Source: a virus
Virus record (IMG/VR): IMGVR_UViG_3300020407_000008
Span: 1-41,700 of that record
Direction: 5' to 3' (one strand)
Length of the DNA stretch: 41,700 bases
Shown here: in pieces, positions 1 through 41,700 of the stretch
Position numbering within the stretch: the first letter of the stretch is position 1
Layout: each line of letters begins with the position of its first letter
The notes under the pieces: generated by a model
Told to the model about the DNA's origin: nothing
The model's database searches: none
What the model saw: the letters and a program-made list of their open reading frames with translations, nothing else
Program-made: the position numbers and the translations under genes

Positions 1-90
1 TGGGGCCGCCGTGTTCCACCACGTACTGGTTGAACATCAGCAGGCGTTCCTGGCGCTTCTGCTCGGTGACGTCTTCCTGTGGGGAGGTGA
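1..90 (-). pseudogene. Host PAS/PAC-type sensor protein, downstream fragment cut by the prophage
   Basis: Read on the minus strand, one open frame gives TSPQEDVTEQKRQERLLMF and then NQYVVEHGGP, running off the window. The DVTEQKRQE segment is the usual exit of a PAC motif that links a PAS domain to the next PAS or GGDEF/kinase domain. The frame is broken at the prophage left end, so this is the distal part of a disrupted host signalling gene. The assignment rests on about 30 residues, and the output domain lies outside the window. Confidence 0.5.
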
Positions 91-102
91 TCGGTTTTGC
101 AC
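91..102 (+). repeat. Left terminal inverted repeat / transposase site L1
   Basis: TCGGTTTTGCAC faces inward and matches the complement of the right terminus with one mismatch. It sits exactly where the host PAC-motif frame breaks off. Related copies at 174-185 and 498-510 lie further in, as expected for an array of MuA-type binding sites. Confidence 0.75.
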
Positions 103-173
103 AGACGGTCCAAAATTTGGACGACGGAAAAGTCATTTGGATCAACGACTTACCCTCGTCCTGGGGACCCCCA

Positions 174-189
174 CCGCTTTTGCACGAAA
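174..189 (+). repeat. Transposase binding site candidate L2
   Basis: CCGCTTTTGCACGAAA repeats the terminal motif (CTTTTGCACG) in the same orientation as L1, 83 bases further in. MuA-family transposases bind several spaced sites at each end, so this is a likely second left site. No footprint can be inferred from sequence alone. Confidence 0.6.
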
Positions 190-354
190 TCGGTCGTAGA
201 GGCCATAAAACGCACCAGGAGGCGCGTTAAATCGGTCGGAGTGGGTCTGGCACGGACCGGTTCGGCGAGGCCCGCTAAAGCCCGTTTTCTCTCTTAGCAG
301 CAGTCGCTTGGGGAGGCCCTGGGCCAAATCGCCCTGCCGTTCGTCCAGCGGGTC

Positions 355-479
355 GAAGTCGGACGTTTCGAAGTCGGACGTTCCAAGACGTCCGACTTCG
401 AAATTCCTTGCTGAATCATGCGCTTAGCGCCGCCCGAGTCTTCTAAGGCGTGGGAGGCAAGTGGCTGGAAGTCGGACGT
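355..479. repeat. Cluster of four GAAGTCGGACGT repeats with a 15-bp perfect inverted repeat
   Basis: GAAGTCGGACGT occurs at 355-366, 370-381 and 468-479, and inverted at 388-399. The middle two form a perfect palindrome, TTCGAAGTCGGACGT (368-382), a 5-6 base loop, and its complement ending at 402. The cluster lies between the end of the leftward early operon (558) and the left terminus. It could be the early-operon terminator hairpin, although no T-run follows. It could also be a protein-binding array such as a transposition enhancer or second operator. The repeat does not resemble the terminal transposase sites. Confidence 0.7.
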
Positions 480-497
480 AGCACGAGAGGGATCTCC

Positions 498-510
498 CTT
501 TTGTGCGAAA
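498..510 (+). repeat. Weak transposase binding site candidate L3
   Basis: CTTTTGTGCGAAA differs from L2 (CTTTTGCACGAAA) at two positions and has the same orientation. Three right-end copies of the motif exist, so a third left site is plausible, but this match is degenerate. Confidence 0.4.
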
Positions 511-533
511 ACAGGACCGCCGGACACGCGGCC

Positions 534-542
534 TGTGGATAA
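534..542 (+). other. DnaA-box-like nonamer near the left end
   Basis: TGTGGATAA is the complement of TTATCCACA, the strong DnaA box. A related nonamer, TGTGGACAA, lies at 41529-41537 near the right end. A single nonamer can occur by chance, so any role in replication or host control is speculative. Confidence 0.3.
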
Positions 543-557
543 CTCGCCAGCACTCGT

Positions 558-962
558 TCAGTCGAACAGGTCGCCCGTGGTGTCCACCGGCCCTGCGCCG
601 GCAGCCAGGATCTCGCAGATACGTCGCTCGGCCAAGCGGTACTTCTCGACCAGCTGGCGCAGCGACAGCGTCGCGTGATCGGCCCGGATGCGGGCGTCGC
701 GGATGGCGCGCAGCGCCCGGCCGGCCTTGGGGATGCGCAGGCGTTCGAGGCCGTATTCCTTGGCAAGTGCGCGGGCAGCCTCGTACCCGACCAGCTGCGA
801 CAGCGCACCGTCGGGCGCCGGCTGCTCGGCGATGTAAATCCAGGCGCCCCCGTGCGCATCGACGATCCGCATGGTCGCCTCCAGCCCGATCAGCGCCACA
901 AAGCGGCGCAGCAGCGGCTCCAGCAGCTCGACGTCGACGGCGGGGGCACCGGCGTTGCTCAT
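558..962 (-). CDS. Mor-family transcription activator
   Basis: This 134-residue protein fits the Mor/C family of Mu: an N-terminal dimerisation region (about residues 8-75) and a C-terminal helix-turn-helix with LVEKYRLAERRICEIL. In Mu, Mor is an early product that binds a dyad upstream of the middle promoter and activates host RNA polymerase. Here it is the last gene of the leftward early operon, starting at an ATGA overlap with the GemA-like gene, the usual Mor position downstream of gemA. It is the only Mor/C-like gene seen, so it may drive late genes directly, and the CTGCG-N4-CGCAG dyads are its candidate sites. The ATG at 962 is chosen for the overlap; an earlier in-frame codon at 1007 lies inside the neighbouring gene. 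Confidence 0.85.
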   Translation of the reverse strand: MSNAGAPAVDVELLEPLLRRFVALIGLEATMRIVDAHGGAWIYIAEQPAPDGALSQLVGYEAARALAKEYGLERLRIPKAGRALRAIRDARIRADHATLSLRQLVEKYRLAERRICEILAAGAGPVDTTGDLFD

Positions 963-1423
963 GGAGTCACCGACTCCCGGCGCTTGGCCTTCTCGCGGTC
1001 GCGCCACGCCTTCAGCGCCTCAACCACGCGGTTGCCCTCGACCGACGTCAGGAATCGGGGCGCTGCCTTCTGGGTCGTCTTGAACACAAAGGCGTTGAGC
1101 CCGTGATCGGTGGCGTCCCGCAGGGCACCCAGGGCCGCCAGCTCGGCCCAGACGCGGCGCATCTTCTCCGCGTGCCAGCCATCGGCGGGCTTGATCTGGC
1201 GGCCGGGGTTCAGCGTCTGCTGCAAATGCCGCACCACGCGCTTTAAAGCAGCGTCGTCCATGTCGGTGGTGCTGGTCGCGCCGCCCACGGCCGACAGCAT
1301 CGAGCGGTAGTCGCTCTGCGGGTTCTTGTCGGCCGTGTCCATGCCTAGCTTGGCGGCCGATGCGTGGATGGCGGCGATGTATCGACGCCGCTCAGTGGTC
1401 GAGGTCGACACGAGCTTCACCAT
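959..1423 (-). CDS. GemA-like regulatory protein (Mu gp16/DUF1018 family)
   Basis: The 154-residue product begins with a basic stretch and the family-type segment RRRYIAAIHASAAKLGMD, followed by a helical region with YRSML. In Mu, GemA affects host gene expression and DNA supercoiling during early growth; its exact mechanism is unclear. The gene sits directly upstream of mor-like 558-962, the conserved GemA-Mor order, with an ATGA overlap. It overlaps the upstream gene by 7 bases (1417-1423). Family assignment is from order and N-terminal pattern. Confidence 0.75.
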   Translation of the reverse strand: MVKLVSTSTTERRRYIAAIHASAAKLGMDTADKNPQSDYRSMLSAVGGATSTTDMDDAALKRVVRHLQQTLNPGRQIKPADGWHAEKMRRVWAELAALGALRDATDHGLNAFVFKTTQKAAPRFLTSVEGNRVVEALKAWRDREKAKRRESVTP

Positions 1424-1812
1424 GGCGCGGTCTCCTCGTCGGCCGTGATCAGCACCGCGTCGTCGCCGAGCATGGTGATCAGGCCACGCGCAATCAGCCA
1501 GGTCACCGCGTCGAAGATCTCGCTGTAGCGCTCGTGGTCCATGGGCAAGCCGTAGGTCGCGCCGACCTCGTCACCCTTGATGCATTCCGACCGGATCAGC
1601 TCCAGCATCGCCTCATCGGCGATCGCCAAGCCGCGGGCGATGCCCTCGTCGCTCAGCGGCGCGTGCAGGAAGAGGTCGTGGAGCTCACCGCTGGCGCCGC
1701 TGGCCACCAGCTGCGCGCGGTGCTCCTCCAGGTAGACGCTCGGCTTGCCCTGGTGCGGCTGGAACAGCCATGCGGTAGCGCGCGGCTTGAGAGCGGTGCG
1801 GCCGCCTCTCAT
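1417..1812 (-). CDS. Early-operon protein of unknown function
   Basis: A 131-residue protein starting at an ATGA overlap with the upstream gene and overlapping the GemA-like gene by 7 bases. It has a basic N-terminus (MRGGRTALKPRATAW) and then an acidic, helical body with no recognisable catalytic motif. No signal peptide or membrane segment is seen. The tight coupling shows that it belongs to the early transcript. I do not recognise the family. Confidence 0.75.
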   Translation of the reverse strand: MRGGRTALKPRATAWLFQPHQGKPSVYLEEHRAQLVASGASGELHDLFLHAPLSDEGIARGLAIADEAMLELIRSECIKGDEVGATYGLPMDHERYSEIFDAVTWLIARGLITMLGDDAVLITADEETAPW

Positions 1813-2096
1813 CGCAGGACTCCAAAGCCAGGCTTGTGCTCAAGCTGCAGCTGCTGCGGCGTGTCCGCATCGCCCTTCCTTGCGCGCACCTGGTCAGGCT
1901 TGACCGAGTGGTACTCGACCTGGACCGGCTCCTCGATGAGGAACACAGGTGTGCGGCCGTCGAAGTGCTGACGGACCCGCACGGCGTCTTCGAGCAGCTC
2001 GACGAGCTTGCGGCCCTTGTCGGCCGGCAGCAGCAGCGAGTGGTAGTCAATGGAAACGCAGCACAGGCGCTGCGGCGGCTTCTTGGTGGTGGCCAT
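1809..2096 (-). CDS. Small early-operon protein of unknown function
   Basis: A 95-residue protein whose ATG overlaps the stop of the upstream HNH gene in a TGATG junction. It starts MATTKKPPQRLCCVSIDYHS and contains a segment rich in short beta-type residues (TPVFLIEEPVQVEYHSV). No domain is recognised. The two adjacent cysteines near residue 12 are not part of a visible zinc motif. The call as a gene rests on codon bias and translational coupling. Confidence 0.75.
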   Translation of the reverse strand: MATTKKPPQRLCCVSIDYHSLLLPADKGRKLVELLEDAVRVRQHFDGRTPVFLIEEPVQVEYHSVKPDQVRARKGDADTPQQLQLEHKPGFGVLR

Positions 2097-2551
2097 CAGG
2101 CAAAGAGCTCCAGGTTGTTGCGCGCGGCCAGGCGCGTCATGTAGGCCGTCTGGCGGTGGTGTTCGGCGTCATAGGCCAGGTGATGGCGCTGGCACCACGC
2201 GCGAAGGTTCGCCAGGTCGCAGTGCTCGGGAACATGGTCCAGGTGAGCGACCGTCAGCACGATCACCGTCATCGGCGCGTTGGCCACTGCGAACTCACGC
2301 GCCTCTCGGTAAGACAGCGGCAAGCCCGTGGGCCAGGTCAGGCCGGTGCCTGCGGCATCGCATGGGCTGCTGCCACCGAGCGGATGCCACACGTGGTGTC
2401 CACCGATCGACTGGCGCCACGCGCCGACCGCGTGGTTGCGGATACCGCAGCCAGGCCACTCGCAGCGATGCTGAGCATGCTGGAGCACGGCCGCGCGAAT
2501 CTCTTGCCAGTTGGCCGGATAGCGGTGGCGGTTTTCAGGCCTGATCGGCAT
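2096..2551 (-). CDS. HNH-family endonuclease-like protein
   Basis: A 151-residue protein with an HNH-type core: C30 and C35 (CEWPGCG) pair with C120 and H123/H124 (CQRHH) as a zinc site. The catalytic block VAHLDHVPEH, with H103, D105 and H106, precedes N115. HNH proteins in phages act as nicking or processing nucleases; this one sits in the early operon, not beside terminase, so a packaging role is less likely. The start at 2551 overlaps the upstream stop and precedes the conserved reading. An upstream in-frame start at 2626 would run into the preceding membrane-protein gene. The substrate is unknown. Confidence 0.75.
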   Translation of the reverse strand: MPIRPENRHRYPANWQEIRAAVLQHAQHRCEWPGCGIRNHAVGAWRQSIGGHHVWHPLGGSSPCDAAGTGLTWPTGLPLSYREAREFAVANAPMTVIVLTVAHLDHVPEHCDLANLRAWCQRHHLAYDAEHHRQTAYMTRLAARNNLELFA

Positions 2552-2712
2552 CACGCCTCCTGCACCGCCGGCTGCGTCGGCAACTCCTCGACTTGCCAGC
2601 TGCACCCGCCCTTGAAGGCAACGCACACGCGGAAGTCAATGAGGCCGATCCAGCCTGCGATGATGGCCAGGAGCAATGCACAGCCAAGACATCTGGCAAA
2701 GCTGCTCAGCAT
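2551..2712 (-). CDS. Small single-pass membrane or secreted protein
   Basis: A 53-residue protein starting MLSSFARCLGCALLLAIIAG, a hydrophobic segment of about 20 residues that could be a membrane anchor or signal peptide. A short tail with two cysteines (FRVCVAFKGGCSW) follows. It overlaps the upstream gene by 7 bases and the HNH gene by one. Small membrane proteins in early operons often affect superinfection or host membranes, but nothing here fixes the function. Confidence 0.65.
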   Translation of the reverse strand: MLSSFARCLGCALLLAIIAGWIGLIDFRVCVAFKGGCSWQVEELPTQPAVQEA

Positions 2713-3293
2713 TGCGGCCTCGCTGCGTTGTGATTGCCCTTTGCTTCCTGCTCTCCCTCCACCAAGGCAATCGCTTTCTGTGCCTTCACGAGCATCTGCC
2801 CGGCGTTGACCTTTGCCAAGTGAGCACCACCCGCCGAGAAGCTGAACTCCGTGGAGGACGGGTCGATTTCCAGCTCCTTCATCAGCGCCGTCACCAGGAA
2901 GAGAAGCAACTGCGTGGAGTCGTACAGCTCTTTGGCACCGGCGAACAGTCGTGCGTCCGCATCGTTCAACACCGCCGCGAATGGCCTGCCCCCTTCCTCC
3001 ACGATGGTGAGGAGCGACTGGCCCTTCGCGTCCGCAGGGCACAGCCGTGTGACGGTGTCCCCGACCTCAAACAGGCGCAGCGGACCTTCGGTGATACGGC
3101 CCTCGGCGGCTGCGGCGCGTGGTCGCAGCGCAGGCTGTTCGACCGCTTCATCCGGTGCTTCGACGAACACCGCCTTCACGTTGGGCAGACCCTGCATGTC
3201 CGCAGGGCAGCGCTCGCCAATGCAAACCGATGCGGTCAGCGGCGAGTGGACGTAGGCCCAACCCCAGGGCCGACGGGTAGTGTCTTGGCTCAT
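2706..3293 (-). CDS. Early-operon protein of unknown function
   Basis: A 195-residue protein starting at an ATGA overlap (3290-3293). The body has a helical stretch, NDADARLFAGAKELYDSTQL, similar in pattern to the NARLIAAAPELL-type segment common in uncharacterised phage early proteins. That pattern is known mainly as a marker of phage accessory proteins and does not reveal a function. No membrane segment or catalytic motif is visible. An upstream in-frame start at 3407 lies within the neighbouring gene and is rejected. Confidence 0.75.
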   Translation of the reverse strand: MSQDTTRRPWGWAYVHSPLTASVCIGERCPADMQGLPNVKAVFVEAPDEAVEQPALRPRAAAAEGRITEGPLRLFEVGDTVTRLCPADAKGQSLLTIVEEGGRPFAAVLNDADARLFAGAKELYDSTQLLLFLVTALMKELEIDPSSTEFSFSAGGAHLAKVNAGQMLVKAQKAIALVEGEQEAKGNHNAARPQC

Positions 3294-3757
3294 GCGCCGG
3301 CTCCCGGAGTGGGCATCGGGGGACGGGCGTCGAGCTGGTCGGTGGCACACAAGGCCCAGGTCTGCAAGACGTCCAGGTGCGGCCCAAACACCGCCTGGCC
3401 GCGCCACCGAAAGGCCTCGCGGGCCTCATGATCCACGCTGGTCAGCACGCACTTGAGCGCGGTCTGCACCACCTCGCTGACCGTCATGTGCTGCGACAGC
3501 AGCCACTTGCGCGTGCGCTGTTCCTCCACCGCGCCCGTGTTGGCGCAGGCCGCCATGAACGACGCCTGCAGGTAGATCACGGCGCCGTCGATCAGGCTGA
3601 CGACGTGGAAGCTGTAGCCCGGGAAGGTGACCGACTCGACGATGTGCTTGATCGAATCGACCGTTTGCGCGGTGAGCCCGCCAGCGGCGGCCACGCTGGG
3701 CGCGTCCACGGGCACCCGATGGGGTCCGCGCCAGTCAGGCGCTTCGTTGTTGCTCAT
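3290..3757 (-). CDS. Early-operon protein of unknown function
   Basis: A 155-residue protein. The ATG at 3757 is preferred because GGAGA lies about 8 bases upstream; an alternative start at 3787 would add ten residues. The gene overlaps its upstream neighbour by 23 bases. The sequence is alpha-helical and proline-rich at both ends (tail PPMPTPGAGA), with one central hydrophobic patch but no clear membrane helix. The family is not recognised. Confidence 0.7.
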   Translation of the reverse strand: MSNNEAPDWRGPHRVPVDAPSVAAAGGLTAQTVDSIKHIVESVTFPGYSFHVVSLIDGAVIYLQASFMAACANTGAVEEQRTRKWLLSQHMTVSEVVQTALKCVLTSVDHEAREAFRWRGQAVFGPHLDVLQTWALCATDQLDARPPMPTPGAGA

Positions 3758-4049
3758 GAGCAGGATCTCCGGATCGGTGAGCGGCATGCGAACGCAGCCG
3801 CCCTTGGAGCCGCGCGAGGGCGGCGAGCTTGTACAGGTCGACCAGGCCGGACCCGACGATCAGCCTCAGCTGCTCGCAGGCCACCTCCACGTCGGCCACG
3901 GCCAGGGCGACCGCATCGGTGCGCGTGATGTCGCCAGCGCGAAGCCGCGCAATGGACTCCACCAGGTGGTAGGCATCGGCCATGGCCGTCCGCAGGCAGG
4001 CGGCCTTGCCGAGGTGTTCGACCGCGTGCTGATAGTCGATCTGCTGCAT
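3735..4049 (-). CDS. Small helical early-operon protein
   Basis: A 104-residue, largely alpha-helical protein starting MQQIDYQHAVEHLGKAACLR. It has regularly spaced leucines and alanines, typical of a helical bundle, and a basic C-terminus. It begins 5 bases downstream of the previous stop and overlaps the next gene. No known motif is visible. Confidence 0.7.
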   Translation of the reverse strand: MQQIDYQHAVEHLGKAACLRTAMADAYHLVESIARLRAGDITRTDAVALAVADVEVACEQLRLIVGSGLVDLYKLAALARLQGRLRSHAAHRSGDPAHEQQRSA

Positions 4050-4054
4050 ACCGG

Positions 4055-4327
4055 TCAGTGCAATGCGCCAGTCGCGCCGTCAGGGCAGTGCCCCTGGGCC
4101 AGCTGACGGGACAGTTTGAGCAGCAAGGGACCCAGGCTGGCGCTGATCGAACAACCACATTCAGCCCGGACCGCCAAGGTCCCCGCCTTCGGGTCGAAGA
4201 GCACCAAGACAGGCTTCTCGAAACCCAACGCGGGGCAGACCACGCCAGCGACCACCCAGTGTTCGCCGGCCTTCGTGCACTCTTTGGGTTCCTGGACGTG
4301 CAGGTCGTAGACGACGGCCTCCACCAT
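4055..4327 (-). CDS. Small cysteine-containing early-operon protein
   Basis: A 90-residue protein from the ATG at 4327, one base after the stop of the DUF3164 gene. A TTG at 4348 could extend it by seven residues but lies inside the upstream gene. Cysteines occur in ECTKAG, VVCPALG, ECGCSIS and GHCPDG, a pattern that could bind a metal, though the spacing matches no standard zinc finger that I can name. The beta-rich middle and helical tail are otherwise unassigned. Confidence 0.65.
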   Translation of the reverse strand: MVEAVVYDLHVQEPKECTKAGEHWVVAGVVCPALGFEKPVLVLFDPKAGTLAVRAECGCSISASLGPLLLKLSRQLAQGHCPDGATGALH

Positions 4328-4328
4328 G

Positions 4329-4961
4329 TCAGACCCCGGCCAGGTCAAGCACGATCGCCGTGAACTCGTCGGTGCCGTCCACCCGCTGGTAGAAGCGGAT
4401 GTATTGCTTGGAGCCGACCACCTGGACTGAGTCGCTGATGGCCTGCATGGCCTGGCGCCACTTCTCGTCCTTGATCTCGAGGCTGCGCAGGCTCAGGACC
4501 CGGCCCGTGTTGAGCTTGCCTTCCTTGTCGGTGTCGAAGGCCTTCTGCACGATGGCCTTGATCTCCGGCCGGCTGCCTTCCGCCCATTCGTTGATGCAGG
4601 CGTCGACCAGTTCCTTGGCGGCCTGCAGGCGCTCGTCGAAGACGATGTTGTCCGCGCTGGCCAGCTGGACCTTGAGCGAGCCGTCGAAGCTGTGCAGCGA
4701 GATGTTGCCCTTCTTGCCGCCGAGGCTGGCGCCGTACTTCTCGGCGCTCATAGACGCGAAGGCGTTGACGTCGCCGAACCACTTGCGCTTGAACTCGGCC
4801 ATCTGCACCTGCAGCTCCTTGGCGCCTTGGACCATCTCGCGCACCAGGTCGTCGCGGGCGCGGTCGATGGGCGCGACCAGCTCGATCGGCACCAGGTGGC
4901 CCTGGCCGTTCTTCATGTAGCCGTCCGGCACGCCGGCCGGGGTGTTGTTCTCAGTGGTCAT
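4329..4961 (-). CDS. DUF3164 family protein of Mu-like phages
   Basis: A 210-residue protein. The N-terminus has the family-type opening (GVPDGYMKNGQGHLVPIELV), then a helical segment, a beta region (KGNISLHSFDGSLKVQLA) and a C-terminal SLEIKDEKWRQAMQAISDS block. DUF3164 proteins are standard members of Mu-like early regions and have no proven function. The ATG at 4961 overlaps the upstream stop (ATGA). Further upstream starts run through the small zinc-ribbon gene and are rejected. Confidence 0.85.
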   Translation of the reverse strand: MTTENNTPAGVPDGYMKNGQGHLVPIELVAPIDRARDDLVREMVQGAKELQVQMAEFKRKWFGDVNAFASMSAEKYGASLGGKKGNISLHSFDGSLKVQLASADNIVFDERLQAAKELVDACINEWAEGSRPEIKAIVQKAFDTDKEGKLNTGRVLSLRSLEIKDEKWRQAMQAISDSVQVVGSKQYIRFYQRVDGTDEFTAIVLDLAGV

Positions 4962-5203
4962 CGTTGCTCCGAAGAGGTGGGTTTGAGGGCGGCCAGCGCC
5001 GCATCGCAGGCCTTGCGGTACTCCGCGAGGCTGGCCAGGCCCATGCGGGGGTTCTTGCGCCGCTCGAAGGCCCGCCAGGTGCGGTAGACGTCGAGCTGCA
5101 GTGGTTTGGGCACGCCGTGCCAGCAGCCGCCGCACATCAGGTGGCCGGCGCGGGCAGGCCGCTGGCAGGCAGCACAGGGGTGGAGCACACGGGCCGTGGT
5201 CAT
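4958..5203 (-). CDS. Small zinc-ribbon protein
   Basis: An 81-residue protein with a clear four-cysteine knuckle pair, HPCAACQ (C10, C13) and LMCGGCW (C24, C27), which should bind one zinc ion. The rest is helical and basic, with RTWRAFERRKNPR in the middle. It could bind nucleic acid or a host protein. It starts at an ATGA overlap with the preceding small gene and ends at another with the DUF3164 gene. Confidence 0.7.
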   Translation of the reverse strand: MTTARVLHPCAACQRPARAGHLMCGGCWHGVPKPLQLDVYRTWRAFERRKNPRMGLASLAEYRKACDAALAALKPTSSEQR

Positions 5204-5412
5204 GGCAGCCTGCCCTCCACCCCGATGCCGTAGTAGTCCTGGCCGTCGCGCGTCGCGTGCTGCACATGGCAAGAGCGCACGAGTTCGTGGCACGCCATGT
5301 GGACCTTCTCGGCGGTGCAGCCGACGCGGTCATGCAGAGTCTTGAAGGGCAGCCATTCGCCCTGGTGCGCATCGATGCACAGCAGGATTGCGGCCAACAG
5401 GGCGCTGCTCAT
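5200..5412 (-). CDS. Small winged-helix-like protein
   Basis: A 70-residue protein whose pattern fits one winged helix: helix 1 LAAILLCIDAHQG, a turn, recognition-type helix CTAEKVHMACHELV, then a beta wing ending in DYYGIG. It is probably a small DNA- or protein-binding regulator. It overlaps both neighbours by 4 bases. The longer upstream gene (5409-5783) has a related plan, so the two may share origin. The specific target is unknown. Confidence 0.65.
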   Translation of the reverse strand: MSSALLAAILLCIDAHQGEWLPFKTLHDRVGCTAEKVHMACHELVRSCHVQHATRDGQDYYGIGVEGRLP

Positions 5413-5783
5413 AGGCGTTCCACGTCAAAGATGCTGTTGGGCGTATGCCGCCGGGTGATCGTCCCGTGCAGTGTTGGCAGAGCGGTCGTCGGCGTAAGCC
5501 GCGGCGTAGCGCGCGGCACCGCGGCTGGCGCAGGCCGCATGGGCGTCCCTGCTGGCACCGGTTTGCAGTTGGCCGTGATGCGGAAGTGCCCGGACATCGC
5601 GGCGCGCTCGACGTATCCCAGCGCGGCCAGGTTGTAGAGCGTGCTGCGCACCCGCTGCACCTTGACGTCGCTGCGGCCCAGCACGGTGTGCAGCAGCCTG
5701 GCGTCCACGCCCTCCCGATCGCCGACGTGGTGCACCAGCGCCAGCAGCTCCAGCGCGAGCTCCCCGAGGTGCGAGCCGCTCAC
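5409..5783 (-). CDS. Winged-helix-like early-operon protein
   Basis: A 124-residue protein from a GTG at 5783 that overlaps the upstream stop (GTGA). The first 70 residues look like a winged helix, with helix LALELLALVHHVG, a segment DVKVQRVRSTLYNLAALGYV like a recognition helix, and a wing. The remaining 50 residues are proline- and arginine-rich and probably disordered. It may be a DNA-binding regulator. The start is chosen from the pervasive GTGA/ATGA coupling in this operon. Confidence 0.65.
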   Translation of the reverse strand: MSGSHLGELALELLALVHHVGDREGVDARLLHTVLGRSDVKVQRVRSTLYNLAALGYVERAAMSGHFRITANCKPVPAGTPMRPAPAAVPRATPRLTPTTALPTLHGTITRRHTPNSIFDVERL

Positions 5784-6127
5784 GGCTGCTTTCCTTGCCA
5801 GAGCCGGCTGCAGGCGTGCGCGAATGCCTCGCCGCGGTCGCTGGATTCGACGCTGGCCAGCGCCTCTTGCCAGCCCTGTTTGTAGGCAGCGCGGGCAGTG
5901 CCTGACAGCTCGTCGATCAGCTCCAGCCGTTGTGCCTCCAGCGCGGCGGCCAACTCGATATCGGCAGAGACCTCCACGCGGCGATCGTAGGCGTGGTCTT
6001 CGGACTGGACCAGGGCGTACATCGCCAGCAACAGCATGACGACGACGATCGCCACAAGCCAGGCGAGCCAGGCAGGCCACTGCACATTCGGGGGCTCGAA
6101 GTCGTGAAAGGGATGATGCGTGCTCAC
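5780..6127 (-). CDS. Small membrane-anchored early protein
   Basis: A 115-residue protein from the GTG at 6127 (GTGA overlap). A transmembrane helix at about residues 16-38 (WLAWLVAIVVVMLLLAMYAL) is followed by a charged helical C-terminal domain. This layout suggests an inner-membrane anchor with a soluble domain. An in-frame start further upstream would read through the preceding gene in another frame and is rejected. The function is unknown. Confidence 0.65.
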   Translation of the reverse strand: MSTHHPFHDFEPPNVQWPAWLAWLVAIVVVMLLLAMYALVQSEDHAYDRRVEVSADIELAAALEAQRLELIDELSGTARAAYKQGWQEALASVESSDRGEAFAHACSRLWQGKQP

Positions 6128-6564
6128 TTGACCTCCTTGCGGTACTTGGCGGGATAGATGCGATGGGCAGGGCGGCGCGACGCCGTGCTGCGCGGCACGG
6201 GCGGGGCGCTGTGCTCCTTTTGCGGACAGGTGCGGCAAGCGCGCCAGTGCGCCAGGTCGCGGGGGCTGCCCGTGGGCGCCTCCCGATGCGCGAAGGACCG
6301 GCATTGCTCGGCCGACACCTCACGCGGTTCGTCCGGATCACTCAGGTACGGGCAGGCCCACTTGCCGAAGGCGTCGTTGACCCGCTGCGCAAAGCGCCGG
6401 GTGCTTGCCGTGCCCTTGCCGTACTCGCCCGTGCCGTTGAGCACCTGGTTGACCAGGCTGTCAGTCACGGCCAGCTGCTGCGCCACCTTGCGCTGTGTCG
6501 AGCGCTTGACCGCCTCGTGGAACAGCTTGAACCACGGTTCCTGCTGGTACGTCGGGCCGCTCAT
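6124..6564 (-). CDS. Helix-turn-helix protein with C-terminal cysteine cluster
   Basis: A 146-residue protein. The N-terminus contains a helix-turn-helix-like segment (TQRKVAQQLAVTDSLVNQVL, about residues 23-42). A cysteine array follows: C71 (WACPYL), C88 (EQCRSF), C110 and C113 (RACRTCPQ). Proteins with this HTH plus CPxL...CxxCP plan are frequent in Mu-like prophage early regions of proteobacteria. It is likely a zinc-containing DNA-binding regulator, with an unknown target. The ATG overlaps the preceding stop by 4 bases. Confidence 0.75.
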   Translation of the reverse strand: MSGPTYQQEPWFKLFHEAVKRSTQRKVAQQLAVTDSLVNQVLNGTGEYGKGTASTRRFAQRVNDAFGKWACPYLSDPDEPREVSAEQCRSFAHREAPTGSPRDLAHWRACRTCPQKEHSAPPVPRSTASRRPAHRIYPAKYRKEVK

Positions 6565-7190
6565 GAACGCTCCTCGGCCGCCGCGCGCTGCAGGGCGATC
6601 TGGCGCCAGGCCGGCGGATGGGTGGAGCCCTTCCAGGCATCGACCAGCACGTAGCGCTTGGCGCCGGTGTTGCTGCCCGGGACCTGCACGCGGCGCGCTG
6701 ATTCGGTGAGGGCGCCGGCTGCGGCCCAGCGGCGCAGGTGCCGCTGCACGTTGGCCTGGGCGACCTTGAAGTTCCCGGTGCCCGCGTCACACAGGGTCTG
6801 CGCGGCCGACTCGCTGTCGACGATGGTGCGCAGGCGCACCAGGGCCCACAGCCGCATCACCAGCGAGTCCGGCTTGAGCGTGTTGGCCTTGCGCGTGCCT
6901 TTACAGCCGCTCTTCAGCACGGCGCCCCGGCCCGCTTCGGTGATGGCCACGGCGCCATCGGCCGTCACCGTGTAGATGTGAATGGCCCGGGCCTGGTCTT
7001 GCGACACGCGCACGGCATGGGTCAGGAAGGCAAGGTGGCACAGCCGGCTGGTGGCCTTCAGCCGCTGGGGCTTGGTGAGGCGATCACCCAGCCAGGCGAC
7101 CAGGTCGTCAGCAGTGAACTGCGCCCCAGCGTGGTTCAGCTGCCGCGACGCCAGCAGCTGCAGGACGGTGGCAGATACCCACACGGTCAC
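6561..7190 (-). CDS. Early-operon protein next to the transposition ATPase, possibly DNA-binding
   Basis: A 209-residue protein starting at a GTG (7190) that overlaps the ATPase stop (GTGA). Two parts look like small helical, winged-helix-type domains: residues about 1-60 (QFTADDLVAWLGDRLTKPQR) and about 110-190, ending GAKRYVLVDAWKG. The position just after transposase and ATPase suggests a role in transposition or its control. The reading frame stays open upstream into the ATPase gene, but that extension is in the wrong frame to be used. The family is not recognised. Confidence 0.7.
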   Translation of the reverse strand: MTVWVSATVLQLLASRQLNHAGAQFTADDLVAWLGDRLTKPQRLKATSRLCHLAFLTHAVRVSQDQARAIHIYTVTADGAVAITEAGRGAVLKSGCKGTRKANTLKPDSLVMRLWALVRLRTIVDSESAAQTLCDAGTGNFKVAQANVQRHLRRWAAAGALTESARRVQVPGSNTGAKRYVLVDAWKGSTHPPAWRQIALQRAAAEERS

Positions 7191-7936
7191 AGCGCCGCTC
7201 CCCGGCGCACGGCGCCTGACTTGAACTCGACACAAAGGGGACGGCCCTTGATGTGCTCGGACCCGACCTCGGCCAGGCCGTTGGCCTCGGCCAGCTGCTC
7301 GATGTTGCTGATGGCGTTGAGCGCCAGGCGCATCCGGCCGTTGCTCTGGGCGTGGATCGCCTCGACCACCTCGGGCTTGAGCTTGACCTCGCTGAGCTTC
7401 TCGCAGGCGGCCTTGACGTCGGCCAGACTGAGCGGCTGGAACTCGACGATCCGAGCGACGCGGCTGGCGATGTGGCCATGACGGGCCAGGCGGTCCCCGA
7501 AGGCCTCCATGCCCACCAGGTAGCACGCCACGCCGGTGACGTCGGTGATGTCGCGGATGCACTCCAGCATGGCCGGCGACGACTTGCTGCCCGTGCCGCG
7601 CACCAAGAAATCCGCCTCGTCGAACACCAGGGGCGACATGTCCACCGCCAGGCGGCCGATGACGCGGGCCTGCACCTCGCTGTTGCGGCCGCGGGTGTCC
7701 AGGCCCATGCGCTCGGCGATCTCGTCCACCAAAGCGCGCTTGGTCCAGGTCTCCTTGCAGCGCACGAAGATGGCCCGGTTGTCGACGGCCCAGCGCTCGA
7801 CGATCTCGGACTTGCCGACACCGAAGGGGCCTTTAATGATGACCAGGCCAGCCTCCTGGGCACCGCGCTTTTCGACGGCGCGCTGCGCCTCGGTGAGGCG
7901 GCGGAAGTTCTCGGTCAGGACAAAACCTTTTCTCAT
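7187..7936 (-). CDS. MuB/TniB-like transposition ATPase
   Basis: A 249-residue AAA+ ATPase from the ATG at 7936. Walker A is GPFGVGKS (residues 36-43) and Walker B is LVFDEAD (D106, E107). In Mu, the B protein binds DNA with ATP, delivers target DNA to the MuA transpososome and gives target immunity. This protein is shorter than MuB and lacks an obvious N-terminal helix-turn-helix, so it is closer to the BcepMu/TniB type. A GTG at 7984 overlapping the transposase stop could add 16 residues. The ATG has a purine-rich AAGAAG upstream and begins the typical MRKGFVLTENFRRL. Confidence 0.9.
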   Translation of the reverse strand: MRKGFVLTENFRRLTEAQRAVEKRGAQEAGLVIIKGPFGVGKSEIVERWAVDNRAIFVRCKETWTKRALVDEIAERMGLDTRGRNSEVQARVIGRLAVDMSPLVFDEADFLVRGTGSKSSPAMLECIRDITDVTGVACYLVGMEAFGDRLARHGHIASRVARIVEFQPLSLADVKAACEKLSEVKLKPEVVEAIHAQSNGRMRLALNAISNIEQLAEANGLAEVGSEHIKGRPLCVEFKSGAVRRGAAL

Positions 7937-7980
7937 GGCGGTGTGCTTCTTGGTGTGGTGGTGCAAGCCGGATGGGGCGG

Positions 7981-10173
7981 TCACCCGGCGGTCTTAAAAC
8001 CCTGCGCGCCTTCGACCCACGACAGGCCGCGGCCCGCGTAGTACTCGGCGAGCGCTTCATATTCCGGGCCGGCCACGTAGGTGGCCAGCCAGCTGGCGTC
8101 GGCATCGATCCACTGGTCGCGGTGGGCCAGCAGCCATTCGTAGCGCTCGCTGGCGCTTTCAAAGAAGGGGCGGACCGGGCCAGCAGGGGCGGCGACTTGC
8201 GCTGCCGGCGCGGGCTCCACCCGCTCGACCAGGGGCAGCGACGCGGCGGGCGCCATGTCGGCCTGGGCCAGGTAGGCGGCCCCGCCTTCCGGCACGGTGG
8301 GTCCGAGCTCGCGCAAGGCGGTGTCCATGCGCTGCTGTGCGCGCTTGACCATGCCGCGCACGCGCTTCTCGCGGGCGGCCTCGACGGCGGACTTCGGGAA
8401 GAAGTCCGACTTGTTGGCGTCGAGCTTGGCCTCGCAGACGAACTGGCCCGAGACGGTCCAGACGAACACCCGGGATGGGTCGTGCACGTCGTAGCGCACG
8501 CTGACCCGCTCGCCGTCGACCTGCATCAGCTCGTCGGACGCATACACCTGGTTGAGGAACTGGACCTCACCGCGCTGGGCCGTGCGCAGCGCGCTCGGCA
8601 TAAACAGCGCCCGGACTTCCATGACGTCGGGCTTGATGACCAGGTCGGGCACCAGCATGGCCTCCCAGGCCTCGTTCGGCGTCATGTGCAGGCCGGCGTG
8701 AGGGCCGCTGCTGTGCTTGGGCAGGCTGCGGTGGCGGTGCTCGCTGTTGTACTCGTGCACCGCCTGCTCAATCGCGGCGATGAACTGCTGCCAGCTGGGC
8801 ACGCGACGGCTGAGCGTCACGACGTCGCCTGTCTTGCGGGCGCGGTCGACGGCACGCTGTTCGCGCTGCAGCTCCAGCGTCACTTGCCGGTGGCTGGCGC
8901 GGTCGACGTCCTTGCCCTGGTAGGTGTCGAACTGCCGGGCGCACCGGATCATGTGTGTGCGCCAGCTGCGCTCCAGGATGCCGCGCGCCTGGGGATGGCC
9001 CGGCTTGCCGGTGCGGTGTTCGGTGCCGAGGCGGGCATACAGCCCATCGACCGGGCAGTCGAGCTGCATGCCCGTCTCGCCGGCACCGTTGTCGCTGTAG
9101 ATCATGGCGTGCACGCCGTGCGTGCTGACGCTGTGCGTGATCGCGGCGCCCACGGCCATCGTGGACTCGCTGAGCGAGACCGACCACCCGGTGATTTTGC
9201 GGGTCGCCGCGTCCTTGACGATGGAGACTTCCGGGGCGAAGGGCTGCCCGTGGTCCGGGTGCCTGACCTTCGCCTTGAACGAGTGACCGTCGATGACACC
9301 GATGTCCAGCGGTGAGAACAGGCTGGTGTCGCGGCGCTTGAAGGGCAGCCGCGCCGCACGCTCAGCGCCGGTGTGACGGGCCTTGATCATCTGCACCTTG
9401 TCGACCTTCGGCATGGCCCGGCGTGCCTGGTCGTACAGGCGGCGCCAGTCGTCGAAGGGTCGGCCCAGCGCCCGCGTCACGGCCTGCGCGACCTCGGTCA
9501 AGTTGCGGGCCGAGCCCTTGGCGCTGGCGTAGGCCTTGATGACTGCTGCGACGTCATCACCGACGGCGGTGAGCGCCGTGGGCGCCACAGGCTTGGGCAA
9601 CAGGCCCCACCAGCCTTGCGACGTGTAGGCCGCATGCCAGAGGAACAGCGTGCGAGGCTTGATGCGGACGCGGCCGTCCACGATGCGGGGCCGCAGGTTG
9701 GCCGCTTTAGCTGCCGCCACCAGTGCTTCGGCGGCGTCGTCTTCGACCAGGTGGTCCGACAGCGCAGCAGCTGCACGGGTAATGCTGCCCATGGCGTCCA
9801 CGAGCTCCATCAGCTGACGGACCACCACGGTGCGCGCATCGGCGCATGCCACATCCGCGCGGCTGGGTGGGCGGCGATCGGCGAGCTGCGTGCTCACGGC
9901 GGACTGCGAGGGCGCAGCTACCGTGAACGACTCGGTCGGCGATGCGGCTTCGAGCTGCGGCGGCAGCGCAGCCTCTTTGAGCTTGCGCGCCAGCAAGGCC
10001 TTGCGCGTCTCAAGAGGAAGTGCCGCTGTGTCGAACTCCCTGCCGCCGCCAACGCGTCCGGCGCGGGGCCTGGACGGCACGCCGATGCGGTCGAGCCATT
10101 CGCGAGTGCGCCGTTCAGAACTCGGCAGGCCTTGAAGGCCTGCAAGTTCGGCGGCAGTGAGCCACGAATTCAT
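7981..10173 (-). CDS. Mu-type DDE transposase (MuA-like)
   Basis: A 730-residue transposase. The N-terminus (about residues 1-65) is a Mu-type helix-turn-helix with SWLTAAELAGLQGLPSSERR. A second DNA-binding region follows. The RNase H-like rve core holds the DDE triad: D295 (GVIDGH), D361 (YSDNGAGE) and E401 (GILERSW). The C-terminal Mu barrel is near residues 500-590, with a basic tail that could contact the ATPase. It cuts the prophage ends and joins them to target DNA, giving replicative transposition. It is the third gene of the early operon, starting at an ATGA overlap, with GAGG upstream. All catalytic residues are present, so it should be active. Confidence 0.95.
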   Translation of the reverse strand: MNSWLTAAELAGLQGLPSSERRTREWLDRIGVPSRPRAGRVGGGREFDTAALPLETRKALLARKLKEAALPPQLEAASPTESFTVAAPSQSAVSTQLADRRPPSRADVACADARTVVVRQLMELVDAMGSITRAAAALSDHLVEDDAAEALVAAAKAANLRPRIVDGRVRIKPRTLFLWHAAYTSQGWWGLLPKPVAPTALTAVGDDVAAVIKAYASAKGSARNLTEVAQAVTRALGRPFDDWRRLYDQARRAMPKVDKVQMIKARHTGAERAARLPFKRRDTSLFSPLDIGVIDGHSFKAKVRHPDHGQPFAPEVSIVKDAATRKITGWSVSLSESTMAVGAAITHSVSTHGVHAMIYSDNGAGETGMQLDCPVDGLYARLGTEHRTGKPGHPQARGILERSWRTHMIRCARQFDTYQGKDVDRASHRQVTLELQREQRAVDRARKTGDVVTLSRRVPSWQQFIAAIEQAVHEYNSEHRHRSLPKHSSGPHAGLHMTPNEAWEAMLVPDLVIKPDVMEVRALFMPSALRTAQRGEVQFLNQVYASDELMQVDGERVSVRYDVHDPSRVFVWTVSGQFVCEAKLDANKSDFFPKSAVEAAREKRVRGMVKRAQQRMDTALRELGPTVPEGGAAYLAQADMAPAASLPLVERVEPAPAAQVAAPAGPVRPFFESASERYEWLLAHRDQWIDADASWLATYVAGPEYEALAEYYAGRGLSWVEGAQGFKTAG

Positions 10174-10397
10174 TCGGAGCCTCGCGCCGCGGACGAGCTG
10201 TCTTGGACAGATTCCGCACCGGCCCCGAGCTTCGTCGCTTCAAACTCCGCGAGTACTTGAGTAAGCAGGCCTTCCATTCGATGAGCGCTGACTACGGCCT
10301 CATCTAACCGGCTGCTGATTGAGCCCATCAGCATGACCAGCGCCGCAATATCTGCAGCCGTTGCGGGCTGTTCCAGGGCGTCCCTAGTCTCAGACAT
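10170..10397 (-). CDS. Small helical protein upstream of the transposase
   Basis: A 75-residue protein, MSETRDALEQPATAADIAAL onward, predicted to be one long helix with a disordered acidic tail. It overlaps the preceding gene by 8 bases and the transposase start by 4. A small gene in this slot, between the gp16-like protein and the transposase, is common in BcepMu-type prophages. The function is unknown. Confidence 0.7.
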   Translation of the reverse strand: MSETRDALEQPATAADIAALVMLMGSISSRLDEAVVSAHRMEGLLTQVLAEFEATKLGAGAESVQDSSSAARGSE

Positions 10398-10629
10398 GCG
10401 CCGCCCCGCTGCGAGTCAACACGTTGTGCATCGGGGGCAGCTGAATGCCCATCGCATGCATGGCCTGACGGCACTTGCCCCGCCGCCCGACAGCGCGCCC
10501 GCGTACGACCATGTACACGACGTTCAGGTCTAGGTTTCGTTCCCGTGCCCATTCAGCGACCGTCTTGTTCTGCGCTTCCAGCTCCTTGAGGAACATCTCC
10601 AGCGTTTTGGGGGGGGTGATCTTTCTCAT
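10390..10629 (-). CDS. BcepMu gp16-like DNA-binding protein, first gene of the early operon
   Basis: A 79-residue basic protein. The pattern ALNKTVAEWARE-like (actual: QNKTVAEWARERNLDLNVVY) followed by MVVRGRAVGRRGKCRQAMHA matches the small phage-associated helix-turn-helix family typified by BcepMu gp16, which may play the Ner role of limiting early transcription. It begins about 35 bases after the predicted start of the leftward early promoter at 10672-10699. No good ribosome binding site is seen. The family call rests on the pattern and position. Confidence 0.75.
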   Translation of the reverse strand: MRKITPPKTLEMFLKELEAQNKTVAEWARERNLDLNVVYMVVRGRAVGRRGKCRQAMHAMGIQLPPMHNVLTRSGAAHV

Positions 10630-10662
10630 GGGCCGCTTAAAGTAGGTGTTGGAGCAAGTCTG

Positions 10663-10694
10663 TAGTCGTGGATTCTAGTCTCGACTCTAAGACT
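10663..10694. promoter_or_regulatory. Candidate repressor operator
   Basis: TAGTC-like half-sites occur at 10663-10667, 10676-10681 (TAGTCT) and, inverted, 10690-10694 (AGACT). The last two form AGTCT-N8-AGACT inside the early promoter spacer. The neighbouring repressor gene at 10715 is the likely binder. Binding itself is inference. Confidence 0.55.
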
Positions 10695-10699
10695 GTCAA
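10672..10699 (-). promoter_or_regulatory. Leftward early promoter with embedded dyad
   Basis: On the minus strand a TTGACA -35 box (10694-10699) and a TAGAAT -10 box (10672-10677) are separated by 16 bases, a near-consensus sigma-70 promoter. The transcript would start near 10665, ahead of the early operon. The spacer is filled by the dyad AGTCT-N8-AGACT (10677-10694), so a repressor bound there would block RNA polymerase. The -10 box differs from TATAAT at one base. Confidence 0.75.
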
Positions 10700-10714
10700 C
10701 TAAGCGGAAGCCCC

Positions 10715-11164
10715 ATGTCGCCGGAAGAGCACCAAGTCAGAATCCAACACGCCGATCGGCTGAAAGCAGAACGTTTGAGACTGGACCTCACACACGAGGA
10801 ACTGGCATCCGCGACGGGGGTGTCGCGCGCCACTCAGTTCGCCTACGAAAACGGGTCTCGTGCGCCAGACGTCCTGTACCTAGCGAAGGCCCGTGACGCT
10901 GGCGTTGACGTCCTGTTCGTAATTTCTGGACAGCGAGAGCGAGGTACGCCGGGCGTGACTTCTGAAGAGCGGGTGCTTATCGATCGCTACAACACGCTCG
11001 CGCCGCCACTAAGAAAGACAGTCGACGACGTCTTGTTGCTTGCAACCCACGCGTCTACAGGTGAATCCTCACCACGTGTTGCGCAAACGTTCCACGGCCC
11101 TGTAGGCGCAGTGGGGGACGCCGCTCGGGTTAAGCAGACCATCAAACACAAGGTTGGTCGATGA
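10715..11164 (+). CDS. XRE-family repressor (c-type)
   Basis: A 149-residue protein with a helix-turn-helix at about residues 14-65, including HEELASATGVSRATQFAYEN. It is divergent from the early operon and faces the dyad in the 85-base gap, so it is the probable lysogeny repressor. The C-terminal half lacks the LexA-type Ser/Lys autoprotease pattern; it is helical and ends with FHGPVGAVG. The ATG follows GGAAG at a suitable distance. Base composition is slightly poorer in GC than in the early operon. Confidence 0.85.
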   Translation: MSPEEHQVRIQHADRLKAERLRLDLTHEELASATGVSRATQFAYENGSRAPDVLYLAKARDAGVDVLFVISGQRERGTPGVTSEERVLIDRYNTLAPPLRKTVDDVLLLATHASTGESSPRVAQTFHGPVGAVGDAARVKQTIKHKVGR

Positions 11165-11253
11165 AGCGAACGGCGTTCCGCTGCGCAAGCAATAGCGCCG
11201 GGCCGATCCCCTTGCCAACCGTGTCTTGGCAGCGAAAATGCGACCCTGCGTAA
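11161..11253 (+). CDS. Possible 30-residue small protein downstream of the repressor
   Basis: An ATG overlapping the repressor stop (ATGA) opens a 30-codon frame, MKRTAFRCASNSAGPIPLPT onward, ending in TAA at 11251-11253. Translational coupling favours expression, but it is short, lacks recognisable features and could be chance. Confidence 0.25.
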   Translation: MKRTAFRCASNSAGPIPLPTVSWQRKCDPA

Positions 11254-11274
11254 CAGGTTGTTCGAGGCGTGCAG

Positions 11275-11511
11275 GTGTCCGTTCAAGAGTTTCATGGCCA
11301 GGTTGACCAAGTTGCGGTGGAGATCACTAATACCCACCATCACCACTACGTCGTCGTGATCGGTGCTCAAAACGACGGACTAGGTGCACCTGAACATCGC
11401 CATTGCTGTGCGGCCTGCAAGCGACGTGTGAATTCACGAGGCGCTCAGGGCCTTGCGAAAGCTGCATGGCGTGCGATCTTGCGCATGGCCAGGTCAACTA
11501 CCAACGATTGA
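11275..11511 (+). CDS. Immunity-region protein with FHG-V-QVA motif
   Basis: A 78-residue protein from a GTG at 11275, chosen because GAGG lies 7 bases upstream; a GTG at 11269 is also possible. It begins with VQEFHGQVDQVAVEI and a histidine run (NTHHHHY), then a Cys pair (CCAACKRR) and a short helical tail. The FHGQVDQVA segment echoes FHGPVGAVG in the adjacent repressor and is similar to an FHGPVGQVA-type motif I know from various uncharacterised phage proteins. The function is unknown; it may be expressed in lysogens. Confidence 0.5.
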   Translation: MSVQEFHGQVDQVAVEITNTHHHHYVVVIGAQNDGLGAPEHRHCCAACKRRVNSRGAQGLAKAAWRAILRMARSTTND

Positions 11512-11521
11512 GAGGTATGAA

Positions 11522-11842
11522 ATGGCGATGGTTGCCTGCAAGGAGTGCAGCGCTGAGCTCAGCACCTCGGCAAAAGCTTGTCCAAAGTGCGGGGCGGTCC
11601 GGCCCAAGCCGAAGCTCTGGCTATGGGTGCCTCTTGGTCTTGTGGGTGCCTTCTTCGCCTTCGGCATGGTCGCTGGGAATTCGCCAGAGGCGCGGGCGAA
11701 AAGCGAGGCGCGCGCGAAGATCAAATACTGCTGGAGCGAGCAGGAACGGAAGTCACTTGACTCCAGCTCGCAGCGGTTCGTCGCCAGAGTGTGTGAAGAC
11801 CTAGAGTCGGACTATCGGAATCGGTACGGGCACACTCCTTGA
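11522..11842 (+). CDS. Zinc-ribbon protein with one transmembrane helix
   Basis: A 106-residue protein with a zinc ribbon (C6, C9, C20, C23 in VACKECS and ACPKCG) followed by a membrane helix at about residues 32-52 (WLWVPLGLVGAFFAFGMVAG) and a charged tail with two Cys. The ATG at 11522 has GAGAGG just upstream; a start at 11453 would overlap the previous gene. It lies between the repressor and lysis genes, a common place for cargo expressed during lysogeny. The function is unknown. Confidence 0.65.
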   Translation: MAMVACKECSAELSTSAKACPKCGAVRPKPKLWLWVPLGLVGAFFAFGMVAGNSPEARAKSEARAKIKYCWSEQERKSLDSSSQRFVARVCEDLESDYRNRYGHTP

Positions 11843-11912
11843 TCTACCGCACGACCGGATTGACCTTCCCGCGCCTCGCGCGTTAGGCTGAAACCTCAGC
11901 TGCTGCACGGCC

Positions 11913-11934
11913 CTGCGTCACCGCAGAGTTACCT
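11913..11934 (+). promoter_or_regulatory. Activator dyad copy 1, upstream of the lysis operon
   Basis: CTGCG-TCAC-CGCAG is followed by AGTTACC. The same unit recurs at 24929 and 41541. It lies 35 bases before the endolysin start. It is the probable binding site of the Mor-family activator (558-962), with host RNA polymerase engaged downstream. No good -10 box is visible, as expected for activator-dependent promoters. Confidence 0.6.
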
Positions 11935-11946
11935 GTAGGACGGCAC

Positions 11947-11963
11947 CCCGGCACTCTGCCGGG
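11947..11963 (+). repeat. Hairpin immediately before the endolysin start
   Basis: CCCGGCA-CTC-TGCCGGG is a perfect 7-bp stem one base before the ATG at 11965. The only SD-like sequence, AGGACGG, lies upstream of the hairpin and would be brought to normal distance if the hairpin folded. An identical stem with a different loop occurs at 17236-17251. Confidence 0.5.
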
Positions 11964-11964
11964 C

Positions 11965-12582
11965 ATGCAGCTCCCGGACCTCCCCACCTCCATCGCACGT
12001 GCGATCGGCTTGATCGTCGTGCACTGCTCGGCCACACCGAGCGGTCAGTGGCTCCCGGGCACCGGCCCGGCCTTCAAGCGCACCGCAGCCGGCGTCATCG
12101 ACGACTGGCACGCCGCACGCGGCTTCAAGCGGCAGACGGCAGCCACCAATGCGTTCAACGCCCGGCTGCCGCACATCGGCTACCACTACGTGGTCGACGT
12201 CGACGGCTACATCTGGACCGGCCGCCACCTCAACGAGATCGGCGCCCACGTCGCCAACTTCAACGCCAACAGCGTTGGCATCTGTTTGGTCGGCGGCATC
12301 GAGCGCGAAGGCCGGTACACGCCCGAGCAGTGGGACTCGCTGTCCGCGCTGGTGTACCAGCTGGCGACCGGCCTGTCGGTGCCGCTGGTCAAGCGCAGCG
12401 GCATCCGGGCCAGCAAGGGAATCTGCGGCCACCGGGACCTGTCGCCCGACACCGACGGTGACGGCGAGGTATCCCAGCGCGAGTGGCTGAAGACGTGTCC
12501 GGGCTTCGACGTCGCGACGTGGCTGGGCCGTGGCATGCGCCCCATGCCGCAACACGTGGCCGTCAGCGTCGGGGTGGCGTGA
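11965..12582 (+). CDS. Endolysin, N-acetylmuramoyl-L-alanine amidase
   Basis: A 205-residue amidase_2-type endolysin. It cuts the amide bond between N-acetylmuramic acid and L-alanine in peptidoglycan. Zinc and catalytic residues by analogy with T7 lysozyme are H20 (VVHCSAT), Y73 (GYHYVVD), H156 (CGHRDLSPD) and C178 (TCPGFD). The central GRHLNEIGAHVANFNANSVG block is typical. No signal peptide is seen, so it needs the holin encoded next. The start is preceded by the hairpin at 11947-11963. It overlaps the holin start by one base. Confidence 0.92.
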   Translation: MQLPDLPTSIARAIGLIVVHCSATPSGQWLPGTGPAFKRTAAGVIDDWHAARGFKRQTAATNAFNARLPHIGYHYVVDVDGYIWTGRHLNEIGAHVANFNANSVGICLVGGIEREGRYTPEQWDSLSALVYQLATGLSVPLVKRSGIRASKGICGHRDLSPDTDGDGEVSQREWLKTCPGFDVATWLGRGMRPMPQHVAVSVGVA

Positions 12583-12956
12583 TGGGCGACCAGGCCAGCA
12601 TCAATGTCTTCGTCTCCCGCGAGCTGGCCGACGCCGGCTGTCGCGTCGTGAAGCACGACGACGGCAGCATCCACATTGAGCTCGACGGCCAGGCAGTGCC
12701 TGCTGCTGCATCACCGGCCCGCCGCGGCATCCTCATCCCCGAATGGCGCCGCGCCTGGCGCCTGAGCACCGTCTGGGCGGCCGCGCTGCTGGGCGCCCTG
12801 TCGATGGTCCAGGCCGAAGTACTCCCGCAGCTGCAGGCCCTGGTGCCGCCGCAGCGCTGGCCCTGGGTCACCCTCGGTTTTGCGCTGGCCATCGTAGTGC
12901 TGCGCATCGTGGCGCAGCCCAAGGCGCTGGACCCCAACACCGGGGACCGCCCTTGA
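12582..12956 (+). CDS. Holin-like membrane protein
   Basis: A 124-residue protein with two membrane helices, about residues 62-80 (VWAAALLGALSMV) and 93-110 (WVTLGFALAIVVLRIV), after a soluble N-terminal domain. The position between endolysin and Rz makes it the likely holin, forming membrane lesions that release the endolysin. The ATG overlaps the endolysin stop in TGATG. The two-helix layout with a long N-terminus resembles the DUF7940 type. It could alternatively be an antiholin; no second holin candidate is seen. Confidence 0.8.
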   Translation: MGDQASINVFVSRELADAGCRVVKHDDGSIHIELDGQAVPAAASPARRGILIPEWRRAWRLSTVWAAALLGALSMVQAEVLPQLQALVPPQRWPWVTLGFALAIVVLRIVAQPKALDPNTGDRP

Positions 12957-13591
12957 AACCTTCCCTGTCCCTGCGCCTGCTGCTGGTTGCCGTGCTCGTG
13001 GGCGGCCTCGTCATGGCCGCCGCCGTCATCCGCTCGCACTTCGTCGACGTCGGCGTGCAAAAGGAACGCGCCCGCTGGCAGGCCGCGGAAGTACTGCGCG
13101 AGCGCGAGGCTGCCCAGACCTACGCCGAGAACGTGCGCCTGGGCAACCAGGCTGCGGCCGCAGCCACCAGCCGCCTCCAGGCCGAGCTGGCCTTCTCCGA
13201 TCAACTCACCAAGGAAAGACGCCATGCCGTTTTGGTCACCGCTCCTGCTTGTCCTGCTCGGACTGATGCTGCTCACGCTGGGCTTCCTGGCGCCGACCTG
13301 GCGGCTGTCGACCTACCCGGTGCAGCGTCGGCCCCAGCTGCGCCGCCTGCGGTGGCCCCTGTGCTGCTCACTGCTGATGCTGTCCGGCTGTGGAACTCAG
13401 CCCTTGCGGGTCGACACATGCCCGCCGGTGCCTGCGGAGCTGATGACCCGGCCGAACCCGCCTGTGCTGCTGGCGCCGGGCTTGCGCTTGAAGACGCTTG
13501 GGACAACCAGGCCATCAACGCCCGCCTCTGCCGCATCGACCGCGCCCGCCACGACGCGCTGATCGACTTTCTGACTCAACGCGCCAGGTAA
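12953..13591 (+). CDS. Rz-type inner-membrane spanin
   Basis: A 212-residue protein from a TTG at 12953 that overlaps the holin stop, with GGGGAC upstream. A membrane anchor lies at about residues 7-25 (LRLLLVAVLVGGLVMAAA), followed by a helical periplasmic region. The C-terminal block DAVRLWNSALAGRHMPAGAC and a Cys-rich tail are typical of Rz in Burkholderiales prophages. It joins the outer-membrane Rz1 lipoprotein to disrupt the outer membrane at lysis. The Rz1 gene lies inside it in another frame. Confidence 0.8.
   Translation: MKPSLSLRLLLVAVLVGGLVMAAAVIRSHFVDVGVQKERARWQAAEVLREREAAQTYAENVRLGNQAAAAATSRLQAELAFSDQLTKERRHAVLVTAPACPARTDAAHAGLPGADLAAVDLPGAASAPAAPPAVAPVLLTADAVRLWNSALAGRHMPAGACGADDPAEPACAAGAGLALEDAWDNQAINARLCRIDRARHDALIDFLTQRAR
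13224..13562 (+). CDS. Rz1-type outer-membrane spanin lipoprotein, nested in Rz
   Basis: In a different frame inside Rz, a 112-residue protein carries a lipobox LMLSGC (lipid cysteine C56), followed by a proline-rich stretch (CPPVPAELMTRPNPPVLLAP) typical of Rz1. The ATG at 13224 has AAGGAAAGA upstream but gives an extra hydrophobic helix before the signal peptide. A GTG at 13320 gives a conventional signal peptide with cysteine at 24 and may be the true start. Nested Rz/Rz1 genes are common in phages. Confidence 0.7.
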   Translation: MPFWSPLLLVLLGLMLLTLGFLAPTWRLSTYPVQRRPQLRRLRWPLCCSLLMLSGCGTQPLRVDTCPPVPAELMTRPNPPVLLAPGLRLKTLGTTRPSTPASAASTAPATTR

Positions 13592-13595
13592 GTCG

Positions 13596-14891
13596 ATGAC
13601 CCTCACCTACAGCCCCCTGCACTCGATCACCTTGCTGTCCAGCCAGGCGGTCAAAGCCAAGCGCTTCGTTGCGATCGACGGCACTCATGCCGCTTCGTCT
13701 GCCGCGGCCGTTGGCATCTCCGAACACGACTGCGAGCCGGGCAAGGCGCTGAGTGCGCTCACCGGTTATAGCGGCCTCATGGAGGCCTCGGCCGCCATCC
13801 CCTTCGGCGCGCCGGTCAAGCCCGCCACGGACGGCAGCGGCCGCGCCGCGGTAGGTTCTGCCGCGGACTACTGCGGTCGGGCCTTGACCGAGGCCACGGG
13901 AGCAGGCGCGGTCTTGGTGGTGCGCTTCATCGAGATCGGCGGCAGCCCAGCACCGGCGCCGTCCGAAGCACCGGTCAACACGGTGCTGCCGAGCATCACC
14001 GGCACGCCGACCGTCGGTCAGACCCTCACGGCGCTCGACGGCAGCTGGAGCGGCGGCCCGACGTTGACCCGGCAGTGGCGCCGCAACGGCGCGGCCATCG
14101 CTGGCGCCACCGGCAGCACCTACCTGCTGGTCTCGGCCGATCTGGGTGCATCCATCAGCGTCACGGTCACCGCAGCCAACATCGCCGGCTCGACGTCGGC
14201 AACCAGTGCGGGCACGGCCGCTGTCGCAGCTGCAGGCGGCGGCGCAGCGCCGGTGAACACCGTGCTGCCAGCCATCACCGGCACGGCCCAGGATGGCCAG
14301 GTCCTCACTGTGTCCAACGGCACCTGGTCGAATGCGCCGACATCCTATGCCCGCCAGTGGAAGCGAGGCGGCGCCAACATTGCAGGCGCCACCGGCACCA
14401 CCTACACCTGCGTGACCGCAGACGTCGGCTCGACCATCACCTGCACGGTGACAGCCACGAACGCGTCGGGCTCAGCGTCGGCGACCTCGGCGCCGACGGC
14501 GGCAGTGACAGCAGCAGCGGCCGACAGCCGCGCCCGGTTTGGTGTCGGCTCGGCGACCGCCGGCGTGACCGATCCGGCCACGCTCCTGGCCGCGATGACG
14601 GCCATGACCGGCTCGGCGAACGCCTCGAAGTCGGGCTCCTTCACTGTCAACCCCGCGGCCGGCCAGTACGGCTGGGCGGCCTTCGAAGCGACGGCCTCCG
14701 CAGGCGGCGTGACCTTCACCGACAGCCTCGGCACCGGTGGTTGGCAAGGTGCCACCTCCGCCGGCAACAACGTCGCGGACGACGGCTCCAGCCCGAACAC
14801 CTCCACTGTCACCGCTGTCGTCAACGGGGTCACCTGGCGCTTCTTCCGCCAAAGCTATGCCGGTGCTTCCGGCTCCTTTACCACCACCTGA
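13596..14891 (+). CDS. Capsid cement (DUF2190-like) protein fused to two Ig-like repeats
   Basis: A 431-residue protein. Residues about 15-115 look like a DUF2190-type capsid decoration protein, with HDCEPGKALSALTGYSGLME and DYCGRALTEATGAG. Two Ig-like repeats follow at about 125-216 and 218-309, each starting APVNTVLPxITGT and containing the QW-R-G-A-IAGATGSTY block. A C-terminal domain of about 110 residues is rich in Gly, Ser and Thr. Ig-like domains on virions are thought to bind cell or mucus carbohydrates. The gene lies with the lysis genes, about 10 kb before the capsid gene, and is followed 15 bases on by the SGNH-like fibre gene. Confidence 0.75.
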   Translation: MTLTYSPLHSITLLSSQAVKAKRFVAIDGTHAASSAAAVGISEHDCEPGKALSALTGYSGLMEASAAIPFGAPVKPATDGSGRAAVGSAADYCGRALTEATGAGAVLVVRFIEIGGSPAPAPSEAPVNTVLPSITGTPTVGQTLTALDGSWSGGPTLTRQWRRNGAAIAGATGSTYLLVSADLGASISVTVTAANIAGSTSATSAGTAAVAAAGGGAAPVNTVLPAITGTAQDGQVLTVSNGTWSNAPTSYARQWKRGGANIAGATGTTYTCVTADVGSTITCTVTATNASGSASATSAPTAAVTAAAADSRARFGVGSATAGVTDPATLLAAMTAMTGSANASKSGSFTVNPAAGQYGWAAFEATASAGGVTFTDSLGTGGWQGATSAGNNVADDGSSPNTSTVTAVVNGVTWRFFRQSYAGASGSFTTT

Positions 14892-14906
14892 TCCTGGAGC
14901 TCGCAC

Positions 14907-17183
14907 ATGCCTCAACTCACCTCTCCGCTGTCGACCCCGGCCGGCATGGCTGGCGTCAATCCGGCACACGTCGGCAAGATGGCGGGCACGCGCCTCCACT
15001 TCCCGAGCTTTGCGGCTTGGACTGCTGCGATCACCAGCGGAGCGACCGGCTTCGCGTCGGACCTCTGGGCCGATGGCCAGGAAATGACCATCGCCGACGA
15101 GGCGGACACCGGAGCGGTTCGGGTGTGGCGCACCTCGTTGGCTCACGCGCGCACTGTCCGGATGGGCGGCACTTCTGTCGTCCTCGCTGCGAACACCAAC
15201 CTGGCAATCGCCACCTCAGGCGTCCCCTCGTCCGGCACAGGTAGCGTCGGTGACGTGGCCATCGATGGTGGTGCGGGCGTTTACTACACGAAGGGCGCGG
15301 GTGGCTGGGGTTCCGCGTCCTCCCTCTATCCGGTGTCAGGGGTTGGGAACCTGCTGAGCACCGCTACGACGTCCGGCGACTCGTTCGAGGCGCTGATGCA
15401 CCAAGGCTTCATCCCCAACAGCGCTGTCGTCGCGAATGGTGTTGCCACTCTGGGCTTCGCCGCCGCGCATGGTCTCTACACCGGCACGAAGATCAACGCG
15501 ACCGGCGGTCCCAGCGAGGCCATTAACGGCATTCGCGTGGCGATCACGCGGATCGATGCAACGCATCTGAGTTACCCAGTACCTGGCGCGCCTGACGGTG
15601 TCATTGTCAGCGGCCCAGCCCAGTATCAGATCTTCGCCTGGTCGCAGAGGACGATGACGGGCATCTATCCCCACTTGCAGCGCCTCTCCAAGGGCTCATT
15701 ACGGCTGCTGCAGGCTGGCGGCATGTCGGGTCACCGAATGGCCGACGTGCTGGCCCGGTACGAGACGTCGCTGCGGCCCTATAAGGCTAAGCTGCACATC
15801 CACTGGGGCTACTTCAACGACCTGCAATACGGCGTAACTGCCGCTGCCTCCGCCGCGACCGTGCAGCAGATACTGACGCAACGCAAGGCGGATGGCTGCC
15901 TCACGGTCTGCGTGTCCGCGATTGCGGTTCAAACCGGCGTTTGGACCTGGCCGACGCTGACGGCCCCCTTGACGACGATGACCGACGCTACTGCGGCGGC
16001 GTGGATCTTGGCCTGGAACAAGCTGATGTCCGCTTGGTGCCTGGCCAACGGTGTCATCTGGATCGATGTGCACACCGGAACCGTCGACCCCGCCACCGGC
16101 TACGCCACCGCGGGTGCTTGCAAGGCGAACGACATCCATCCGGCGGCCCGCAGCTGCTACCTCGCCGCGAAGTTGATCTACACGCGCCTCTCCGGCGCTG
16201 GCTTCTTTTCGCCACGCGCCCTCGCATCCAGCGCGCTGGACAACGTCGGTGCCGACTCGACGAACCGAAATCTGTGCCGCGCAGCGCCGGTCGCGCAAGG
16301 CGCTGGCGGCACGCCCGGCGCCGGTCAGACCACCGCCTACACGACCTGGGCTTCCAGCATCGGGGCGGCCGTGGCGGCCAACCGCTGGCGCACCAATGCC
16401 GGCAATCTCTACTTCACGGCGGCGGGCGGGACGGTATCCTCGGCGTGGCAGACAGGCCAAGCCGTCACCAGCGGCCAGTACCGCATCAACGGCGGCAACC
16501 TTTACCAAGCCAGCAGCTCCGGCACGACTGGTGCCACAGCACCGACGCATACGGCCGGCTCTGCGAGCGACGGCGCTGTGTCGTGGCAGTACATCTCGGC
16601 TGCAGGACCAACGCACACCAGCGGATCGGCGACGGGCGTCGACGGAATTGCCTGGGCCTACATGGGCAAGGCGGAAGGCACCGCGGGCGTGCCCGCAAGC
16701 TACCGAGCGATCAACACGTCGACCGCGCTCGCGCTCACCTCGCTGGTGGACAAGGCATCCGGCGTCAAGGCGATGCGCAACACGACCTATGCCACGCTGG
16801 CCAACGACAGCAGCCTGCAAAGCTACAGCTTCACGCTGACGGACTTGGTAGGCGGAGACGTGCTGGACATCGCCTTCTTGGCGTCGCTCCTTACCAATTT
16901 CACGGGGGTGGCTGGCGGACCGAGCGCTCAGAACGTCAAGAGCTTCACCGGCTACGTGGAATTCCAGACGGACGGCGTGACGTACCTGGTCTACGAACAA
17001 CTCGGCGGCGTGTCAGCTGCCAACGAGCAAATCACCGATGACCTCAGCGACGTTGCCATCGTGCTCGAAGAAGTTGTGGTTCCGACCGGTAGCACAACGC
17101 TGGCGCGGGTACATCTTCAAACGCAGTGGTCCGGGGCGGGACAGGCGGCCACGGAGATGGGCTGTCTGACGGCAACGCACTGA
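14907..17183 (+). CDS. Fibre-like protein with SGNH/GDSL-hydrolase-like domain
   Basis: A 758-residue protein. The N-terminus (about 1-150) looks like a capsid or fibre attachment region. Residues about 240-430 fit an SGNH hydrolase: S246 (FAWSQRTMTG in place of GDS), G272 (GGMSGHRM), N304 (GYFNDL) and H411 (NDIHPA, with N408 where the DxxH Asp is usual). Such domains remove acyl groups from polysaccharides. Residues about 490-590 contain short GGNLYQASS-type repeats found in phage fibres, and the C-terminus looks like a beta-rich binding domain. The altered block I and V make activity uncertain. The ATG follows TGGAG. Confidence 0.65.
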   Translation: MPQLTSPLSTPAGMAGVNPAHVGKMAGTRLHFPSFAAWTAAITSGATGFASDLWADGQEMTIADEADTGAVRVWRTSLAHARTVRMGGTSVVLAANTNLAIATSGVPSSGTGSVGDVAIDGGAGVYYTKGAGGWGSASSLYPVSGVGNLLSTATTSGDSFEALMHQGFIPNSAVVANGVATLGFAAAHGLYTGTKINATGGPSEAINGIRVAITRIDATHLSYPVPGAPDGVIVSGPAQYQIFAWSQRTMTGIYPHLQRLSKGSLRLLQAGGMSGHRMADVLARYETSLRPYKAKLHIHWGYFNDLQYGVTAAASAATVQQILTQRKADGCLTVCVSAIAVQTGVWTWPTLTAPLTTMTDATAAAWILAWNKLMSAWCLANGVIWIDVHTGTVDPATGYATAGACKANDIHPAARSCYLAAKLIYTRLSGAGFFSPRALASSALDNVGADSTNRNLCRAAPVAQGAGGTPGAGQTTAYTTWASSIGAAVAANRWRTNAGNLYFTAAGGTVSSAWQTGQAVTSGQYRINGGNLYQASSSGTTGATAPTHTAGSASDGAVSWQYISAAGPTHTSGSATGVDGIAWAYMGKAEGTAGVPASYRAINTSTALALTSLVDKASGVKAMRNTTYATLANDSSLQSYSFTLTDLVGGDVLDIAFLASLLTNFTGVAGGPSAQNVKSFTGYVEFQTDGVTYLVYEQLGGVSAANEQITDDLSDVAIVLEEVVVPTGSTTLARVHLQTQWSGAGQAATEMGCLTATH

Positions 17184-17235
17184 CACCAGGCAAGCCCGAA
17201 TGACGAAGCGGAAAGCTTACCGAGATGATGAGAGA

Positions 17236-17251
17236 CCCGGCAAGTGCCGGG
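17236..17251 (+). repeat. Hairpin before the PEP-CTERM gene
   Basis: CCCGGCA-AG-TGCCGGG is a 7-bp perfect stem, identical in arms to the hairpin at 11947-11963. It lies after the fibre gene stop (17183) and 17 bases before the PEP-CTERM start. It lacks a T-run, so a terminator role is weak; it may mark an insertion boundary or leader element. Confidence 0.45.
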
Positions 17252-17268
17252 CATCACGAGGAGGATAT

Positions 17269-18021
17269 ATGAAGATTCTGAAGCATTTCGCTGTCGCCGC
17301 ACTCTCGTTCGCAGGCGCTGCCTACGCGGATGGCCACGCCAACGGCACCGTCGCCTTTGCCGACATCAGCGGCTACGGCATTCGGTACACGGCAGACTGG
17401 ATAACGCCGGTGGACTACAAGCTTTCCGCCTCAGCCACTACCTATGGGCGATATCCCATTGACGGCCTCTACCAGTACATCCTTGTGTCCGGCAATTTGG
17501 CCTTGGCTCCCACAGTGCCGGCAGGCGCTGGCAGTTTTGACCTGCAGGTCACGATGACTATGGAGTACATCAACCTTGCTACCGGCAAGGTTGAGGCGCC
17601 CGCACAGTTCTATGAGATGGTCAAGAAGACCGGTGGGGGCTTCAGCCATACGGACGCCGTCAATTGCCCAAGCGGCTACAACGTCGAACTCCGATTCTCA
17701 AACTCGGTGTGCGATTTCAACGCGACCGCAGCCTCGTCGGGCGGCGGCAACCCGGCCAACGACGTATTCAGGTTTCCGCTGGCGGTCACAACCAGCACCC
17801 TGTACCACTTCAGGGGTGGTCACTACTTGAGCGCGTCAAACGACCCTACATGCGCGTCGTTTGACTGCATGACACCAGGTCAAGACCTTTTCGGTTTGCC
17901 CACGGTAAGGCTAGACGCGACGATTGCGATCAGCACGGTCCCTGAGCCTGCAACGGCTGCGCTGATGCTCGCGGGCCTGGCCTTCACGGCGACCGTGGCG
18001 CGACGTCGCCGAGGCGATTAA
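17269..18021 (+). CDS. PEP-CTERM sorting-signal protein (prophage cargo)
   Basis: A 250-residue exported protein. The signal peptide is MKILKHFAVAALSFAGAAYA. The C-terminus (about residues 222-250) has the PEP-CTERM layout: STVPEPATAALMLAGLAF with the VPEP motif, a hydrophobic segment, then RRRR. Exosortase of the host is expected to cut at this signal and route the protein to the cell surface or exopolysaccharide. The mature domain is beta-rich with four Cys and is not recognised. A strong GAGGAGG precedes the ATG at 17269. Base composition is lower in GC than in neighbouring phage genes, as for horizontally gained cargo. Confidence 0.8.
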   Translation: MKILKHFAVAALSFAGAAYADGHANGTVAFADISGYGIRYTADWITPVDYKLSASATTYGRYPIDGLYQYILVSGNLALAPTVPAGAGSFDLQVTMTMEYINLATGKVEAPAQFYEMVKKTGGGFSHTDAVNCPSGYNVELRFSNSVCDFNATAASSGGGNPANDVFRFPLAVTTSTLYHFRGGHYLSASNDPTCASFDCMTPGQDLFGLPTVRLDATIAISTVPEPATAALMLAGLAFTATVARRRRGD

Positions 18022-18029
18022 CCCAATAA

Positions 18030-18048
18030 GGGGAGGTCGATCCTCCCC
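18030..18048 (+). terminator. Hairpin after the PEP-CTERM gene
   Basis: GGGGAGG-TCGAT-CCTCCCC is a 7-bp perfect stem nine bases after the stop. No T-run follows, so it may be a weak or Rho-assisted terminator or an mRNA-stabilising hairpin. It would separate the cargo gene from the packaging genes downstream. Confidence 0.5.
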
Positions 18049-18105
18049 CCACCACCTGCCGGTGCCCATGTACCAAAGCAATGGCCTTCCTTCTGTCGGA
18101 GCAAC

Positions 18106-18369
18106 ATGAGCGATAACAACCGATCACAAGAGCTGCTGCTCCTCGGAGAGATCAAAGGCATCGTGCAAGGCCTCAAGGATGGCCAGGATCTGCAGACCAA
18201 GCGCATCGACGCCATGCAGGGCACCATCGAGAACATGGACGGCCGCCTGCGCAACGTCGAGCAGAAGTCGGCGGTCATCGGTGCCGTCTCCGGCGGGGCC
18301 ATGTCGATCGGCATCGCGCTGATCATCGAAGGCGCCAAGCAGTTCCTCGTCGGCCGCGGAGGCAACTGA
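18106..18369 (+). CDS. Small coiled-coil protein with C-terminal membrane helix
   Basis: An 87-residue protein. Residues about 8-55 form a coiled coil (QTKRIDAMQGTIENMDGRLR) and about 58-80 a membrane helix (VIGAVSGGAMSIGIALII). Genes of this size and plan are common between lysis and terminase genes in Mu-like prophages. It might modulate lysis or membrane energetics. The ATG follows CGGAGC and the stop is 3 bases before the terminase small subunit. Confidence 0.65.
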   Translation: MSDNNRSQELLLLGEIKGIVQGLKDGQDLQTKRIDAMQGTIENMDGRLRNVEQKSAVIGAVSGGAMSIGIALIIEGAKQFLVGRGGN

Positions 18370-18372
18370 GCC

Positions 18373-18873
18373 ATGGCGCATCCGTCCGAGCGGCGCACGC
18401 AGCTGCGCGGCCTGTACGTCTACAAGCGCCTGCCGATGGAGTCGGCGTGCAACGCGCTCAAGATCGCGAAGTCGACGGGCATCCGCTGGAAGGCCGAGGC
18501 CCGCGACGAGGGTGACGACTGGGACACCGCCCGGTCGGCACTGGCGATGGGCGACGAGAACTTCACGCAGCTGGCGCGCCGGCTCATCGAAGACTACCTG
18601 GTGCAGCACCAGGCGGTGATGGAGACCCTGCGCAACGACGAGGCGCTATCGCCCGCGCAGCGCATGAGCATCCTGGCCAGCGCCGGCGACAGCTTCCACA
18701 AGACCATGTCGGCCTTCAAGAAAGTGGCGCCGGAGATCAACCGGCACGCCATCGCGCTGGACACGCTGCAGCGCTTCGCGTCCTTCGCGCAGCAGCAGTA
18801 CCCGCAGCACGTGCCTGCGATGCTGGAGATGCTGGAGCCCTTCGGCTCGGAGCTGGCCAAGGCCTATGGCTAA
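18373..18873 (+). CDS. Terminase small subunit-like protein (DUF1804, Mu gp27 type)
   Basis: A 166-residue protein starting MAHPSERRTQLRGLYVYKRL with a helix-turn-helix-like segment (LPMESACNALKIAKSTGIRW, about residues 20-39) and a helical oligomerisation region. Mu gp27/DUF1804 proteins sit directly before the large terminase and are thought to recognise the packaging start. It overlaps the large terminase gene by 8 bases. Assignment is by order and N-terminal pattern. Confidence 0.8.
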   Translation: MAHPSERRTQLRGLYVYKRLPMESACNALKIAKSTGIRWKAEARDEGDDWDTARSALAMGDENFTQLARRLIEDYLVQHQAVMETLRNDEALSPAQRMSILASAGDSFHKTMSAFKKVAPEINRHAIALDTLQRFASFAQQQYPQHVPAMLEMLEPFGSELAKAYG

Positions 18874-20542
18874 GACCAGCAAGGACTTCCTTGCCGGCCT
18901 GGCCGGCCTGGTCGAAGGCCTGCGCCGCCAGGTCGACGCCAACCTCGACGGCTGGGACCTGACGCCCGAGGCCATTGCCGAACGCCGGCGCCAGGTGGCC
19001 GACGACATCAACGGCTTTGCGTTCTTCGACCGGACGTACTTCCCGCACTACGGCACCGCGGAGCCGTCGGCGCTGCATCGGTACCTGCACAAGCGCCTGC
19101 CCGAGATCGTCAACACGCCCACCGGCCAGCGCGACGCTTTGGCAGCTCCGCGCGGCGAGGCCAAGTCGACCAAGATCAGCCTGATCTTCTTGCTGTGGTG
19201 CGTGGTCCGCAAGATCAAGCACTACCCGCTGATCTTCATGGACGCCTTCGAACAGGCGGCCGAGATGCTGGAGGCGGTGAAGGTCGAGCTCGAATCGAAC
19301 CCGCGCCTGGCCAGCGACTTCCCGGATGCCTGCGGCCAGGGACGCGTCTGGCGCGTGGGCTGCATCGTGACGGCCAACGACGTCAAGATCGAGTCCTTCG
19401 GCGTCGGCAAGCGGGTGCGCGGCCGTCGTCACGGCCCCTATCGGCCGGACCTGGCCATCCTCGACGACATCGAGAACGACGAGAACTCGGCCACTCCGGC
19501 CCAGCGCGACAAGCTGCAACGCTACGTGACCAAGGCGGTGCTCAGCCTGGGCCCGGTCGACGACAGCATGGACGCGGTCCTGGTGGGCACCGTGCTGCAC
19601 TACGACAGCGTGTTGTCGAGGTTCCTGAAGCACCCGATGTGGAACAGCCGGGTCTTCAAGGCGATCTTGAAGTGGCCAGACCGCATGGACCTGTGGGACG
19701 AGTTCGAGGCTCTCCTGCTGGGCGGTGACACGCCGCAGGAGGGCGAGGCGTCAGCCATGCTGCTGTATGCCAAGCACCAGGCCGAGATGAACAAGGGCGC
19801 CGAGGTGAGCTGGCCAGCGGTGCGGCCGCTGGTCAAGCTGATGATCAAGCGCGCCCGAGACGGCCACGAGGCCTTCGACAGCGAGCAGCAGAACGACCCC
19901 ATCAGCGGCGAGGAAGCGCCCTTTGCGGGATGCATCCAGTTCTGGGTCAATCGCATCGCCGAGTGGGTGTTCTACGGCGCCTGTGACCCGTCGCTGGGGC
20001 TCAAGGGCAAGAGCCGAGATCCCAGTGCGCTGCTCGTGGGCGGCTACCAGCGTGAGAAGGGCATCCTGAGCGTCGTCGACGCCCGCATACGCAAGCGCAC
20101 GCCGGACCGGATCATCAGCGACATCATCACGATGCAGTCCGAGTGGCAGTGCGTGATGTGGGCGATCGAGGCGGTGCAGTTCCAGGAGTTCCTGCGCACC
20201 GAGCTGCTCAAGCGCAGCGCGATCGCGGGGGTGCCGGTGTCGGCCCGCGGCGTCAAGCCGCACGACGACAAGCTCTTGCGCATCGAAGCCCTGCAGCCCT
20301 TTGTCGCGGCTGGCCAGATCCTGCTGCACGCCGGCCAGACCACGCTGGTCGACCAGCTGCGCCACTTCCCCAAGGCTGACCACGACGACGGGCCCGACGC
20401 GCTGGAGATGCTGTGGAAGCTGGCATCGACCGGCGGCCGCGCAGCTGGCGCCACCGTCGATGGCAGCCGTGAAGACCAATCCGAGCGCGCTGGCGCTCGC
20501 CGAGCTCGACGCGCCCGCGGCCGCCGAGCTGCTCTTGCCTGA
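18866..20542 (+). CDS. Terminase large subunit (Mu gp28-like)
   Basis: A 558-residue packaging ATPase/nuclease. The Walker A-like site is APRGEAKST (residues 94-102) and the Walker B is LAILDDIE (196-203). The C-terminal nuclease has an early acidic residue in GACDPSLGLKG (about residue 372) and a late one in DDGPDALEML (about 510). In Mu-like phages it cuts the packaged DNA near the integrated end and takes host DNA at the other end for a headful. The length is normal for this family. It overlaps the small subunit by 8 bases. Confidence 0.9.
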   Translation: MAKTSKDFLAGLAGLVEGLRRQVDANLDGWDLTPEAIAERRRQVADDINGFAFFDRTYFPHYGTAEPSALHRYLHKRLPEIVNTPTGQRDALAAPRGEAKSTKISLIFLLWCVVRKIKHYPLIFMDAFEQAAEMLEAVKVELESNPRLASDFPDACGQGRVWRVGCIVTANDVKIESFGVGKRVRGRRHGPYRPDLAILDDIENDENSATPAQRDKLQRYVTKAVLSLGPVDDSMDAVLVGTVLHYDSVLSRFLKHPMWNSRVFKAILKWPDRMDLWDEFEALLLGGDTPQEGEASAMLLYAKHQAEMNKGAEVSWPAVRPLVKLMIKRARDGHEAFDSEQQNDPISGEEAPFAGCIQFWVNRIAEWVFYGACDPSLGLKGKSRDPSALLVGGYQREKGILSVVDARIRKRTPDRIISDIITMQSEWQCVMWAIEAVQFQEFLRTELLKRSAIAGVPVSARGVKPHDDKLLRIEALQPFVAAGQILLHAGQTTLVDQLRHFPKADHDDGPDALEMLWKLASTGGRAAGATVDGSREDQSERAGARRARRARGRRAALA

Positions 20543-20549
20543 GGCCCCT

Positions 20550-22037
20550 ATGAGCAACGCCTACACCTTGGCCGACTTCGGCATCACCATGCTTGGCCAG
20601 GCGCTGCCGACCAAGACCGCGCCCGTGGCCACCCGGGAAGCCGCAGGCGCCTTCGACGACGAAGACCGCGGCTGGCGCACCCTCACCGGCGTGGCTAGGC
20701 GCGACCTGTCCAGCGTCAGCCAGGCGCAGATGCAAAAGCTGGCTGCCTACCTGTGGGAAACCAATCTGTTGGCCAACCGCCTGGTCGAGCTGCCGCTGGC
20801 ATTCCTGGTGGCCGAGGGCGTCAAACTCACCTGCGAGGACGAAGAGCACCAGGAATGGCTGCGCGCCTTTTGGAACGATCCCATCAACAAGATGGATTTG
20901 CGCCTACCCACCTTCGCGCGCGAGCTCGCGCTGTTTGGTGAGCAGTGCTGGCCGGTGTATGTCAACGACGTCAACGGGCATGTGCGCCTTGGTTATCTCG
21001 ATCCGTCCTTGATTGAAAACGTCATCGTGGACCCGGGGAACCCTTCTCAGGAAATCGGCGTTCGCACCGTCAAGGACGCCGCCGGGGTATTTCGGCAGTT
21101 TCGGGTGATCGTGCGTGGCGAGGACGATGAGTTGTTTGCGGCGCCGGCCAGGCAGCTGCGGGCCGGTTTCGACAGCGGTGAGGCGTTTTATTTTGCGGTC
21201 AACAAATTCGCTGCGGGTCGGCGCGGCCGCAGCGATCTGATTGCCCAGATGGATTGGCTCGACGGCTACGACGAGTTTCTGTTCGACCAGCTGGAGCGGG
21301 CCGGTGAGCTCGACGCATTCATCTGGGATGTCGAGCTGACCGGCGCGGACGAAGAAAAGGTCAAGGCGCGCGCCAAGGAAATCAAGCGACCTGGTCGAGG
21401 CAGCGTGCGCGTTCACAACGAACAGGAGAAGTGGACGGCCGAGGCGCCCAGCCTGAACGCGGTCGACCGCGCCGAGAGCGCCCGCATGTTCCGCAACCAT
21501 GCGCTCGGCGGCGCCACGCTGCCCGAACACTGGTACGGCGGCGGCGGTGACGTCAACCGCGCCTCGGCCGCCGAGATGGGCGACCCCTTCTTCAAGGTCG
21601 CAACCATGCGCCAGACCACCCTGCGCCACATGCTGCAGGAGATGGGGCACTACGTGCTGTATCGGCGGGCGATCGCCGCTGGCCAGCGGCCGCAGTGGGG
21701 CAAGCCGGAGTGGACCGTTCGGGCCGAGTTCCCGGAGATGGTCACCCGGGACGTCACCAAATTGGCCAGCGCGCTGCAGAGCTGCGTCGTCGCCGTGGCG
21801 TCCGCCCTCGGTGAGCGGCTGATCACCCGGGCCACCGCCTTGCGGATCATCGCAACCGCTGCGAAGCGCCTGGAGGTCGACATCGACCCCGAGGCCGAGC
21901 TGGCGGCGGTGGAGGAGGAGGCACCGGACCCGGCAGCTGCTGCAGCGGCCGCAGCGGCCGTGGTGACCGTGCCAGCCGGCCTGGAAGACGACGACGCCAG
22001 CCAGGGCGCAGCCGATGGCCACGGGCAAGGCAAGTAA
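20550..22037 (+). CDS. Portal protein (Mu gp29-like)
   Basis: A 495-residue portal. Helical and beta segments such as DMQKLAAYLWETN-type (actual: AQMQKLAAYLWETNLLANRL) and the SVRVHNEQEKWTAEAPSLN block fit a phage portal. It forms the dodecamer at the capsid vertex for DNA packaging and tail attachment. The ATG at 20550 is 8 bases after the terminase stop and follows GAGG. An in-frame ATG at 20460 would overlap terminase by 83 bases and lacks a ribosome site. The Ala/Glu-rich C-terminus is probably disordered. Confidence 0.85.
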   Translation: MSNAYTLADFGITMLGQALPTKTAPVATREAAGAFDDEDRGWRTLTGVARRDLSSVSQAQMQKLAAYLWETNLLANRLVELPLAFLVAEGVKLTCEDEEHQEWLRAFWNDPINKMDLRLPTFARELALFGEQCWPVYVNDVNGHVRLGYLDPSLIENVIVDPGNPSQEIGVRTVKDAAGVFRQFRVIVRGEDDELFAAPARQLRAGFDSGEAFYFAVNKFAAGRRGRSDLIAQMDWLDGYDEFLFDQLERAGELDAFIWDVELTGADEEKVKARAKEIKRPGRGSVRVHNEQEKWTAEAPSLNAVDRAESARMFRNHALGGATLPEHWYGGGGDVNRASAAEMGDPFFKVATMRQTTLRHMLQEMGHYVLYRRAIAAGQRPQWGKPEWTVRAEFPEMVTRDVTKLASALQSCVVAVASALGERLITRATALRIIATAAKRLEVDIDPEAELAAVEEEAPDPAAAAAAAAAVVTVPAGLEDDDASQGAADGHGQGK

Positions 22038-23025
22038 TGGGGCGCCGGGCACCGACCCCGCCAAGGCTGCCAAGGCCGCGCTGGCCCAGGTGCTTCGCCA
22101 ACGCGTGGCGCTGTGGGCTAACCTGGATGCAGAGCTGGCGCGGCTGATCGACCAGGCGTTGCTCACGATCAACGGTCAGCTGGCGCGGGCGCCCTCCGAC
22201 TACCAGCAGTGGGTGCTGCCGCGACTGTCCGACAGCATCCGGCGTGTCTCCGACGAACTGGCCGTGTCTGCCAGCACCAAGGCCTCGGACGGCTTGCGCC
22301 AAGCCTGGGCGCTGGGTGAAAGGGTGGTGCAAGCGCCGATCGCCGCGGCGCAGGCGGCAGAGACGCTGCTGGCGGTCGCCGGCGCCAGCCAGGCCACGCC
22401 CGCCGCGGCCGTGGCCACCGCAGTCTTCAGCTCGCCCGACCTGCGCCAGCTGCGCGCGCTGCAGGCGGTCAACACCCACCTGATCACGGGCGCGACCGCC
22501 GACCTGGTCAACAGCGTCAATCGCGAGCTCGGTCAGGTGGTGCTGGGCGCCCGCACGCCCTTCGAGGCGATGCAAGCGGTCCAGCAGCTGCTGCCCGACC
22601 GCACGAAGAACCAGGTGCGGGGCATCGTCACCAGCAACCTCGGCACCGCCTTCAACACGGCGAGTTTCAAGGCCCTGCAGGCCCAGGCCGCCCGCGATTC
22701 GAAGATCCGCAAGCAGTGGCGCCGCTCGGGCAAGCTGCACAGCCGCTGGAACCACGACGCGATCGACGGCCAGGTCCAGGAAATCAACGACCCCTTCGAG
22801 CTGCCGGCGGGCAAGGGGCGTGGCAGCGTGCAGATGATGTACCCGGCTGATCCAGCCGCTCCAATCGGTGAGGTCATTCACTGCGGCTGCGTTGCGCTGC
22901 CGTGGAAGGCGACGTGGAAGATGCGGGTGCCGGCAGGCAGGCCGCTGACCCCGGAAGAAGTCGAGGCCCGCCGGGAGGACGCGGCCCGGCTGGAAGGCAA
23001 GCGGCTGCCTCCGCGCAGGCGCTGA
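22015..23025 (+). CDS. Head morphogenesis protein (Mu gp30/SPP1 gp7-like)
   Basis: A 336-residue protein. The N-terminal 250 residues are helical, and the C-terminal domain carries the family-type segment HSRWNHDAIDGQVQEINDPF followed by GEVIHCGCVALPW, with the conserved C-x-C. Such proteins act in procapsid assembly and may be injected. The gene overlaps the portal by 23 bases. It is the last head gene before the leftward cargo module. Confidence 0.85.
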   Translation: MATGKASNGAPGTDPAKAAKAALAQVLRQRVALWANLDAELARLIDQALLTINGQLARAPSDYQQWVLPRLSDSIRRVSDELAVSASTKASDGLRQAWALGERVVQAPIAAAQAAETLLAVAGASQATPAAAVATAVFSSPDLRQLRALQAVNTHLITGATADLVNSVNRELGQVVLGARTPFEAMQAVQQLLPDRTKNQVRGIVTSNLGTAFNTASFKALQAQAARDSKIRKQWRRSGKLHSRWNHDAIDGQVQEINDPFELPAGKGRGSVQMMYPADPAAPIGEVIHCGCVALPWKATWKMRVPAGRPLTPEEVEARREDAARLEGKRLPPRRR

Positions 23026-23033
23026 CCCGCCAG

Positions 23034-23048
23034 AGGCTCTAGGAGCCT
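23034..23048. repeat. Short hairpin after the head morphogenesis gene
   Basis: AGGCTC-TAG-GAGCCT forms a 6-bp stem nine bases after the stop at 23025. It may help end transcription before the oppositely oriented cargo genes. No T-run is present. Confidence 0.3.
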
Positions 23049-23163
23049 TCGCGTTCGCTTTCGGCACCCCATGCACCATCCGAGGGTCGTCAGGCGATCC
23101 TGGCGCGATTTACAGTGGTTTTAAAGTGGGTCGGCCGGTCTACGCTCAGTCGCCAAGGCGAGC

Positions 23164-23721
23164 TCAGTCCGCGACTGGCGGTTCAGGCAGCGGCCGATCC
23201 GACTTTGGACGGCGCATGCCCACCGCCTTGACGCCCTCTATCGTGAGGGCCCGGCTGTCCTCGTGGTCCAGGTAGGTCTTGACCTTGTCTGCCGGCACCA
23301 GCGTCAAGAGCACGGTCCACAACTGCCAGATGGTGAGCGTAGCCAGCGTTCCATAAGAGAGCCCGCGCAAGACCGCGATGTCGACGGCGAACTCCTGCCG
23401 CTTGAGGATCGGCACGCTCACGCCTAAAACCAAGATGACGCTCAGGATGGCGGTCGAGTGGACGACGGGCAAGAACAGCTGGTTGAGCCCGGTGGCAGAG
23501 CTGGCCGCGCCCGGCTGTTGAGGTTTGAAGGACAGCTTCAGGCGATCGGGGTAAATGATGGCCATCCAAGCGCCAATGACCGCAAAGATGATCGAGGCCG
23601 TGGTCCGCAGCGCCTCAAACATCGGCCACTGCTCTGCCATGGGCACGACGCGGCCGAACCAGCCCGCCGCCGCGATCAGTGCGATCGCGATCAGTGCGAA
23701 GAAGATCCGGAAAGCGTTCAA
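23164..23721 (-). CDS. Four-helix membrane protein of the leftward cargo module (RexB-like layout)
   Basis: A 185-residue protein from a TTG at 23721 with GAGG upstream, 10 bases into the end of the preceding minus-strand gene region. Four membrane helices are visible: FRIFFALIAIALIAAAGWFG, TASIIFAVIGAWMAIIY, STAILSVILVLGVSVPIL and LATLTIWQLWTVLLTLV. A charged tail follows. The pairing with a soluble protein upstream resembles lambda RexA/RexB, where RexB is a four-helix channel protein. Similarity to RexB at sequence level is not evident. The start codon is uncertain. Confidence 0.65.
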   Translation of the reverse strand: MNAFRIFFALIAIALIAAAGWFGRVVPMAEQWPMFEALRTTASIIFAVIGAWMAIIYPDRLKLSFKPQQPGAASSATGLNQLFLPVVHSTAILSVILVLGVSVPILKRQEFAVDIAVLRGLSYGTLATLTIWQLWTVLLTLVPADKVKTYLDHEDSRALTIEGVKAVGMRRPKSDRPLPEPPVAD

Positions 23722-23731
23722 GGGGATTGCC

Positions 23732-24763
23732 TCAGGGGATCGTGGCCAGGATCTGCCGGCGCAGGCGGTGCAGCTCGTGCAGCAGTGACTCACCGTTGAC
23801 GTGCTCAGGATTCTCGCGCCGAACGTCCAGCTCGAACGTGTCCCGCGCAATCGACCTCGAAATCCAGTGGACCTTGTTGGCATCCCCGGTGAACACGAAG
23901 CCAAGGTCGTCCCACTCCGTTTGGTTCTGCTCGTCCTGCCACTGCGCAATGAGCTCTCGCACGTCCGTCTCCGTCAGCGAGACTTCCAGCTCGTATCCCA
24001 GCTTGACGTCCGTACGTCTGGCGATGGGCTCGCGCATGCCGCTGTACTCCAACAGTCGCTGCCACATTGCCCGTTGATCGCGACGCTCCAGCGAGAGCGT
24101 GGACTTTCGGATGATCTTGCGAATGCTGGTCGCCCGACGAATTAGCAGCTCATGTTCTCCTGCTTTGGTGAACAGCTCGCTACGGAAGCGACCACGTAGA
24201 TTTAAAATGTCCGCCCCGGGCCGCTCGCAGTAACCCAAAATCGTAGGGTCCTGGGCATCTTCGTCGAAAACGACGTGTCGCCCGAAGTTTCTGAGGAACG
24301 ACTGCAGATATGTCTGCAGCTGGTAATGGCCGCCTGAGAGATGCTGAAAACGGATGGACGCAAAGTACGGGGCGCCGTGGATGAACCAGAAGTATGTCGA
24401 GTAGCCCGGGATGCTGTTCGGCTGAATCGCGTTCATGAACACTTCTGGGTTGCCCACCTGAGATATGGCGCTGACCGAGGCGACCTTGCCATCGGTCTCC
24501 GGTGTGGCATTCCAGAGTGCTACTAGGCGGTCACCTTGAAGCTGGTGGGTACTGAGTAGATAGACACCCAGGTCGGGCCCATCCTCACCTGGCGTGAAGG
24601 TAAGGGTTTCGCCGAGATCCTTGTGTTGCGACCAAACCGCCAAGTCTTCAAGCAGGTCAGCCAGACTGCCAAACATGTACTGATCACCACGGGGCCGGTA
24701 GTAGCCGCACTTCGCGATCCGATAGAACGTGATTTTTGCTTCTTCCAAAACCGCCTCACCCAT
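23732..24763 (-). CDS. Soluble partner of the leftward cargo module (candidate RexA-like sensor)
   Basis: A 343-residue soluble protein. It begins EEAKITFYRIAKCGYYRPRG and has a central beta-rich domain, with SIPGYSTYFWFIHGAPYFAS followed by FQHLSGGHYQLQTYLQSFL. That block resembles in layout the RexA segment in which a short G-x-P/S-x-F-x-F stretch precedes a helix, as I recall it. The C-terminus is helical. It lies upstream of the membrane gene in the same operon, opposite to all late genes. The ATG at 24763 has no good ribosome site; a TTG at about 24748 is an alternative. Base composition differs from flanking phage genes. Confidence 0.6.
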   Translation of the reverse strand: MGEAVLEEAKITFYRIAKCGYYRPRGDQYMFGSLADLLEDLAVWSQHKDLGETLTFTPGEDGPDLGVYLLSTHQLQGDRLVALWNATPETDGKVASVSAISQVGNPEVFMNAIQPNSIPGYSTYFWFIHGAPYFASIRFQHLSGGHYQLQTYLQSFLRNFGRHVVFDEDAQDPTILGYCERPGADILNLRGRFRSELFTKAGEHELLIRRATSIRKIIRKSTLSLERRDQRAMWQRLLEYSGMREPIARRTDVKLGYELEVSLTETDVRELIAQWQDEQNQTEWDDLGFVFTGDANKVHWISRSIARDTFELDVRRENPEHVNGESLLHELHRLRRQILATIP

Positions 24764-24928
24764 AAACAGTTGCTTGCCGATTGTTACGGTGGATCAGCGG
24801 GCCCGAGGGGCGGCTGGTGGTCAAGATTTACCCTCGTGCACCAGCGTTCAGCCTCTAGACAGTCGCCGCATGCCGCTGTACAGCGTGCGCTTGCTGAGGC
24901 AGACTGATCGGGCGCAATCACCAGCGTT

Positions 24929-24949
24929 CTGCGCCCCCGCAGAGTTACC
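24929..24949 (+). promoter_or_regulatory. Activator dyad copy 2, upstream of the capsid operon
   Basis: TCTGCG-CCCC-CGCAGA (24928-24943) is followed by AGTTACC, as in copy 1. It lies 48 bases before the first capsid-operon gene, a spacing that fits an activator centred near -43 with a short leader. It is the probable promoter for 24998 onward. Confidence 0.6.
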
Positions 24950-24997
24950 GAAGAGCTTGTCGCTCGGCAAAGTCCGCTCCACCCACTGGAGCGCGAC

Positions 24998-25219
24998 ATG
25001 CCCGAGACCAAAGACCAAGCCACCCCCACCAAAGAGCTGACCGCGGCCGACGTGGTCAAGGTGGTCAAGCGCCGCACCCTCGTCGAAGACAAGGGCGTCA
25101 GCCGCGTGGTGACCAGCCCGCTGAAGGCGAGCGAAGTTTTGTCATTCAAGGACTACGGCACGCACATCGTCGTCGTGACGACCGACGGCCAGAAGTTCAG
25201 CAACGCCGACGAGGCCTGA
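24998..25219 (+). CDS. Small protein opening the capsid operon
   Basis: A 73-residue protein, MPETKDQATPTKELTAADVV onward, with an acidic N-terminus and a beta-rich C-terminus. It lies 11 bases before the protease/capsid fusion gene. It might be a head accessory protein; the family is not recognised. TGGAGCG upstream serves as ribosome site. Confidence 0.7.
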   Translation: MPETKDQATPTKELTAADVVKVVKRRTLVEDKGVSRVVTSPLKASEVLSFKDYGTHIVVVTTDGQKFSNADEA

Positions 25220-25229
25220 GCGCAGCGCC

Positions 25230-27539
25230 ATGAGCGTCAAGCGCATCCCCGCTGGCCAGGGCTTCACCCGCCTGTCCGAGGCCGTCACCACCGAATACGC
25301 CAGCCTGCTGGAGCTGGTGCGCGCCGCACTGCGCGACAAGCTGCGCGCCACGCCTGGCGTCTCGGACTACTACCTGGAGCTGTCGGGGATCTGGCCCGAT
25401 CGCGTGGTGGCCAAGGTGCAGGGCCGCTTCATGTCCTTTCCGTACACGCTGGACGCCGACAACAAAGTGGTGCTGGCCGACGGCAAGGAAGTGGTCCTCG
25501 ACTACACCGCAGTGCGCGAAGCCACTGGCCTGGCAGACCCGACGGCCACCTTCCGCGAAGCGGCCGACGGGTCGATCGCGGTGACCATCATCCGGGCCGG
25601 CGCCAGCATCAACGGCAACTACTACACCGACGCGTCTTTGCAGGGCGCGGTGCAAATGTTTGAAGGCGTCCGCGTCTTCAGCAAGAGCGACGCCGATCAC
25701 ACCAAGGGCGCCGGCAAGGACGTGCGCAACCTCATTGGCGGCATCTACGGCGTGAGCTTCGCGGCCGGCAGCACGGCCGACACCGGCTCGCTGGTCGGCA
25801 CCTTCCGGCCCATCGACCCGACCGATGCCGTCGTCACCAAGATGACCGAAGCCGTCAAGCGCGGGATGCAGGGCCTCATGGGCCTGTCCATCGACGCGGA
25901 GGCCTACACCAAGAAGCAGAAGGTCGGCGGCCGCCAGATGCGCGTGGCCAAGTCCTTCGCCAAGGTGCACAGCGTTGACCTGATCGTCGAACCGGGCGCG
26001 GGTGGCGGCCTGGATCGCCTCACCGAAGCCACCACCCCCCCTTCCGACAACGGAGAAACCATGCTCAAGACGCGCATGTACGAGGCCATCAAGGCCAAGA
26101 ACAAGGCCCGTGCGGCCGAGATCGACCTGGACACCATCACCGACGAAGAGCTGCTGAAGGTGTACGAGGCCGTCTGCGGCACCGCCGGCAACGGCGCTGC
26201 GGCCGCGGGCGCCGACGGCACCATCAAGGGCCGCGTGAGCGAAGCCGATGCCGGCGACGACGCCCCCGTCACCCGCGCCCAGCTGGCGCTGCACAACGCC
26301 CGCTTCTATGCCTCGACGGCCATCGCGGTCAGCACGCTGCCGCAAGTGGCCAAGGACCGCCTGCAGGCCGACTTCAAGGTGCGCGAGCGCTTCACCGAGG
26401 CCGAAGTTGACAGCGCCATCAAGAGCGAGCGCGAATACCTGGCCCGTTTCACCGAAAGCGGCCGCCCCACCGGTGGCATGCCGCGCATCGAGGTGGGCGA
26501 CCGCACGGTGGCGGTCAAGGACATGCTGGACGCCTTCTTCGACCCCAAGCACAAGGACCACCGCAGCGTGCGGTCCTTCCGCGAGTGCTACGTCGAGATC
26601 ACCGGCGATCGCGAGATCACCGGCCGCCCGGACCGCGTGCGCCTGACCGAGTCCATCGGCACCGACACCTTTGCCGACGCGCTGGGCAACTCCATCACCC
26701 GCCGCATGCAGGCCGAGTACCGCGATGCGGTGGCCTGGGACGCCTGGCGCCAGGTGGTGTCGGTGGCCAACGTTGCCGACTTCCGGGTGCAAGAGCGCAC
26801 CCAGATTGGCGGCTACGGTGACCTGCCGATCGTGGCCGAACGCGGCAACTACACCACGCTGTCGGACCCGAGCGACGACAAGGCGCTGTACCAGGTGGCC
26901 AAGCGCGGCGGCCTGGCGCAGGTCACGATGGAAGCCATCGCCAACGACGATGTGCAGGCCATCCGCCGCATCCCGATCGAGCTGGGCCGCGGTGCCAAGC
27001 GCACCCTCTACAGCTTCGTCTTCAACTTCTTCGCAGCCAACCCGGTCACTTACGACGGCCTGGCGCTGTACCACGCCACCCACGGCAACCTGCTCACCGG
27101 TGCGCTGAGCGCGGCGCAGATCTCGGCCCACCGCCTGGCCATGAAAAAGCAGCCGGGCCGCGACACCGGCAAGCGCATGGGCATCGGCCCGCGCTTCCTG
27201 CTGGTGCCCGATGACCTCGAAGAGGCCAGCGCGGACATCTTCCGGCGCAACACCAACAACGACAAGACGTTTGTCCAGAGCCTGACGCTGGACATCATCC
27301 CGGTGTCGACGTGGACCGACACCAACGACTGGGTGTCGCTGGCCGATCCGCTGGATCTGCCGGTGATCGAAATCGGCTTCTGGAACGGCGAGGAGGAGCC
27401 CACGCTGCTGACGCAAAACGGTGCCACCGAAGGCTCGGTGTTCACCAACGACGTCATCTCCTACAAGGTCCGCCACGTCTACGGCGGCAATGTCCTGGTC
27501 GACGGCTTCAAGGGCACGACGAAGGCGGTGGTGCCCTAA
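25230..27539 (+). CDS. Prohead protease / major capsid protein fusion
   Basis: A 769-residue protein. The N-terminal ~270 residues fit a Mu-type prohead protease, with candidate catalytic H157 (SDADHTKGAGKD) and S220 (MGLSIDAEAY). A helical scaffold-like linker (about 278-400) follows, and then the major capsid domain (about 400-769) with IGGYGDLPIVAERGNYTTLS and a GPRFLLVPDDLEEAS segment of gpT type. Phages of this group fuse protease, scaffold and capsid in one gene. An in-frame ATG at 26061 (Met278) has GGAG six bases upstream and could give a scaffold-capsid product lacking the protease. A strong hairpin follows the stop. Confidence 0.88.
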   Translation: MSVKRIPAGQGFTRLSEAVTTEYASLLELVRAALRDKLRATPGVSDYYLELSGIWPDRVVAKVQGRFMSFPYTLDADNKVVLADGKEVVLDYTAVREATGLADPTATFREAADGSIAVTIIRAGASINGNYYTDASLQGAVQMFEGVRVFSKSDADHTKGAGKDVRNLIGGIYGVSFAAGSTADTGSLVGTFRPIDPTDAVVTKMTEAVKRGMQGLMGLSIDAEAYTKKQKVGGRQMRVAKSFAKVHSVDLIVEPGAGGGLDRLTEATTPPSDNGETMLKTRMYEAIKAKNKARAAEIDLDTITDEELLKVYEAVCGTAGNGAAAAGADGTIKGRVSEADAGDDAPVTRAQLALHNARFYASTAIAVSTLPQVAKDRLQADFKVRERFTEAEVDSAIKSEREYLARFTESGRPTGGMPRIEVGDRTVAVKDMLDAFFDPKHKDHRSVRSFRECYVEITGDREITGRPDRVRLTESIGTDTFADALGNSITRRMQAEYRDAVAWDAWRQVVSVANVADFRVQERTQIGGYGDLPIVAERGNYTTLSDPSDDKALYQVAKRGGLAQVTMEAIANDDVQAIRRIPIELGRGAKRTLYSFVFNFFAANPVTYDGLALYHATHGNLLTGALSAAQISAHRLAMKKQPGRDTGKRMGIGPRFLLVPDDLEEASADIFRRNTNNDKTFVQSLTLDIIPVSTWTDTNDWVSLADPLDLPVIEIGFWNGEEEPTLLTQNGATEGSVFTNDVISYKVRHVYGGNVLVDGFKGTTKAVVP
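26061..26063 (+). promoter_or_regulatory. Candidate internal translation start in the capsid fusion gene
   Basis: ATG codon 278 follows CGGAGAAACC, an SD-like GGAG at ideal distance. Initiation here would give a 492-residue scaffold plus capsid protein, useful because many more capsid than protease copies are needed. This is similar to nested scaffold genes in lambda and Mu. Confidence 0.5.
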
Positions 27540-27557
27540 AGCGGACGGGGCACCTTT

Positions 27558-27586
27558 GGCCGGCGCTTTCGGGCGCCGGCCCTTTT
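27558..27586 (+). terminator. Hairpin terminator or attenuator after the capsid gene
   Basis: GGCCGGCGC-TTTCGG-GCGCCGGCC is a perfect 9-bp stem ending in CTTTT. It lies 19 bases after the capsid stop. Partial termination here would make capsid mRNA more abundant than the downstream connector genes. Confidence 0.75.
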
Positions 27587-27631
27587 GCCATAGCGGCCAC
27601 CGGCTCCTGCGGCAAGGGCTCACACACCACC

Positions 27632-28300
27632 ATGACCATCGCCACCATCACCCAACTCGTCGACGACAAGCTGCGTACCTTCGCCCTCGGCGACCTGGCG
27701 CCGGCCGGCGCGCGCGATCGGGCCATTGGCCAGGCGCTGCTGCAGTACAACCTGGACGCGCCGCAGCGCCTGTCGGCCGACGTGGCCATGTCGGGTGAGG
27801 CCTTCGCCGCGCCGGCCGGCTGGGTGGTCGACTGGTCTCAGCTGGTGGCCGTCGAGCATCCGATCGGCCAGGTGCCGATGCAGACGCTGCGGGCGGGCAT
27901 CACCATGAGCCTGAGCAACACGCAGATGATCGTGCTGCTGTACGACAGCCTGCCGGTGACCACGGTCCGGGTGCACTTCACCGCGCCGCACGCCTCGGAC
28001 GCCAGCACGGTGCCGCCGCGGCACGAGAACGCGCTGGCCTGCTGGGCGGCCGCCGAGCTGTGCCGCCAGGCCGCCACCAAGGCCGGCTTTGACCGCGACG
28101 CCACCATCGGCGCGGCCAACGTCAGCGCGCAGAGCCAGTCGGGCGAGCTGGCCCGCCGCGCCAAGGACTGGCTGGCCCAGTACCGCACGGCCCTGGGCCT
28201 CGCAGACCCCGAGAAGGCGGGCGCTCAGCCGGCCGGTACCGTGGTGGCCTGGGATGGTGATGGCCACCGCCGCGGCCGCTTCAGCAGCCTGGGCTACTGA
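27632..28300 (+). CDS. Head-tail connector-type protein
   Basis: A 222-residue protein, MTIATITQLVDDKLRTFALG onward, with a helical N-terminus, a beta-rich centre and a helical region near residues 130-170. Its place directly after the major capsid gene is that of a head completion or connector subunit. It starts 46 bases after the hairpin. No specific family is recognised. Confidence 0.65.
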   Translation: MTIATITQLVDDKLRTFALGDLAPAGARDRAIGQALLQYNLDAPQRLSADVAMSGEAFAAPAGWVVDWSQLVAVEHPIGQVPMQTLRAGITMSLSNTQMIVLLYDSLPVTTVRVHFTAPHASDASTVPPRHENALACWAAAELCRQAATKAGFDRDATIGAANVSAQSQSGELARRAKDWLAQYRTALGLADPEKAGAQPAGTVVAWDGDGHRRGRFSSLGY

Positions 28301-28301
28301 C

Positions 28302-28802
28302 ATGCGCATCGGCCTGGACGTCACCACCGCAGCACAGGTCACCGCTGCCTTTGCGAAGGCGCCGGAGATCGTGCTCGAAGAGCTGGAGACCGCCATGGGC
28401 TCCGCCGTGGCCTACCTGCTGCGCGAGACCCAGGAGAACACGCCCACGGCCAGCGGCGTGCTGCGCCGGTCCTTCTTCGGCCGCGTCGACGTGCTGGCCT
28501 CACTGGGCGCAGTCTTCGGCACGGTGGGCAGCAGCCTGGCGTACGCGCTGCCGGTCGAACTCGGCACCAAGCCGCACTATCCGCCGCTGGCGCCGCTCAT
28601 CAGCTGGGTCGAGCAGAAGCTCGGCATCACGGGCGAGGAGGCCGAAGCGCGGGCGCTGGCCATCCAGCGGCGCATTGGCCTGGTGGGCACGCCCGGCTAC
28701 GGCATGGCCCGCTTCGCCCTGCTGGACGGCCGCGAGACCATCCAGGCCGAGTTCGACGACGCGGCCGACCGCATCCAGGCGCGGCTGGGAGGGCTGGTAT
28801 GA
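28302..28802 (+). CDS. Head-tail joining protein (Mu gpG / HK97 gp10-like)
   Basis: A 166-residue protein with a long N-terminal helix, the segment TPTASGVLRRSFFGRV followed by AYALPVELGTKPHYPPLAPL. This pattern is typical of the virion morphogenesis/HK97 gp10 group, which acts at the head-tail joint. The ATG at 28302 follows the preceding stop by one base. Confidence 0.75.
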   Translation: MRIGLDVTTAAQVTAAFAKAPEIVLEELETAMGSAVAYLLRETQENTPTASGVLRRSFFGRVDVLASLGAVFGTVGSSLAYALPVELGTKPHYPPLAPLISWVEQKLGITGEEAEARALAIQRRIGLVGTPGYGMARFALLDGRETIQAEFDDAADRIQARLGGLV

Positions 28803-29002
28803 CGCCGCTGCGCTTCAAGTCCTACGGCCCCGGCCGCTCCGCACCCACGGTGATCGCCGAGCGCATCACCCACTGGTATCTCGTCGACTTCAACGGCAAC
28901 CACGGCACTTGCATCGTGCTGGACACCGGCAAGGAAGTCACCGTCGGCGACTGGCCCGAAGACGTCGAAAGGGCGGTGCGCGCCGCACAGGAGGCCCGAT
29001 GA
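28799..29002 (+). CDS. Small protein in the connector cluster
   Basis: A 67-residue protein overlapping the upstream gene by 4 bases (ATGA) and the next gene by 4. It is beta-rich (WYLVDFNGNHGTCIVLDTGK) with a short C-terminal helix. Its place suggests a minor connector or assembly factor. Not recognised. Confidence 0.6.
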   Translation: MTPLRFKSYGPGRSAPTVIAERITHWYLVDFNGNHGTCIVLDTGKEVTVGDWPEDVERAVRAAQEAR

Positions 29003-29478
29003 GCAGCCTCGCAGCCCACCGTGCCGCCATCCTGGCCAAACTTCAAACCGTCGCCCAGCTTGGGGTCCTTCACGACGAAGAACCCTATGCCCGTGACAAC
29101 GCGGCCTTCCAGGCCAAGTACCTCTGGGACCTGGGCAGCGGTCAGAAGCAACTGCGCGGCTGGTTCTTCCGCCGCACCGCGACCCGCGAAATGACCCTTG
29201 GCGTCGGCCGCGTCATGAACGCGCACACCTGGCGCTTGCAGGGCTTCATGGCCCTCAACCCGCCCGACAGCGGCAAGACCTTCGACGGCCTCATCGAAGC
29301 GATGCGGCAGGCGTTCCGCGCGGACGAGACCTTGGGCGGCATCGCAGCACCCGGGCCGCTCAACAACCCGACCGGCGTCCAAGTGCTGGACAGCGGACCC
29401 GTGTCCTTCACCGGCGTGCTGTGCCACGGCGCGACCTTGCAGCTCACCACCTATGCCTACCTCAACCCGGAAGACTGA
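28999..29478 (+). CDS. Tail terminator-like protein
   Basis: A 159-residue protein. The ATG at 28999 follows AGGAGG. It is alpha/beta, with SLAAHRAAILAKLQTVAQLG at the N-terminus and a block GWFFRRTATREMTLG. The position between the head-tail joining genes and the tail tube is that of the lambda gpU-type tail terminator. Assignment is by order. Confidence 0.6.
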   Translation: MSSLAAHRAAILAKLQTVAQLGVLHDEEPYARDNAAFQAKYLWDLGSGQKQLRGWFFRRTATREMTLGVGRVMNAHTWRLQGFMALNPPDSGKTFDGLIEAMRQAFRADETLGGIAAPGPLNNPTGVQVLDSGPVSFTGVLCHGATLQLTTYAYLNPED

Positions 29479-29479
29479 C

Positions 29480-29677
29480 ATGGGCACCAAGACCTCCACT
29501 GCCAACGCCACCACCAACGCCACCACCGCCGCCGCCCCTGCGCCCAGCACCGATGCATCGATCGACGAGTACGCCGGCCAAGGCGGCAGCTACGTGATCG
29601 AGGACGGCCGGCGCCGCCTGGTCGAACGCACCGAGCCGGCGGGCGAGACGCCTGCCACCAACGACGAAGGGAACTGA
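29480..29677 (+). CDS. Small low-complexity protein before the tail tube gene
   Basis: A 65-residue protein with an Ala/Thr/Asn-rich N-terminus (MGTKTSTANATTNATTAAA) and a short structured segment YVIEDGRRRLVERT. It is almost certainly disordered in its first half. It lies one base after the terminator-like gene and one base before the tail tube gene. The function is unknown. Confidence 0.55.
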   Translation: MGTKTSTANATTNATTAAAPAPSTDASIDEYAGQGGSYVIEDGRRRLVERTEPAGETPATNDEGN

Positions 29678-29678
29678 C

Positions 29679-30611
29679 ATGGCCGCGCCCATCCTGATCC
29701 GCAGCTCGGCCGTCCTGGCCAAGATCGAAGCCACCGCGGGCGTCGACCCCGTGCCCACCGCAGCCGCCAACGCGGTCAAGGTGTCGAACTTGTCCATCAC
29801 GCCGCTGGAAGTGGAGATGGCCGACCGGGCCACCACGCAGCCGTACCTCGGCAATAACGACCAGGTGCTGGTGGCCGGCTGGACCCGCACCGAGTTCGAG
29901 GTCGAGATCGCGGGCGCCGGCGCGGCCGGCACCGTGCCGCAGTACGGCCCGCTGCTGCGCGCCTGCGGCTTCAGCGAAACCGTGTCCGCCGGCACCAGCG
30001 TCGTCTACGCGCCGATCAGCACCGCCTTCGAGAGCTTGACGCTGTACGTCAACGTCGGCGGCGTGCTCTACAAGAGCAGCTTCGCGGCCGGGTCGGTGGC
30101 ACTGACGCTGAACAGCCGGGCCATTCCCCAGTTCCGCTTCAGCTTCACGGGCCTGTACGCGCCGGTCACCGACTCGGCGCTGCCGGCGGCCACCTACCGG
30201 GATGTCAAGCCGGTGGCGGTCAGCAAGCTCAACACGCCGTCTTTCAGCCTGCTCGGCTACGCCGCGGTGATGCAGCAGCTGACGCTGGACATGAAGAACA
30301 CGGTGATCTACCGCAACCTGGTCAACCACGAGTCGGTGCGTCTGACCGACCGAAAGCCCGATGGCAGCGTGCGGATCGAGGCGACGAAGGTCGCCGACAA
30401 GGACTGGTGGACCCCGATCCGCGCCGGCGCCGTTGGCCCGCTGGCCCTCACCCACGGCACCGTGGCCGGCAACACCATCGAGATCGCTTGCCCTGGCGTG
30501 CAGATGACGTCGCCGGGCTTCGACGACGACAACGGCGTCCAGATGTTCCGCACCAACCTGGTCGTCAAGCCGGTCAACGGCAACGACGAACTCACCATCA
30601 CCGTCAAGTAA
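29679..30611 (+). CDS. Tail tube protein
   Basis: A 310-residue beta-rich protein, MAAPILIRSSAVLAKIEATA onward, with regularly spaced strands such as VKVSNLSITPLEVEMADR. It lies directly before the frameshifted chaperone and the tape measure, the standard slot for the tail tube in siphoviruses. No tail sheath gene is nearby. The C-terminus (MFRTNLVVKPVNGNDELTIT) fits a tube or Ig-like domain. Confidence 0.85.
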   Translation: MAAPILIRSSAVLAKIEATAGVDPVPTAAANAVKVSNLSITPLEVEMADRATTQPYLGNNDQVLVAGWTRTEFEVEIAGAGAAGTVPQYGPLLRACGFSETVSAGTSVVYAPISTAFESLTLYVNVGGVLYKSSFAAGSVALTLNSRAIPQFRFSFTGLYAPVTDSALPAATYRDVKPVAVSKLNTPSFSLLGYAAVMQQLTLDMKNTVIYRNLVNHESVRLTDRKPDGSVRIEATKVADKDWWTPIRAGAVGPLALTHGTVAGNTIEIACPGVQMTSPGFDDDNGVQMFRTNLVVKPVNGNDELTITVK

Positions 30612-30619
30612 GGCGCCCC

Positions 30620-30946
30620 ATGCTCAAGCTGCTTGCCAAGCCCCAGTTCCTGACCACCGTCGAGATCCACACCGCCGCCATCCAAGGCGACTTCTCGATG
30701 ATGGCGTATGCGTACCGCACCAGCGAGCTCAAGGCACTGGAGGAGCGCACCCAACAGGATGGCAGCGGGGTGGCGGGCTTCCTCAAAGAGGTGGTGGCCT
30801 CGGTCGCCGATGTGGAGTTGCCGGATGGCCCGCTTCCAACGGCATTGCCCAAGGCGATCGACGCCCTGTGCGACTACCCCGGTGTCGGCGTGGCGATGCA
30901 GCGGGCCTACTACCGCGGCCTGTGGGAGGAAGAGGCAAAAAACTGA
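30620..30946 (+). CDS. Tail assembly chaperone, shorter form (lambda gpG-like)
   Basis: A 108-residue protein ending EEEAKN at TGA 30944-30946. It lies between the tail tube and tape measure, so it is the chaperone that holds the tape measure before tube assembly. Its last codons overlap the slippery site A AAA AAC (30937-30943), so a fraction of ribosomes should shift to make the longer form with the domain encoded downstream. Confidence 0.8.
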   Translation: MLKLLAKPQFLTTVEIHTAAIQGDFSMMAYAYRTSELKALEERTQQDGSGVAGFLKEVVASVADVELPDGPLPTALPKAIDALCDYPGVGVAMQRAYYRGLWEEEAKN

Positions 30947-31329
30947 AGGCGGCCGCGGTGTGGCTGCTGACGCCGGGCCCGGCCGACAGCACCGACGCGG
31001 CCGCGCAGCAGGAGGCCACCTTGCGCCAGTTCGGCGTCAGCCAGGCGGCCATCGATGAGAACCGCCGAGCACCTGGCGAAGACGAAGCGGAGCTGGCGTC
31101 GCTGTGGGCCTGGCACCTGCCCGCCCTGCAGCTCTTCGACGCCATGCGCACGCAGTGGCGGACCGCCGCCGGGATGAGCGGTTTGGTGTTCCTGGGACTG
31201 GACTACGGCGCGCTGACTCTGGTCAAGCAAGAGCTGGGGCTGCCGGCCTCTGACCCCGAGCTGTTCAAGCAGTTGCAGGCCATGGAACGCGGCGCCCTGC
31301 GTTACCTCAACCGACCGAGCACGTCATGA
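30620..31329 (+). CDS. Frameshifted tail chaperone (gpGT-like), join 30620-30943 and 30943-31329
   Basis: The -1 frameshift product is 236 residues: 108 from the first frame and 128 from the second. The second part includes a DUF1799-like block, with HLPALQLFDAMRTQWRTAA and GLDYGALTLVKQELGL. No plausible start exists for the second frame alone. In lambda, gpG and gpGT are made in a fixed ratio, and the T part recruits tail tube protein. The second part ends 4 bases into the tape measure start. Confidence 0.8.
30937..30943 (+). promoter_or_regulatory. Programmed -1 frameshift site (A AAA AAC)
   Basis: The heptamer is in the correct phase: codons GCA AAA AAC TGA in frame zero, giving AAA AAA CTG after a -1 slip. 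Five bases downstream, GCGGCCGC at 30949-30956 (plus G30957) can pair with its copy at 30996-31004 to form a 9-bp GC stem, the right distance for a stimulatory structure. Confidence 0.85.
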
Positions 31330-34019
31330 GCGACTACGAACTCAAAACCACCCTCACCGCAGATGGCAGTCCGCTGACCAATGCGATGAAAACGGCCGAG
31401 AAGCAAGTCGACGACTTCAAGAACACGGTCACCCAGTCCAGCACCAGCGCGGCGAGCGCGGCGCAGGCGGCCACTGCGGCCATCACGGCGCAGGGCGCAG
31501 CAGCTGCAAAGGGTGCGTCTGCTGCGGCCGCAGCGGCCAGCGCCAACGCGCAGGCTGCCGCGGCGGCGCAGAAGCTGGGCGTCTCGGCAGGGCAGACGGC
31601 CGCTGCGATGCGCCAGCTGCCAGCGCAGATCACCGACATTGCCACCAGCCTGGCCAGCGGCATGCCGGTGTGGATGGTGGCCATTCAGCAGGGCGGCCAG
31701 ATCAAGGATGCCTTTGGGGGCATCGGCCCGGCCTTTACCGCCATCACCTCCAAGATCTCGCCGCTGGTGGCGGGCATCGGCGCCGTCGGTACCGCCGCGG
31801 CCGTCGCCGCCCTGGCCTACGCCCGCGGCTCCGCGGAAGCGGACGAATACAGCCGCGCCATCATCATGTCGGGCAACGCGGCGGGCACCACGATCAGCAA
31901 GCTCACTGCCATGGCCGAGAGCATCGACAGCGTGGTCGGCACGCAGGCCGATGCGGCCAACGCCCTCGCGCAGCTGACGGCCAGCGGCCAGGTGGCCAAC
32001 GGCAACCTGGAGTCGATCGCCACGACGTCGGTGCGCATGCAGCGGGTGCTGGGTCAGAGCATCGAGACCTCGGTCAAGCAGTTCGAGGAGCTCGGGCGCA
32101 AGCCGCTGGAGACCAGCGCCAAGCTCAACCAGTCCTATGGCTACCTGACCGCCTCCATCTACGACCGCATCAAGGCGCTGGAAAAGCAAGGCAAGCTTGA
32201 CCAGGCCGGCGAACTGGCGCAGCAGGCCTTTGCCAAGGCGATGGACGATCGCACGCGGCAGCTCGAAACCAACGCCGGCACCATCGAGCGGGCCTGGAAG
32301 GGCATCAAGGACATCGCCAGCGAGGCCTGGGACGCGATGCTAGGCATCGGCCGCAAGAAGACCACGCAGCAGGAGCTGGACTTCGTTGGCCAACAGTTGG
32401 CTGCGCTCGAGGAGAGGAAGTCCACCAACCCCAAGCGGACGGAGGAACTCAAGGCCACCCTGGAGGCAAAGCAGGCCCAACTGCGTGAGCAGCTGCGCTT
32501 CGAGACGCGGTCGGCGCAATCCCAGTCCGACGAGCGCAAGAGCACTGACAAACATATCCGCGACGCGGAGGAGGCGGAGAAGAAGCGGGGCGCCACCGAA
32601 GCTGCTGCGCGCCAGGCCGCCGAAGCCCGGACCAAGGCATCGATTGACCGCATCAAGAATGATCTGAAGGGCATGACGGGCGCCTACGGGGATGCAGAGC
32701 GCTTGCTGGACGCGCAGCGTGACGCGGGCATCGTCAGCGAGAACGAGTACTGGCAGGCCAAGCGGGCGCTGATCGCCTTGGAAGAACAGGCACAGCTGCG
32801 CGCCCTGGAGCAAGAGAACCAGGTGCTGGCGGCTCAAAAGGCCACCGGGGCGGACAAGATCCGCCTGGACGCCGAGATCGCGTCCAACGTGGCCGAGATG
32901 GCGCGCGTGCGCGCCAAAGCCTCGGCCGATGTGGCAATCGCCAATGCGCAAGAGACCGCGGGCATCACCAAACTGAGCCGCGCGCAGCAGGAGTACTTGC
33001 AGCAGCTGCGCGAGGCCGAGGCGACCCGACAGCGGCAGCACGAGCGCGAGCTGGCCAGCTTCGGCCGCGGGGACGCTGCACGTGACCTGGCTGGCCGGCA
33101 GAACGCCGTCGACGACCGGGTGTTCCAGCAGCGCCAGCAGCTCGACAGCGACCGCCTGGGCGGGCGGCTGACCGAGTCGGAGTACCAGGCGCGCCTGAGC
33201 GCCCTGCAGGCCTACCACGAGCGTGCACTGCAGGCCGAGGTGGGCTACCAGGCACAGCGCCGGGCACTGGAAGCCAACGGGATGAATGGCTTCACCCGTG
33301 CCCTGGAGAACTACCTCGACAGCGCACGCAACGTCGCGAGTCAAACGGAGCAGCTCTTTGGACGGGCCTTCCAGGGCATGGAAGACGCCGTGGTGCAGTT
33401 TGCGATGACGGGCAAGATGTCCTTCAGCGCCTTCGCCGAAAGCGTCATCGCCGACCTGATCCGCATCTATGTGCGCCAGCAGATGGCCGGCCTTCTGAGC
33501 TCGGCGGGGAGCTTCGTTGGCAGCCTTTTTGGTGGTGGAGCGGGTGCCGGCAGTGCTGGGGTGGACTACAGCCTGCCGACGGCCGGGGTGAAGTTGGGTG
33601 GCTTCGCGACTGGGGGCTATACGGGCGCTGGTGGACGCTACGAGCCTGCGGGCGTCGTGCATAGGGGTGAGTTCGTGATCAACGCGGACAGCACCCGAGC
33701 CTTGGGCGTAGCGTTCCTCTCACGCCTGAACGGGTATGCCGACGGTGGCTATGTGGGCGGCCAGGACTTCACGCCCGACCAGCTGCGGCACCTGCAGCCA
33801 GTCGGTGGCAGCAGCCCGGTCAGCGTCAACATGCCCGTGAACGTCTACAACAACAACGCCAGCCACAACCAGGTCACCACCCGCCGCAACTCGGACGGGG
33901 GCCTGGACATCCTCATCGACGCGGTGGAGGCCACGATGGCCGACCGCGTCGGCAACGGCCAAGGCCCAATGTCGCAGGCGCTGGAAGGCCGCTACGGCAT
34001 GCGCCCGGCCATGGCCTGA
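31326..34019 (+). CDS. Tail tape measure protein
   Basis: An 897-residue protein. It has an Ala-rich helical N-terminus, a hydrophobic segment near residues 143-165 (GIGAVGTAAAVAALAYARG), and long coiled-coil regions. The C-terminus has the lambda tape-measure features FATGGYTGAGGRYEPAGVVH and GEFVINADSTRALG. Its length sets the tail length; by the usual 1.5 A per residue rule it would give about 135 nm, an inference. The ATG overlaps the chaperone stop (ATGA). Confidence 0.9.
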   Translation: MSDYELKTTLTADGSPLTNAMKTAEKQVDDFKNTVTQSSTSAASAAQAATAAITAQGAAAAKGASAAAAAASANAQAAAAAQKLGVSAGQTAAAMRQLPAQITDIATSLASGMPVWMVAIQQGGQIKDAFGGIGPAFTAITSKISPLVAGIGAVGTAAAVAALAYARGSAEADEYSRAIIMSGNAAGTTISKLTAMAESIDSVVGTQADAANALAQLTASGQVANGNLESIATTSVRMQRVLGQSIETSVKQFEELGRKPLETSAKLNQSYGYLTASIYDRIKALEKQGKLDQAGELAQQAFAKAMDDRTRQLETNAGTIERAWKGIKDIASEAWDAMLGIGRKKTTQQELDFVGQQLAALEERKSTNPKRTEELKATLEAKQAQLREQLRFETRSAQSQSDERKSTDKHIRDAEEAEKKRGATEAAARQAAEARTKASIDRIKNDLKGMTGAYGDAERLLDAQRDAGIVSENEYWQAKRALIALEEQAQLRALEQENQVLAAQKATGADKIRLDAEIASNVAEMARVRAKASADVAIANAQETAGITKLSRAQQEYLQQLREAEATRQRQHERELASFGRGDAARDLAGRQNAVDDRVFQQRQQLDSDRLGGRLTESEYQARLSALQAYHERALQAEVGYQAQRRALEANGMNGFTRALENYLDSARNVASQTEQLFGRAFQGMEDAVVQFAMTGKMSFSAFAESVIADLIRIYVRQQMAGLLSSAGSFVGSLFGGGAGAGSAGVDYSLPTAGVKLGGFATGGYTGAGGRYEPAGVVHRGEFVINADSTRALGVAFLSRLNGYADGGYVGGQDFTPDQLRHLQPVGGSSPVSVNMPVNVYNNNASHNQVTTRRNSDGGLDILIDAVEATMADRVGNGQGPMSQALEGRYGMRPAMA

Positions 34020-34030
34020 GGAGCACCGAC

Positions 34031-34399
34031 ATGGCGAGCTTTCCCCCTTATGCCAAGTACGACTGGCGCGACCTGGTCGAAGCGCCGGACAGCGTCGTCG
34101 AACGAACTGAGATGGAGCGCGGCCGCCCTAAGCAGCGCCGGATCGCCAGCGACGTGCGGATCGAGATCCAGTTGACAGTGCGCTTCGACACCAAGGCGCA
34201 GGCGGCCGCCTTTGAAGATTGGTTCTTCGACACCATCAACGCTGGCCAGGAATACTTTGACTGGCAGCACCCTCGCACCGGCGCCGTCCTGCAGGCCCGC
34301 GTGGTGGGCGGCGAGCTCGGTGCCCTGAAGTTCGAGCAGCAGACGCTGGAAGCCAGCAACCGCAGCTTGAAGTTGGAGTACTGGAGGTCCGCATGGTGA
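34031..34399 (+). CDS. Minor tail protein (lambda gpM-like position)
   Basis: A 122-residue beta-rich protein, MASFPPYAKYDWRDLVEAPD onward, with DIRIEIQLTVRF-type strands (actual SDVRIEIQLTVRFDTK) and a C-terminal SLKLEYWRSAW. It lies just after the tape measure, where lambda has gpM. It is probably part of the tail tip. It overlaps the next gene by 7 bases. Confidence 0.7.
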   Translation: MASFPPYAKYDWRDLVEAPDSVVERTEMERGRPKQRRIASDVRIEIQLTVRFDTKAQAAAFEDWFFDTINAGQEYFDWQHPRTGAVLQARVVGGELGALKFEQQTLEASNRSLKLEYWRSAW

Positions 34400-34863
34400 G
34401 CCCCAACACGCGCGAGCAGCTGCAGCGCACCGACGATCCGGCGGGCATGCTGGTGCTGCTGAAGTTGGAGCACCCGGCCATGGAGACGGCGCACGTCGTC
34501 AACGACACCCGGGACTGGGTCATCGACGGCACCAGCTGGATCGGCTTGCCCTTCCGCTTCAGGCTGCCCAACAGCGTGGCCGGGGAAGCGCCACGTGCGA
34601 TGCTGGAGATCGACAACGTTGGCCGCTCCCTGACCGTCGAGCTCGAACGCCTGCCGCCTGGTGGCGCGCTGCAGGCCACGGTCTACGTCGTCAGCCGCGC
34701 CAACCCGTCCATCGTCGACTACACCTTCACGGCGCCGCTGTCGGGCGTCAGCGCATCGGTCCAGACCATCACCGGCAGCGTCGGCAACGATGACGCCTTG
34801 CGGGCACCGGCGGTCAAGCTGCGCTACGACCCGAGCACCGCACCCGGACTGTTTGCAGGATGA
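34393..34863 (+). CDS. DUF1833-type minor tail protein (lambda gpL-like position)
   Basis: A 156-residue protein with a DUF1833-like pattern: LVLLKLEHPAMETAHVVNDT near the N-terminus, and SWIGLPFRFRLPN. In phages with this gene order it is a tail-tip component. It begins 7 bases before the previous stop and ends 4 bases into the next gene. Confidence 0.75.
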   Translation: MVSPNTREQLQRTDDPAGMLVLLKLEHPAMETAHVVNDTRDWVIDGTSWIGLPFRFRLPNSVAGEAPRAMLEIDNVGRSLTVELERLPPGGALQATVYVVSRANPSIVDYTFTAPLSGVSASVQTITGSVGNDDALRAPAVKLRYDPSTAPGLFAG

Positions 34864-35300
34864 CCCCCATGCACGTCACGCTGCGCGACGCTGAGCGCCT
34901 GGTCGGTCGACCGCACATCGACGGTGTCGCGGACTGCGGCCACCTGGTCGTCGACACCCAGCGACTGCTGTTCAACCGGGAGGTCGACCTGCCGCTGCAG
35001 CACCCCCAGGGCCGGCGCGGTCAGGCTGCCCTGATCGGCCGGCTATCGGCCGTCCTGGTGCAGCGCGTCGACGTTCCGGCGACGGGCGACGTCGGCCTGT
35101 ACATCGAAGACGACGATGACGGCGGCTGGCACTTCCACCTCGGGACCATCTTCGTTCAGGGCGGCGAGCGCTGGCTGCTGCACTCGCATGCCACCACCGG
35201 CGCCAGCATCCTGCAGCGCGAGGCCGATGCGCTGCGTTTGGGGCTTCGGGTGGAGGGTCACTACCGGTGGTCCGAATTCAACGCACAGGAGGCCGTCTGA
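34860..35300 (+). CDS. NlpC/P60-like tail-tip protein (lambda gpK-like position)
   Basis: A 146-residue protein with a C40-type start, IDGVADCGHLVVDTQRLLF, where C26 is the candidate nucleophile. H108/H110 (LLHSHATTGA) are candidate His residues. In lambda, gpK is a tail-associated peptidase-like protein needed for tip assembly. One usual His position (HVGIYL) is GDVGLYI here, so catalytic activity is uncertain. Two in-frame ATGs at 34860 and 34869 are possible. Confidence 0.6.
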   Translation: MTPMHVTLRDAERLVGRPHIDGVADCGHLVVDTQRLLFNREVDLPLQHPQGRRGQAALIGRLSAVLVQRVDVPATGDVGLYIEDDDDGGWHFHLGTIFVQGGERWLLHSHATTGASILQREADALRLGLRVEGHYRWSEFNAQEAV

Positions 35301-38300
35301 TGGCCTGCAATCGACGCTCCCAGCGCAAGCGCGCCCACCTGAGCATGGCCCGCCGGCTGGCGGCCGCGCCTGTTTGCGATCCGGTGGAAGTCGCACCGCC
35401 GCGCATGTCGGCCCGCACCGACCTGGTCGTCACGCCGCACCCGCTGACCCTCAACGAACGGAGCATCGTTCAGGGCGCGGAGCTGCGACCCGGCGAGACG
35501 TTGGCGGTGTTTCTGACGCGTCATGGGGTGGACCTGTCGGCCGGCGACTGGGCGGTCACCATCGGCGGCGCCCAGGTGCCGCGCCTGATGTGGGACAGGG
35601 TGCGTCCACGGCATGGCCATCTAATTGAGTGCCGACGTCTTGCGGGCAAGAGCGCACTGCGCATCGTCGCGCTGGTTGCACTCACGTACTTCACGATGGG
35701 CATGGCAGCGCCAGCTGCTGGAATGGCAACCGGCCTGGCAGGCTCGCTCGGCATGTCTGCCGGATTCGCGTCATTTGCGCTGAACGCCGGTGCTTTCATG
35801 CTCGGCAGCATGGTGATCAACAAGCTGCTGCCGCCGCCGAAGGCGAAAGCACCGCAGTACGACAGCACGCCAGCGACCTACTCGATCTCCGGCGGCCGCA
35901 ACAAGCTGCGCCCTTACGAACCGCTTGGCCTGGTGTTCGGTCAGCCGCGCGTGGTGCCCGACTTCGCCGCGCAGCCCTACGCGTGGTTCGAGGGTGATGA
36001 CCAGTTCCAGTACGTGCGGCTGCACGCCGGCATCAACTGCGGCGAGGTCAGCGACCTGAAGGTCGGCACCACCGCGATCGAATCCTTCGCGGGCGTGACG
36101 GTCAGCCAGGCGGGCTTTCCTGGCCAGACGGCCAGCAAGCTCCTCGACTGGAGCAACGTGGACACGATTGGTGGCGGCACCCTGGAGTCGCCGACCGACG
36201 ACTCCGGGCCCGGCGCATGGGTCACCCGCACGTCCTCGGCCGACACCGTCAAGCTGGCGGTCGACGTCAGCGCCAGCCTCTATGCCATGTCCAACGACGG
36301 CAAGATGAAAGAGGCGGAGCTGCAGTTCGAGGCCCAGTACCGCCTGCTGCCCGATGGCCCGTGGACGCCGCTGCTCGGTGGCACGCTGACGATGCTGTCC
36401 AAGAGCACCAAGCCCCTGCGCCGCAGCTACGAGTCGCCCCAGCTGAACGCGGGCCAGTACGAGGTCCGGCTGCGCAAGCTGACCAAGACCATCACCTCGC
36501 CCAGTTCGGCCAACACGCTGGACTGGCTGACGCTGAAGTCCTACCAGCTCGACAACACCAACTACGCATCCCACCCGCACGTGGGCATTCGGATCAAGGC
36601 CAGTGGCCAGCTCAGCGGTGCGCTCGACGAGGTCAGCTGGCTGGCCAAGCAAGCCGCGGCGCCGGTGTGGACCTCGTCGGGCTGGGTCGACACCCCTGGC
36701 ACCCGCAACCCCGGCGCCCACCTTCTGCAGTTCGCCCGCGGCATCTACGACACCGAGGGCCGGCTGATGGCCGGGATGGGGCTGCCCGACTCGCAGATCG
36801 ACATCGAGGGGCTCAAGCTCTTCATGCTCCACTGCGCCGAGAAGCAGTACACCTTCGACCACATGTTCACGTCGATGGTCTCCTGCCTCGACTTGATGGA
36901 AGCGATCGCCGCGGCGGGCCTTGGCAGCATCAGCTACCACCCGGGCCGGCTGTCCGTGATCTGGGCGCGCGACGACCAGCCGTTGGAAGCGGTCGTCAAC
37001 ATGGGCAACATCAAGAAGGGGTCCTTCAGGGTCGACTACGCCACCCGTGAAAGCGCCGAAGAGATCGAGATTGCCTGGGTCGATCGCGATGATGGCTGGC
37101 GAGATCGAACCTTGCGCATCAAGGCGCCGGGCGTCGAGATGCCGCGCGACACGGCCCGCTTGGCACCGCTGGGAGTGACCACCGCGGCCGGCGGCTTGCG
37201 CAGCGGCCGCTTCACGATGGCCCAGAACATCTACCAGCGCAAGTCGGTGGTCTGGGACATGGACCTGGAGCACCTGACTTTCCGTCGCTGGTCCCTCATT
37301 GCGCTCAGCCACGACATGACCCAATGGGGCGCCGGCGGCCGGCTCAAGGCGGCGAACACCGCGGGCGGCGTGGTGACCCTGGTCTTGGATGATGTGGTCA
37401 AGGCCTATACCGGCGTGAGTAGCTGGTACGTGGGCCTGCGCGTGCCAGGTGCCCAGGGCTACCAGGTGATGGCCGTGCAGCCCTTCACCGAAGACACCCA
37501 CACGCTCACGCTGGTCCAACCCTGGCCAGCGGGCCTGGCGCTGCCTGGCAGCGACGGCAAACCCGTCCACGACACGCTGTGGATCTTCGACTTCAAATCA
37601 CAGCCTGGCCAGCGCCTGCGCGTGACCTCCATCGAACCGGCCAATGGCATGACCGGCGCCCGCATCACCGCGGTGCCCGAAGGCCCGGAGTTCTGGAACT
37701 ACGTCGCAACCGGGCAGTACGAGGCGCCGCCGCTGCCGCCTGCGGCCGCGCCCTTGGTGGCCAGCAACGTCCAGGTCACCCAGGACCGCCTCGGGCTGAA
37801 CTACGACGCCCGGTCGCAGCTGACGGTTACCTTCGACGTGACGGGCCCCTACGACCACGCACAGGTCTGGGGTGCGCTGTCGGGTCACACGCTGGAGCTG
37901 CTCGGCGAAACCCGCACCACGCGCTTCGGCGACTGGACCATCGACTTGGAGGGCAACTACGACATCGAGGTCCGGCCGTATGACGCGCTGGGTCGGCTGG
38001 GCCAGATGGCAGGGCTGGTATACGCCGCGACGATCGACCCACTGACCAGCGGCGCCCGTTTCATCAAGCTGCGCGCGACGAGCCTGATCTTCCGCGTGCC
38101 GCAGTCGGGATCGGGGGTGGTGTCGCCTTCGTCGATCACACTGAACCTCGACCGCGGTGGCGCTGGCCTGGTCGCGCCGGCCAACTGGACCACACTGCCG
38201 GCGACCACGCTGGGTGGCAGCGGCGATGAGCGCTCGCTGGCCTACCTGGACATGCCGGGTGACGTGCTGCAGGTCAACGTGTCGGTGGAGCAAGACGGCA

Positions 38301-39868
38301 AGCTGTACATCGACACGCTGACCATCGTGAAGCTGTACGACGGTGCCGATGCGCCGGAGACCGTCAAGGACCTGACGCCGCCGCCGATGGTCGAGAACTT
38401 CACGGCCCTGGCTGGCTTGGCATCGGTGGTCTGCTTTTGGGATGCGCCGTCCTACACGGTGGGCCACGGCCCTGCCAAGACGAACATCTACGGTGCAAAG
38501 CGGGCGGCTGGCGCACCAGCACCAGTGTTCGCCGACGCCCAGCGGGTTGCAGAGCCTTCAGGGCCGCCTGGCGGCTTCTCTTCGGACCCTCGCACCACGT
38601 GGCACCTCTGGGCCAAGCACGAGACGGTTGATGGCGTCGAGTCGTTGGTGCCAGCCGGCGGTGAGCATGGCGTGGTCGCGATCACGACGGCCATCGGCGG
38701 TCAGGACATCGGTGACCGTGTGATTGAGGCCGAGAACCTGGCAGATGGCGCGCTGCCGCAGAAATTGGCTGGTGTGCAGCGTTTCGACTCGATCACAGTG
38801 CGTGGCACCGGCCTGAACGGTAGCTATGGAGGCCACGGGCAGATGTTCATTCGTGACGTGCACAAGGGTGACACGATCACGCGTGGTTTCACGGTTCGGA
38901 TCTTCGTTCGCGCAACCCACGAGCAGGCCGACGATGCGCGCGGCTGGGACACCTACGGCGGCGCCACGGGGGGTGGATACGTGCCGCAGCTGGAGATGGC
39001 GGCCTACCTGAACGGCCTCGGCGACGATCGGGTCGTGATGATCGCGTCCTACGACGCTGTCAGCTTTGACAGTCCCGGCGATGTCCTGCGACTGGCATTG
39101 AAGCGGTTGGGGGCCTCACCCGCCATCGACGGCGCCAGGGGTGCCGATCGCTTCCAGTACGCCTTCGTTGGTATCCCTGGCCTTGGTCAAGGCAACGGCC
39201 TTGAAATGCTGAAGCCGTCGACGCCAGGTCTGCCGCCGGCCGAGGTGGCTTGTTTCTGGCTGGACAACACCATCCTTGGCTCCGGCAGCACGATCAATGG
39301 GCTGACGCTGCTGAGTGGCGACTACTTCGTCGACGGGACCATGGAGGCCCGCCACCTGAAGAGCCAGACCATCACCGCCGGCAGCGGGGTCTTTGCCGAG
39401 GGCGCGATCACGCGCTTCGCCCTGGGCGCCGGCTCGGTAGACGACGCCGTCATCCTGAACCTCTCCGCTGCAAAGTTGACGGCCGGCGACGGAACCATCG
39501 GTGGCCGGCTCAAGAGTGCCAACTACAGCTCTGGTGCGGCCGGATGGATCATCTATCCAGATGGCGGTGCTGAGTTCAACAACATCACCGTCCGCAACTC
39601 CACCACCACCGGCACGATCGTCGCTGGCGCGGGCACCATCGGCGGGATCAACATCACGCCCTTCTCGCTCTACAACACCGGCTTCATCAGCGCGGTCAGT
39701 GGCTTCGCGCTTGGCAGTGACGGCACGGCAGAGTTCAACAGCGGTGTGACCTTCCGCGGTGCGCTGGACGTGGGCGGCAACAGCGGCCAGCGCACCAAGA
39801 TCACGAACGCCGGCGTCCAGGTCTTCAACGCCTCGAACGTCGAGGTGATCACACTGGGCAACTACTGA
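35300..39868 (+). CDS. Tip attachment / host specificity protein J-like, with gpI-like N-terminus
   Basis: A 1522-residue protein. The N-terminal 100 residues and a hydrophobic region (about 105-165, with LVALTYFTMGMAAPAAGMAT) resemble lambda gpI, the tail assembly protein, so I- and J-like parts appear fused. The rest is beta-rich with FNIII-like segments and a GSTINGLTLLSGDYFVDGTM block near the C-terminus that binds receptor or host surface in such proteins. The ATG at 35300 is preferred because AGGAGG precedes it. An in-frame start at 35267 would add 11 residues inside the previous gene. Confidence 0.85.
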   Translation: MACNRRSQRKRAHLSMARRLAAAPVCDPVEVAPPRMSARTDLVVTPHPLTLNERSIVQGAELRPGETLAVFLTRHGVDLSAGDWAVTIGGAQVPRLMWDRVRPRHGHLIECRRLAGKSALRIVALVALTYFTMGMAAPAAGMATGLAGSLGMSAGFASFALNAGAFMLGSMVINKLLPPPKAKAPQYDSTPATYSISGGRNKLRPYEPLGLVFGQPRVVPDFAAQPYAWFEGDDQFQYVRLHAGINCGEVSDLKVGTTAIESFAGVTVSQAGFPGQTASKLLDWSNVDTIGGGTLESPTDDSGPGAWVTRTSSADTVKLAVDVSASLYAMSNDGKMKEAELQFEAQYRLLPDGPWTPLLGGTLTMLSKSTKPLRRSYESPQLNAGQYEVRLRKLTKTITSPSSANTLDWLTLKSYQLDNTNYASHPHVGIRIKASGQLSGALDEVSWLAKQAAAPVWTSSGWVDTPGTRNPGAHLLQFARGIYDTEGRLMAGMGLPDSQIDIEGLKLFMLHCAEKQYTFDHMFTSMVSCLDLMEAIAAAGLGSISYHPGRLSVIWARDDQPLEAVVNMGNIKKGSFRVDYATRESAEEIEIAWVDRDDGWRDRTLRIKAPGVEMPRDTARLAPLGVTTAAGGLRSGRFTMAQNIYQRKSVVWDMDLEHLTFRRWSLIALSHDMTQWGAGGRLKAANTAGGVVTLVLDDVVKAYTGVSSWYVGLRVPGAQGYQVMAVQPFTEDTHTLTLVQPWPAGLALPGSDGKPVHDTLWIFDFKSQPGQRLRVTSIEPANGMTGARITAVPEGPEFWNYVATGQYEAPPLPPAAAPLVASNVQVTQDRLGLNYDARSQLTVTFDVTGPYDHAQVWGALSGHTLELLGETRTTRFGDWTIDLEGNYDIEVRPYDALGRLGQMAGLVYAATIDPLTSGARFIKLRATSLIFRVPQSGSGVVSPSSITLNLDRGGAGLVAPANWTTLPATTLGGSGDERSLAYLDMPGDVLQVNVSVEQDGKLYIDTLTIVKLYDGADAPETVKDLTPPPMVENFTALAGLASVVCFWDAPSYTVGHGPAKTNIYGAKRAAGAPAPVFADAQRVAEPSGPPGGFSSDPRTTWHLWAKHETVDGVESLVPAGGEHGVVAITTAIGGQDIGDRVIEAENLADGALPQKLAGVQRFDSITVRGTGLNGSYGGHGQMFIRDVHKGDTITRGFTVRIFVRATHEQADDARGWDTYGGATGGGYVPQLEMAAYLNGLGDDRVVMIASYDAVSFDSPGDVLRLALKRLGASPAIDGARGADRFQYAFVGIPGLGQGNGLEMLKPSTPGLPPAEVACFWLDNTILGSGSTINGLTLLSGDYFVDGTMEARHLKSQTITAGSGVFAEGAITRFALGAGSVDDAVILNLSAAKLTAGDGTIGGRLKSANYSSGAAGWIIYPDGGAEFNNITVRNSTTTGTIVAGAGTIGGINITPFSLYNTGFISAVSGFALGSDGTAEFNSGVTFRGALDVGGNSGQRTKITNAGVQVFNASNVEVITLGNY

Positions 39869-40140
39869 TGGCCGAGCCGGTGTTCATCGTCCGCAGCAGC
39901 GCAGGCGCCGTGGTGTTCGACAGCCGCGACGCCTACGCGGGCGTATGCGTCGGCCTGATCGAGGTGCCGGCGAGCACGCCTCAGACCTACCTGTTTCCGA
40001 ACTACGTGGGCCGCACGCTTAAGGTCTCGTCCATGTGGGGCCTGGTGGCCTGGGGCCTGGCCGTCGACTATGCCCTCGGCTACCCCCGCCTGACGGTCGA
40101 TGCTGGCTCCGCGCGGTCGTTCATCCTGTTCATGCAATGA
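39868..40140 (+). CDS. Small distal tail protein, paralogue of the next gene
   Basis: A 90-residue protein, MAEPVFIVRSSAGAVVFDSR onward, with the pattern of short distal-tail or fibre proteins in Burkholderiales prophages. Its N-terminal FIVRSSAGAVVFDSRDAYAG is close in form to the start of the next gene (LRVLNPSGGLVLSARDSFG). It overlaps J by one base and the next gene by 4. Confidence 0.65.
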   Translation: MAEPVFIVRSSAGAVVFDSRDAYAGVCVGLIEVPASTPQTYLFPNYVGRTLKVSSMWGLVAWGLAVDYALGYPRLTVDAGSARSFILFMQ

Positions 40141-40880
40141 CCGCCATCCTGCGCGTGCTCAACCCGTCGGGCGGCCTGGTGCTGTCGGCGAGGGATTCGT
40201 TCGGCCTCAACTACATCGGCCAGGCCGTGCCGTACAGCCTGGTGCAGCCCGCCGGCAACGCGACGACGATCGGCGGGCGCCGCTCGGGCTACAGCGTCTA
40301 CCGCATCGAGAGCCCGAACCGGCCCGTGCCGTTCTACCGTCTGCAGCCGGGCTACATCCTGCGGGTGAACAGCGTCGTCAACGTCGGCGGCACCACCTGG
40401 GAGATCAACGTCTTCTGCGGCAACGTGGGCAGCACCGACAGCGATGGCTTCGAGTACCAGGCCTACACGCAGATCTTCTGCTTCGCCGTGCCCTGGTCGC
40501 ACTCTTGGCCAGGCCTGCGCCTGAACGACGACGCCGGCAACCTGCGGTGGTCGATCAGCGAGACCTCCGGCCGGCCGCTGTTCCTGAAGGGCGGCTTCTC
40601 GCTCTCGGGTTCGATCTTCGAGCTGAACGGCGACTTCGGCATCCCCGCGCTGGCCATTCCGGCGGCGCTGGGCACACCGTCCAGCCGCCGCCAGAACAGC
40701 CTGCCTGCCGGCACCCTCTGGGACAACAGGCTGGTCCAGTTCGGCTTTCAACAGCTGTCGGCCACCACGGTGCGGCAGCAGGAATTCTTCCAGCGCAAGT
40801 ACCGGGACGACGGCGACCTCACCAACATCAGCACGGCCACCCCGCTGGACGTGTTTCTCATCGACGCCAGCGGCCTCTGA
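40137..40880 (+). CDS. Distal tail/fibre protein
   Basis: A 247-residue protein, MTAILRVLNPSGGLVLSARD onward. It looks beta-rich with three or more antiparallel segments, including TDSDGFEYQAYTQIFCF, and a C-terminal SLPAGTLWDNRLVQFGFQQL. It follows the receptor-binding gene, so it is probably a tail tip or accessory fibre protein. No catalytic motif is visible. Confidence 0.6.
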   Translation: MTAILRVLNPSGGLVLSARDSFGLNYIGQAVPYSLVQPAGNATTIGGRRSGYSVYRIESPNRPVPFYRLQPGYILRVNSVVNVGGTTWEINVFCGNVGSTDSDGFEYQAYTQIFCFAVPWSHSWPGLRLNDDAGNLRWSISETSGRPLFLKGGFSLSGSIFELNGDFGIPALAIPAALGTPSSRRQNSLPAGTLWDNRLVQFGFQQLSATTVRQQEFFQRKYRDDGDLTNISTATPLDVFLIDASGL

Positions 40881-40893
40881 CCGGAAACAGCCC

Positions 40894-41523
40894 ATGCCCA
40901 TCTTCAAGACCCTCACCACGCCGAACGGCATCGCCGTCTCGTTCCACAAGCCCGGCACCGGGGAGATCAACTTCGCTGCCGGCGTGGTCGTCGTGCGCAT
41001 GCTCAGCTGGGTTGACCAGGCCACTCACGACGCGGCCCCTGGCACAGGTCAGGTGTGGAGCTGGGCCATCTCGGTCCCGATCGACCAGGCGGCCGACGTC
41101 GAAGCCGCGATGCTGGTCAGCGGCCCCTTCGCGGGCGGTTCGCGCGTCAGCGACACCTCGGGCAGCCTGGAGGCGCGCCGCGCACGCCGCTGGGCCGAGC
41201 TGAAGCAGCAGCGTGAGGTGCGCGAGTACGGCGGCTTCGTGTGGGACGGCTCGGCCTTCGACAGCGACCCGGAGAGCAGGGCGCGGATCATGGGCGCCGT
41301 GCAGCTGGCCGTGCTGGCGGCCGCGGAAGGCCAGCCCTTCGAGCGCACCTGGGTGCTGGCCGACGACACCACCCGCGTGCTGTCAGGCGACGACATGGTC
41401 GCCGTCGGCCTGGCGCTTGGCCTGCACGTTGGCCGACTCTTCGACCAGGGCGTTCAGGTGCGTGCGCAGCTGGCCTTCAGCGACCAGCCTGAGGCGATCC
41501 TCTGGCCTGATGCTCAGGCTTGA
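40894..41523 (+). CDS. DUF4376-type tail/fibre-assembly protein
   Basis: A 209-residue protein. The C-terminal half has the DUF4376-like segment KQQREVREYGGFVWDGSAFD and then RIMGAVQLAVLAA. Such proteins often end tail modules and may be fibre components or chaperones. The N-terminal half (MPIFKTLTTPNGIAVSFHKP) is a beta-rich domain not recognised. The ATG lies 13 bases after the previous stop. It is the last gene before the right end. Confidence 0.75.
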   Translation: MPIFKTLTTPNGIAVSFHKPGTGEINFAAGVVVVRMLSWVDQATHDAAPGTGQVWSWAISVPIDQAADVEAAMLVSGPFAGGSRVSDTSGSLEARRARRWAELKQQREVREYGGFVWDGSAFDSDPESRARIMGAVQLAVLAAAEGQPFERTWVLADDTTRVLSGDDMVAVGLALGLHVGRLFDQGVQVRAQLAFSDQPEAILWPDAQA

Positions 41524-41528
41524 CATCC

Positions 41529-41537
41529 TGTGGACAA
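41529..41537 (+). other. DnaA-box-like nonamer near the right end
   Basis: TGTGGACAA is the complement of TTGTCCACA, a variant DnaA box. It counterparts the left-end nonamer at 534-542. It could be chance. Confidence 0.25.
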
Positions 41538-41556
41538 CTCTGCGCACCCGCAGAGT
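41537..41556 (+). promoter_or_regulatory. Activator dyad copy 3, at the right end
   Basis: ACTCTGCG-CACC-CGCAGAGT is a perfect 8-bp-arm dyad, the best of the three copies of the Mor-site candidate. No phage gene lies downstream before the right terminus, so it may point into host DNA, act on the transpososome, or be the relic of a lost operon. Confidence 0.5.
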
Positions 41557-41582
41557 CAGCCCGCGCTTTTTTCACGTCCGAC

Positions 41583-41639
41583 CCGTGCAAAAGGGCTCGC
41601 CAACCGTGCAAAAACTTTTGCTAAATCGTGCAAAAGCGA
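41583..41639 (-). repeat. Right end transposase sites R1-R3 and right terminus
   Basis: GTGCAAAA occurs at 41585-41592, 41605-41612 and 41629-41636, all in the orientation inverse to the left copies. The outermost, CGTGCAAAAGCGA, is the right terminus and pairs with L1. Three spaced sites are typical of Mu-like right ends. Confidence 0.7.
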
Positions 41640-41700
41640 GCGCCGCGCCACATTCCAGCGTGAACTGCAGCAGCGGCCGGCCTTCATGCTCGAGGCGCAT
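41640..41700 (-). pseudogene. Host sensor protein, upstream fragment on the other side of the prophage
   Basis: The minus strand reads MRLEHEGRPLLQFTLECGAA, with the frame open at the window edge, so the first Met may be internal. The segment resembles the strand before a PAC exit motif, which fits the fragment at 1-90 being the continuation. Joining the two flanks directly appears to leave out roughly ten residues normally found between them, and no 5-base target duplication is seen. The two flanks may therefore not be the product of a simple insertion. Confidence 0.4.

Follow-up and report, generated by a model that had tools for sequence, protein, structure and literature searches.

In a Mu-like phage, a pair of genes runs leftward between the gene for head morphogenesis and the protease/major-head gene, with one small gene intervening on the latter side, and raises the question of whether it takes part in building the phage head or is carried there for some other purpose. 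The window, by which we mean the whole stretch of 41,700 nucleotides that was analysed (IMG/VR record IMGVR_UViG_3300020407_000008, positions 1 to 41,700), belongs to a phage with Mu-type transposition genes at 7187-10173 and with terminase, portal, head-morphogenesis and protease/major-head genes that span 18866 to 27539. In the terminase the phage shares about 62% identity with DMS3 and its kin. The first-pass annotation of this DNA had read the pair, here named A and B, as a 343-residue soluble protein and a 185-residue protein with four membrane helices, built on the plan of lambda RexA/RexB and borne by the prophage as defence cargo. The open reading frames, hydropathy and an all-helical model of B agree with that description of the two proteins, and the Rex-like interpretation as a whole is supported by the results below. 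Taken together, these results are best explained by a RexAB-type anti-phage cassette that is borne by the prophage and moves horizontally. We consider it probable that it works as a Rex-type exclusion system, in which A would be the sensor or trigger and B the membrane effector, a function that we infer from the comparisons described here. The features of the locus are collected in Table 1.

Table 1. Features of the A/B cassette and its surroundings in the window
Feature	Position	Strand	Basis
Repressor-like gene	10715-11164		
Left flank, outside the cassette: phage head-morphogenesis gene	22015..23025	+	PHROG 2468, head morphogenesis, E 3.7e-20
ATTTACAGTGGTTTTAAAGT, a version of the TTTAAA-N4/5-GTTTAAA motif	23108..23127	+	comparison by eye
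Gene B: PDC-M18B-type four-helix inner-membrane protein, 185 aa, TTG start; proposed membrane effector	23164..23721	-	ORF, PADLOC, hydropathy, AlphaFold2
TM2 exit motif I-I-Y57-P58-D-R60-L-K62: codons of B residues 55-62	23536..23559	-	alignment; most conserved element
Gene A: PDC-M18A-type soluble protein, 343 aa, ATG start; proposed RexA-like sensor/trigger	23732..24763	-	ORF, PADLOC, PHROG, AlphaFold2
Block PGYSTYFWFIHGAPYFAS: codons of A residues 119-136	24356..24409	-	alignments; with I118 holds family-invariant G120, Y124, W126
Intergenic region 5' of A, expected to hold the A promoter	24764..24997	.	no sigma-70 consensus
Right flank: small gene 24998-25219 and protease/major head fusion 25230-27539	24998..27539	+	PHROG 29592, 4523, 133

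Both A and B are real genes, because relatives of A are present in 94 viral-contig stretches and relatives of B in 66. The two form an operon in the window, where B begins 10 nt past the A stop and a GAGG run resembling a ribosome site lies just 5' of the B start. Across the family the pairing is strict: in 84 of the 85 pairs measured the distance from A to B lies within -17 to +22 nt, and a 4-nt overlap is the commonest arrangement, the ORF calls in these pair surveys being mechanical. The pair is also lower in GC than its flanks in every one of 85 homologous pairs, with a median difference of 11 points, and the window follows the same pattern (A 58.2% and B 63.3%, against 66.8% for the window).

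Searches of PADLOC matched six PDC-M18A models to A (best E 1.9e-115) and five PDC-M18B models to B (best E 4.4e-67), and the PDC-M18A models match all 53 aligned A homologues. Judged by these model matches, the pair is a member of PDC-M18, a family catalogued in PADLOC as a candidate defence system. In PHROGs, A falls into PHROG 24371 (E 1.1e-58), and the families returned are of unknown function; Pfam and NCBIfam searched with A and B gave nothing, and weak matches to Josephin, JAB and streptavidin were set aside as chance. The literature searched contained no paper that names PDC-M18 and no published function for it, and two other PADLOC candidates, PDC-M63AB and PDC-S04, had no activity in one study (PMC12409345). 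A scan of GTDB genomes yielded 40 relatives of A, mostly in Pseudomonadota, with some in Thermodesulfobacteriota, Campylobacterota, cyanobacterial and spirochaete assemblies, and a homologue of A is present in 9 of 399 Pseudomonas species genomes.

Sequence homology of the pair to lambda RexA/RexB was undetectable by any of the methods applied (Pfam, PADLOC, and hhalign with its null). The Pfam RexA model (PF15969) does not match A, and the Pfam RexB model (PF15968) does not match B; the RexA and RexB models of PADLOC match the lambda proteins but not A or B. In the sequence-model comparison lambda RexA scores 326.8 bits and lambda RexB 305.4 bits. Profile-profile comparison of A with lambda RexA relatives by hhalign, using several alignments, gave scores inside a null made of 77 neighbour proteins together with shuffled and reversed RexA. 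This profile test has little power, however, because lambda RexA and its accepted homologues Sbash gp30 and CarolAnn gp44 also fail it against each other.

Comparison of folds points more directly to RexA, which had been named as the fold target in advance of the PDB search. The AlphaFold2 model of A, built from 53 sequences (pLDDT 91.9, pTM 0.84), was compared with the PDB by Foldseek, and lambda RexA (8TWQ) ranks first of 350,542 chains with an E of 1.2e-3 and a prob of 0.98, followed by CENP-N/Chl4 chains; among all these chains no match reaches E 0.001. The Rex-like architecture proposed earlier is supported by this ranking. Published structural relatives of RexA include RdgC and two kinetochore proteins, IML3 and CHL4 (PMC11077077). 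The RexA/RdgC/CENP-N-type fold may represent a single ancient family of DNA clamps. In the model of A an N-terminal sheet domain extends to about residue 185 and is followed by a sheet/helix domain and a C-terminal helix, an order that agrees with the published description of RexA, and on the strength of this model A appears to share the two-domain RexA/RdgC-like fold. Along their whole length A and 8TWQ superpose poorly (TM 0.27-0.31, rmsd 22.5 A). The low global TM is likely to reflect, as far as a predicted model can tell, a differing angle between the two hinged domains of RexA. A is also acidic, with a pI of 5.7 and a net charge of -9, versus +3 for lambda RexA. An earlier suggestion that a block of A recalls the central segment of RexA holds in one part only: the block PGYSTYFWFIHGAPYFAS is real and sits in the most conserved region of the A family (I118, G120, Y124, W126), but the RexA resemblance of its PGYSTYFWF block is without statistical support.

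In the viral structure set (BFVD), the best fold match of A is A0A8S5S8L2, a 314-aa protein of phage ctylc9 (E 5e-11), and A0A8S5S8H0 (172 aa) of the same phage is a weak fold match of B. These predicted structures suggest that the two ctylc9 proteins are another diverged pair of the same plan.

Structural analysis of B gives a coherent picture of a membrane protein. Hydropathy identifies four hydrophobic helices, the AlphaFold2 model (mean pLDDT 88.2) is all-helical with four long helices, and the homologues have four or five hydrophobic segments in 53 of the 53 viral cases scored. The second transmembrane segment and its exit, with the pattern Y57-P58-[DE]-R60-L-K in the alignment, are the best-conserved part of the protein. 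Profile comparison of B with RexB and with the Sbash and CarolAnn proteins showed no homology, and the best BFVD match of B, a 165-aa Sbash protein, is a weak one (prob 0.98, E 0.19). Of the two structural checks proposed in the first-pass annotation, the one on A, whose fold matches RexA best in the whole PDB, came out in favour of the Rex reading. The matched protein is presumably gp31, judging by its length, since Sbash gp31 has 165 aa; it is the membrane effector and RexB analogue of a proven Rex-type system. At the equivalent of the TM2 exit, Sbash gp31 carries S-Y-N-R70-V-K-D73, and the substitutions R70A and D73A abolish its defence (PMC6426596). When the two sequences are placed side by side by eye, R60 of B would parallel R70 of gp31.

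The mechanism that we propose for the pair follows the known Rex-type systems. By analogy with RexA, A would dimerise on DNA and would sense the DNA or the replication intermediates of an incoming phage. It would then trigger B, which would oligomerise and damage or depolarise the inner membrane, and the infected cell would stop growing, with the result that the infection aborts. In the window phage such a system would presumably be expressed in the lysogenic state. There is experimental support for two-gene systems of this type in lambda, in the actinophages Sbash and CarolAnn, and in P. putida (RexABpp), where the soluble protein activates the membrane effector (PMC12894663). The same plan can also run in the opposite direction, as in gp30/gp31 of mycobacteriophage Butters, which have reversed roles (PMC12894663), and A could in the same way be the antiviral effector, held inactive by B at the membrane until infection. 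The strict pairing of A and B suits either role, and the conserved TM2 exit of B could be the site where A is anchored. However, the closest fold match of B is an effector protein of the Sbash type, and of the five Rex-type systems described, four have the membrane protein as effector; we regard such a reversal as unlikely.

The Rex-type exclusion system, with A as trigger and B as effector, can also be considered in light of where the pair is found, since a search for it elsewhere, as proposed in the first-pass annotation, found it in other phages and on plasmids at different loci. In several relatives the pair lies next to a repressor. In Ps59 it stands behind the repressor on the same strand, with two genes between, and before the holin; in vB_Pae_U3, too, the holin comes right after it; in Halomonas phage 4908 it is 3' of a LexA-type repressor and one further gene, on the same strand, with a restriction-modification pair a few genes away; and in a P2-like Vibrio phage it is directly 3' of a CI-type repressor, again on the same strand, where by the annotation of the record it adjoins Septu and a type IV restriction enzyme. 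Among the upstream neighbours in viral contigs, repressor-type families are commonest, and antitermination, tail and Psu genes occur as well; with neighbours as varied as these, the pair evidently uses several accessory sites.

Two further observations concern these phages. In the Vibrio phage the pair, Septu PtuAB and the type IV restriction enzyme all lie between CI and the integrase (L008:9600-12924), forming a small defence island. In Ps59 (L003:10450-10950) and vB_Pae_U3 (L002:10753-11253) a 166-aa gene is located about 10 nt 5' of A, and it is possible that this gene is a third partner or a regulator.

The location near a repressor in several phages would also suit a prophage regulator, in which A shifts the lysis-lysogeny switch or, like RdgC, recombination, and B tunes A at the membrane; lambda RexA does bind DNA non-specifically, bias the bistable switch and act at the CI promoter (PMC11077077). 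We find a regulator distinctly improbable, because in the window some 12 kb separate the pair from the repressor-like gene, which lies on the other strand, because the pair is also found on plasmids without an adjacent phage switch, and because RexABpp is without effect on its own repressor promoter. Small prophage membrane proteins often block DNA entry, and B, as a four-helix membrane protein, could block DNA injection at the inner membrane, with A as its regulator or chaperone. Known entry-block proteins are usually single genes, however, and entry exclusion leaves a RexA-like partner at every locus unexplained, which makes it very improbable.

Whether a trigger and effector of the Rex type would be at home among head genes depends on how the pair came to this site, and here the relatives of the window phage are informative. 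Thirteen relatives were found through the protease/major-head protein, with a readable head site in ten; the pair is absent from all ten of these sites, eight of which (L170, L172-L176, L178, L181) hold a short interval only, one (L179) a longer stretch and one (L171) other cargo. Two other relatives, L020 with its near copies and L025, which match the window at 69% in the terminase and at 51-55% in the protease/major-head protein, do have the pair in this interval but, unlike the window, co-directionally with the late genes. L020 and L025 form a fully supported group in the tree of A proteins, and the window falls elsewhere; a single origin of the three A proteins is recovered in 0% of 200 bootstrap trees, and the well-supported branches force at least two changes. 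The A of the window is closer to that of L009 and L010 (45%), the latter nearly identical to Ps59, than to that of L020 and L025 (38-39%), even though L020 and L025 share its head genes. Because phages with the same head genes either lack the pair or carry it in the other orientation and from another branch of the family, the pair is cargo and not a head function. As far as these sequences can tell, the cassette has reached the head site at least twice, in opposite orientations, as cargo at an accessory site. Earlier, the case for prophage-borne defence cargo had been made from orientation and base composition; the lower GC is general in the family and PADLOC lists the pair as a defence candidate, but the orientation proves to be no family rule, as L020 and L025 show. 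A conserved function in head assembly or late structure of this phage group, which the position between head genes and the shared orientation in L020 and L025 might suggest, is scarcely credible against the sites without the pair, the two or more arrivals in both orientations and the occurrence of the pair at unrelated loci in Mu-like, P2-like and other phages and on plasmids.

In DMS3 the interval at this head site holds an anti-CRISPR gene, and it is part of the known set of plastic regions in the DMS3-type phage group (PMC4378225). The TTTAAA-N4/5-GTTTAAA motif, compared by eye, recurs at the corresponding intergenic place in L020, L025 and L173, the last a relative without the pair, and by this sequence comparison it would mark the ancestral intergenic region. 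A terminator-like site, GTCGGCC-TTAGTTTTTT, precedes the small head gene of L020, L025 and L173. The scan for promoters upstream of A found no sigma-70 consensus site, the only terminator-like site from the promoter and terminator scan is inside B, and a search for RNA families and tRNAs across the window returned none. At the head site of L171 there is other cargo, including an ORF at 4956-5291 (-) that by eye resembles a staphylococcal-nuclease protein. Two more dips in GC are present in the window, at 10500-12000 (0.58, around the repressor) and at 17000-18000 (0.60, before the terminase genes), and possibly mark other cargo; one of 26 window ORFs outside the cassette weakly matches RmrA in PADLOC (E 6.1e-7).

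Against the Rex-type reading we count the acidic A, the promoter region without a consensus, the B match at E 0.19, the late-gene orientation in L020 and L025, the lack of RexA/RexB sequence homology, the poor superposition on RexA and the failed PADLOC candidates PDC-M63AB and PDC-S04. With these weighed, we lean somewhat towards viewing PDC-M18 as a third branch of a Rex superfamily, unrelated in sequence to lambda RexAB and to the actinophage Sbash/CarolAnn type beside which it would stand, distributed across Pseudomonadota and several other phyla, in phages and on plasmids, and slotted into accessory sites, among them the Mu-like anti-CRISPR site. If this is true, sensing infection in concert with a membrane effector would be a widespread role of the RexA/RdgC/CENP-N-type fold. 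The trigger of lambda Rex is still unsettled some 70 years after the system became known; the more than 80 natural pairs and the conserved residues mapped here provide many systems for probing RexA-type sensing and RexB-type opening. A catalogued candidate, PDC-M18, thereby gains a concrete and testable mechanism, and the DMS3-type accessory site, known for anti-CRISPRs, is seen to take an apparent exclusion cassette as well. In the literature searched, neither a connection of PDC-M18 with the RexA fold nor such a cassette at the Mu-like anti-CRISPR site appears to have been described before.

How the pair stands among known systems can be summarized as follows. The anti-CRISPR locus of the DMS3/D3112 type is alike in having cargo between the minor-head/neck genes and the head protease with a GC unlike the core, but it consists of acr/aca genes, whereas here a two-gene exclusion cassette is found, and in reverse. 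With lambda RexA/RexB the pair shares the order of a soluble protein first and a four-helix membrane protein second, the lambda gap being 15 nt, and in several relatives (the Ps59, Halomonas and Vibrio phages) also the placement downstream of a repressor that is typical of lambda rexAB. It differs from lambda in lying among head genes and not behind the repressor, in the sizes of the proteins (279 and 144 aa in lambda, 343 and 185 aa here) and in the acidic character of A. Sbash gp30/gp31 and CarolAnn gp44/gp43 have the same two-gene plan, and Sbash gp31 has a conserved arginine just after TM2, as does B, but profile comparison detects no sequence homology of these proteins to the pair. RexABpp (PP_5643/PP_5644, from P. 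putida prophage P1) similarly combines a RexA-like DNA-binding protein with a four-helix membrane effector, lies, in its Pseudomonas prophage, 3' of a CI-like repressor, and has sizes that appear comparable to those of A and B. The seven published residues of RexBpp were sought among the homologues found, none of which carries four or more of them, and this search gave no candidate for PP_5643/PP_5644 among the homologues. Should RexABpp belong to PDC-M18, the family would be already validated and the novelty of our finding lower. With PDC-M18 itself the agreement is complete: both proteins match its models, the gene order is the same, the spacing is close, and no difference was found.
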